A DNA stretch of 40,640 nucleotides from assembly GCA_017470945.1 (NCBI GenBank), contig JAFUXH010000151.1, forward strand, positions 1 to 40,640, read 5' to 3'. This stretch comes from Clostridia bacterium (GTDB taxonomy: Bacteria > Bacillota > Clostridia > Christensenellales > Aristaeellaceae). Numbering within the stretch: the first letter of the stretch is position 1; each line of letters begins with the position of its first letter. A model generated the notes under the pieces. The model ran no database searches, was not told where the DNA came from, and was given only the letters and a program-made list of their open reading frames with translations. Below, one piece after another: positions 1 through 40,640 of this stretch. The translations under genes were made by a program, and so were the position numbers.

Positions 1-116
<116 letters not shown>

Positions 117-122
117 TCCAAT

Positions 123-149
123 GGACACTCAATCGAGTGTCCTTTTTTT
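123..149 (+). terminator. Rho-independent terminator of the rRNA operon
   Basis: A perfect 8-bp stem (GGACACTC at 123-130, GAGTGTCC at 135-142) with an AATC loop is followed directly by seven T residues at 143-149. It starts only a few bases after the 5S rRNA, as expected for the end of an rrn operon. Confidence 0.92.
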
Positions 150-474
150 ATTTGTTCGGCCCAAACATGAGCACGCTGCTTTGGGGTGCGGAGGCGCGGG
201 CTCGGGGGAAGTGTACATGGCTCGTTTGTAAGCGCTTCAAGAATACACGGGTGGTTTCCAAATGAAAATGCTTGCCATGAAATGAAGCAAGCATTGGGGC
301 AAGGTAAGAGCAAAGTGAATATTAGCCTTCATCAATCATTGCGGAAGAAGCGTGGCATGCTTGGATGCGTTCCAGTTCGGTTTTTGATCACATGCAGAGC
401 AGAATTCCTGATGATATGCGTGCCCATATCGTATGCACTGCACGGCCATCTTTGGTTGATGATATCCCGGCAGA
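150..474. other. Intergenic stretch without a recognisable gene
   Basis: I see no convincing gene here. An open frame on the plus strand from 186 has no good ribosome binding site, resembles no family I know, and runs into the antisense of the phosphatase gene. A hairpin with an 8-bp stem (AATGCTTG at 267-274, CAAGCATT at 288-295) lacks a T-tract. The stretch is less GC-rich than the neighbouring genes. Confidence 0.5.
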
Positions 475-1239
475 TCAAAAGATGGGCATGGTGGGCTGGG
501 CAGGCCAGGTGGAGGGGGCGGTGTTGTCCACGCCGTTATAGCATTCGGGATACAGCCCGGCCAGGGAGAGGGGTTCCCCGGCCTGCAGCAGATGGCTCAC
601 ATCGCCGGCGCACAGGCAGCGGAACGCCACCTCGCCCTTCACCCGCTCCTGGGTGATCAGGGTGGTGACGGAGGAAGGCAAGCACAGGAAGCTTTGCCAC
701 ATGGGCACGGGCGGCAGGCCGGTCAGGTAAGACAGGATGGCCATACCGATGGCGAAATGGCAAAAAAGCACCAGGGTATCGTCGGTATTGTGGTCGCAGC
801 GGTATATGCAGCCCGCCCGGCGGTAGCCGTGGGTCAGCAGCAAAGCGTCGATGCCCGCTTGGGTTTCTTCCCAAATTTCCCTGACGTTGCCGCCGCTGGT
901 CAGCGGGTCATCCGGCCATGCCGACCGATCCATCAACCGGGAGTGATCATACCAGGCGGGGGTGGGAAAATCCCAGGGGATATGGGGTTTTCCGGTGACT
1001 GGATCGACGGCGGCGCCCCGGAATTCCGCCAGCCATGGCAGCGTTTCCGCGGTGCGGTGAACCAAGCGCAGGGTGTAGCCGGCGGTTTCCTGGGCCCGAC
1101 CCAGGGGGGATACGTAGTACGCTTTGGTGGGAATGGCGGCCAAACGCCGGGCCAGCAGCTCGGCTTCCCGGTGGCCTTTCTCGGTCAGGCCATCGTGGTC
1201 GTAATTGGGTTCGGCGTGGCGAACGATCAATATGCGCAT
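475..1239 (-). CDS. Histidine phosphatase (phosphoglycerate mutase-like) family protein
   Basis: A 254-residue cytoplasmic protein opening with RILIVRHAEP, the histidine-phosphatase signature. His8 would be the phosphorylated nucleophile and Arg7 the phosphate ligand; VSPLGRAQETA about 40 residues later is the second conserved block (R-A-x-E-T-A). Family members remove phosphate from sugar phosphates, nucleotides or cofactors such as alpha-ribazole phosphate, and nothing here fixes the substrate. It is somewhat longer than typical 200-residue members, with an extended middle (about 110-180). The ATG at 1239 follows AAAGGAAATGATCCCC, giving a good ribosome binding site. It stands alone and diverges from the nucleotidyltransferase gene. 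Confidence 0.85.
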   Translation of the reverse strand: MRILIVRHAEPNYDHDGLTEKGHREAELLARRLAAIPTKAYYVSPLGRAQETAGYTLRLVHRTAETLPWLAEFRGAAVDPVTGKPHIPWDFPTPAWYDHSRLMDRSAWPDDPLTSGGNVREIWEETQAGIDALLLTHGYRRAGCIYRCDHNTDDTLVLFCHFAIGMAILSYLTGLPPVPMWQSFLCLPSSVTTLITQERVKGEVAFRCLCAGDVSHLLQAGEPLSLAGLYPECYNGVDNTAPSTWPAQPTMPIF

Positions 1240-1331
1240 GGGGGATCATTTCCTTTCGGCAGAATCGGCAAGCCTATTATACGCGCCCAGGGGCAGGCGT
1301 GTAAACCCCGGGCATCAGAAAAAGCCGGGCG

Positions 1332-1360
1332 TTGCCAGGCCCGGCGCGATGTGATAGAAT
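1332..1360 (+). promoter_or_regulatory. Sigma-70/A-type promoter for the nucleotidyltransferase gene
   Basis: TTGCCA (1332-1337), a 17-base spacer and TAGAAT (1355-1360) stand 25 bases before the ATG at 1385. The -35 element lies in the loop region of a 7-bp hairpin (GCCGGGC 1324-1330, GCCCGGC 1339-1345), which could be an operator or chance in GC-rich DNA. Confidence 0.6.
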
Positions 1361-1384
1361 ACGGACTGGAAGGGTGATGGGGAA

Positions 1385-2149
1385 ATGCAGGCGGCGATCC
1401 AACGCATGGCGGAGGCAATCACGGCGATCGTGCCGACCCACAGCATATGGCTGTACGGCAGCACGGTGCTGGACGATTTTCATCTGGGGTGGAGCGATAT
1501 TGATCTGATCGTCCTGACCCGGGCGGCGATCACGCAGCGGCAGGCGGAGCAATTGCTGACGCTGCGGCAGGCCCTTTCCGCCCGGGAGCCGGGGAACCCG
1601 TACTATCGCTGTTTTGAAGGGGTGCTTGTGAGCCTGGAGGAATACCGGGCAGGCCGCTTTACCCGCGTGGTGTACTGGGGCACCAGCGGGCAAAGGATCA
1701 CCGATCGCTGCGACGTCGATGCCTTTGCCCGGCAGGAGCTGGCCTTTCACGGCAGGCGGGTATACGGCGAAGGCGACCGATCCCTGTTTTCGCCGCCCAG
1801 TCAGGCGGAATTGACGGCCGCTGTGCGGCGGCATTACGAAGGCATTCGCGCCTGCGCCGCGCAGACGGACGACAGCCTGTACGCCTGCGGATGGCTGCTG
1901 GATATCGCCCGGTGCATTTACACCCTGCGCTATCACGATGTGATCGCAAAAACCCGGGCGGGGGAGTGGGCGCTGGCGGAAAAGATCTTTGACGACGACG
2001 CGGCCCTGCGCAGGGCCCTGATCATCCGCCGGCAGCCGCTGGCATACAAGGACCGCCCCGAAACGAAGGCATGGCTGAAAAGCCTGGGGTCCACCGTGCA
2101 AAGGTACGCCGACGCGCTGGAAAGGGAATGGAGCGGGCCAAACCCTTGA
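1385..2149 (+). CDS. AadA-like nucleotidyltransferase with C-terminal DUF4111-type domain
   Basis: A 254-residue protein with the minimal nucleotidyltransferase signature: LYGSTVLDD (Gly25-Ser26) followed by SDIDL (Asp38, Asp40), the metal-binding pair. The C-terminal half, with CGWLLDIARCIYTLRYHD and KTRAGEWAL, resembles the helical domain of streptomycin/spectinomycin adenylyltransferases (AadA, ANT(9)), where a similar K-x-x-A-x-x-W-A motif occurs. Known relatives transfer AMP to aminoglycosides, but many chromosomal members have no tested substrate, so resistance is possible and not shown. Weak GGGGAA precedes the ATG at 1385, which sits just after a good promoter. The stop codon lies inside the -35 box of the next gene. 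Confidence 0.8.
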   Translation: MQAAIQRMAEAITAIVPTHSIWLYGSTVLDDFHLGWSDIDLIVLTRAAITQRQAEQLLTLRQALSAREPGNPYYRCFEGVLVSLEEYRAGRFTRVVYWGTSGQRITDRCDVDAFARQELAFHGRRVYGEGDRSLFSPPSQAELTAAVRRHYEGIRACAAQTDDSLYACGWLLDIARCIYTLRYHDVIAKTRAGEWALAEKIFDDDAALRRALIIRRQPLAYKDRPETKAWLKSLGSTVQRYADALEREWSGPNP

Positions 2150-2175
2150 CAGGCTTTGGCCGGAAATGATACAAT
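2146..2175 (+). promoter_or_regulatory. Promoter for the phosphodiester glycosidase gene, overlapping the upstream stop codon
   Basis: TTGACA (2146-2151, a perfect -35), an 18-base spacer and TACAAT (2170-2175). The TGA stop of the nucleotidyltransferase (2147-2149) is part of the TTGACA box. It drives 2236-3171 and probably 3191-4096. Confidence 0.75.
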
Positions 2176-2235
2176 ACCTTTCGTGTTTGAATCGCCCGGG
2201 GCGATGTACAAAAGAGAAATTGAGGGGGAAAAAGG

Positions 2236-3171
2236 ATGCGTCTGCGCTTTTTTGGTTTGACGATTGTGGTTGTGATGTGCGCGCTTGCGCTGCTGCCGGG
2301 GCTGGCCCTGGGCGAAGTGGTGGAATTGCCCATTGATTTTACGCCCGGCATGAAGCCGCTGGAGACCTATGAAACCGGCAAAGCCGGCTATGACGATCCC
2401 TCCATTCACGTGGTACGGGAATGGGGCGAAAGCGAGCAATACAATTGCGTGTATTACGCGGTGGATGTGACCATCGCCAATCCGACCCAACTGCGCACCG
2501 AATCCGCCGCCGGCGGCCGGAATGGCTTTAAATCCCGCCAAAAGGTGCCGGTAGCTACCATGGCTAAACGAATGAACGCGGTGCTGGCTGTGAACGGCGA
2601 TTATTACGCCGAGCATCCAGGCTCTTTGGTGCTGCGGCAGGGCGTCATGTTCCGCAATTGCACGGAGACATATCACGACCTGCTTTTGATCGACGAGGAC
2701 GGGGATTTCCATGTGATCCTCAACGACAACCGGGATCGGCGGTATGACGACCCGGAAACCAGGCCCATGGACGTATCGCAGATCGATATGACCCAGGTGG
2801 ACGGCAAAAAGGTGATCAATGGCCTGGAATTTGGCCCCGCCATCGTGGTGGACGGCCAGCCGGTGACCACCATCGAGCGATCCTGGACCAACCCCCTCAA
2901 TTCCAAGGAGTGGGAGCGGGCCCAGCGTATCTGCATCGCCCAGATCGGGCCGCTGCACTACCGCATCGTGGCTGTGGCGTATTACGGACTGAATATTGCG
3001 GATTTCACCGATCTGGTGATGTCCTTCGGCGACGTGCAGACCGCCTATATGCTGGATGGCGGCAATTCGGCGCAGATCCTTTTCCTGGGCTATAAAATCA
3101 ACAACACCCAGGCGGAGAACATTCGCTACGTGCCGGACTGCATCTATTTTGCCAGCGCCTATCAGCCGTAA
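2236..3171 (+). CDS. Exported phosphodiester glycosidase (NAGPA domain) family protein
   Basis: A 311-residue protein with a clear Sec signal peptide (basic start, hydrophobic core to about residue 22, likely cleavage after LALG near residue 26) and no lipobox cysteine. The mature part has the NAGPA-fold blocks: AVNGDYYAEHPGSLVLRQG in the middle and YMLDGGNSAQ near residue 274, matching the conserved D-G-G-x-S loop. Family members hydrolyse glycosyl-phosphodiester bonds, such as uncovering mannose-6-phosphate in animals or acting on cell-wall polymers in bacteria. It probably works outside the membrane on a glycopolymer. The ATG at 2236 follows GAGGGGG. The Lgt-like gene begins 19 bases after its stop, so the two are probably co-transcribed. 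Confidence 0.85.
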   Translation: MRLRFFGLTIVVVMCALALLPGLALGEVVELPIDFTPGMKPLETYETGKAGYDDPSIHVVREWGESEQYNCVYYAVDVTIANPTQLRTESAAGGRNGFKSRQKVPVATMAKRMNAVLAVNGDYYAEHPGSLVLRQGVMFRNCTETYHDLLLIDEDGDFHVILNDNRDRRYDDPETRPMDVSQIDMTQVDGKKVINGLEFGPAIVVDGQPVTTIERSWTNPLNSKEWERAQRICIAQIGPLHYRIVAVAYYGLNIADFTDLVMSFGDVQTAYMLDGGNSAQILFLGYKINNTQAENIRYVPDCIYFASAYQP

Positions 3172-3190
3172 ATAACGAGGGGGGAGCAGC

Positions 3191-4096
3191 ATGGATACCG
3201 TTCATTCCGCGTATTATTTTTGGATGCTTGGCAGCGCCTTGATCACCGCGGGGGTTCAGTTTCTGCTGGCCAAGGGCATGAAAAAGCGGGGCCTGCTGTG
3301 CGGCCTCACGCTCGTCCTGGGCACGGTGATCGGGGTGATTTGCGCGCGGCTGTTTTCCGCCGCTGCGCAATTTGAATACACCTTGGCGGACGGCGTGATG
3401 GAAACCCTGCTCAGCGACGACGTGGGGCAATTATCCTACTATGGCGGGTTGACCGGGGTTTGCTTCGGGGTGGCGCAGGCCGCCCGCCTGACCGGCAACC
3501 GGCCTATGGCGGCGCTGAACGCATATGCCCCGGCGGGGGCGCTGATGGCGGCGCTGGCCAGGTTCGGCGAGGTATTTCTGGGCATGCGCTGCGCCGGCAA
3601 CCTGGTGATGACAGAGAAATTGTGCTTTTTCCCGGTGGCTATCCGCAACGAGTGGGACGAGTGGTATGTGGCGGTATTCATGCTGGCTGGGCTGGCGTAT
3701 CTGATCGTATTCGCGTTCTCGTTGCTGAAATACCGGGAAAAGCGCTTCGTGCGCACCCTGTTTTACCTGTGCCTGCCGCAGATCCTACTGGAAAGCCTGC
3801 GCAATCAAAGCATCATCTGGCATGAATTTGTGCGGATGGAGCAGCTGGCCTGCATGGTCGCCATGGAGGTGATCCTGGTGCTGTACGGCGTGTGGGCCAA
3901 GGGACAGCGGAAGCGGTTCCTGCCGGCTGTGGCGGGCCTGGCGTGCGCTGGGGTGTTTGTGGCGGTAGAATTTGCTTTGGATAAAACCGACCTGCCCCAT
4001 CTGGTCACCTACGCGGTGATGGCGCTGGGCCTTGTGTGCCTGGGCTGGATGGAATGCCTGGGCTTTGGAAACGTGAAAAAAGCGGGACGGGCCTGA
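3191..4096 (+). CDS. Lgt-like (prolipoprotein diacylglyceryl transferase-related) membrane protein
   Basis: A 301-residue polytopic membrane protein with about seven hydrophobic segments. Residues about 82-130 align by eye with the core of Lgt: SYYGGLTGV stands where Lgt has S-F-H-G-G-L-I-G-V, and APAGALMAALARFGEVFLG stands where Lgt has the A-P...GRLGNFINGE loop. The essential Lgt histidine (His103 in E. coli) is Tyr here, and the Asn-rich loop is shortened to RFGE (about 124-127). Either it is a degenerate relative or it transfers a different lipid or acceptor, so I would not call it the housekeeping Lgt. Preceded by GAGGGGGGAGCAGC and probably co-transcribed with the phosphodiester glycosidase. 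Confidence 0.65.
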   Translation: MDTVHSAYYFWMLGSALITAGVQFLLAKGMKKRGLLCGLTLVLGTVIGVICARLFSAAAQFEYTLADGVMETLLSDDVGQLSYYGGLTGVCFGVAQAARLTGNRPMAALNAYAPAGALMAALARFGEVFLGMRCAGNLVMTEKLCFFPVAIRNEWDEWYVAVFMLAGLAYLIVFAFSLLKYREKRFVRTLFYLCLPQILLESLRNQSIIWHEFVRMEQLACMVAMEVILVLYGVWAKGQRKRFLPAVAGLACAGVFVAVEFALDKTDLPHLVTYAVMALGLVCLGWMECLGFGNVKKAGRA

Positions 4097-4110
4097 CCTT
4101 TCATAATATC

Positions 4111-4148
4111 CGAATGTCCATGCCGGGGAAAACTGGCATGGACATTCG
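4111..4148. terminator. Hairpin between convergent genes, probable bidirectional terminator
   Basis: A perfect 14-bp inverted repeat (CGAATGTCCATGCC at 4111-4124, GGCATGGACATTCG at 4135-4148) with a 10-base loop lies between the stop codons of the convergent Lgt-like and GH31 genes. A clean T-tract is missing on both sides (GTGTTTGTATG on the plus side), so termination may be inefficient. Confidence 0.6.
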
Positions 4149-4215
4149 TGTTTGTATGAGGCAGGTTGTGTATCCCACTTTCCGCTGCTTTCGTTTTCTA
4201 TGACGCTTGTTTTCC

Positions 4216-6642
4216 TTATGCCAGGCGCAGGGTGATTGCCTGGCCTGTATAGCAAACCTCCGCTGCGTTGCCGCCTGCCAGGCGGATGCGCAGCGTTTGT
4301 TTTTCCGCCATGCCGGGCCAGCTGCCCTCCCGGGCGGATATCGTCAGCTCCCGGTCCCGATCGCGCCAGGTGAAGGTCACGCGGGCGCACTGGCCCGCTT
4401 CATAGCCATAGCCGTCCCCCGCGTCGTCATACCAGGTGAAGCGGCCGTCGGCGCCGGGGTACACCGTCACGTCGAGGGGCGGGTGGGGGATTTCCGTGAC
4501 GAATTGCTGCACCGGCCCCTGCAGCAGGATGCCGCCCCCGCGGATGAACCAGGGCACCCTGTCCAGCGGGGCGTGCAGGGTGATCGTTTGGCCGCCGGGA
4601 TAGCGCGCGCCTGTTTCGCCGTCGTACCAATCCACGCCGGCGGGCAAATACACGCGTTCCGTGTCGTCCACGGGCTCGATCCGCTTTCCCGCCGGCAGGT
4701 ATTCCATGGGGTGGGTGACGGGCTTAACCAGCAGATCGCCCAGCAGCATTTCATCGTCGACCTGCCGCAGCGCGGCATCCTGTGGGAACATCAGCGCGGG
4801 CACGCGCACCGGCGGCAGCCCCCGATCGGCATAGCGGGCGGCCAGGGAATACAGATAGGGTACCAGCCGGCTGCGCAGGCGAATGATTTTTTCCAGGGCG
4901 TCATACCAGGGGCCGCCCTTTTCCCCGAACTGCCAGATTTCCCGGGGCGTGCCGGTGCCGTGGGCCCGCATCATGGGCAGGAAGGCGGCGTACTGCATCC
5001 AGCGCACGAACAATTCCCGGTAGCCGGGGTCCTGTACGCCGCCGTTGAATTCCCCGGTTCCAAACCAGGCCCCGCCGAAATCCATGGGGAAGAAGCCGCC
5101 CGCGTCGGTGGTCCACCAGGCTTCGCCGGTGGCCATGAAATTCAGGCCCTCCGGCACCTGCCGGCGCAGCACCTCCCAGGAGGAGGAAATATCCCCGGAC
5201 CAGGTCACGGTGGCGTAGCGGTGCTGGCCGGCCCAGCTGGAGCGGGTCAGGTTCAGCACCCGTTTTTCATCGGTGGTTTCCCGCTGGCCCCGGTAGATGC
5301 CCATGGCGTGATACAGGCTGTAGAGGGTGATTTTGCCGGGGTCCAGGTATTTTTTGGCTTCGGCGGTGTTCAAGCGCACGCGCTCGAAGGGCTCCGGCTT
5401 GATGGATCCGTGCCAATCCGATTCAAAGGGCTCGGAGCAATCGCACCACCAGGCGTCGACGCCGTGGCGGAACAGGCCCTCGTTGGCCTGCTTCCAGTAC
5501 AGGGTCCGGGCCTTTTCGTCAAAGGCGTTGTAGATCGTGCGGTTGCCCAGCATGCAATCGTTTTGTAGCATCTCGGCCCGATTCTCGTTTTGATCGCCCT
5601 GCATGGAGGGCCAAACGGATATCATCAGCTTCGCGCCCAGGGCGTGCAGGGCGTCCGTCAGGCCCCGGGGATCGGGGAAGCGGGTTTCGTCGAACACCTT
5701 ATAGCCCCACTGCCCCTCCGGCCAGGATTGCCAATCCTCTACGATCACGTCCAGCGGTACCTGGCGGCTGCGGTAGTTTTTCACCACGTCCAGCAATTCC
5801 TGGGCGTCCTTGTAGCGCTCCTTGGATTGCACGTAGCCGAAGGCGTACTTGGGCAGCAGCGGGGCGTGGCCCGTCAGATCGGCGTATTGGCGGCACACGT
5901 TCTCGTACCCGCCGCTGAAGAAGTAATAGTCCATTTCATCGGCGCAGTCTGCCCACAGGTAGGAGCCGTTGGCGTCGTCGTGGAACGCCGTCAGGCAGCC
6001 CACGTCGAACAGGATGCCCCAGCCCTTGGTGCTCAGCAGCACCGGCACCACGGCCTTCATGTTGTGCTGGTACAGGTCCCGGCTTTTGCCCCGCAGGTTG
6101 CCGTAGCCCTCCTCGTGGGAGCCCAGGCCGTACAGCCCCTCGTTTTCGTCAAAGGCAAACGACAGCTTCCAGGCGTAGGCCTTCCGATCCTCGATGGCAT
6201 CGTAATCCTCGCTGGAGGCCCGCACCCCATCGACGCTCTGGGCGTAGGTGATCTGGGCGTCCCGCCGGAAGTGGTTCACCATCACGGGCTTTTCCTCCAT
6301 CACGCAGGGGCGTTTTTCATCCTCCCGCAGGATCACGTCGCCCGCCCGGGTCAGGAAGGTGATGGCGCCGGTCGTTTGATGGATCCGCAGCAGCACGCCG
6401 CCGCAGTCGGCGCAGAACGCGTCCGCCGTTTCGGTAACGGCGCAGGCGCCCGCCTCCCGGCTGACGATCACGTCGCCCCCGTCGGGCAGGAAATGATCCC
6501 GCAACGTGCGGGTTATGCGCACTGCGCCGCAGGCAAGGGCGCTGATTCGCAAAAGCTGGGTGCGATTGGGCAAAAACGCGGGCCCGGGCAGGGGCAGCGC
6601 AAATACCGCCGTGCCGGGGGAAGGGATGGAACAGGTCATCAT
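4216..6642 (-). CDS. Glycoside hydrolase family 31 enzyme, alpha-xylosidase/alpha-glucosidase type
   Basis: An 808-residue cytoplasmic enzyme (no signal peptide) with the GH31 plan: N-terminal beta-sandwich (about 1-250), TIM barrel (about 260-590), C-terminal beta domains. The nucleophile is Asp401 in WWCDCSEP and the acid/base Asp484 in TWSGD. LPKYAFGYVQSKERY and the VEDWQSW segment are typical of the XylS-like alpha-xylosidase branch, so alpha-xylosyl groups of xyloglucan or alpha-glucosides are the likely substrates; sequence alone does not separate them. The start at 6642 (or the adjacent ATG at 6639) follows GAAAGGAG. The gene follows FucU in the same direction, but a terminator-like hairpin whose T-tract touches this ribosome binding site lies between them, so it may be expressed by read-through. 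Confidence 0.9.
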   Translation of the reverse strand: MMTCSIPSPGTAVFALPLPGPAFLPNRTQLLRISALACGAVRITRTLRDHFLPDGGDVIVSREAGACAVTETADAFCADCGGVLLRIHQTTGAITFLTRAGDVILREDEKRPCVMEEKPVMVNHFRRDAQITYAQSVDGVRASSEDYDAIEDRKAYAWKLSFAFDENEGLYGLGSHEEGYGNLRGKSRDLYQHNMKAVVPVLLSTKGWGILFDVGCLTAFHDDANGSYLWADCADEMDYYFFSGGYENVCRQYADLTGHAPLLPKYAFGYVQSKERYKDAQELLDVVKNYRSRQVPLDVIVEDWQSWPEGQWGYKVFDETRFPDPRGLTDALHALGAKLMISVWPSMQGDQNENRAEMLQNDCMLGNRTIYNAFDEKARTLYWKQANEGLFRHGVDAWWCDCSEPFESDWHGSIKPEPFERVRLNTAEAKKYLDPGKITLYSLYHAMGIYRGQRETTDEKRVLNLTRSSWAGQHRYATVTWSGDISSSWEVLRRQVPEGLNFMATGEAWWTTDAGGFFPMDFGGAWFGTGEFNGGVQDPGYRELFVRWMQYAAFLPMMRAHGTGTPREIWQFGEKGGPWYDALEKIIRLRSRLVPYLYSLAARYADRGLPPVRVPALMFPQDAALRQVDDEMLLGDLLVKPVTHPMEYLPAGKRIEPVDDTERVYLPAGVDWYDGETGARYPGGQTITLHAPLDRVPWFIRGGGILLQGPVQQFVTEIPHPPLDVTVYPGADGRFTWYDDAGDGYGYEAGQCARVTFTWRDRDRELTISAREGSWPGMAEKQTLRIRLAGGNAAEVCYTGQAITLRLA

Positions 6643-6656
6643 CCAAAACTCCTTTC

Positions 6657-6689
6657 AAAAAACAGCAGGAAGCTCAGCCCCCTGCCGTT
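6657..6689 (-). terminator. Rho-independent terminator or attenuator between fucU and GH31
   Basis: Read on the minus strand: AACGGCAGG (6689-6681), an 11-base loop and CCTGCTGTT (6669-6661) form a 9-bp stem with one G-U pair, followed by six T residues (6662-6657). It lies 12 bases after the fucU stop. The T-tract runs straight into the GAAAGGAG binding site of the GH31 gene. Confidence 0.75.
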
Positions 6690-6701
6690 GCCTGTTTCAG
6701 G

Positions 6702-7130
6702 TTATTTTACGACGCCTTTTTTCAAAATGACGTTGGCGTACAGCGCCCCTTCGCTGGTGGCGACGCAGGCGTAGCATTTCGCCCCCCGGGGGTAGAATTC
6801 CGCTTTCTGCACCGCCTCCTCCCGCAGGCCGTCGGCCTCGTATTTTTGGCCGATCCTGCGGTACTCTTCCCAGATTTCGGGCTTGTAGGGATCGTTGGGC
6901 AGCACGGCCATCAGCACGGTGGGGTGCTCCACGTACGGGTCCAGGGGGAAGAAGCGCAAAATGGCGTCCAGGATCTCCGGGATACCGTGCCCGTCCATGC
7001 GCACGCATTTTTCCGGGCAGCCGAATTTCGGGTAATTCCCGTCGCACAGCAGCAATTCATCCCCATGGCCCATTTCCATCAGGATTTTCATCAGCTCGGG
7101 GGTCAGGATGGCAGGGATTCCTTTCAGCAT
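6702..7130 (-). CDS. fucU: RbsD/FucU family sugar mutarotase, L-fucose mutarotase-like
   Basis: A 142-residue cytoplasmic protein that interconverts sugar anomers. It aligns by eye with E. coli FucU from end to end: MLKGIPAILTPELMKILMEMGHGDE at the start has the same spacing, with the catalytic His22 of MGHGDE, and EFYPRGAKCYACVATSEGALYANVIL near the C-terminus carries the family Y-x-N motif. The ATG at 7130 is preferred to a GTG at 7139: it matches the FucU start and follows GAGGTG at the right distance, and that binding site overlaps the stop codon of the aldo/keto reductase (translational coupling). As the last gene of the LacI-led catabolic operon it should speed anomer exchange of the imported or released aldose; RbsD-like ribose or galactose specificity remains possible. 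Confidence 0.85.
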   Translation of the reverse strand: MLKGIPAILTPELMKILMEMGHGDELLLCDGNYPKFGCPEKCVRMDGHGIPEILDAILRFFPLDPYVEHPTVLMAVLPNDPYKPEIWEEYRRIGQKYEADGLREEAVQKAEFYPRGAKCYACVATSEGALYANVILKKGVVK

Positions 7131-7140
7131 CTGCGTCACC

Positions 7141-8145
7141 TCATTTCACGATGGTTCCGTCCTCATCCCACAGGTCGTGCCAAGAATCGGCCCCCGGCCA
7201 CAGGAATACCTGGCCCTTGATCAGGCGGCAGTTCTGATCCACGCTTTTCATGGCTTCCATTTCCGCTTTGGACAGGGGATCCTCCGTCACGCAGCGCAGG
7301 TTATCCTCGTAATGGTGCAGGGAGAAGGGGATGGGCACCTGGCCCCGCTGCGCCGCCCATTTCAGGCATACGGCCGCCGGCGATATCCCATGGGCCCGGG
7401 CGATTTGAACCACCTGAGGCGCCTGGGTATCGATCAGGTCCTCCGGGGTGGTGTCCCGCTCCGGCCGGTTGGGGCTGCCGATGGGGCAATAGCCAATGGG
7501 CTGAATGCCGTGGGCCACGGCGTAATCAAACAGCGCTGGCTGCTGGAAGCAGGGGTGCAGTTCGATTTCCAGCACTGTGGGTTGAATGCGGCACAGGGGC
7601 AGCACCGCCTGCAGCTTGGGCACGGTCATGTTGCTCATGCCCAGGTTGCGCACCAGGCCCATATCGTGCAGCCGCTCCATTTGCCGCCAGGTCTGCATGA
7701 ATTCCTCCACGGAGAAGGGCTTGCTGTCGGGGTTGCGGCTGTCCACATCGCAAAAAGGCGCGTGATAATTGGGAAAGGGCCAGTGAACGAAATAGAAATC
7801 CAGCTGATCCAGGTGCAGATCCCGCAAGGTTTTGGCGCAGGAAAGCAGCACGTCCCCCCGGCCGTGCATATCATTCCACACCTTGGAGGCCACCAGCACC
7901 TCGTCCCGACGGACAGCGCCTTCCCGGAACGCGCGGTCGAATTCCCGGCCGATCAGATCCTCGTTGCCGTACACGGAGGCGCAGTCGAACAGGCGGTAGC
8001 CCGCCCGGATGGCCCCGGCCACGGCGGCGCTCACCTGCTGGGGCGAGAAATGATCGCTGCCGAAGGTGCCCAAACCGATGCAGGGGATTTTTTCCCCGGT
8101 GGAAAGCGTGCGCGTGGGCACGGATTTGGGATCAATGGCACTCAT
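7141..8145 (-). CDS. Aldo/keto reductase, aldose reductase-like
   Basis: A 334-residue cytoplasmic oxidoreductase of the AKR (beta/alpha)8 family. The catalytic tetrad is complete: Asp54 and Tyr59 in FDCASVYGNED, Lys88 in ASKVW, His121 in VHWPF. Aldose and xylose reductases of this family reduce open-chain aldoses to alditols. The segment that normally reads I-P-K-S and binds the 2'-phosphate of NADPH is IPFS here (Phe at 274), so NADH may be used. It lies between a GatD-like dehydrogenase and a FucU-like mutarotase, which suggests aldose reduction or reduction of an aldehyde product such as lactaldehyde. The ATG at 8145 follows AAGAAGG. The stop overlaps the fucU ribosome binding site. Confidence 0.85.
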   Translation of the reverse strand: MSAIDPKSVPTRTLSTGEKIPCIGLGTFGSDHFSPQQVSAAVAGAIRAGYRLFDCASVYGNEDLIGREFDRAFREGAVRRDEVLVASKVWNDMHGRGDVLLSCAKTLRDLHLDQLDFYFVHWPFPNYHAPFCDVDSRNPDSKPFSVEEFMQTWRQMERLHDMGLVRNLGMSNMTVPKLQAVLPLCRIQPTVLEIELHPCFQQPALFDYAVAHGIQPIGYCPIGSPNRPERDTTPEDLIDTQAPQVVQIARAHGISPAAVCLKWAAQRGQVPIPFSLHHYEDNLRCVTEDPLSKAEMEAMKSVDQNCRLIKGQVFLWPGADSWHDLWDEDGTIVK

Positions 8146-8167
8146 GGTTTCGCCTTCTTTCTCTTGT

Positions 8168-9214
8168 TTATGCGTTGATCAGCATGACTTTTCCGTGCAC
8201 CTGGCTGGGATCGCGGTACAGGGCGAAGGCTTCCGCGGCATCCCGGAGCGGGAACGAACGGAAAATGATGGAGGGGTCGAAGCGCAGTTCCCCGCTGGCG
8301 AAGCACTGGGCCGTTAAATCCCATTCCCGGCCCGGGAAGGGGGCCGAATAGCTCATCCAGCTGCCGGTGAGGGTGAATTCCTTGCGGTTCATATTTTCCC
8401 ATTCGGCGGGGGAAAAGGTCACGTCCGTATGGGGCGTGCCGATAAAGCACAGGCGGGCCTTGTTCCCCGCCAATTGGAAGGCCATTTTCATGGTGACGGG
8501 GCTGCCCGCCGCTTCAAAAACGGCGTCGAAGCCCCGGCCGTTGGTCAGCGCCTTGGCCTGCTCCATGAAATCCTTGTTTCGGGTGTTGATGGTTTCATGG
8601 GCGCCCATGCGGCGGGCCAGGGCCAGGCGGCTGTTGTCCAAATCAAAGGCGGTGATGCGGTGGGCCCCCAGGATGCGGGCCCATTGCAGGGTGAAGATGC
8701 CGATGGTGCCAAGCCCCAGCACCGCCACGCTGCCGCCCCCCCGGAAGCCGGCGTGCAGCAGCCCGTGCAGCGCCACGGCGGAGGGCTCGAACATGGCCGC
8801 CTGCTCATAGGGCACGGCGGGGTCGTAGGGGATGGCGTTGATTTCCGGCATCACCACGTATTCGGCGAAGCTGCCCTGCTGACGGCTGCCGATAAAGGAA
8901 TAATGCTTGCACAGGGAAAAATCGCCCCGCTGGCAATCCGCGCACTGCATGCAGGGGATCAGCGGCGCGCCGCTGACGGTGTCGCCCACCCGGACCCTGG
9001 TCACGTTTTCGCCTACCTCCACCACGTCGCCGCTGAACTCGTGGCCCAGCACGATGGGATAGAAATGCGCGCCGTGATGCAGCACCCGGGGCACGTCGCT
9101 GCCGCAGATGCCCGTGGCCCGCACACGCACCTTCACCTGGCCCTTGCCGCATACCGGCGTTTCCCAATCGGTGTAGCGAATATCCTCATTCCCAAATAAT
9201 ACGGCTGCCTTCAT
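8168..9214 (-). CDS. Zinc-dependent medium-chain dehydrogenase, GatD-like (galactitol-1-phosphate 5-dehydrogenase family)
   Basis: A 348-residue MDR alcohol dehydrogenase. Catalytic zinc ligands are Cys37 (GICGSD), His58 and Glu59 (LGHEF); structural zinc cysteines are at 88, 91, 94 and 102. The Rossmann motif is VLGLGTIG. It resembles E. coli GatD by eye in CGSDVPRVLHHGAHFYPIVL and in GSWMSYSAPFPGREWD, stretches that ordinary sorbitol dehydrogenases do not share. GatD oxidises galactitol-1-phosphate to tagatose-6-phosphate with NAD+; the substrate here could be that compound or a free alditol. The start overlaps the kinase stop in an ATGA and follows GGGAGGG. No galactitol PTS is seen, so any polyol phosphate would have to come from the FGGY kinase. 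Confidence 0.85.
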   Translation of the reverse strand: MKAAVLFGNEDIRYTDWETPVCGKGQVKVRVRATGICGSDVPRVLHHGAHFYPIVLGHEFSGDVVEVGENVTRVRVGDTVSGAPLIPCMQCADCQRGDFSLCKHYSFIGSRQQGSFAEYVVMPEINAIPYDPAVPYEQAAMFEPSAVALHGLLHAGFRGGGSVAVLGLGTIGIFTLQWARILGAHRITAFDLDNSRLALARRMGAHETINTRNKDFMEQAKALTNGRGFDAVFEAAGSPVTMKMAFQLAGNKARLCFIGTPHTDVTFSPAEWENMNRKEFTLTGSWMSYSAPFPGREWDLTAQCFASGELRFDPSIIFRSFPLRDAAEAFALYRDPSQVHGKVMLINA

Positions 9215-10692
9215 GCTTCATCCCTCCCCGCCATCATGGGTGCCAGGCGCGCATACAGCGCCCGGTACTTCTGATAGCCCGTTTCATAGATCGCCTGATT
9301 TTCTGCTTGCGGCGCGTGCTGCCGTTGCACGTGCACCGTGCGCCGGACCGCGTCCTCAAAATCCTTGTAAATGCCGGCGGCCACCCCGGCCAGGATCGCC
9401 GCGCCCAGGCCCGTGGCGGTGTCGCTGGAGGGGACGTCGATGGGCTTGCCCGTCACGTCGCTTTTGATCTGGGTCCAGATCAGGCTGTTGGCGCTGCCGC
9501 CCATGGCGCGCATAACGTTCACCTGCCCGCCGGCTTCCGCGGCGGCTTCAATGTTGTGGCGCAGGGCGTAGGCCGTTCCCTCCATTACCGCGCGGATCAT
9601 GTGCGCCCGGGTGTGGGCGTAGGTCAGGCCGAAAAATACGCCTTTGGCGTCGGGGTCCCACAAGGGGCTGCGCTCCCCCGCCAGATAGGGCAGAAACAGC
9701 AGCCCGTCGCTGCCGGGCGGCACGGTTTCGGCCAGAGCGCTCATATCGGCAAAGGAAAGCTCCGGGCAAATCTGCTGGCGCAGCCATTTGAGGGCCCCGC
9801 CGCCGCCGGTGGTGCCCCCCTGCAGCAGCCACCGCCCCGGCGCCACGTGGTACCCCAGGATCAGCCGGGGATCGCCCACGCAATGATCGACGCACAGGCT
9901 CATGCCGCCGGATTGGCCGCCCTGCTCCTGGGTTTGGCCGGGATCGATCACGCCGACGCCCAGGGTGGCGCAGGCGGCGTCCAGCCCGCCGGCGACCACG
10001 GGGGTGCCGGGCAGGAGCCCCGTTTGCCGGGCCGCCTGCTCCGTTACGGAACCGGCGATGGCGTGGCAGGGCAGGATATCCGGGAACAGGGAGGGGCGCA
10101 CGCCTGTTTTTTCCAAAGCGGCCCGATCCCACTGCCCGGCGCGCATGCTGAAAAAGTGCAGGCCGTAGCCCTGGGAAAGATCCTGGGTCGCCTTTCCCGT
10201 CAGCCGCAGCACGATCAGGCTGTTGGATTGCAGCATCCACCGGGCATTTTCATATACCGCCGGCCAGTGCCGCTTGTACCACAGAATTTTGGGCAGCGAA
10301 TAGCCGGGCTGCAGGGGATTCATATCGACACGGAACCAATCCTCCTCCGGCATCAGGCGGCGCATATCGTCGCATTCCTGCCGGGCGCGCCGGTCGGTCC
10401 AGATGGGGGTGGGGGCCAGCACGTTCCCCTGCGCGTCCACCGCCACGGCGGACCAGCTTTGCCCGTCCACGCCCACGCAGGCGATATCCCGGGGATCGAC
10501 CGCCGCCGTCAATTGCTTCACCGCCCGGCAGGCCGCCCGCCACCAATCCTCCGGCTCCTGCTGGGCCCAGCCGGGATGGGGATAATCGGTGTCGTAGGGG
10601 ACGCTTTCGGCGGCGACCACCCGGCCGTCGGGGTCAAACACGGCGGCCTTGCAGGCGGAGGTGCCGATATCGATGCTCAAAATCCTGTTCAT
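9211..10692 (-). CDS. FGGY-family carbohydrate kinase, xylulokinase-like
   Basis: A 493-residue ATP-dependent sugar kinase with two actin-like domains. The N-terminal phosphate loop is SIDIGTSACKAAVFD, the sugar-binding region has GVDGQSWSAVAVD and IWTDRRA, and Asp238 in AGGLDAACATLG is the catalytic base; GGSANS and GLGAAILAG lie in the C-terminal domain. It is closest to xylulokinase, but the FGGY family also phosphorylates L-fuculose, ribulose, erythritol and other polyols. In this operon the product should feed the class II aldolase, so a ketohexose or hexitol is more likely than xylulose. The ATG at 10692 is chosen because it forms an ATGA overlap with the aldolase stop; a further ATGA overlap joins its stop to the dehydrogenase. 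Confidence 0.88.
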   Translation of the reverse strand: MNRILSIDIGTSACKAAVFDPDGRVVAAESVPYDTDYPHPGWAQQEPEDWWRAACRAVKQLTAAVDPRDIACVGVDGQSWSAVAVDAQGNVLAPTPIWTDRRARQECDDMRRLMPEEDWFRVDMNPLQPGYSLPKILWYKRHWPAVYENARWMLQSNSLIVLRLTGKATQDLSQGYGLHFFSMRAGQWDRAALEKTGVRPSLFPDILPCHAIAGSVTEQAARQTGLLPGTPVVAGGLDAACATLGVGVIDPGQTQEQGGQSGGMSLCVDHCVGDPRLILGYHVAPGRWLLQGGTTGGGGALKWLRQQICPELSFADMSALAETVPPGSDGLLFLPYLAGERSPLWDPDAKGVFFGLTYAHTRAHMIRAVMEGTAYALRHNIEAAAEAGGQVNVMRAMGGSANSLIWTQIKSDVTGKPIDVPSSDTATGLGAAILAGVAAGIYKDFEDAVRRTVHVQRQHAPQAENQAIYETGYQKYRALYARLAPMMAGRDEA

Positions 10693-11534
10693 GCGTCCGC
10701 CTTTCCGTCGCTGCCGCACACCTGGATCAGGTGGAGCACCCTTTCAGTGACCGCCGCGCGGCCCGCCGCCAGGTATTTCTTGGGGTCGAAGGCGTTGGGG
10801 TCGTCCTGCAGCGCCTTTCGCACCGCCTGGGTGAAAGCGATGCGCAGGTCGGTGGCGTAATTCACTTTGCAAATGCCGCGGGCGACGCATTGGCGCACGG
10901 TTTCATCCGGTACGCCGCTGGTGCCGTGCAGCACCAGGGGCGCCTCCGTGCGGCCGCAAATCTCGCTGAGCCGCGTTTCATCCAGCTTGGGCGTGGCCTT
11001 ATAAACGCCGTGGGCGGTGCCGATGGCCGGGGCGAAGCTGAAGATGCCGGTGCGGTGGATGAATTGCGCCGCCTGCTCCGGATCGGTGTACTGGATGCCG
11101 GCGGCGTGGGTATCCTCCTTGCCGCCCACGGTGCCCAATTCCGCCTCCACCGGCACGTCGCCCGCCATGTCCACCACCCGGCGGGTCAGGGCGACGTTTT
11201 CTTTAAAAGGCAGAAGGGAGCCGTCGATCATCAGGGAGGTATAGCCCGCCTGCTTGCAGCGCAGCGCCAATTCAAAGCTGTTGCCATGATCCAGGTGCAG
11301 CGCCACGGGCACGCGGGTTTTCTCCGCCAGCGCTTTGACCGCGCCGGCAAAGGCTTCCGGCGGCGCGTATTTCAGCGTGCCGGGGGTGGTTTGGATCATG
11401 ACCGGGGACCGCAGGGTTTCCGCCGCCTGCAAAACGGCCTGGATCATTTCCAGGTTTTCCACGTTGAACGCGCCGATGGCATAGCGCCCCAGGCGGGCCT
11501 GGGTCAGCATATCTCTGGATGAAACGAAGCTCAT
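10689..11534 (-). CDS. Class II ketose-bisphosphate aldolase, GatY/KbaY-like (tagatose-1,6-bisphosphate type)
   Basis: A 281-residue zinc-dependent aldolase. It keeps the GatY plan in the same register: HLDHG gives Asp82 and the zinc ligand His83, IGTAHG gives His175 and LVLHG gives His203; VEAELGTVGGKED is the family glycine loop. GatY/KbaY cleaves tagatose-1,6-bisphosphate to dihydroxyacetone phosphate and glyceraldehyde-3-phosphate, but fructose-1,6-bisphosphate or another ketose phosphate cannot be excluded. The ATG at 11534 follows GAGGAG and matches the GatY start; an upstream ATG at 11564 lies inside the GH36 gene. It comes 13 bases after GH36, and its stop overlaps the FGGY kinase start, so supply of the kinase product to this enzyme is likely. 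Confidence 0.88.
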   Translation of the reverse strand: MSFVSSRDMLTQARLGRYAIGAFNVENLEMIQAVLQAAETLRSPVMIQTTPGTLKYAPPEAFAGAVKALAEKTRVPVALHLDHGNSFELALRCKQAGYTSLMIDGSLLPFKENVALTRRVVDMAGDVPVEAELGTVGGKEDTHAAGIQYTDPEQAAQFIHRTGIFSFAPAIGTAHGVYKATPKLDETRLSEICGRTEAPLVLHGTSGVPDETVRQCVARGICKVNYATDLRIAFTQAVRKALQDDPNAFDPKKYLAAGRAAVTERVLHLIQVCGSDGKADA

Positions 11535-11547
11535 GCGTTTTTCTCCT

Positions 11548-13638
11548 CTATTTGGTTGATTCATCCCGCCCGGTTTTGGCCAGGTGGATGGCGACGGCCT
11601 CGAAATTGGCCTGGGGGATCACGGTCAGACAGTTCTCCTGCAGGGAAACGGGGTCGTTTTCGCTGCACAGAACGCCTGCGATGCCGAGCCTCGCGGGAAC
11701 GGGCAGCGAAATGCGGGGCGGCAGCGGGCCGCCGAAAGTGTGAATAACGACCAGCGCTTCGCCGCCATCGACGGCGCGAACCACCGCCTGCCAGCCCTCG
11801 GGGTGCAGCCATCTGGGGCTGACCGAGCCGTAAAAGCGGCTGACGCCATCCCGGATGATGAGACCCACGCGGCGGTAGAAGGCGATGCCCTCCTCCACCT
11901 TGCGCCACTGCGCTTCCGACAGGGAAAAAATATCGCCGGACAGGCACATAACGCCAAGCAGCGTGTTGACGAGGGAATAGTTGATGCGCCTGAGATCATC
12001 CTTTTGCCGCAGCACGGCCCAGATTTGGGATTGCCCGGCCAGGATCATGCGCTGGAGCGCCGCCGCGATGATGGGGATGTGGGCGCACTCGTGGGCGTCG
12101 GAGAAGGAGGCCATATCGCTCAGCGCCATCATGGAGGGCTCCAGACGGTGGCCGCCGGAGGAGCAATTTTCAATGACCAGATCGGGGATCTCCTGCCGGA
12201 GCATGCGGAAGAACCGCTGGGCCCCCAGCATGTTTTGCCTTAGGCCCTCGCCCAGGCTTTCACAGCCGTCGCAGCCCACGCCGATGGTGTCGTTGTAATC
12301 GATCTTGACGTAGCCGAAATGACACTTTTTCAAAAGCCCCGCCACCCGTTGGCGCAGGTAGGCCTGGTTTTCCTCCGTGCGCAGATCCAGGAACCGGCGG
12401 TTGTCGGTGTCGATGACGACGCCGTTGCGGTGCAGCAGGCGATCCTCCTGCCGGAAAATATCCGCCTGGCGGGCGCAGGTTTCCGGCTCGAACCACAGGC
12501 CCGGGATCATGCCGGCGTCCCGGATGCGCTGGGCGGTATATGCAAGGCCCCGGGGGAAGAGGCCCCGCTCGTCGGGCAGCCAATCCCCGCCGCAGGCGCT
12601 CCAATCCCGGTCCGACGCGCCGTACCACCCGGCGTCGATCACCAGGTAATCCACGCCGCGGCCCTGCAGGGCCTGGGCGATGCGCATCAGGTTATCGTGG
12701 GAGGGCTTGCCCCAGGTGGTGCAGTATTCATTGAAGAGCACGGGCAGCGGGCGATCCTTGCCAACCCAATTTTCCCGCTGCACGGTCAACAGCATTTGGC
12801 TGGCCTCGTCCACCCCGCCCCGGGCGACGGTGAGATATGCCGGAGGCGAAAGGAAGGAGGCGCCGTTTGGCAATTCCTTGGCCCAGTGGCCGTATTCCGC
12901 GTCGGCCAGGCCGCCCGTCAGGCTCAGGCCGCCGTCCCGCCGCCTGAATTCCATCTGCCAGGAGGAGGGAATGGCCAATTGCGCCGCCCAGGTGACGCCC
13001 CGGCGGGTATCCTCCACCGCCGCGAAGGGGAAATACCCCCGCACCGGCATGGAGCCCAGCTGACCGAATTTTTCCACCCGAACGCCCACGGGGATCCACG
13101 CGGGCTCCAGGTTCAATTCCTCCGCCCCCTGGCTCAGCAGGCGGCCCTCCTCGCTCCAGGCGCTTTTCACCCGGTGCAGCGTCAGGCCCCCGGGGGCGTC
13201 GTCAGGCGCGAAGGGCGTCAGCATGCCGATGCTGAAGCTGGACAGCATGTCCAGCGTCACCGGCCGGCCGGTTTCGTTGATCACCTCGGCGTCCAGGATC
13301 ACCGCCTGCAAGCCGGCGTGCCACCGCAGCCGATGGCGCACCCGGATGCCCCGCTGATCCCGCAATTCCGTCAGGATCGCATCGCCCTCCCGGCGCTGAT
13401 CCGACAGGCGCAGGCCGTTGGTCGACGGGGTGTCGGCCAGGGTGGCGCCGTTGGCGAAGCCGTGGGGCAGGGCGTCGCCCCGCAGGTGCAATTGCACCAG
13501 GCTTTCCACGGCGCATTTCTTTTCTGCAAGGTCCGCTTCCATGTCGGCCGGGATCAGCGTCAGCCCGGTGTGGCCCGCCTCATCCTGCCGGAACAGGACG
13601 GCGAACTCGCCCAGGATAAAACGGCTCAGGGTGTTCAT
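11548..13638 (-). CDS. Glycoside hydrolase family 36, probable alpha-galactosidase
   Basis: A 696-residue cytoplasmic enzyme with an N-terminal beta-supersandwich (about 1-290), a TIM barrel (about 300-600) and a C-terminal beta domain. The GH36 marks are DYLVIDAGWYG, the nucleophile Asp447 in YVKIDYND, and the ENCSSGG...SFSDAHE region with Asp514 as likely acid/base. It would remove alpha-galactose from raffinose-type, galactomannan or other oligosaccharides; GH36 also contains N-acetylgalactosaminidases. The start at 13638 is chosen because it forms an ATGA overlap with the LacI stop and the family N-terminus follows; the upstream open frame is antisense-like. As the only glycosidase of the LacI-to-FucU operon it suggests that galactose may be the sugar this operon processes. 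Confidence 0.85.
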   Translation of the reverse strand: MNTLSRFILGEFAVLFRQDEAGHTGLTLIPADMEADLAEKKCAVESLVQLHLRGDALPHGFANGATLADTPSTNGLRLSDQRREGDAILTELRDQRGIRVRHRLRWHAGLQAVILDAEVINETGRPVTLDMLSSFSIGMLTPFAPDDAPGGLTLHRVKSAWSEEGRLLSQGAEELNLEPAWIPVGVRVEKFGQLGSMPVRGYFPFAAVEDTRRGVTWAAQLAIPSSWQMEFRRRDGGLSLTGGLADAEYGHWAKELPNGASFLSPPAYLTVARGGVDEASQMLLTVQRENWVGKDRPLPVLFNEYCTTWGKPSHDNLMRIAQALQGRGVDYLVIDAGWYGASDRDWSACGGDWLPDERGLFPRGLAYTAQRIRDAGMIPGLWFEPETCARQADIFRQEDRLLHRNGVVIDTDNRRFLDLRTEENQAYLRQRVAGLLKKCHFGYVKIDYNDTIGVGCDGCESLGEGLRQNMLGAQRFFRMLRQEIPDLVIENCSSGGHRLEPSMMALSDMASFSDAHECAHIPIIAAALQRMILAGQSQIWAVLRQKDDLRRINYSLVNTLLGVMCLSGDIFSLSEAQWRKVEEGIAFYRRVGLIIRDGVSRFYGSVSPRWLHPEGWQAVVRAVDGGEALVVIHTFGGPLPPRISLPVPARLGIAGVLCSENDPVSLQENCLTVIPQANFEAVAIHLAKTGRDESTK

Positions 13639-14672
13639 GCGAATTCCTTCCCGGCCTCGGCCTGCTTGGGGGGATGCACGGATGTGCCCCGGGTCAATTG
13701 CGTGTTCAGGATCACCGTTCGGTGGGACAGGCGGTTTTCCTCGTTCAGCAGCGCCAGGATCAAATTGGCGCACTCCTGGCCGATGCTGTGCTGGGGCTGA
13801 TGGATCAGCGTCAGATGGGGGAAAATATTGCCGAACATTTCCAATTTATCAAAGCCGATCACCGACAGATCCTCCGGCACCCGGATGCCCATATTTTGCA
13901 GGGCCAGCATGCCGCCGATGGTCATTTCGAAATTGGTGATGAACAGGGCGGTGGGGGGATCCGGCTGCTGCATCAATTGCTGTACCGCCTGATAGCCGCC
14001 GTTCATGGTGTAATTGGCGTAGCGGATATCCTCCTGGGAGGGGGTGATGCCCACCGCCCGCAGGGAATTCAAGTAGCCCTGCAGCCGGCAGTTGGTGGTA
14101 TACAGGTCGGGTTCGCCCAGGATCAGGCCGATGTGGCGGTGCCCGGCGTTCAGCAATTCCTGGATGGCCTTTTCGGATGCCCGCACGTTGTCGATCACCA
14201 CGGCGCTCACCTGCCCATCCAGGGCGGGGATCAGCCGGTCCACCAATACCACGGGGATGCCGGCGGCCATGGCGGATTTCAGGTGGGTGCCCGTGGCGTC
14301 GGTGGGCATGTTGATCAGCCCGTCCACCTGGCGGTTCAGCAGAAAATTGACCGCTTCCTTTTCCCGCTTCGGGTCGCTGCGGCAGTCGGACACGATGACG
14401 GCGTAATTCCGCCGGCGCAGCAGATCCTCCATGGCGGAAATGATGGAGGTGATGAATGCGTTGCTCAATTCCGGGATCACCACGCCGATCACGTGGGAGC
14501 GCCGGGTTTTCAGGCTGCGGGCCACCTCGTTGGGAACGAAGTGAAGCTGCTTCACCGCGTTTTCGATCAAAATGCGGTTCTTCTCCCGCACGGTACCGCC
14601 GTTAAAATATTTGGATATGGTGGCCAGCCCCAGCCCTGTGATTTGCGATAGATCCTTCATCGTTGGCGCCAT
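13635..14672 (-). CDS. LacI-family transcriptional regulator
   Basis: A 345-residue DNA-binding repressor. Residues about 4-50 form the LacI helix-turn-helix and hinge (TMKDLSQITGLGLATISKYFNG, then VPNEVARSLKTRRSHVIGVV), and residues about 60-340 the periplasmic-binding-protein-like sensor domain with HRHIGLILG and the FDKLEMFG segment. The hinge lacks the usual A-A-R-x-L (here VARSL). The ATG at 14672 follows AGGAGGG. First gene of the operon running to fucU, with its own promoter upstream and an ATGA overlap with GH36, so it probably controls this operon in response to a sugar or sugar phosphate. Whether it also binds the GAAACGTTTC sites at GH4 and GH3 is open, since no such site lies before this gene. 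Confidence 0.92.
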   Translation of the reverse strand: MAPTMKDLSQITGLGLATISKYFNGGTVREKNRILIENAVKQLHFVPNEVARSLKTRRSHVIGVVIPELSNAFITSIISAMEDLLRRRNYAVIVSDCRSDPKREKEAVNFLLNRQVDGLINMPTDATGTHLKSAMAAGIPVVLVDRLIPALDGQVSAVVIDNVRASEKAIQELLNAGHRHIGLILGEPDLYTTNCRLQGYLNSLRAVGITPSQEDIRYANYTMNGGYQAVQQLMQQPDPPTALFITNFEMTIGGMLALQNMGIRVPEDLSVIGFDKLEMFGNIFPHLTLIHQPQHSIGQECANLILALLNEENRLSHRTVILNTQLTRGTSVHPPKQAEAGKEFA

Positions 14673-14696
14673 ATGTATCCCTCCTGCCAAGAATCC

Positions 14697-14737
14697 ATTG
14701 TAACAGTTCCTGACCGGAAAAACAATCATTTTTCAGG
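14697..14737 (-). promoter_or_regulatory. Promoter with overlapping inverted repeat ahead of the LacI-led operon
   Basis: On the minus strand: TTGTTT (14725-14720), 17 bases and TACAAT (14702-14697), 25 bases before the LacI ATG. A 24-bp imperfect inverted repeat (14714-14737, arms CCTGAAAAAT and GTTTTTCCGG) covers the -35 box. It is a candidate operator for autorepression. Confidence 0.6.
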
Positions 14738-14772
14738 CTGGACAGGGAAAAAAAGGAGATTTTGGGGGGAAT

Positions 14773-15594
14773 TTACACCGTATTCGGGCTGGGGGCGATT
14801 TCCGTTTCCAGGGGATCGGTGTATTCCCTGCCCTCGGCGTGAATGAAGCCCCACACCCTTTGATCCTTTTCCGGGCGGATGAAATTGCGGCCGATATCCG
14901 TCATGCGGTCAACGTCCATGAGCAGGAGCAGGTTGTTCCCGCCCTTGCAGGGGTCCCGGCGGTTGATGTGGTCCTCCGTCACGCCCATCAAATACAGGCC
15001 GTTCCGGATCTTGACGTAGACCGCCGGCTCCTCGTAAATGGGGTCGTCGATCAGCGGGGTTTCGTCCCCGTCAGGGCGGCGCAGCGCCTGGGCCCGGCAG
15101 AAATGATCCAGGTAGATGTGCACGTTCACGAAGCCGTTGTAATAGGTCCAGGCGATTTTTCTGCCCGTCAGTTCGCAGGTGAAGCAATGCCGCCGCCAGG
15201 GGAGGGGCTTGCCATCCCGCCGTACGGCGCCGAAATCATAGGTGGTTTTGGCCAATTGGGGGCGGGCGGGATACGCGCCGAACACCGTGCGCACCCGGGT
15301 CACTAGGTCGTTTTCCTCATCCACGATCAGCGTCACGCAGGCGTATTTGCCGGGACAGGGCTCCTCGTAGGCGATCAGCCGCACGGTATCCCGCATGGTC
15401 AGGCTGCCGTAACGCAGCCACAGGGGGCGCTGCTGATCATCCATGCGCAGGGCGTCCTGGCCGGTGGAGAAGGTATACAATTCCTCCTCGCCGCTGTCGT
15501 AAACGATGTGCAGGGCGGCGCCCGCCAGGCGATGATCCAGGGATTGAATGAACCGTTCGTTTCCGGTGAAATGGATGCCGTGTGCGGCGGGCAT
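14773..15594 (-). CDS. MoaF-like protein (molybdenum cofactor biosynthesis F family), paralogue 1
   Basis: A 273-residue cytoplasmic protein of the MoaF-like family; the name is historical and the function unknown. Two beta-rich halves are visible. The C-terminal half carries the block shared by all three copies in this window: YEEPAVYVKIRNGLYLMGV, then GGNNLLLLMDVDRMTDIGR; the middle has KIAWTYYNGFVNVHIYLDHF. I recall the family as calycin-like, the fold of phenolic acid decarboxylases, so binding of a small hydrophobic or aromatic ligand is a guess. The ATG at 15594 follows AGGGAGGGATC, a binding site also found before the other two copies. Last gene of the GH4-led operon, 19 bases after the NTF2-like gene. 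No molybdopterin gene is nearby. Confidence 0.7.
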   Translation of the reverse strand: MPAAHGIHFTGNERFIQSLDHRLAGAALHIVYDSGEEELYTFSTGQDALRMDDQQRPLWLRYGSLTMRDTVRLIAYEEPCPGKYACVTLIVDEENDLVTRVRTVFGAYPARPQLAKTTYDFGAVRRDGKPLPWRRHCFTCELTGRKIAWTYYNGFVNVHIYLDHFCRAQALRRPDGDETPLIDDPIYEEPAVYVKIRNGLYLMGVTEDHINRRDPCKGGNNLLLLMDVDRMTDIGRNFIRPEKDQRVWGFIHAEGREYTDPLETEIAPSPNTV

Positions 15595-15613
15595 GGCCGA
15601 TCCCTCCCTGCTT

Positions 15614-16576
15614 TCAGCGGATTTCTTCCACAAAATTCACCTGCTGCGCCTGCTCCCAGGTCAGGGGCAGCTGATCCCAGTCGATGGTGCCCTCCAACCC
15701 GGCGTAATCGCTGATGCGGATGGAGCACAGCAGCCCGTCCTCCCCCCGCTCGTAGGCGGCGATGCCAGACATGGCGATGCGGTTCCTCTCCTCCCGGCCG
15801 GCCCGGGAAACCACGTGCACCCATTCGATCACGCAGGTGCGGCCGTCGTCGATCAGCGTTTCATACCGCATGGCTACGCAGCGTGGGATGTACTGGGCCA
15901 TGCGCCGGTATTTTTCATACACGTCCGCCCGGGTCAGCGCCGGTTCCCGGCCGGGCTCCAAGGGCTCGTAGCCGCCGAACACGCAATTGTCCGCCATGCA
16001 GGCCATGATGCGGTCCACGTCGGCGGCGGGCAGGTGGTGCAGCCCCTCGTAATATTCCCGCACCGCGCCGGTCAGCAGCCCCCCTTCGCCCTTCTCCAGA
16101 TGGGTAGAGGGAAACAGCGGGGCCCGGTACGCCTGCAGGCCGGGGATGAAGGAGCAGTGGGTGTACAGGCGCACCTCGTCCAGCAAGCCCCCGCCCCGCA
16201 GATCGGCCACCACGAAAAACGGCACCTGCCGAATGCCCTCCGCGCTTGTAAAATCCACCTGCAGCTCGGTCACGGAGCGGCCGTTGGCCCGGGTTTGGAT
16301 CACGGGGATGACGGCGGCCCGCTCCGCCTGGAAGCGGGGCAGCCATTCCCGGATGAAGCGGCGCACGCCCTGCAGCCCCTCGTAGCGCCGGAAGGGCGTG
16401 TCGACGACGCTTGGCGCGTGCCCGAATTGCTTTTCCTCCCGGAACAAGGCGCAGGCCCCTTCTTCATCCCCGGCGCAGGCGGCTCGGATCAGCCGCAGTT
16501 CGGCGTAGCTTTCATCGATCGGATGCGCGCTGCCGCGGTACAGCTCGGCCAGCACGCTTCTTTGAATGTACTTCAT
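15614..16576 (-). CDS. Tandem NTF2-like/SnoaL-like domain protein
   Basis: A 320-residue cytoplasmic protein that looks like two cone-shaped NTF2-like domains in tandem: the first around residues 20-150 (LIRAACAGDEEGACALF, then VDFTSAEGIRQVPFFVVADL), the second around 170-310 (LPAADVDRIMACMADNCVFGG, then MRYETLIDDGRTCVIEWVH). Such domains bind or transform small hydrophobic molecules (polyketides, aromatics, steroids), and many are not enzymes. No catalytic residue can be assigned. The ATG at 16576 follows GGAAGGAAG. It lies 26 bases after GH51 and 19 bases before a MoaF-like gene, so a role on a non-sugar substituent of the imported oligosaccharide is possible. Confidence 0.6.
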   Translation of the reverse strand: MKYIQRSVLAELYRGSAHPIDESYAELRLIRAACAGDEEGACALFREEKQFGHAPSVVDTPFRRYEGLQGVRRFIREWLPRFQAERAAVIPVIQTRANGRSVTELQVDFTSAEGIRQVPFFVVADLRGGGLLDEVRLYTHCSFIPGLQAYRAPLFPSTHLEKGEGGLLTGAVREYYEGLHHLPAADVDRIMACMADNCVFGGYEPLEPGREPALTRADVYEKYRRMAQYIPRCVAMRYETLIDDGRTCVIEWVHVVSRAGREERNRIAMSGIAAYERGEDGLLCSIRISDYAGLEGTIDWDQLPLTWEQAQQVNFVEEIR

Positions 16577-16602
16577 CGTTGCTTCCTTCCGCCGGGGCGC
16601 GG

Positions 16603-18204
16603 TCATTTCTGAAAGCGGAACACATTCCAGGACAGCCTGGGCAGCACGGCTTCGCACACGCCCTTGTCAAACGCGGTATCCATCACTTCCCGGGGGATCA
16701 GCACGTCCGGCCGTTCGTAGGAATTCCGGGCGTCGGGGTCGCCGCTGCTCAGGCAGGTGTGACCCAGGAACTTCCATTGCGCAAAGCCCCGCACGTCCAG
16801 GGTGAACTGCTGGGCGTCCTCCCAATCGGCGTTGAGCACGAACACCGTCAATTCATTTTCTTCCTTGTTCAGGGCGGCGGCGGCCTGGATGTAATCCACG
16901 TTTTCAAAGCCGACGTACTGGTTCATATCGTCGAGGGCGTAGCCCTCCACCTGGTACTGCTCGCACGTTACCACCGGCCTGAGCGACGTGCCGGTGGCCC
17001 AACGGATCATCTGGGTGAAGGGGTAGTATGCGGCGCCCTTCCACACGTGCTCCCGGTCGGTCATGCACAGATCGCCCAGACCGCCGGTGGCGCAGCCGAT
17101 CTTCACCCGGTCGGCGTGGCGCAGCAGCGTCAACAGCACCGTGCAGGTGCCCAGCGTGCGCAGCATTTCCCCGGAAAGCGGGGCACGGCGGCGGGTGCTC
17201 CAATCGTCGGGGTCGTGGCGCACATACGTTTGATCGGGGTCGAAGGAATAGAACGTCCAGGCGGGGGTGCGCCCGTTCATGCCCCAGTGGGCCTTGCCCG
17301 CGGGCCGGGTCATGGACCCGTATTCATCCAGCGACAGCATCATCGTTTTGCCGACCCGCAGCTTGGTTTTCACGTAGTCGCACAGGCTGATTTCCGTTTG
17401 GATGTATTGCTCGAACGCCTGGTAGCCCGCCAGCAGGGCGGCCACATTGCCCGTGGGGGCGGAGTGGTAATGGTGCATGGAAATGTAATCCACCGTTTCG
17501 TAGCAGGCTTCCAGCACCTGCCGATCCCATTCCGGATAGTGGCTCAGGAAGGGGGAGGAGGATACGCAGGCGGCGGTTTCGATGGTGGGATCGATGAATT
17601 TCATGGCCTTTGATGTCTCGTGGGCCAGCACGCCGTAGCCGGCGGGGTTCTTTTCCCAGGAGGCGATCTGCCAGGGGCCGTCCATTTCGTTGCCCAGATA
17701 CCAGGTTTTCACCTTGTAGGGGGCGGCGTGGCCGTTTTGCCTGCGCAGGTCGGACCAGTAGGTGCCCCTTTCGAAATTGGTGTATTCCACGATGTCGGCG
17801 GCGTCGCTCAGGGTGCCGGTGCCCAGGTTCACGGTGTAGAGGGCCTCGGCCCCCACCCGTTCCGCCCAGCGCAGGTATTCATCGTGGCCCACGTCGTTGG
17901 GGATAAATTGGTGCCAGGCCAGGTCCAGGCGGGTCTTTCGCTGCGCCCGGGGCCCGATGGAATCCTTCCAATTCCAGCCGGACACGAAGTTGCCGCCCGG
18001 CAGGCGCACCGAGGGTAGCCCGGCGGCGCGCAGGCCGTCCATGAAATCCCGCCGCAGGCCCAGGTCGTCCGCCGTGGGATGCTTGGGATTGTACATGCTT
18101 CCGTTGACCATGGAGCCGATGGGCTCCAGGAACGCCCCGAACAGCCGGGGGGAGATTTCGCCGATCCGGAAGGAGGGATGCAGCGTCAGCTTAGCTTTTC
18201 TCAT
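16603..18204 (-). CDS. Glycoside hydrolase family 51, probable alpha-L-arabinofuranosidase
   Basis: A 533-residue cytoplasmic enzyme. The TIM barrel carries the GH51 residues Glu173 in YLGNEMDG (acid/base) and Glu294 in LSLDEYGS (nucleophile); FGAFLEPIG and VRLPGGNFVSGWNWKDSIGP are characteristic N-terminal blocks. A beta-sandwich follows at the C-terminus (about 410-533). It should release terminal arabinofuranose from arabinoxylan, arabinan or arabinosylated xyloglucan oligosaccharides. The ATG at 18204 follows GAGG and begins right where GH51 homology starts; the open frame before it is noise. It lies 62 bases behind the divergent GH95 gene, separated by an RNA hairpin. No arabinose isomerase or ribulokinase is in the window. 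Confidence 0.92.
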   Translation of the reverse strand: MRKAKLTLHPSFRIGEISPRLFGAFLEPIGSMVNGSMYNPKHPTADDLGLRRDFMDGLRAAGLPSVRLPGGNFVSGWNWKDSIGPRAQRKTRLDLAWHQFIPNDVGHDEYLRWAERVGAEALYTVNLGTGTLSDAADIVEYTNFERGTYWSDLRRQNGHAAPYKVKTWYLGNEMDGPWQIASWEKNPAGYGVLAHETSKAMKFIDPTIETAACVSSSPFLSHYPEWDRQVLEACYETVDYISMHHYHSAPTGNVAALLAGYQAFEQYIQTEISLCDYVKTKLRVGKTMMLSLDEYGSMTRPAGKAHWGMNGRTPAWTFYSFDPDQTYVRHDPDDWSTRRRAPLSGEMLRTLGTCTVLLTLLRHADRVKIGCATGGLGDLCMTDREHVWKGAAYYPFTQMIRWATGTSLRPVVTCEQYQVEGYALDDMNQYVGFENVDYIQAAAALNKEENELTVFVLNADWEDAQQFTLDVRGFAQWKFLGHTCLSSGDPDARNSYERPDVLIPREVMDTAFDKGVCEAVLPRLSWNVFRFQK

Positions 18205-18219
18205 GGCAGCCTCATTTCC

Positions 18220-18256
18220 GGGGCGAAGGGGGAAGCAAGATGCCGCCCCTTGCCCC
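18220..18256 (-). other. RNA hairpin between GH95-like and GH51 genes
   Basis: On the minus strand GGGGCAAGGGG (18256-18246) pairs with CCCCTT and GCCCC (18220-18231), giving 11 base pairs with one bulged C. No T-tract follows, so it looks like a processing or stability element inside the operon and not a terminator. Confidence 0.45.
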
Positions 18257-18266
18257 TCATAGATGG

Positions 18267-20693
18267 TTAGAACAGGATTTCGATGTTGGTTTCTTCGTCC
18301 TTCCGGAAGGCGAACGCCGCGTGATCGCCGGTCATCGGCAGTTCCTTGCCGTTCACCAGGATGCGGCAGCCCTCCCTGCGGCAGCGCAGGGTGAGGGTTT
18401 GATCCCGGTGGGAGGTGATGCTGGCCCGCAGGCCCTTTTCGGTCCACGCCATGTGGTTCAGCTTGGCGAAGGTATACAGCCACACGCCGTCGATGGCGCC
18501 TTCCATCATGTTCTGCGGCATGGCGGGCAGGAATTCGATGACGCCCGGCATGCTGAACACGCACATTTCCACCAGGAAGGCGGGCACGGCGCCCTGCAGA
18601 TCGGGGAACACGCCCCGGTAGGGGAAGTGGCTGGTTTGCAGGGTGCGGCGCACGAAGCCGTGGTTGAACAGCTGGCTCAGGTTCTGCACGGCCTCCTCCA
18701 TATCCTTCAGGCGGATGGCGGTGAAGGCCCGGTGAATGATGCCGTGGGCGGAATCATCCTGCTGGCCGCGCTTGCGGTTGGAAATGATGATGGCCTCCGT
18801 CAATTCGGGCTCCGATTCCGGGGTGATGGCCCGGCCCGGCCACACGTCGTAATGGTGGGATACGTGGCGGTGATTGTAGTTCTCCTCGATGGTGGGCCAG
18901 GCCCATTCCTTCAGGCCGCCCTCCTGATCCAGCAGGTAGGTGGGCAGGGAAGCCAATTGCGCCTCCCAATGGGGGATCTGATCTTCCTTGATGCCCAGGG
19001 TTTTGCAGCCGTCGATCAGGTTGGTCAGGATCTCCCGGCAAATGGCGATATCCATCACCGAATTGATGCGGGTGGGGTTGATGCTGGCGCAGGTGACGGT
19101 TTCATAGCCGGGGTTGGGGGTGGGATCCTCGGGGGAGAAGGAGGGATAGAAGATCACCTTGCCGTCCGGCCCCCGGTCGCAGGCGTAATCCTCAAAGAAC
19201 AGCGCCATTTCCTCGTAGGCGGGGATCAGGCGGTCCCGCAGGAAATCCTTGTCGCCGGTCACCAGATAATAGCCCCACAGCTCGTTGTAGATCCAGCCCA
19301 GGCACCCCGTCCAGCAATAATGGGGATAGGTGCGGGAGAAGTGGTAGTACAAGCCGGAATCCGGGTCGCAGTGCACGCTGGCCAGCAGGCCCCGGGCGCC
19401 GAAAAGCAGGCGGGCGTTGGTGCGGAAATCGTCGAACTTGGTTTCGTAATACCGGAAATATACGTCCATTTCGTCGAACAGGCCGGTATTGTTGCCGGCG
19501 CACACCTGCAGATTGGTGTTGATGTTGTGCTGCCCCATCATGGGGGGCAGGGCGCCGGTTTCATAGATCTGGAAGAAGCGGCCCATATCGTACAGCTTAT
19601 CCATCAGCGTGGGGTCCAGCTCTTCCTTGCTGTGGGTGCGGCGGAGCAATTCCTCGCCGGATAATACGTTATCTTCTTTTTTGCCCAGGTGGATGCGGGA
19701 GCGATCCATCTTGCCGCCGATGATCGTTTCGTTGGCGGCCAGCATGCGGTCAAAATCCACCGCCATGGCCGACAGCGCTTCGCACACCGGCTTGGCGCAT
19801 TCGAAGGAAAAATCGCTTTCAAATTTGACGATCTTGCTGACCACGATCAGGCTGTCGGCCCCCGTCAGGCGCACGCCTTTTTCCTTCGCCTCCATGCGCC
19901 CGCCCTGGGGCAGGAAGCGGATGGCGGCTACGAAGCCCTTCTTCCCAAAATCGGGGTTGTAGGCCCAGGCCAGGGTGATCATGTGATCGGTTACGGTCAA
20001 TTCATGGGTGCTGCCGGTAAAGGGCTGCTTGAACACCGCGTTGCCATGGCGGAAGGGACGGCCCGGCGGCGTGATGTCGATATCCAGGTCCAATTGCCCC
20101 TGGGGGGCGGTAAAGCGGTTCACGATGACGCCGCCCTCGTAAGCGGCGAAGCTGTCGCTGCGGTAGCTGCCCCGGTCGTTGGTCCACAGGGCGGTGATCA
20201 TGCCGTTCTGCATATCCAGATACCGCAGGTAATCCCACGTATCGGGGCGCTCCGGCTGCTTGAAGGAAAGCCAGAAGGCGGTGTGCAGCCGGGGGGAGCC
20301 GGTGGGGTAGAGGATCTTGTTGTCAAAATTCATGTATTTGTCAAAGCCGGCTTTTTTCTGCGCTTCATCCAGCAAAGCGTCGGTTTCCTCCGGCTTGCCA
20401 TGCAGCAGCAATGACCGGATGCGGGGCAGATAGGGCCTCAGATCAGGGGGCAGGGGCGTTTTTTCCCACAGGGGCTCGTACAGCATTTCCTGGGTATAGC
20501 TGATTTCTTCGGTGTAGGGGCGGCCGGAGGCCTGCACCCGCAATTCGCCGTTGCCGGTGATGAAATCATCGGAAGGCTCCTGCGCAGGAGAGATGGAACA
20601 GATATTGTGCTCAGGCAGAATGCCGCTTCGTTTTTCGGCTGGGATATACGCATAGGGATAAGACATTTTCGCAAAGTCAATAGACACACGCAT
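18267..20693 (-). CDS. Divergent glycoside hydrolase family 95-like protein
   Basis: An 808-residue cytoplasmic enzyme built like GH95 (N-terminal beta domain about 1-280, helical (alpha/alpha)6 barrel about 350-720, C-terminal beta domain). The pair NIN (Asn390, Asn392) and the SPE motif (Glu522 in YPSFSPED) stand where GH95 alpha-L-fucosidases keep their water-activating asparagines and general acid, and NHRHVSHHYDVWPG matches the GH95 H-x-S-H block. However, the usual M-N-Y-W-P-A-E after the asparagines reads LQVCAGN, and the N-terminus keeps only GNGELRV of the G-N-G-x-L-G-A-M start. Substrate may be L-fucose, L-galactose or another sugar. The ATG at 20693 follows AAAAAAGGAGAG closely. 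It lies directly behind the binding-protein gene. Confidence 0.75.
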   Translation of the reverse strand: MRVSIDFAKMSYPYAYIPAEKRSGILPEHNICSISPAQEPSDDFITGNGELRVQASGRPYTEEISYTQEMLYEPLWEKTPLPPDLRPYLPRIRSLLLHGKPEETDALLDEAQKKAGFDKYMNFDNKILYPTGSPRLHTAFWLSFKQPERPDTWDYLRYLDMQNGMITALWTNDRGSYRSDSFAAYEGGVIVNRFTAPQGQLDLDIDITPPGRPFRHGNAVFKQPFTGSTHELTVTDHMITLAWAYNPDFGKKGFVAAIRFLPQGGRMEAKEKGVRLTGADSLIVVSKIVKFESDFSFECAKPVCEALSAMAVDFDRMLAANETIIGGKMDRSRIHLGKKEDNVLSGEELLRRTHSKEELDPTLMDKLYDMGRFFQIYETGALPPMMGQHNINTNLQVCAGNNTGLFDEMDVYFRYYETKFDDFRTNARLLFGARGLLASVHCDPDSGLYYHFSRTYPHYCWTGCLGWIYNELWGYYLVTGDKDFLRDRLIPAYEEMALFFEDYACDRGPDGKVIFYPSFSPEDPTPNPGYETVTCASINPTRINSVMDIAICREILTNLIDGCKTLGIKEDQIPHWEAQLASLPTYLLDQEGGLKEWAWPTIEENYNHRHVSHHYDVWPGRAITPESEPELTEAIIISNRKRGQQDDSAHGIIHRAFTAIRLKDMEEAVQNLSQLFNHGFVRRTLQTSHFPYRGVFPDLQGAVPAFLVEMCVFSMPGVIEFLPAMPQNMMEGAIDGVWLYTFAKLNHMAWTEKGLRASITSHRDQTLTLRCRREGCRILVNGKELPMTGDHAAFAFRKDEETNIEILF

Positions 20694-20712
20694 CTCTCCT
20701 TTTTTGTTAATT

Positions 20713-20736
20713 GCGGGGCGCCAAATGGCGCCCCGC
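20713..20736 (-). other. Strong RNA hairpin behind the solute-binding protein gene
   Basis: A perfect 10-bp GC stem (GCGGGGCGCC, GGCGCCCCGC) with a four-base loop lies between the binding-protein stop (20756) and the GH95 start (20693). On the transcribed strand A-rich sequence follows, not T, so it is not a standard terminator. Such hairpins protect the upstream message end and raise the level of binding protein over downstream enzymes. Confidence 0.6.
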
Positions 20737-20755
20737 ATGTCGCTGTGATGTTGGA

Positions 20756-22384
20756 TCAGCGGCTCAGATAACGGTCGTAAGCGCTTTGATAAGCATCGAT
20801 GGCATCCTGAATGCCCATGGATTTCACCTGGCTGATCAGGGTGTCCAATTCCTCCACGGGCTTCTTGCCGGTGATCACGGACAGATACACCTCAGAAACC
20901 GCGGTGTTCACGTCGGTGATGATGCGGGAGTAGGTCTCCTGCTCGTCGGCATTCAGGGCGAAGGAGGGCAGATCCAGGCTGGTATCGGACAGGGCGTAGT
21001 TCTTATGGGTGGCGATCTGATCCGGCACCACCAGGTTCATGGAGCCCCAGGCTTCGTAGCTCATGGCCTTGGGCCAGGCGCCCAGGGTGGGCAGAGCATA
21101 CTTGAACACGGCGTCGGCCATGCCGTAATCGGGATCGTTGGTGACGGCTTCGGTCCAGGTATGGTTGCCTTCGGCATCCTTGGTGTAGGACAGGCCTTCC
21201 ACGCCCCAGTTGATCAGTTCGCTGCCTTCTTCGGAGTAGAGGTAGTTGATCAGCTCCAGGCACTTGTCGATGTGGCCGTTTTTGACGGCGGCGGTGGTGA
21301 TGACGGTGGGCTGGTTGGCGCCGGCGAAGCTCACCATGGCGTTGTCGCTGTCATAGGTGTAGGGCACGCCGTCGATGCCCTTCATGGGCACCATGCCGTA
21401 GATGCACACGTCGTCGGGGTTGCCGTAGCCATTGTCGGTCAGGGTCTGCTGGATGGAAGCTTCCCAGCCCTGCACGCTGTCGGGGAAGCAGAAGAACACG
21501 CCCACCTTGTCGCCGGTGATCTTGGCGGCCCAGGGATCGTATTTCTGGCTGACGAATTCCTCGTCCACCAGGCCTTCTTCATACCACTTGCGCATGGTTT
21601 CCACATAGGATTTGAAGTTGGCGCCGTCGTTCAGTTCGGTCCAGTAGGTGATCTTGCCGGACAGGGGATCGCGGTACATCTGGTTGACCTTCAGGGAGAA
21701 GGCGGCGGCCAGGGTGTCGGCGCCGGGATGCACGGTGCCCCACCAGTTGCAGCAGCTGAAGGGGATTTCATCGTTGGGATCGCCATTGCCGTTGGCGTCG
21801 TTTTCTTTGAAGGCCTTCATCACGGCGTAGAGCTCATCCACGGTGGTGGGCACTTCCAGGTTCAGCCGGTCCAGCCAGTCCTTGCGGATGGCATAGCCCC
21901 AGTAAGCGGAACGGGCGATGTTGGGCTCCCAGTGGCAGAAGGTGACGATGGAACCGTCGTCCTGGGTCACGGCCCGGCGCACGTCGGCGTTTTCTTCGAT
22001 CACCTTAAACCAGTTGGGCACCTTTTCCTTGTATTCGGGGATTTCGCTGATGGGCACGATCACGCCGTCTTCCACGCCGGCGATGGCGCCGCCGGAATAC
22101 TGCGTCCAGTCGAAGAACAGCAGGTCCGGATATTCGCCGGATACCAGCATGGCGTTCACGGCGGTGTTGTAGTCATCGGAGGAGGCGGGGCCCAGGATGG
22201 TCAATTTGATGTTCAGGCGGTTTTCCAGTTCCTTGACCCAGGCGGTGTCGCTGTAATAAGCGACGGAGTTACGGCTCAGTTCCTGACGGAAATAGGTGAT
22301 TTCAATGGGTTCTTCCGCCAGCGCGAAGGGAACGGCGGTCAGCAGCAGCGCGACCACGCACAGGAGCGACAGGATTTTTTTCAT
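20756..22384 (-). CDS. Extracellular solute-binding protein of an oligosaccharide ABC transporter
   Basis: A 542-residue secreted or surface receptor of the large LplA-like class. The signal peptide is residues 1-24 (cleavage after FALA); there is no lipobox cysteine. Typical marks are EYPDLLFFDW, the Ca2+-binding-like loop DANGNGDPNDEIPF near residue 200, and long C-terminal repeats of helix. It should capture oligosaccharides and deliver them to the LplB/YtcP permeases encoded just upstream in the same transcript. The ATG at 22384 follows AAAAAAGGAGG. The ATPase subunit is absent and is probably a shared MsmX-type protein elsewhere. Strong hairpins on both sides of the gene suggest raised message stability. 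Confidence 0.9.
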   Translation of the reverse strand: MKKILSLLCVVALLLTAVPFALAEEPIEITYFRQELSRNSVAYYSDTAWVKELENRLNIKLTILGPASSDDYNTAVNAMLVSGEYPDLLFFDWTQYSGGAIAGVEDGVIVPISEIPEYKEKVPNWFKVIEENADVRRAVTQDDGSIVTFCHWEPNIARSAYWGYAIRKDWLDRLNLEVPTTVDELYAVMKAFKENDANGNGDPNDEIPFSCCNWWGTVHPGADTLAAAFSLKVNQMYRDPLSGKITYWTELNDGANFKSYVETMRKWYEEGLVDEEFVSQKYDPWAAKITGDKVGVFFCFPDSVQGWEASIQQTLTDNGYGNPDDVCIYGMVPMKGIDGVPYTYDSDNAMVSFAGANQPTVITTAAVKNGHIDKCLELINYLYSEEGSELINWGVEGLSYTKDAEGNHTWTEAVTNDPDYGMADAVFKYALPTLGAWPKAMSYEAWGSMNLVVPDQIATHKNYALSDTSLDLPSFALNADEQETYSRIITDVNTAVSEVYLSVITGKKPVEELDTLISQVKSMGIQDAIDAYQSAYDRYLSR

Positions 22385-22412
22385 GGGGTTGGACCTCCTT
22401 TTTTATTTACGT

Positions 22413-22432
22413 CATGGCGCTTCGCGGCCATG
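22413..22432 (-). other. Small RNA hairpin ahead of the solute-binding protein gene
   Basis: CATGGC and GCCATG arms with an 8-base loop lie in the 75-base gap between the YtcP-type permease and the binding-protein start. No T-tract follows on the transcribed strand. It may mark an mRNA processing site; weak evidence. Confidence 0.35.
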
Positions 22433-22459
22433 CATCGTACGGGAAAGGGAAAACGGGGA

Positions 22460-23410
22460 TCAGCCTTTCAGCGCGCCGATCATGACGCCCTTGGTGAAGT
22501 ATTTTTGCAGGAAGGGATACACGCAGATGATGGGGATGACGGATACCATGATGGTCGCGTATTTCAGCAGCATGCGGGTGGCCTGATCCTCGCCCGAGCG
22601 GTTGCTGCTGCCGCTGCCCGCGGCGGCGGATACGTCGTTGTTCACCACGATCTGCCGCAGCACCATTTGCAGCGGCTGCTTTTTGCCGTCCTGGATGTAA
22701 AGCAGGGCGTTGGTCCAGCTGTTCCAGTAGCCCACCACGATGAACAGGCCGATGGCGGCCAGCGTGGGCACGATCAGGGGGATCAGGATGCGGATGAGGA
22801 TGGTCAATTCGTTGGCCCCGTCCAATTCGGCGGATTCCGTCATCTCCTGGGGGATGCCCATGATGGCGGTGCGCAGGATGATCACGTAGTAGGTGCTGAT
22901 CAGGCCGGGGATGATCAGGGACCACAGGGAATCCAGCAGGCCCACTTCCTTCACGATCAGATAGGTGGGGATCATGCCGCCGTTGAAATACATGGTGAAT
23001 ACGGCGGCGAAGGTGAAGAAGCCGTGCAGCATGCTGTTCTTTTTGCTCAGCACGAAGGCGAACAGCAGCGAGGAGATCAGGGTGCAGGCCGTGCCCACCG
23101 TGGCCAGGAACAGGGTGACGCCGTAGCCGTTCCAGATGGCGCGGTAATTCAGCACAAACTGATAGCCCTTGATGGAAAAGCCCAGCGGCGATAGCAAAAT
23201 GCCCTGATGGGAGGACAATTTCAGCGGCTCGCTCAGGGAGGCGTAGAGCACGTACAGGAAGGGGTACACCGTGATCACCATCAGCAGCAGCATGAACAGG
23301 ATGTTGACCACGTCGAACACCCGGCTGCCCACGGAGGGGCGGCCGTAATGCCAGGCGCCCCGGTGATTGTCGTGAGGGATCGCTTCTTTGGTTTTTCGAC
23401 CGAATTTCAT
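22460..23410 (-). CDS. Carbohydrate ABC transporter permease, YtcP-like (MalG type)
   Basis: A 316-residue inner-membrane protein with six predicted transmembrane helices. The cytoplasmic EAA loop that contacts the ATPase reads EMTESAELDGANELTILIRI, followed by IPLIVPTLA. The N-terminal block YPFLYVLYASLSEP and the C-terminal GVMIGALKG are typical of the YtcP class that pairs with LplB. The ATG at 23410 is preferred over the one at 23416: AGGAGG lies only one base from the first and seven from the second. It follows LplB after 13 bases and forms the membrane channel with it. An Asn- and Ser-rich insertion (VVNNDVSAAAGSGSSNRSG) lies in the last periplasmic loop. Confidence 0.93.
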   Translation of the reverse strand: MKFGRKTKEAIPHDNHRGAWHYGRPSVGSRVFDVVNILFMLLLMVITVYPFLYVLYASLSEPLKLSSHQGILLSPLGFSIKGYQFVLNYRAIWNGYGVTLFLATVGTACTLISSLLFAFVLSKKNSMLHGFFTFAAVFTMYFNGGMIPTYLIVKEVGLLDSLWSLIIPGLISTYYVIILRTAIMGIPQEMTESAELDGANELTILIRILIPLIVPTLAAIGLFIVVGYWNSWTNALLYIQDGKKQPLQMVLRQIVVNNDVSAAAGSGSSNRSGEDQATRMLLKYATIMVSVIPIICVYPFLQKYFTKGVMIGALKG

Positions 23411-23423
23411 GCTCATCCCTCCT

Positions 23424-24368
23424 TTACCACAGCGATACGTCGCTGACCTTGCGGCTCAGGGCGTTCACGGCCACCAGCAGGATGAAATTGAACACGGAAT
23501 TGAACAGGCCCACGGCGGTGGCGTAGCTGTAATTGCCCTTTTGCAGGCCGTAGCGATACACGAAGGAGGAAATCACATCCGCCGTTTCGTAGATGGTTTC
23601 GTTGTACAGCAGGATGATCTTTTCAAATCCCACGCTGAGCATGTTGCCGATTTTCAGGATCAGCATGATGATCACGGTGGGCAGGATGCCGGGGATGGTG
23701 ACATGGATCACCCGGCCGAAGCGGTTGCAGCCGTCGATGGCCGCGGCGTCGTACAGATCGGCGTTGACGCCGCCCAGGGCCGACAGGTAGATGATGGAGC
23801 CGTAGCCCACGCCCTGCCAGATGCCGGTGCCCACGTAAATGGGCCGGAAGTAGCTGGGCTCCTGCATGAACAGCACCCGGGTGCCGCCCAGGGCGATGAT
23901 GATCTGGTTGATCACGCCGCTGGAGGAGAAGAAATCCAGAATGATGCCGCACACGACCACCTGGGAAATGAAGTGGGGCAGGTAGGTGACCGTCTGCACC
24001 GCCCGCTTGTAGGTGTTGGAGCGCAGCTCGTTGAGCAGCAGCGCCAGGATGATGGGGGCGGGGAAGCCGAAGATCAGGTCGATCACGTTGATCAGCAGGG
24101 TGTTGCGCAGCAGCCTGCCGAAGTAATAGCCGTTGAAGAACTGATCAAAGTATTTGTACCAGGGGTTGGCCCATTTGCTGCCGAAGATGCCCCGGGCTGC
24201 CCGGAAATCCTTGAAGGCGATGACGATGCCGCCCATGGGCAGATAGCAGAAAACGACGTAGTAGGCCAGGCACAGGAAGCCGATCAGATAGACCAGCTTG
24301 TAGCGCTTGAGATCCTGGGCCAGGCGTTTGCCGAATGACTTTTTGGGAATCACATGCCTTTCGGCCAT
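23424..24368 (-). CDS. Carbohydrate ABC transporter permease, LplB-like (MalF type)
   Basis: A 314-residue inner-membrane protein with six helices. Diagnostic LplB blocks are YYVVFCYLPMGGIVIAFKDF near the start, TYLPHFISQVVV in the middle, and the EAA loop DLYDAAAIDGCNRFGRVIHV with IPGILPT. It forms the translocation pore with the YtcP-type partner and takes substrate from the binding protein at 20756-22384. The start at 24368 (MAERHV) lies where family similarity begins and follows GGAGG-rich sequence; an ATG at 24431 would add 21 low-complexity residues and directly touch the preceding stop. Sixty-three bases separate it from the flavoprotein gene upstream. Confidence 0.92.
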   Translation of the reverse strand: MAERHVIPKKSFGKRLAQDLKRYKLVYLIGFLCLAYYVVFCYLPMGGIVIAFKDFRAARGIFGSKWANPWYKYFDQFFNGYYFGRLLRNTLLINVIDLIFGFPAPIILALLLNELRSNTYKRAVQTVTYLPHFISQVVVCGIILDFFSSSGVINQIIIALGGTRVLFMQEPSYFRPIYVGTGIWQGVGYGSIIYLSALGGVNADLYDAAAIDGCNRFGRVIHVTIPGILPTVIIMLILKIGNMLSVGFEKIILLYNETIYETADVISSFVYRYGLQKGNYSYATAVGLFNSVFNFILLVAVNALSRKVSDVSLW

Positions 24369-24431
24369 GCCTCCCTCACCTCCCTTGTCCGATTGCGCCG
24401 GGGTGTCGGCGAGTTGTTGCAATGGATGCAA

Positions 24432-24827
24432 TCAGAATGTCTGTGTGACGGGGGCTTCGGTGAAGGAGCTGATCACGGCCTCGCCCTGCGCCAGATAGAA
24501 TACTTCCATTTTGCCGTCGTCCGCGCTGTACATGTTTTTCAGGCTGGGATTGGCTTCCAGCATGTGCTCCTTGGCCTCCCTGCGGGGATCCACCACCGCC
24601 CGGGCGGCCACCCGGATCCACTTCCCGTCCGCGCTCATGGCGCAGATTTCCACCTGCGGGTTTTCCTTGAGCTGGGCGAACACGGGCTTTTGATTGCTGG
24701 TGATCAGGTACAGCTTGCCTTCAAATTCATCCAGCGCACCGAAGGGACGCACCCGGGGCTGCTTTCCTTCCGCGGTTGTCAGGTAAAACGTGCCGCAGGC
24801 GCGAAGGAACTCCATCCAATTGCTCAT
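24432..24827 (-). CDS. Pyridoxamine 5'-phosphate oxidase-family (split-barrel flavin-binding) protein
   Basis: A 131-residue cytoplasmic protein of the small PNPOx-like split-barrel family. Matching blocks are FYLTTAEGKQPRVRPFGALDEFEGKLYLITSNQKPVFAQL near the N-terminus and the later GKWIRVAARAVV strand. Members bind FMN, F420 or heme and catalyse diverse reductions; true pyridoxamine oxidase is longer (about 210 residues), so vitamin B6 synthesis is unlikely. The ATG at 24827 follows AAAGGAG. It sits between the CE1-type esterase and the permeases, 19 and 63 bases away, so it is co-transcribed with oligosaccharide uptake; a link to the aromatic or acyl group released by the esterase is only a guess. 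Confidence 0.8.
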   Translation of the reverse strand: MSNWMEFLRACGTFYLTTAEGKQPRVRPFGALDEFEGKLYLITSNQKPVFAQLKENPQVEICAMSADGKWIRVAARAVVDPRREAKEHMLEANPSLKNMYSADDGKMEVFYLAQGEAVISSFTEAPVTQTF

Positions 24828-24846
24828 GGCGCTTCATCTCCTTTTT

Positions 24847-27362
<2,516 letters not shown>

Positions 27363-27396
27363 AGCGTTTCCTTTCTCGGTGCCGGGGGTTTTTAAA

Positions 27397-27414
27397 ATCC
27401 GAAACGTTTCACAA
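27397..27414 (-). promoter_or_regulatory. LacI-type operator before GH4
   Basis: The 18-mer ATCCGAAACGTTTCACAA with perfect palindromic core GAAACGTTTC (27401-27410) lies 39 bases before the GH4 start. The same 18 bases occur at 33707-33724 before GH3. The T-G-A-A-A-C-G-T-T-T-C core with central CG is typical of LacI-family operators. Confidence 0.8.
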
Positions 27415-27474
27415 AATGCGACTGACGAAGCATCCACTTCACGGACCGGGGACATTCATTTGTTCGATACCCTA

Positions 27475-27503
27475 TTTATACGCCTGACGGCCCGGAAAGT
27501 AAA
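27475..27503 (-). promoter_or_regulatory. Probable promoter of the GH4-led operon
   Basis: On the minus strand: TTTACT (27503-27498), 17 bases, TATAAA (27480-27475). The predicted start near 27468 gives a leader of about 105 bases with the operator about 60 bases inside it, so a bound repressor would act as a roadblock. The -35 fits only 4 of 6. Confidence 0.5.
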
Positions 27504-27603
27504 TATGCAAAACTTATATTCGGGATAATTTTCGCCAATTTATACATAGAAAGCGTCGTTTTGCCCATTTTGCTCGGTAGAAATGTGCAATTCTTTTTCG
27601 GAT

Positions 27604-27673
27604 AAAAAAAGGTTAATCCGTTGGGGAACCTTCCGGTTTTGCGAAAAAATAGGCAATCCATAACCGAAAGGTT
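27604..27673 (-). terminator. Terminator-like hairpin with a competing upstream hairpin, between MATE and GH4
   Basis: On the minus strand, arm 1 AACCTTTCGGTT (27673-27662) pairs over 12 bp with arm 2 AACCGGAAGGTT (27638-27627, one G-U). The end of arm 2, AAGGTT (27632-27627), can instead pair with AACCTT (27614-27609), followed by seven T (27610-27604). The second fold is a weak terminator for the MATE operon. The two folds exclude each other. The spacer 27481-27773 holds no gene that I can see. Confidence 0.5.
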
Positions 27674-27773
27674 TCGGGATACGCGTCCGGATCGCCACTG
27701 GCCCGCGGGAGCCGCCGGGAAATGAGGCAACCGTTCCCCTCGATTTGGCGCGGCGGCAAACGCCGGCGCTTCG

Positions 27774-29186
27774 TCACTCCGTCGTCAGCGCGGTTTGCCA
27801 TTTGTCGGTGCGGAAGCGCAGCCAGGTGAGCAAAGCGCGCACCGTGCTGTCGGCGCAGGCGCACAGCACCGCCTCCGGCAGGCCCAGATGGAACACCCGG
27901 ATGCACAGGAAGGCCCCCAGGGTACGGATGCCCCAGTTGCACACGGCGGTGATGTAAAAGGGCCATTTGGTATCGCCGGCGCCCCGCAGCGCCCCGGCCA
28001 GGATCCAGGCCGTTACCTGGATGGGCTGGATGAAGGCCACCTGGTGCAGGCACTGAATGGCCAGGTCGATGGCGTCGGGGTCCGGGGTGAACAGGCTGAC
28101 CAACTGCCGGGCGAAAATATAGATCATCGCCCCGGAGAAGGTGAGGATGGCGGCGCCCACCGCCACGGTTTTGTAGGCGAATTTTTCGGCCAGGTCCTTT
28201 TTCCCGGCCCCCAGCGCCTGGCCCACCAGGGTGGTGGCTGCGGTGGCGAAGGCGAAGCCCGGCATGAAGGAAATGGATTCGGCGGTGATGTACACCGAAT
28301 TGGCGGCGAACACCACCGTGCCCAGCGACGCCACCGCCCGGGATACCACGATGCTGGCGGTGGACATGCAGAATCTTTCCAGCATGGCGGGGATGGAGAT
28401 ATCCACCACCCGCCGGATCAGGGCCCTGTCGATGCGCATGGAATCCCGGATGCTGATGCGGGTGGGATCTTTTTTCGTGTAGAGCAGCACCACCATCAGC
28501 ACGCCGCCCACCATCCAGGATAATCCGGTGGACAGGGCGGCCCCCGTCACCCCCAGCCCGGCCCCGGGCACGGTGAAGGAAAGGGAAAACAGCGTCAGGG
28601 TGTGGGTGGGGTTGATCAGCAGATAATTCCCGACCACGTTGATCAGGTTCACGGCCATATTGACGTGCAGCGGGGTTTTGGTATCACCCCGCCCCCGGAA
28701 TACGCCGCTGAGCATCATGGTGGCCAGGTTGAAGATGCGGAACAGGGAGGTGATCAGCAGGTAATTGGCGGCGGTATCCAAAATCTCCGGCTCCGCCCCC
28801 ATCCACTGGGGGATCAGCCGGTGCAGCCCGATGAGCAGGCCGGAAATGGGCACGCCCACATAGGCGAGCAGCAGCAGGGCGTGGCGGATGTAGGCCTTCG
28901 CCTCCTCATAGTCGCCCGCGCCCACCGTTCTGGCCACGTAGGCCGTGATGCCCACGCCCAGGGCCATCACCACGCCGTTGATCAGGAACACAAAGGAATT
29001 GCTGATGGAAACGGAGGCGGTGGCGTTGACCCCCAGCACGCCCACCATGGCGGTGTCGGCATAGCTGACCAGGGTGGTCAGGATCTGCTCCAGGAACAGC
29101 GGCCAGGTCAGGTACAGAATGATCCGGATCGGCGATCGGCTTTCATCGGTCAGGTTCATGGGTTGCTTTGCCAATGGCTGCTTCAC
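27774..29186 (-). CDS. MATE family efflux transporter
   Basis: A 470-residue inner-membrane protein with 12 hydrophobic helices in two similar halves. Family marks are LTWPLFLEQILTTLVSYADTAMVG in helix 1, GVFRGRGDTKTPLHVNMAVNLINVVGNYLLI in the middle and GALRGAGDTKWPFYITAVCNWGIRTLGAFL, the equivalent block of the second half. MATE proteins export cationic drugs, aromatic compounds or metabolites in exchange for Na+ or H+. The start is uncertain: GTG at 29186 has its purine-rich stretch directly against it, TTG at 29174 has AAGGTG at a better distance, and ATG at 29159 has no site. It lies 13 bases after a MoaF-like gene in the GH3 operon, suggesting export of a released non-sugar group. Confidence 0.93.
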   Translation of the reverse strand: MKQPLAKQPMNLTDESRSPIRIILYLTWPLFLEQILTTLVSYADTAMVGVLGVNATASVSISNSFVFLINGVVMALGVGITAYVARTVGAGDYEEAKAYIRHALLLLAYVGVPISGLLIGLHRLIPQWMGAEPEILDTAANYLLITSLFRIFNLATMMLSGVFRGRGDTKTPLHVNMAVNLINVVGNYLLINPTHTLTLFSLSFTVPGAGLGVTGAALSTGLSWMVGGVLMVVLLYTKKDPTRISIRDSMRIDRALIRRVVDISIPAMLERFCMSTASIVVSRAVASLGTVVFAANSVYITAESISFMPGFAFATAATTLVGQALGAGKKDLAEKFAYKTVAVGAAILTFSGAMIYIFARQLVSLFTPDPDAIDLAIQCLHQVAFIQPIQVTAWILAGALRGAGDTKWPFYITAVCNWGIRTLGAFLCIRVFHLGLPEAVLCACADSTVRALLTWLRFRTDKWQTALTTE

Positions 29187-29199
29187 CTTCTTTGGTTTT

Positions 29200-30108
29200 T
29201 CATTCGTTGGGGTATTGGGGGTAGGGCAGGGCCTCTGCCTCGTCGGGCGTCATGGAAAATTTCCCGATGGCGCCGATGAAATCATTTTCGACGGTGCCGT
29301 CCTCGTGATAGCCGAACACCCGGCCGATGTAGCGCACCCGATAGGCGTTCAGCAGGATCAGCAATTGATTCCCGCCCTGCCGGGGCAGCAGGCGGTTGAC
29401 GTTCTTTTCGGTGACGGAGTAGAGGTAAAATCCCTCCCGCAGCTTGATATAGTAGGCAGGCTCCTCATACACCGGGTAAATGCCCTGCCGCTCCACGAAG
29501 CGCTGGTAGTGAGCCCGGGCCTGCGGCGGCGCGTCCGGCGCCAGCACCTTTTTTGCCAGGCCCAGGCGGAAGTAATCGACGCCGCAGTAGCAGTGCATGA
29601 TTTCGTCGTTGGGGTTGTAGCGCCAGATGATGCGCTTGCCCAGCAGTTCCTCTGTGTAGCCGTGGCGCGCCGCCGTCAAGGGCTCGTGGGGCAGCTTCTG
29701 GGCCCCGAAATACACCTGGCTGTCCACCAGCCGCGGGTGATTTTCATCGGCCCCCAGCACGGCCCTGACGCAGGTGACCAGGCGCGTTTCCTGATCCCAC
29801 ACCAGGGTGACGTGGGTGAGGGGTCGGCTTCCGGACAGCAGGAATTTGATCAGGAACAGCCTTTCGTCGCCCTTCGCGGCCTCGTAGGTTTCCCAGCGCA
29901 TGCTTTCCCCGGCCTTGCCCCACAGCAAATTTTCCCCGTCCAGAAATTGCACGCACACCGGGGCCAGGCCGTCCAGATGGGCGATCAGCGTTTGCCCGGC
30001 CAGCTCGCAGGTGGAAGCCGCCTTGTATTGCTTCATGCCGCCGATGGAGGGACGGGGGGATACGGGATTGAAAATCTCCCGGCCGATGATATGCTCCTTG
30101 TAGCTCAT
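29200..30108 (-). CDS. MoaF-like protein, paralogue 2
   Basis: A 302-residue cytoplasmic protein of unknown function, clearly related to the copies at 14773-15594 and 30122-31021. The shared C-terminal block reads YEEPAYYIKLREGFYLYSV and then GGNQLLILLNAYRVRYIGR. An N-terminal half (about 20-130) has ETYEAAKGDERLFLIKFL and THVTLVWDQETRLVTCV, like the matching strands of the neighbouring copy, and RIIWRYNPNDEIMHCYCG follows in the middle. The ATG at 30108 follows GGAGGGATC; the open frame before it lies in the previous gene. It stands 13 bases after paralogue 3 and 13 before MATE. The MoaF label does not imply a role in molybdenum cofactor synthesis. Confidence 0.7.
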   Translation of the reverse strand: MSYKEHIIGREIFNPVSPRPSIGGMKQYKAASTCELAGQTLIAHLDGLAPVCVQFLDGENLLWGKAGESMRWETYEAAKGDERLFLIKFLLSGSRPLTHVTLVWDQETRLVTCVRAVLGADENHPRLVDSQVYFGAQKLPHEPLTAARHGYTEELLGKRIIWRYNPNDEIMHCYCGVDYFRLGLAKKVLAPDAPPQARAHYQRFVERQGIYPVYEEPAYYIKLREGFYLYSVTEKNVNRLLPRQGGNQLLILLNAYRVRYIGRVFGYHEDGTVENDFIGAIGKFSMTPDEAEALPYPQYPNE

Positions 30109-30121
30109 GGGTGATCCCTCC

Positions 30122-31021
30122 TCAAAAAATCCGATAGGGGCTGGGCATGCCGTCGATGAGGTCGGGGGTTTGATGGAAAGCGCCGAAGGCGGAAAAGACG
30201 AAATTCTGCGGCGCGTAGTGGTTTTCGTAATCGCTGGCAAAGCACCGGCCGATATCGTGGATCTTGTTGGTATCCATCACCATGATCAGGCTGTTGCCGC
30301 ACAGGGTGGGATCCTGGCGGCATTCCGTTTCCTCGATGAAGCCGAAGAAATATACGTCCTCCCGGATCTTCACATAGAAGGCGGGAATTTCGAACAGGTG
30401 CTTTTTCCGCCGCTCGTATTCGGCGTCCCGCTCCCGGATCTGCTCCTGCGTGGCGTCGGGCGGCAGCTCCCGGGGCTGGCCGATGGGCACCCGCAGGAAA
30501 TGCTCGGTGATGAAGGCGTGGGTGATGCCGAAATTGGAGGAGTAGCGCCAGAAAATGTTCTTGCCCGTCAAATCGGGGGTGAAGGCGTGGCGCATGGGGT
30601 TCAGGGGCTTGCCGGGGGTTTTGATGGCCCCGAATACGATGTCGTGGGTCACCAGGTACGGCGCGGTTTTGACCTCCCCGATCCGGGCGTGCACCGCCGT
30701 CACCAGGTCGGCTTGCAGATCCAGCACCAGCGTCAGGCAGTGGCGCAGGGGCGTGCCAAAGATTTCCCAGTTGACAAAGTAGGTTTTATCGTCCAATTTC
30801 AGGCACTCGTAGGTATCCCAGCGCAGGGCTTTTCCCTGCTCGCCCCAGGCGATCATTTCCTCCGACAGGAAATGCAGGGCGTAGCGACAGCCGTTGTCCA
30901 TCACCAATTGAAAGGCCCGTCCCTTCAGGTCGTAGCACAGCGGCTCCCTGAATTGCTCCAGCCCGTTCCATGGCGCGGTGGGCAAAAAGGGGTTGGGATA
31001 GCGGATTTCCGGTCCCGGCAT
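30122..31021 (-). CDS. MoaF-like protein, paralogue 3
   Basis: A 299-residue cytoplasmic protein, second gene of the GH3 operon (44 bases after GH3). It has both MoaF-like halves: WDTYECLKLDDKTYFVNWEIFG with LTLVLDLQADLVTAVHARIG in the N-terminal half, and NIFWRYSSNFGITHAFITEHFL, FEIPAFYVKIREDVYFFGF and GNSLIMVMDTNKIHDIGR in the C-terminal half. A charged segment (about 195-220, EQIRERDAEYERRKK) between strands is helical and specific to this copy. The ATG at 31021 follows AAGGAGGGATC. Being back to back with paralogue 2, it may form a heteromer with it or result from tandem duplication. Ligand and activity unknown. Confidence 0.7.
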   Translation of the reverse strand: MPGPEIRYPNPFLPTAPWNGLEQFREPLCYDLKGRAFQLVMDNGCRYALHFLSEEMIAWGEQGKALRWDTYECLKLDDKTYFVNWEIFGTPLRHCLTLVLDLQADLVTAVHARIGEVKTAPYLVTHDIVFGAIKTPGKPLNPMRHAFTPDLTGKNIFWRYSSNFGITHAFITEHFLRVPIGQPRELPPDATQEQIRERDAEYERRKKHLFEIPAFYVKIREDVYFFGFIEETECRQDPTLCGNSLIMVMDTNKIHDIGRCFASDYENHYAPQNFVFSAFGAFHQTPDLIDGMPSPYRIF

Positions 31022-31065
31022 GGCAGGATCCCTCCTTGATTGCGTGATTCACAGGGGATAGGGGG

Positions 31066-33681
31066 TCATGCGTCGCAGACGCAGATGCCGATGGCGTCCT
31101 CCTTTGTGACGCCGTTCAGCGTCAGCTTCGCGGTGATTTTCGCCGCGCCAGCCCCGCAGGCCACCAGGCGGCCGTTTTCGATCCGGGCCACGGCTTCGTC
31201 GCTGGAGGAGAGCAGGAAGGGCAGTTTCTGCGCGTCCAGGTGCTCGGCGTCCCACAGGGCGGCGGTGAGCTGCAGGGGGGCGGATTCGCCGGGGGCGAAG
31301 ATGGATTTTTCGCACCGCACCGTGACGGCGGACAAGGGGGCCCGCCACGCGCCGGTGACGTGCACGCGCTGGGGCGCCGCCGCCTGATCGGCGCTGCTTT
31401 CCCCGATCCAGAAGGCGTATTCGCCAGTTTCTACCTCGAAGCGCTTCTTCCAGCTGTTCCAGTATTTCATTTCGCTTACCGGCACCCGGAAGGTGATCGT
31501 CCGGCTTTCCCCGGGCTGCAGGAACACTTTCTGGAAGCCGATCAGCTGCTTGAGCGGCTTGTTGTCATAAAGGCTGATTTTGCGGAAATACAATTGCGGC
31601 ACCGCCGCGCCGGCGCGGTCCCCCACGTTTTTCACGGTGACGGAGGCCAGGAGGGTATCGTTGGCGTCGTAGGCGGCTTGATCAAGGCGGAAATCCTCGT
31701 AAGCAAACTGGGTGTAGGACAGGCCGTGGCCGAAGGGGAAGCGCACGTCGCCCAGGAAATACAGGTAGGTGCGGCCCCGCTCGGTGGCGGTGTCAAAGGG
31801 ACGGATGCCGTATTCCCGAATGTGGGGCAGATCTTCGTCGCGGTAGAACCAGGTTTCCGACAGATGCCCGCTGGGGCAGGCGCGGCCGAACAGCACGTCG
31901 GCGATGGCGCTGCCCTGGGATTCCCCGGCGTAGGTGGCGCACAGCAGCGCAGGCGCCTGATCCATGAAATCGCCGGTGATGGGGCCGGATACCACGCAGA
32001 CCACCGCCGTGCGGGGATTGACGGCCAGGATCTGCTTGATCTTTTCATTTTGCCCGTAGGGAAGATCCAGCGAGGGGCGGTCGGCGCCTTCCCGGGTGAC
32101 GCTGGGGTCGGTGCCGGCTACCACGATCACCAGGTCGGCTTTCCCGGCGCTGTCCAGGGCGGCGCGCATCAGCTCCTCGTCGGAAAGCCCCGTGAAGGGG
32201 TCGTCCACCGGGTGCCGGGGCGGTACGGTGGGCCGCTTCATGAATTCCATGAAAGGGGCGAATTTGCTGAAGCGGAAGGCCCGCTCCTCCTCCGGCACCC
32301 GCTCCTTCAGGTATTCCTCCGGCGTCATGCCGGCGTCCTGAGCGCAGCGCAGCAGCACGGGGGTGGGCTCAGGCCGCTGGAATTCGTGCTTGGCGATGTT
32401 CCAGCCCTTTTGATAATCCACGTTGATGCCCCGCTTCTCCGCCTCGGCCAGGATGCCCTGCAGCGGGGGGATCGATACGCGGGTATCGCAGTCGCTGTGG
32501 GGGTTGCCGCCGATGGAATAGCTGCCGAACTGGCGGTAAATGGCGTTGGGGCCGATCACCGTGATGCGGCGCACCTCGGGGCCGATGGGCAGGAGGCCCC
32601 GGTCGTTTTTCAGCAGCGTCAGTGATTCCAGCGCCGCCTGCCGGGCCAGGTTTTCCGCCGCCGGGGTGCACAGGGATGCTTCATCGTATTGGGCAAAGGG
32701 CCGGGGGGAATCAAATTCGCCCAGGCGGAACCGGGCGGTAAAGATGCGGATCAGGGATCGATCCAGATCCGCTTCGGTGACCAGGCCCTGCTCCACCGCC
32801 TTCATCAGGTACAAATCGTGCTCGATGCCGGTGCAGATATCGGTGCCGGCCTTCAGGCACAGGGCGGAGGCTTCCGGCATGGTTTTGGCATAGAACTGGC
32901 CCCGCAGCATGCCGAACATCAGGGAGGTGTTGGGCCCCACGTCGCCCACCGCCCCGTCGTCGGATACGATGTAGCCCTTGAAGCCCCATTCCTCCCGCAG
33001 GATCTCCCGGATCAGGTGCTGGTTGGCGGAGGAGGGCACGCCGCTGATGCGGTTGTAGGAGGTCATGATGGAATACGCGCCGCCCTCCCGCACGCAGCGC
33101 TCGAACACCGGCAGGTAGTATTCCCGCAGCGTGGCCTCGTCCACGTTGGAGGAGCCGTTGCAGCGGTTGTATTCGGAATTGTTGGCGGCGAAATGCTTGG
33201 GGGTCGATATGGCCTTCAGGTAGGTAGGATCGTCCCCCTGCAGCCCCCGCACGTAGGCGGCGGCCAGCTTGCCCGCCAGGAAGGGGTCCTCGCCGAAATT
33301 TTCGTCGTTGCGGCCCCAGCGGGGGTCCCGCCCCATGTTGACGGTGGGGCACCAGTAATCCAATTCCTTGCCGATGGTGTTGCGCAAGGCGCGGATCTCG
33401 TCGGAAATCACCTGGGTCACCTGGGTCAGCAGCGCTTCATTCCAGGTTTGACTCAGGGCCAGGCAGGTGGGGAAGCAGGTGGCCTGCTTGAATTCCTGCA
33501 CCACGGCGGGCGTTACCCCGTGGGAGGCTTCGTTCCACCAGTTCCAGGCGCGGATATTCAGCCGGGGGATGGCCGGCGCGTCGTGGGACAGTTGCAGGGC
33601 TTTTTCTTCCAGTGTCAGGCGGCTCACCAGGTCGGCGGCCCGGGCCTCGAAGGGCAGGGAGGAATCCTCATAGCGCAGCAT
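31066..33681 (-). CDS. Glycoside hydrolase family 3 enzyme with FnIII-like and C-terminal Big_2-like domains
   Basis: An 871-residue enzyme without a signal peptide. The barrel domain has the beta-xylosidase-like WNWWNEASHG, the GRDPRWGRNDENFGEDP block, the KHFAANN substrate site and the nucleophile Asp241 in GYIVSDDG. A second alpha/beta domain follows, then a fibronectin-III-like domain (about 690-790), and finally a segment resembling a Big_2 Ig-like domain (LSSSDEAVARIENGRLVACGAGAAKITAKL), unusual for a cytoplasmic enzyme. Likely activity is beta-xylosidase or beta-glucosidase. The ATG at 33681 follows AAGGAG; earlier in-frame ATGs lie in the promoter region. It heads an operon with two MoaF-like genes and MATE, under a LacI-type operator. 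Confidence 0.9.
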   Translation of the reverse strand: MLRYEDSSLPFEARAADLVSRLTLEEKALQLSHDAPAIPRLNIRAWNWWNEASHGVTPAVVQEFKQATCFPTCLALSQTWNEALLTQVTQVISDEIRALRNTIGKELDYWCPTVNMGRDPRWGRNDENFGEDPFLAGKLAAAYVRGLQGDDPTYLKAISTPKHFAANNSEYNRCNGSSNVDEATLREYYLPVFERCVREGGAYSIMTSYNRISGVPSSANQHLIREILREEWGFKGYIVSDDGAVGDVGPNTSLMFGMLRGQFYAKTMPEASALCLKAGTDICTGIEHDLYLMKAVEQGLVTEADLDRSLIRIFTARFRLGEFDSPRPFAQYDEASLCTPAAENLARQAALESLTLLKNDRGLLPIGPEVRRITVIGPNAIYRQFGSYSIGGNPHSDCDTRVSIPPLQGILAEAEKRGINVDYQKGWNIAKHEFQRPEPTPVLLRCAQDAGMTPEEYLKERVPEEERAFRFSKFAPFMEFMKRPTVPPRHPVDDPFTGLSDEELMRAALDSAGKADLVIVVAGTDPSVTREGADRPSLDLPYGQNEKIKQILAVNPRTAVVCVVSGPITGDFMDQAPALLCATYAGESQGSAIADVLFGRACPSGHLSETWFYRDEDLPHIREYGIRPFDTATERGRTYLYFLGDVRFPFGHGLSYTQFAYEDFRLDQAAYDANDTLLASVTVKNVGDRAGAAVPQLYFRKISLYDNKPLKQLIGFQKVFLQPGESRTITFRVPVSEMKYWNSWKKRFEVETGEYAFWIGESSADQAAAPQRVHVTGAWRAPLSAVTVRCEKSIFAPGESAPLQLTAALWDAEHLDAQKLPFLLSSSDEAVARIENGRLVACGAGAAKITAKLTLNGVTKEDAIGICVCDA

Positions 33682-33706
33682 GGTGTTATCTCCTTTTCGT
33701 TCAAAT

Positions 33707-33724
33707 ATCCGAAACGTTTCACAA
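33707..33724 (-). promoter_or_regulatory. LacI-type operator before GH3
   Basis: The same 18-mer as before GH4 (ATCCGAAACGTTTCACAA), core 33711-33720, lies 30 bases before the GH3 start and just downstream of the predicted transcription start, a repressing position. Confidence 0.82.
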
Positions 33725-33735
33725 TCGCCGTCAGC

Positions 33736-33744
33736 ATCATAGCA
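33736..33744 (-). promoter_or_regulatory. Extended -10 promoter element for the GH3 operon
   Basis: On the minus strand TGC TATGAT (33744-33736), an extended -10 with 5/6 match, 55 bases before the GH3 ATG. No good -35 box is seen at the right distance, which fits an extended -10 or an activated promoter. The operator would cover about +9 to +18. Confidence 0.5.
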
Positions 33745-33792
33745 CAAACCATGCACCATGTGGGCAAAATTTGCATAAATTTTTACCAAGGC

Positions 33793-33837
33793 AAAATATT
33801 GCATACGTCCTTCTCCCGAAATAAAATAATGCATACG
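33793..33837. repeat. Two direct repeats, 30 bp apart, in the divergent promoter region
   Basis: AAAATATTGCATACG (33793-33807) and AAAATAATGCATACG (33823-33837) match at 14 of 15 bases and lie exactly 30 bp apart. They sit 20 to 64 bases upstream of the -35 box of the plus-strand operon and about 50 to 100 bases upstream of the GH3 promoter. Tandem direct repeats on the same helix face are typical of AraC-type or response-regulator activators. Confidence 0.6.
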
Positions 33838-33856
33838 ACAGGACAAAGGATGGGTA

Positions 33857-33885
33857 TTCTCAACCATTGAAAAAACGTGTATAAT
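33857..33885 (+). promoter_or_regulatory. Promoter of the plus-strand binding protein/GH95/esterase operon
   Basis: TTCTCA (33857-33862), 17 bases and a perfect TATAAT (33880-33885). The weak -35 with a strong -10 fits an activator-dependent promoter, with the direct repeats just upstream. Confidence 0.65.
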
Positions 33886-33913
33886 ACGAACGAAAGAAAA
33901 AAACGATAAAAAT

Positions 33914-33923
33914 GAAACGTATC
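33914..33923 (+). promoter_or_regulatory. Probable third LacI-type operator, before the second binding protein
   Basis: GAAACGTATC matches the GAAACGTTTC core at 9 of 10 bases and lies 27 bases before the start codon, about 22-31 bases after the predicted transcription start. Its flanks do not match the two 18-bp copies, so binding is less certain. Confidence 0.5.
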
Positions 33924-33949
33924 TGCTTTTTATATAGGAAGGGAATGCT

Positions 33950-35620
33950 ATGATGAAAAAATGCCTGGCGGTTGTGACCGCACTGATCCTTTTACCGTTT
34001 CTGTTCCCGGCCGCCCTGGGGGAGGAGGAGCCGCTTTTGCCGACCGGCGATTATTTTCCTTTGCAGGCGCCCGTCACCCTGACGGCGTGGGTGGTGAATG
34101 CGTCGGACGCCTTCAGCGTCCGCGACAGCGGGGTGCTGGATTGGATCGAGGAAAAAAGCCGCGTTCGCCTGGAGATCACCCGGGAATTCACGGGCAGCGA
34201 CGCCAAGCGGCAATTGAACCTGTGCATTGAAACGGAGGCGCAATTGCCGGATATCCTGCTGTGCACCCGCTGGACCAAGGCGGAATGCGCCTTGTATGGC
34301 ATGCACGGGCTGGTGCGGCCGCTGAATGAATATTTGAAGGCGTGCGAGAATTGGAACCGGCTGAACGATATCTGCGGCGCCGAACGGAAAAACGACCTGA
34401 TCATGCCGGATGGGAACATTTACTGCTACGGCTCGGTGAACGAATGCTTCCACCTGACGCACCAGGCCCGGATGTGGGTGTATCAGCCCTGGATCGACCG
34501 GCTGTGCGGCGGGAAGTTGCCGGAAACGACCGAGGAGTTCCGGGCGTATTTGGCGGCGGTGAAAACGGGAGATCCCAACGGCAACGGCCTGCAGGATGAG
34601 ATCCCCCTGGCCGGGCAGATCAGCGAGGGCTGGGCCGCCGATCCCATCACGTTCCTAAGCAACGCTTTCGTGCACAACAACACGATTTTCGGCTCCACCA
34701 ACCAAACCGTGGCCGCCGGCTGCTACGTGCAGGAGGGCAAGGTGCATTGCAATTGGGTGGAGGATGGCTACCGGGAGGCGCTGCGCTATCTGCGGGATCT
34801 GTACCGGGATGGGCTTTTGTACGGCCAGACCTTTACGCAGAACGAGCGGCAATTGAACGCCCGGGTCCATGCCGAGCCGCATTTGGTTGGCGCGGTGGCC
34901 GGCGGTTATTTTCCCACCCTGGCCGATCAGCAGCTGCCCGGCGGCGCCTGGAGCGAATGGACCTGCCTGCCGCCCCTGCAGGGCCCGGACGGCACCCGGC
35001 TCAGCTACCAGAGCGCCTACGATTACCTCTATAATTGCAACGGCCTGCTGACCCGGGACTGCCGATACCCCGAAATCGCCGTGCAGCTGTTTGACCTGCT
35101 GGCCAGCTCGGAGGGCACGCTGGTGCAGAATTACGGCAAGGAGGGCGTCGACTGGGTATGGTGCGACCCGGTGGAGGGAACGGGCATCGACGGCGCGCCT
35201 GCGCGCTATCGCTTTTTGACGGAAAATATCGGCCTGCCCCGGGACAAGATCCCCTTTTGGCCGGCGGATGTGCAGATCTGCTCCAATTTCGACAGCTTCC
35301 GCAAGGGGGCGCAGGTGCAGCAGGGCGTCATGAACGGCGAGGATGAATTGTGGAAGTGCGCGGAGCTGTACGAACGCTACAGCCCCGGGAAGGATACGGT
35401 GTACCCCAACGTGGTTTCCTCCGAGGCGGCAACCCAAAAGCTGGTGAATTACCAATCCGCCATTGAGAATTACGTGCGTCAATCCACGGTGTATTTCATT
35501 ACGGATGCCATGAGCCTGGAGGAGAATTGGGAGGGATACCTGACCATGCTGAACATCCTGGGCCAGCAGGAGTATCAGCGGCTTTTGCAGCAGGCGCTGG
35601 ATGATTACCTGAATTCGTAA
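33950..35620 (+). CDS. Extracellular solute-binding protein, second LplA-like receptor without its own permeases
   Basis: A 556-residue secreted protein with a signal peptide (about 1-25, cleavage near AALG) and no lipobox at the cleavage site; the Cys at position 5 is too early. It shows the same architecture as the protein at 20756-22384: an aromatic-rich N-terminal lobe, QLPDILLCTRW, and the Ca2+-loop-like KTGDPNGNGLQDEIPLAG. No permease gene accompanies it; it may feed the LplB/YtcP pair at 22460-24368. Two adjacent ATGs (33950, 33953) both fit GGAAGGG. It heads the operon with GH95 and the carboxylesterase, 16 bases before GH95, downstream of a probable operator and a direct-repeat activator site. 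Confidence 0.88.
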   Translation: MMKKCLAVVTALILLPFLFPAALGEEEPLLPTGDYFPLQAPVTLTAWVVNASDAFSVRDSGVLDWIEEKSRVRLEITREFTGSDAKRQLNLCIETEAQLPDILLCTRWTKAECALYGMHGLVRPLNEYLKACENWNRLNDICGAERKNDLIMPDGNIYCYGSVNECFHLTHQARMWVYQPWIDRLCGGKLPETTEEFRAYLAAVKTGDPNGNGLQDEIPLAGQISEGWAADPITFLSNAFVHNNTIFGSTNQTVAAGCYVQEGKVHCNWVEDGYREALRYLRDLYRDGLLYGQTFTQNERQLNARVHAEPHLVGAVAGGYFPTLADQQLPGGAWSEWTCLPPLQGPDGTRLSYQSAYDYLYNCNGLLTRDCRYPEIAVQLFDLLASSEGTLVQNYGKEGVDWVWCDPVEGTGIDGAPARYRFLTENIGLPRDKIPFWPADVQICSNFDSFRKGAQVQQGVMNGEDELWKCAELYERYSPGKDTVYPNVVSSEAATQKLVNYQSAIENYVRQSTVYFITDAMSLEENWEGYLTMLNILGQQEYQRLLQQALDDYLNS

Positions 35621-35636
35621 AAGGGAGCGGGATACG

Positions 35637-38006
35637 ATGGCGGCAAAAGGGATCATGCGGTACGACCGCCCGGCGGACGCCTGGTGCGATGCGCTGCCCC
35701 TGGGCAACGGGCGGCTGGGCGCTATGGTGTACGGCCACACCCGGGTGGAAAGGATGCAGCTGAACGAGGACAGCCTGTGGTACGGCAAGGCCATGGAGCG
35801 GAATAATCCCCGATTGAAGGACGCCCTGCCCCGCATCCGGCGGCATATTTTCGCCGGGGAGATCCGGCAGGCGGAGGATCTGATCCAGCGCTACATGCTG
35901 GGCGCGCCTTATTCCATGCGGCATTATGAATCGCTGGGGGAGATCGATATCGGCGTCAATTGCCTGTCGCCCTTTTCCGCGGGGTGGTCGCCCACCAGCG
36001 AAGGAGCGCAGGATTACAGCCAGGCGCTGGATCTGTTTGCCGGTGTTCACCATCTGTCCTGGCGGGAGGGGGATACCCATTTTACCCGGGAATGCTTCAT
36101 TTCCCACCCCGATCAGGTGCTGTGCGTCCGCTACCGGGCGGATCGGCCCGGGGCGCTGCAGATGAACGTCCGTTACGACCGGGGGTATATTTTCGAGGGC
36201 ATGGTGCCCGATCCCCGGCGGCCGGGGCAAATGATCCGGGCCGGGGGCTGGGGCAGCATGTTCCTGGATGATAACCACACCGTGAACGACGGCACGCTGA
36301 TCGCCGGCGGCAACGCGGGGGGCACGGTGTTCGGCCTGGCGCTGGGCATGGATTCCGACGGCCCGCTGTCGGATGCCTATACCCAGCTGTACACGGAGAA
36401 CGCCTCCTGCGTGTGCCTGTACCTGGCCGCCGCCACCGATAACCGGGAAACGGATCCATCCGCCTGGGCGCTGCAAAGGGTCAACGACGCCCGGGACCGG
36501 GGCTTTGACGCCCTGATGGCGCGGCACAGGGCGGATTTTACACCGCGCATGGCCCGGTGCGTTCTGGATTTGCCGGATGCCTGCGACGAGCCCATCCAGC
36601 GGCGCATCGCCATGGTGAAGGCGGGGGGAAGCGATCCCGGGCTGGCGGCGCTGTATTTTGCCTTCGGGCGGTATTTGATGCTGGCCGGGGGGCGGGAGGA
36701 TTCCGCCGCCCTGAACCTGCAGGGCATCTGGTGCAAGGATTTCGCGCCGATGTGGGACAGCAAATACACCACCAACATCAATGTGCAGATGAATTACTGG
36801 CCCGCCGAGGTGTGCAACCTGAGCGAAACCCACGCGTCGCTGTTTTCCCTCATTGAGGCCGTGTGGCGGCGGGGGCAAAAGACGGCCCGGGTCATGTATG
36901 GCGCCCGGGGCTCCGTGTGCCACCACAACACGGATTATTACGGCGATACCGCGCCGCAGGATCAGTATATGGCTTCCACCGCCTGGACGGCGGGCGGGGC
37001 GTGGATGGCCCTGCATCTGTGGGAGCATTTCCTCTTTACGGGGGACAGGGAATTCCTGAAAAAGTGGCGGCCCGTCATGCGGGAATTCGCCATCTTCTTC
37101 GTGGATTTTTTGACCGACGACGGTGCGGGTTTTCTGGTCACCTGCCCGTCCCTGTCGCCGGAAAACCGCTATATCCTGCCGGATGGTTATGATACCCCCA
37201 TCTGCGCCGGCCCGGCCATGGACAGCCAGATCCTGCGGGATCTGTTTTCCGCCTGCATCCAGGCCGACGCGCTGCTGCAGGCCGAGGACGAATGGACCGA
37301 GGAATTCCGTCAAGCGGCCCGGCGCTTGCCGCCGGATCAGATCGGATCGAAGGGGCAATTGCTGGAATGGCGGCGGGAGTGGCCGGAAAAAATGCCGGGC
37401 ATGAGCCACATTTCCCACCTGTACGCCGCCTATCCCAGCAGCCAGATCAACTGGAAGGATACCCCGGAATTGATGGCGGCTGTGCGCCGTTCCCTCCAAT
37501 TGCGGGTGGAAAACGGCGCCGCCGGCGGCGGCTGGCCCCTGGCCTGGCGCATGTGCCAGTATGCCCGGCTGTTGGACGGCGGCATGGTGGGCCGGGCGGT
37601 GGATCAGATGCTCGGCCGGGCGGCGGACAGCTTCCTCAACGGCAGGCGGATTTTCCAGATCGACGGCAATTTGGGCGCGGTGGCCGGTATGGCGGAGGCC
37701 CTGCTGCAAAGCCACGCGGGGCTGATCCACCTGCTGCCCGCCCTGCCGCCGGCGTGGAGGAAAGGCAGCGTGCGGGGCCTGATGGCCCGGGGCGGCGTGC
37801 AGGTAGATATCCGCTGGGAGGAGGGCCGTTTAGCCGAGGCGCTGCTGCGGCCCCAATGGGACGGCGAAATCGAGGTGCGCGCCGACGATGCGGCGATATT
37901 GATGGGCCCGGACTGCGCGCCCGTTCCGGCGCAGCGAACGGCCTGGGGATGGAAATGGACCGCGCGGGCAGGCGAAACCTACGCGCTGCGGGGAGAAGAA
38001 GAATAA
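35637..38006 (+). CDS. Glycoside hydrolase family 95, probable alpha-L-fucosidase
   Basis: A 789-residue cytoplasmic enzyme with canonical GH95 blocks in order: LPLGNGRLGAMVYG and MQLNEDSLWYG at the N-terminus, NINVQMNYWPAE in the helical barrel (Asn380 and Asn382 activate the water), PSLSPEN (Glu509, general acid), SHISHLYAAYPSSQI, and QIDGNLGAVAGMAEALLQSH near the end. GH95 enzymes invert alpha-1,2-L-fucose linkages, as on xyloglucan or mucin; some members act on L-galactose. The ATG at 35637 follows GGGAGCGGGATACG. It lies between the binding protein (16 bases) and an esterase (23 bases) and shares this region with a much more divergent GH95-like protein at 18267-20693. Confidence 0.92.
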   Translation: MAAKGIMRYDRPADAWCDALPLGNGRLGAMVYGHTRVERMQLNEDSLWYGKAMERNNPRLKDALPRIRRHIFAGEIRQAEDLIQRYMLGAPYSMRHYESLGEIDIGVNCLSPFSAGWSPTSEGAQDYSQALDLFAGVHHLSWREGDTHFTRECFISHPDQVLCVRYRADRPGALQMNVRYDRGYIFEGMVPDPRRPGQMIRAGGWGSMFLDDNHTVNDGTLIAGGNAGGTVFGLALGMDSDGPLSDAYTQLYTENASCVCLYLAAATDNRETDPSAWALQRVNDARDRGFDALMARHRADFTPRMARCVLDLPDACDEPIQRRIAMVKAGGSDPGLAALYFAFGRYLMLAGGREDSAALNLQGIWCKDFAPMWDSKYTTNINVQMNYWPAEVCNLSETHASLFSLIEAVWRRGQKTARVMYGARGSVCHHNTDYYGDTAPQDQYMASTAWTAGGAWMALHLWEHFLFTGDREFLKKWRPVMREFAIFFVDFLTDDGAGFLVTCPSLSPENRYILPDGYDTPICAGPAMDSQILRDLFSACIQADALLQAEDEWTEEFRQAARRLPPDQIGSKGQLLEWRREWPEKMPGMSHISHLYAAYPSSQINWKDTPELMAAVRRSLQLRVENGAAGGGWPLAWRMCQYARLLDGGMVGRAVDQMLGRAADSFLNGRRIFQIDGNLGAVAGMAEALLQSHAGLIHLLPALPPAWRKGSVRGLMARGGVQVDIRWEEGRLAEALLRPQWDGEIEVRADDAAILMGPDCAPVPAQRTAWGWKWTARAGETYALRGEEE

Positions 38007-38029
38007 AAGCAAAAGAAGGAGGATTCAGC

Positions 38030-39556
38030 ATGTTTATCAGGCAGGTCAAAACGGAAAACGGATGGGTGCGTGGCATCCAGGCGGCGGACCCCAGGATCAC
38101 GGCGTACAAGGGCATTCCCTTCGCCGCCCCGCCGGTGGGGGAAAACCGCTGGCGCGCGCCCCAGCCCTGCGCGGATTGGGAGGGCGTGAAGGATTGCTTC
38201 GATTTCAAGCCTATTTCCATGCAGGATGTGCCGCCGCTGGATGAAAAGAATGTGTACACCCGGGAATGGTCGGTGGACCCCGACCTGGAAATGAGCGAGG
38301 ATTGCCTATATCTGAATGTGTGGGCCCCGGCCCATCCGCACCAGGATAAGCTGCCGGTGTTCGTGTGGTATTTTGGCGGCGGGCTGCAGGTGGGGCATCC
38401 TTCGGAAATGGAATTTGACGGCGAGCGCATCGCCCGCCGGGGCATCGTGGTGGTGTCGGTCAATTACCGGCTGAACGCCTTCGGCTTCCTGTGCCACCCC
38501 GAAATCAGCGCCCAGCAGCCCGACGCCCCCGCCAACTTCGGCCATCTGGATCAGCAGGCGGGCACCCGCTGGGTGAAGCGCAACATCGCCGCGTTCGGCG
38601 GCGACCCGGACAACATCACCATCGGCGGTCAGTCCGCCGGCGGCGGCAGCGTGATGAGCCAGCTGACCTCCCCGCAGAACGCGGGCCTGTTCCAAAAGGC
38701 CATCGTGGAAAGCGGCGTGGCCGCCAACGTATACCCTGCCAAGCGCCGGTTCGGCCGGGTGCCCAAGCTGCGGGAAGCGGAAGAGGCCGGCGTAAAATTC
38801 TTTGATTTCCTGGGCGTCAAGACCCTGCGGGAAGCCCGGGCCATCGACGAACAAACGCTGATGCGGAAGATCAAGGAATATCATTCCTTCTGGGGCACCG
38901 TGCAGGACGACCGCTTCTGCGTGGGGGACGCCATGGATTTGTTCCTGAAAAACCAGCGCCTGCAGTGCCCCGTGCTGTGGGGCCGCACATCCTCCGAATT
39001 CTTCGTGGCGCCGGAGGAGGAAACCAAGGATGCTTTCATTGCCATGTGCAAAACGGTGCTGGGGGAGGACGCCGACGCCTTCCTTGCGCGGTTTGACCTG
39101 AGCGGCGGCATGGAGGACGTGCGCAAGCAGGCCGCCGTGCCCAGCATCGATCTGGCCATCCGGGCCCTGGGGGATCACAGCTTCCGCGCGGGCATTGGGC
39201 AGCCGCTGTACTATTACAATTTCGATGCCGAGATCCCCGGCTGGGATCACGCCGGCACCTTCCATTCCGTGGACCTGTGGTTCTTCTTTGAAACGCTGGC
39301 CAAATGCTGGCGGCCCTTCGTGGGCAAGCATTACGACCTGGCCAGGCAGATGTGCAACTACTGGGCCAATTTCATTCGCAGCGGCGATCCCAACGGCCCC
39401 GACGCCGATGGCACGCCCATGCCCCGGTGGGAGGCGTACACCCCGGAAAACAACGCCTGCATGATCTTTGACGACGTATCCCACCTGTGCACCGACCGGC
39501 CCGACGAGAAAATGGCCCTGCTGATCCGCTGCTATTTGCGGCAGCACGGCTGCTGA
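38030..39556 (+). CDS. Type B carboxylesterase
   Basis: A 508-residue alpha/beta-hydrolase of the carboxylesterase/para-nitrobenzyl esterase family. Typical blocks are GIPFAAPPVGENRW, SEDCLYLNVWAP, the oxyanion FGGGLQVG and the nucleophile elbow GGQSAGGG (Ser202), followed by the catalytic-histidine region GTFHSVDLWFFF around residue 405. There is no signal peptide, so it acts in the cytoplasm. In fungi and gut bacteria such enzymes remove feruloyl, acetyl or other acyl groups; position after GH95 suggests de-esterification of the same oligosaccharide. The ATG at 38030 follows AGAAGGAGG with seven bases between; the much longer open frame upstream is out-of-frame antisense-like sequence inside GH95. 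Confidence 0.92.
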   Translation: MFIRQVKTENGWVRGIQAADPRITAYKGIPFAAPPVGENRWRAPQPCADWEGVKDCFDFKPISMQDVPPLDEKNVYTREWSVDPDLEMSEDCLYLNVWAPAHPHQDKLPVFVWYFGGGLQVGHPSEMEFDGERIARRGIVVVSVNYRLNAFGFLCHPEISAQQPDAPANFGHLDQQAGTRWVKRNIAAFGGDPDNITIGGQSAGGGSVMSQLTSPQNAGLFQKAIVESGVAANVYPAKRRFGRVPKLREAEEAGVKFFDFLGVKTLREARAIDEQTLMRKIKEYHSFWGTVQDDRFCVGDAMDLFLKNQRLQCPVLWGRTSSEFFVAPEEETKDAFIAMCKTVLGEDADAFLARFDLSGGMEDVRKQAAVPSIDLAIRALGDHSFRAGIGQPLYYYNFDAEIPGWDHAGTFHSVDLWFFFETLAKCWRPFVGKHYDLARQMCNYWANFIRSGDPNGPDADGTPMPRWEAYTPENNACMIFDDVSHLCTDRPDEKMALLIRCYLRQHGC

Positions 39557-39577
39557 GGCCAGCGATCAAGCGAAAAC

Positions 39578-39609
39578 AATCCCCTGCCGGGCAAGCCCGA
39601 CAGGGGATT
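39578..39609 (+). terminator. Terminator-like hairpin after the plus-strand operon
   Basis: AATCCCCTGCCGGGC (39578-39592) and GCCCGACAGGGGATT (39595-39609) form a 15-bp stem with one C-A mismatch and a minimal loop, 21 bases after the esterase stop. Only ATTT follows on the plus strand, so the T-tract is short. Confidence 0.65.
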
Positions 39610-39674
39610 TCAGTTGGGGGAGGGCAGCATCTTATATTGAACTTATTTCAGAATCGGAGTAAATACCAGACAAC

Positions 39675-39814
39675 AAACGCTGTTATCCCGACCGAAAGGA
39701 AGCCGGAGGCGGACTGGAGTGGAGGGATCTGACGCAGTTGAGCAACTCAACTTTCAGATCCCTCGATTCAGCTTCGCCTCCGGCTCCGCTTCACTCGGGA
39801 TGACAAAAGCGTTT
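39675..39814. repeat. 140-bp nested palindromic element (MITE- or REP-like)
   Basis: Five nested inverted pairs share one axis: AAACGC/GCGTTT (39675-39680, 39809-39814), ATCCCGA/TCGGGAT (39685-39691, 39795-39801), AGCCGGAGGCG/CGCCTCCGGCT (39701-39711, 39775-39785), AGGGATCTGA/TCAGATCCCT (39723-39732, 39754-39763), and GTTGAG/CTCAAC (39737-39742, 39746-39751) around a CAA loop. The whole element can fold as one long hairpin and has no coding capacity. It is typical of small dispersed elements mobilised in trans; no second copy is seen in the window. Confidence 0.75.
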
Positions 39815-40105
39815 ATTTTTTGGTGAATCGTTTTCATTGAGAGTAGGATAAAGCATTGAATCTTCGGGCGTCTTTTCCACTTTGGACGCCCTGCGCTACA
39901 CCGATGCGCGGAAGCGTGGGTTTCGGGCGGCAATCCAAGGTTTGCTCACCCTCAGCGTCCCTTCGTTCAGCTTTGCCGGAACGAAGAACCTATCCCGAAG
40001 CTTTCAACGGCTATGCCGGAAAAGGCGGCTGTAAATACCGTCTGAAGAAAGCATAGCCGGATCGGCTCCTCTGTGGCAGGATGGGTGTCCAGTTCTGTAT
40101 TTCTA
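39815..40105. other. Hairpin-rich spacer without a recognised gene
   Basis: Three successive inverted repeats stand here: GGGCGTC/GACGCCC (39866-39872, 39885-39891), CTTCGTT/AACGAAG (39961-39967, 39980-39986) and CGGCTATGC/GCATAGCCG (40008-40016, 40051-40059). A weak promoter-like pair, TTGGTG-18-TAGGAT, lies at 39820-39849. Short open frames on both strands (39856-40056 plus, 40011-40295 minus) resemble no family and lack convincing start signals. It could be a small RNA or further repeat remnants. Confidence 0.35.
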
Positions 40106-40134
40106 TTGCGAAAAGGGATTCTTTATGGTACACT
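40106..40134 (+). promoter_or_regulatory. Promoter of the GNAT gene
   Basis: TTGCGA (40106-40111), 17 bases, TACACT (40129-40134) with an extended TGG before the -10. It lies 40 bases before the GNAT start codon. Confidence 0.55.
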
Positions 40135-40174
40135 GATTTGGGATCAACAAACTGGGATTTGGAGGAACGGCAAT

Positions 40175-40640
40175 ATGACTGATGTCTATGAAAGCTGCCC
40201 TGTTTTTGAAAGCGAGGAGTACTTGCTGCGTTTATCTGCCCTGGAAGATGCACGAGACCTGGTGGATGTTTATGGCGATAAGAACGCATTGCCATTTTTC
40301 AACAGCGATAATTGTCATGGAGATAATTTCTACTATCCAGACGAGGAAAGCATGGTAAAGGCCATAGAGTTTTGGCAAAGCTCTTATGCGTCAAAATGGT
40401 TTGTCCGGTGGACGATCTGCAGCAAAAGAATCCAGAAAGCAATCGGGTCAATCGAATTGTTTCATCGGGAAGCAGCTGACGAATTCAATGATGCGGGCGT
40501 ACTAAGGCTTGATGTGAAAAGTGAATTTGAAACTGCTGACTGTATTGCTGCGATTTTGCGCATGATAGTCCCGGATGCATTTGAACTGTTTGATTGCGAA
40601 GAAATCATTACGAAAATTCCAATCTACGCGGTCGAAAGGA
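40175..40640 (+). CDS. GNAT family N-acetyltransferase, 3' end cut by the window
   Basis: At least 155 residues, open to the window end. The ATG at 40175 follows GGAGGAACGG. The opening EEYLLRLSALEDARDLVDVYGDKNALPFF and KAIEFWQSSYASKWFVRWTICSKRIQKAIGSIELF have the pattern of RimJ/RimL-like acetyltransferases: helices, then two antiparallel strands ending in G-x-I-E-L. LRLDVKSEFETADCIAAIL follows; the canonical acetyl-CoA loop (Q-x-x-G-x-G/A) is not seen in it. Codon use is clearly more AT-rich than in the glycan region, so it may have a different origin. Substrate unknown. Confidence 0.75.
   Translation, partial: MTDVYESCPVFESEEYLLRLSALEDARDLVDVYGDKNALPFFNSDNCHGDNFYYPDEESMVKAIEFWQSSYASKWFVRWTICSKRIQKAIGSIELFHREAADEFNDAGVLRLDVKSEFETADCIAAILRMIVPDAFELFDCEEIITKIPIYAVER

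Follow-up and report, generated by a model that had tools for sequence, protein, structure and literature searches.

Gene content and predicted operator of the locus

The window, a 40,640-nucleotide stretch of DNA from a Clostridia bacterium, carries seven intact open reading frames on the minus strand between 6702 and 14672. They encode a FucU-type mutarotase, an aldo-keto reductase (AKR), a GatD-like dehydrogenase, an FGGY kinase, an aldolase, a GH36 glycosidase, and a LacI-family regulator (Table 1). Open frames, Pfam matches, and overlap sequences bear out the first-pass annotation, which described seven co-directional genes with three ATGA overlaps: ATGA is the sequence at 9211–9214, 10689–10692, and 13635–13638, with GH36 overlapping LacI by 4 bp. 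Some gene starts were taken shorter than the longest open reading frame. The seven genes form the tail of an 18-gene minus-strand run (27362 to 4216) that contains plant-fibre enzymes.

Table 1. Features of the operon, the surrounding run, and the predicted operators
Feature	Position	Strand	Evidence or location
Mutarotase of the FucU/RbsD family, nearer FucU	6702..7139	-	Pfam RbsD_FucU 124.7 bits
Aldose-reductase-like AKR, proposed galactose reductase	7141..8145	-	Pfam Aldo_ket_red 164.5 bits
GatD-like Zn MDR dehydrogenase; galactitol or galactitol phosphate as proposed substrate	8168..9214	-	Pfam ADH_N/ADH_zinc_N
FGGY kinase; D-tagatose or galactitol as proposed substrate	9211..10692	-	Pfam FGGY_N/C
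Class II GatY/KbaY/FBA-type aldolase	10689..11534	-	Pfam F_bP_aldolase 334 bits
GH36-clan glycosidase: α-galactosidase, possibly β-L-arabinopyranosidase	11548..13638	-	Pfam Melibiase 117.7 bits
LacI-family regulator	13635..14672	-	Peripla_BP_3 112 bits; LacI HTH 21 bits, under cut-off 27
GH31 α-xylosidase-like	4216..6642	-	59 bp downstream of FucU
Uncharacterized protein of the 18-gene run	14773..15594	-	No Pfam or NCBIfam match
SnoaL-like protein	15614..16606	-	Pfam SnoaL_2 45.1 bits; present also in L057
GH51-type α-L-arabinofuranosidase	16603..18204	-	Pfam Alpha-L-AF_C; NCBIfam ArfA 452 of 625 bits
Divergent GH95 (α-L-fucosidase/α-L-galactosidase family)	18267..20666	-	Pfam GH95_cat 166.8 bits
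ABC transporter: solute-binding-like protein (20756-22384) and two permeases	20756..24368	-	
Feruloyl-esterase-like esterase	24847..26007	-	Pfam Esterase
GH4 α-galactosidase-like, first gene of 18-gene run	26034..27362	-	NCBIfam α-galactosidase subfamily 470.7 of 486 bits
LacI-type operator core, perfect GAAACGTTTCGG	27399..27410	.	37 bp upstream of GH4 start 27362
GH3, β-xylosidase-like	31066..33681	-	Pfam GH3; best NCBIfam model Xyl3A, 477 of 1250 bits
Second copy of operator core	33709..33720	.	28 bp upstream of GH3 start 33681
Second, canonical GH95, far side of operator 2	35655..38006	+	Pfam GH95_cat 476.9 bits

The ATG start of the GH4 gene is preceded by AAAGGAA. For the ABC transporter, the DUF3502 match scored 21.1, under its cut-off of 24.4, and one of the two permeases exceeded the BPD_transp_1 cut-off. 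The esterase's match to the NCBIfam xylanase/feruloyl esterase model covered the second half (175.6 of 1200 bits).

The operator core, a LacI-type palindrome lying ahead of both the 18-gene run and the neighboring GH3 gene, has four matches in the window at ≤1 mismatch, compared with 0.14 expected. It was found upstream of 11 of the 19 aldolase genes scored versus 6 of 704 unclassified genes, 2 of the 6 lying in the window; directly upstream of the window's own aldolase gene, no core was found. A perfect copy also lies about 36 bp upstream of the GH29 gene of locus L051. We infer that the operon is one part of a LacI-type regulon that extends to fibre-degrading enzymes, with GH31, GH95, GH51, GH3, and feruloyl-esterase-like genes, and LacI binding to these sites is predicted.

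Protein families and a candidate galactose route

All seven operon proteins score below the NCBIfam equivalog cut-offs, and the aldolase subfamily match apart, their names are best read as family-level predictions. The mutarotase scored 102.2 bits against FucU (cut-off 141) versus 35.7 bits against RbsD, and the top PDB matches of its profile were FucU proteins. Those of the AKR were aldehyde or aldose reductases, and its tetrad D54/Y59/K88/H121 was invariant in an alignment of nine sequences. Alignments of eight or nine sequences likewise showed invariant C37/H58/E59/E143 and C88/C91/C94/C102 in the GatD-like dehydrogenase and D82/H83/H175/H203 in the aldolase; we take the aligned positions of these three enzymes to have catalytic or metal-binding roles.

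The operon probably encodes an oxidoreductive route in which galactose would pass through galactitol, D-tagatose, tagatose-6-phosphate, and tagatose-1,6-bisphosphate to triose phosphates; we infer each substrate and the reaction order from family membership and gene context. FucU would equilibrate the anomers of an imported or released hexose, the AKR would reduce the hexose to galactitol, the GatD-like dehydrogenase would convert galactitol to D-tagatose, and the FGGY kinase would phosphorylate this to D-tagatose-6-phosphate. A phosphofructokinase (PfkA in the window genome, PfkB in most relatives) would then form tagatose-1,6-bisphosphate, which the GatY-like aldolase would cleave to dihydroxyacetone phosphate (DHAP) and glyceraldehyde-3-phosphate. 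The LacI-family regulator would control both these steps and a group of enzymes that act on plant hemicellulose side chains, removing their galactose, xylose, arabinose, and feruloyl groups. The kinase could instead precede the dehydrogenase, via galactitol phosphate. That order had been proposed in the first-pass annotation; its product, tagatose-6-phosphate, holds for either order, but an alditol substrate for the kinase is not favored, as the sequence AKR, dehydrogenase, kinase, PfkB, aldolase is equally good.

The best-matching models of the dehydrogenase and aldolase argue for the galactose route. The dehydrogenase is matched best by galactitol-1-phosphate 5-dehydrogenase (GatD; 307 of 550 bits, below the cut-off), and its top PDB match is GatD 4a2c. 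The aldolase falls short of the cut-offs for tag_bisphos_ald (311 of 443.55 bits) and the GatY subfamily (346.2 of 383), exceeding only that of the broader ketose-bisphosphate aldolase subfamily (302.1 versus 215.6); its top PDB match is the tagatose-bisphosphate aldolase 1gvf.

Against the galactose route stand the scores below the equivalog cut-offs and the FGGY kinase, whose nearest relatives are xylulokinases and which scores 378.6 bits against NCBIfam XylB, just under the equivalog cut-off of 380.25. Such a kinase would suit a pentose route, in which L-arabinose, D-xylose, or D-arabinose is reduced, re-oxidized to a pentulose, and phosphorylated. The relatives of GH51 and GH3 release pentoses, and the sole NCBIfam match of the GH36 protein is β-L-arabinopyranosidase (170 of 1100 bits); its PDB matches are α-galactosidases. 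However, a pentose route would make the GatY-type aldolase, PfkB, and GatZ all needless, and the GQMH segment of E. coli XylB is replaced by GQSW in the window kinase. We regard this route as quite improbable.

Conservation of the gene set and competing sugar pathways

We compared 34 non-redundant loci containing AKR and GatD genes, the window left out. An FGGY kinase is present in 29 of these loci, an aldolase in 23, FucU in 14, and a PfkB-family kinase, inside or beside the operon, in 19. The AKR and GatD-like genes, adjacent in the window, share a strand in 34/34 relatives, and AKR, GatD, FGGY, aldolase, and GatZ lie on one strand wherever present. Record titles assign the carriers to Lachnospiraceae, Ruminococcaceae/Oscillospiraceae, Christensenella/Christensenellaceae, and other Clostridia; Blautia schinkii DSM 10518 (L052) is a cultured carrier. 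Joint conservation in relatives had been proposed as a test, and the set indeed recurs as a block across many organisms, which argues against a chance arrangement.

GatZ/KbaZ, of the tagatose-6-phosphate epimerase family, is present in three of the 34 loci: between GatD and AKR in L064, beside GatD in L038 (PF08013, 581 and 566 bits, respectively), and, recognized by homology, in L037. No aldolase was found within the 8–19 kb examined at these three loci, and PfkB and GatZ occur together in none of the 34 within the stretches examined. The one PfkB scanned (L054) scored 307 bits, over the 1-PFK subfamily cut-off of 216, and is of the 1-PFK/LacC type. GatZ/KbaZ interconverts tagatose-6-phosphate and fructose-6-phosphate, according to a passage in PMC11907403. 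Both exits, PfkB and GatZ, point to tagatose-6-phosphate. Together with the recurring block, PfkB in 19 loci and GatZ in three others support the route via tagatose-6-phosphate suggested in the first-pass annotation and, where PfkB is present, the bisphosphate.

A Pfam scan of 24 of the 29 called window genes (all except 475-1239, 1385-2149, 2266-3171, 3191-4096, and 24432-24827) revealed no PTS, aldose isomerase, or galactokinase. The earlier claim that galactokinase is absent holds for the scanned genes but not for the genome, where a galactokinase-like gene lies elsewhere (172.7 bits versus a cut-off of 226.65; PF10509, 62.9 bits). The genome has no fucI and no GalT match, an absence that is uncertain at 95% completeness. 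It encodes three PfkA, with no PfkB homologue at E 1e-30 and no GatZ, so the second phosphorylation would rest on PfkA acting on tagatose-6-phosphate. The "general phosphofructokinase" originally invoked therefore suits the window genome, whereas most relatives have their own PfkB.

Among the 31 carrier genomes, GalT is found in 20, GatZ in only 1, and fucI over its cut-off in 20; a galactokinase exceeds its cut-off in only 7, although 28 have some galactokinase-family match. The low galactokinase count, like the lack of GalT and fucI matches in the window genome, is consistent with the galactose route. Given the galactokinase-family matches and GalT, however, many carriers might manage on D-galactose without a further pathway for it.

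Entry sugar and relation to known pathways

Galactitol is meso, so either D- or L-galactose could enter the proposed route, and our analysis cannot separate the two; the entry sugar may be one or both. It is possible that only D-galactose enters, released by GH4 and GH36, with the operon replacing an incomplete Leloir pathway. A GH4 α-galactosidase-like gene heads the run, GH36 lies inside the operon, the window genome has no GalT match, a galactokinase exceeds its cut-off in only 7 of the 31 carriers, and in L102 a GH4 over the α-galactosidase cut-off adjoins GatD. However, FucU is a fucose-type mutarotase family, and D-galactose mutarotase belongs to another; GalT is present in most carriers; and a GH36 homologue occurs in 0/38 flanks of AKR+GatD loci (duplicates included), yet GH95, GH29, or FucI neighbors occur in 7/34.

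More tentatively, the entry sugar may be L-galactose freed by enzymes of the GH95/GH29 type; its reduction would give meso-galactitol, and re-oxidation at the other end D-tagatose. This sugar, not considered in the first-pass annotation, agrees with the tagatose-phosphate enzymes as well as with the FucU/GH95/GH29 neighborhood. FucU is present in 14 of the 34 AKR+GatD loci, compared with none of 8 GatD loci without AKR; that it was not seen in the other 20, some of them on contigs that end early, counts against the galactose route as a whole. Neighbors include GH95 (window, L047, and L057), GH29 (L051 and L066), and FucI (L054, L056, and L109), and the core set also has a GH31 gene close by in L047, L048, and L057. 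The divergent GH95 is 84% identical in L025/L047 and clustered also with L057. The predicted regulon comes close to the enzymes that passages of PMC7176698 and PMC4491172 list for the α-L-galactose-bearing side chains of corn glucuronoarabinoxylan.

Several observations weigh against L-galactose. Such neighbors occur in only 7 loci, in 3 of which FucI points to fucose. The top PDB matches of the GH31 protein are the α-xylosidases 7kmp, BoGH31A, and Xyl31A, and its solved relatives include xyloglucan-type enzymes. The second window GH95 is closest to 7kmq, which we take to be XacAfc95, followed by 2rdy and then the α-L-galactosidase 4ufc. GH95 specificity is not readable from sequence: the window enzymes have Gln379 (divergent GH95, with N381/N383 present) and Thr372 at the Thr/His marker site, and the marker is disputed, since the Xanthomonas enzyme XacAfc95 is described as a fucosidase in a passage of PMC8245568 despite carrying Thr at the position proposed for L-galactose.

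L-fucose, the alternative offered in the first-pass annotation, would proceed via fucitol, fuculose, and fuculose-1-phosphate to DHAP and lactaldehyde. FucU and the GH29/GH95 neighbors suit it, and L109 has FucI directly downstream of LacI. A further 51 AKR loci lack a GatD of this kind; another dehydrogenase lies beside the AKR in 35, and GH29 lies beside AKR or FucU in 14, so the sugar of the AKR may be fucose-like. Nevertheless, L-fucose fits poorly and is improbable as the entry sugar: most carriers already have fucI, L-fuculose lacks the 6-hydroxyl needed by the second kinase, which leaves PfkB and GatZ without a role, and the aldolase is in the bisphosphate family and presumably not of the FucA family.

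Corn and other cereal fibres contain L-galactose, for which we know of few catabolic routes. Were the L-galactose reading correct, which is doubtful, gut and rumen bacteria would erase the handedness of galactose, converting L-galactose from cereal glucuronoarabinoxylan through meso-galactitol to D-tagatose. No isomerase, kinase, or aldolase specific for L-sugars would then be needed for an L-sugar to enter ordinary D-sugar metabolism, and D-galactose could pass through the same operon and intermediate. The galactose route in general, if right, would allow galactose use without the Leloir pathway, matching in bacteria the redox route of yeasts and fungi, and could explain L-galactose use by some fibre-degrading Clostridia. 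The operon would also supply candidate enzymes for galactitol and tagatose production and a regulon with a predicted operator.

The first-pass annotation knew of no single bacterial operon of this kind, and our searches of open-access papers turned up none either. The gat operon of enteric bacteria encodes a galactitol pathway with a GatABC PTS. It resembles the window operon in its GatD-type dehydrogenase, GatY-type aldolase, and tagatose-6-phosphate intermediate. In the window, by contrast, no PTS lies among the scanned genes, the free aldose would enter by a reductase, the phosphate would come from an FGGY kinase, and FucU and fibre-degrading enzymes share the run. The PDB matches of the window aldolase include 6ofu, the E. 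coli YdjI aldolase; the ydj cluster has a similar make-up, with an AKR, an MDR dehydrogenase, a sugar kinase, and a KbaY-like aldolase, but its kinase is PfkB-type rather than FGGY.

In fungi, the later steps of galactose catabolism differ from those proposed for the window operon, which is bacterial, uses the GatD, FGGY, and GatY families, and would phosphorylate tagatose. What it would share with the oxidoreductive pathway of yeasts and fungi, the subject of PMC12930983 and PMC11497787, is the reduction of galactose to galactitol and the re-oxidation of galactitol. Agrobacterium and Sinorhizobium have a non-PTS galactitol pathway with a GatZ-like C4 epimerase (cited in a passage of PMC11907403), which likewise leads from galactitol to tagatose-6-phosphate and resembles the GatZ exit of L037, L038, and L064; the AKR+GatD operons differ in having a reductase in front, so that the food would be an aldose, and a PfkB and aldolase exit in most relatives. 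Luteolibacter LG18 shares L-galactose as a possible food sugar, but its catabolism, as outlined in PMC12632266, begins with oxidation by a sugar dehydrogenase, whereas we propose an aldehyde-reducing start. Finally, the FucI/FucK pathway of L-fucose, whose cluster with FucU appears in a passage of PMC6894278, has FucU and an FGGY kinase in common with the window operon, which carries two oxidoreductases in place of the isomerase and an aldolase of the bisphosphate type.

Gene architecture and conservation

The seven genes that the first-pass annotation had read as one operon are real: they lie on the minus strand in the order it gave, with the Pfam domains it named and with three ATGA overlaps. 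The preferred starts of the FGGY kinase, aldolase, GH36 and LacI genes are all ATG, each with a purine-rich stretch on its 5' side. All seven proteins scored under the NCBIfam equivalog cut-off of their best model, and our labels are family names; the aldolase exceeded one broader cut-off, that of the ketose-bisphosphate aldolase subfamily. Gene calling by codon usage in this GC-rich DNA placed the operon within a run of 18 consecutive genes separated by gaps of -4 to 112 bp. We infer that this run forms one transcript, and a promoter could lie within the 112-bp gap ahead of LacI. The MoaF pair and the SnoaL-like and unknown proteins may handle released phenolics. A 5.15-kb contig of the same genome (C147, locus L040) is 99.92% identical to window positions 4200-9349 and is likely an assembly or strain duplicate of that segment; the assembly has 8.4% contamination.

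Features of the window and of one further contig of the same genome (window positions unless a locus is named)
Feature	Position	Strand	Remarks
18-gene run	27362 (GH4) to 4216 (GH31)	-	GH4 alpha-galactosidase-like, feruloyl-esterase-like, 131-aa ORF, two permeases, solute-binding-like protein, GH95, GH51, SnoaL-like, unknown protein, LacI, GH36, aldolase, FGGY, GatD, AKR, FucU, GH31
FGGY kinase	9211-10692	-	preferred start 10692
Aldolase	10689-11534	-	preferred start 11534
GH36	13638 (start)	-	
LacI	14672 (start)	-	
SnoaL-like and unknown proteins	14773-16606	-	
GH4	27362 (shorter start)	-	ATG of longest ORF 27455
Two MoaF-domain proteins	29200-31021	-	upstream of the run, between GH3 and MatE transporter, downstream of LacI-type operator
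MatE transporter		-	upstream of the run
GH3, beta-xylosidase-like	33681 (shorter start)	-	upstream of the run; ATG of longest ORF 33867
Protein without family match	33950-35620	+	
Canonical GH95		+	
Carboxylesterase		+	
Galactokinase-family protein, 430 aa	L041:8914-10206	-	contig C51, beside solute-binding protein

Within the family, GatD homologues at E 1e-60 occurred in 19 of 100 genomes, including that of the window (G000). A genome scan with an alignment of the aldose-reductase-like aldo-keto reductase (AKR) returned at least 587 relatives, from which 80 loci were kept, with homologues at 35% identity or more counted by tblastn. Twelve of these carried AKR, GatD, FGGY, aldolase and FucU, and nine the first four; the others had AKR, GatD and FGGY (4), AKR and GatD (4), AKR and FucU (12), AKR and FGGY (1) or AKR alone (38). 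Adding 18 family loci and leaving out four duplicates (L022, L025, L028 and L032, equal to L042, L047, L050 and L080) gave 94 loci, of which 34 passed thresholds of at least 50% for AKR and 45% for GatD; L039, with GatD at 39%, fell under both. Retention of the gene set in relatives had been chosen beforehand as a check, and the genes are indeed kept together: these 34 loci contain FGGY in 29 cases, aldolase in 23, the second sugar kinase PfkB in 19, FucU in 14 and GatZ in 3, all lower bounds since many contigs are short. Neighbouring families were drawn from 87 ORFs, each 370 aa or longer, from 30 loci and covered for the best 25 of 89 families, a survey that a single-copy galactosidase family may escape.

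Eight GatD loci were without AKR, an absence that is weak because several contigs stop near the operon (L023, L035, L036). Three loci (L029, L031 and L036) have GatD-FGGY-aldolase sets without AKR or FucU, and these are possibly operons for free galactitol or another polyol. L029 also has PfkB; in L031 and L036 an NAD-glycerol-3-phosphate-dehydrogenase-like gene precedes the aldolase, and the L036 contig stops within GatD.

A second AKR context was found in 35 of the 80 loci, where AKR stands beside a different Zn-MDR dehydrogenase (26-30% identity to GatD); AraC, FucU and GH29 are frequent companions, and the FGGY/aldolase pair is lacking. With an identity of about 63-70% between the AKR of this type and that of the window, the two enzymes may act on the same aldose. 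The row MDR dehydrogenase-AKR-FucU-GH29, often with AraC nearby, occurs in L068, L074, L083, L091, L105, L108, L119 and others, mostly from Eisenbergiella/Lachnospiraceae; in Treponema loci the dehydrogenase and AKR occur together but that GH29 is missing.

A putative LacI-type operator

Palindromes located 5' of aldolase or LacI genes in three loci (L042, L048 and L051) have CGAAWCGWTTCG in common, and the putative LacI-binding sequence is CGAAACGTTTCG. The 11-base core had 46 matches in the 1,287,265 bases of the window and 80 loci, compared with 3-7 in five first-order Markov simulations, an enrichment that is partly circular for those three loci, which were used to pick the motif by eye and are also in the counts. 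Within 200 bp upstream, the core was found for 11 of 19 scored aldolase genes, 5 of 80 AKR genes (L060, L075, L085, L120, L121), 4 of 22 LacI, 2 of 25 FucU, 1 of 25 FGGY, 1 of 18 PfkB and 6 of 704 unclassified genes, two of these six being window genes. Over the same distance it was absent from GatD (0/28), the other dehydrogenase (0/35), GH95 (0/3), GH31 (0/4), GH29 of the second AKR type (0/14) and FucI (0/7). In L051, a perfect site precedes a GH29 gene by about 36 bp.

The full 18-base pattern had no match in the window, where the shorter core has two perfect sites and GAAACGTTTCGG, at up to one mismatch, has four against 0.14 expected. Provided the shorter starts are right, one site precedes GH4 by 37 bp and the other GH3 by 28 bp. 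Both fall inside the longest ORFs of these genes and are upstream of the shorter starts only, which have good ribosome-binding sites and are consistent with family models. From sequence, we infer that a LacI-family protein would jointly control fibre enzymes and catabolic genes.

Kinases, aldolase and the exits from tagatose-6-phosphate

Where E. coli XylB has the segment GQMH, the window FGGY kinase has GQSW. QSW is kept in all seven aligned FGGY proteins that cover the segment, as AQSW in L038, and L036 is incomplete there; GQSW may be the signature of a distinct specificity class of FGGY kinases. The window aldolase has DPK at Lys252, invariant in eight aligned sequences, where 1gvf and Thermus aldolases have DPR; the charge is the same.

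The PfkB of L054, the one PfkB scanned, belongs to the 1-PFK/LacC group (TIGR03168, 307 bits over a cut-off of 216), scoring 283 of 292 bits against the 1-phosphofructokinase equivalog and 226 of 410 against LacC. Both specificities convert a ketohexose monophosphate to the 1,6-bisphosphate. L064 has GatZ/KbaZ between its GatD and AKR genes, L038 has it next to GatD, and L037 contains a homologue; according to PMC11907403, this family interconverts tagatose-6-phosphate and fructose-6-phosphate. PfkB and GatZ occurred together in none of the 34 loci, and no aldolase was found within the 8-19 kb examined around the three GatZ genes. The galactitol/tagatose reading draws its strongest support from two alternative exits, both predicted to leave from tagatose-6-phosphate, an argument based on three GatZ loci.

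A general phosphofructokinase had been proposed as the second kinase. Since neither PfkB nor GatZ was found in G000 and three PfkA were, the second phosphorylation is assumed in this genome. The proposal thus suits G000 but does not extend to the 19 of 34 relatives with PfkB in the locus. Among 31 carrier genomes (G000 and 30 chosen from the 80-locus scan; the L046 stretch has FGGY, PfkB and AKR and no GatD), GatZ occurred in one and a PfkB homologue (E 1e-30) in 25, 20 of them at 41% identity or more. The PfkA search covered 14 of the 31.

Entry sugar and target glycan

With moderate confidence, we conclude that the conserved operon with its shared operator takes galactose through galactitol and tagatose-6-phosphate. 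D-galactose is a candidate entry sugar from gene content: GH4 and GH36 belong to the window run, GH4 adjoins GatD in L102, G000 has no GalT match, and just 7 of the 31 carriers have a galactokinase above cut-off. However, GalT in 20 and some galactokinase-family match in 28 of the 31 argue against D-galactose as the sole sugar. Contig C51 encodes a galactokinase-family protein (PF10509, 62.9 bits; TIGR00131, 172.7 of 226.65 bits), and similar matches under cut-off occur in many carrier genomes.

An L-fucose-shaped sugar is hinted at by FucU, present in 14 of 34 AKR+GatD loci, 12 of 51 other AKR loci and none of eight GatD loci without AKR (Fisher P = 0.037, indicative only, as loci are related and some contigs cut). 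Flanks of seven of the 34 loci contain GH95 (L047, L057), GH29 (L051, L066) or FucI (L054, L056, L109), and the window too has GH95. L-fucose itself, the alternative raised in the first-pass annotation, is nevertheless unlikely, because fucI is common in carriers (above cut-off in 20 of 31, any match in 24) and a 6-deoxy ketose cannot give a 1,6-bisphosphate.

L-galactose would fit both the fucose-shaped context and the tagatose-phosphate enzymes: it shares the configuration of L-fucose and is reduced to the same meso-galactitol. PMC7176698, which includes two tested GH95 alpha-L-galactosidases of strain LL1355, describes corn glucuronoarabinoxylan side chains as carrying alpha-L-galactose along with alpha-xylose; breaking them down calls for GH31, GH95, GH43/GH51 and beta-xylosidase plus some alpha-D-galactosidase, a list to which the window enzyme set is close. 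According to PMC4491172, L-galactose is the only sugar that a B. ovatus GH95 released from corn xylan, and its fucosidase activity was no more than a trace. Against L-galactose, the GH95 specificity marker is disputed and solved relatives of GH31 and the second GH95 include xyloglucan-breakdown enzymes. The Thr/His marker was dropped as a decider between L-galactose and L-fucose, being disputed by PMC8245568.

Fucosylated xyloglucan as the target glycan would agree with the solved relatives of GH31, which are alpha-xylosidases, and with 7kmq, the closest structure to the second GH95. We take 2xvg to be CjXyl31A, an enzyme that prefers xyloglucan, and these PDB relatives presumably match the enzymes of the xyloglucan papers. 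Xyloglucan is the less likely target: the 24 window genes scanned include arabinofuranosidase, beta-xylosidase-like and feruloyl-esterase-like genes but not the beta-galactosidase that its breakdown would be expected to need. D-galactose, L-galactose or both may be the entry sugar, and the kinase and the dehydrogenase may act in either order.

Listings of a mainly open-access literature showed no description of a bacterial operon of such make-up. They brought up the oxidoreductive pathways of yeasts and fungi, engineered yeast, work on tagatose and galactitol in E. coli, and the oxidation of L-galactose by Luteolibacter.
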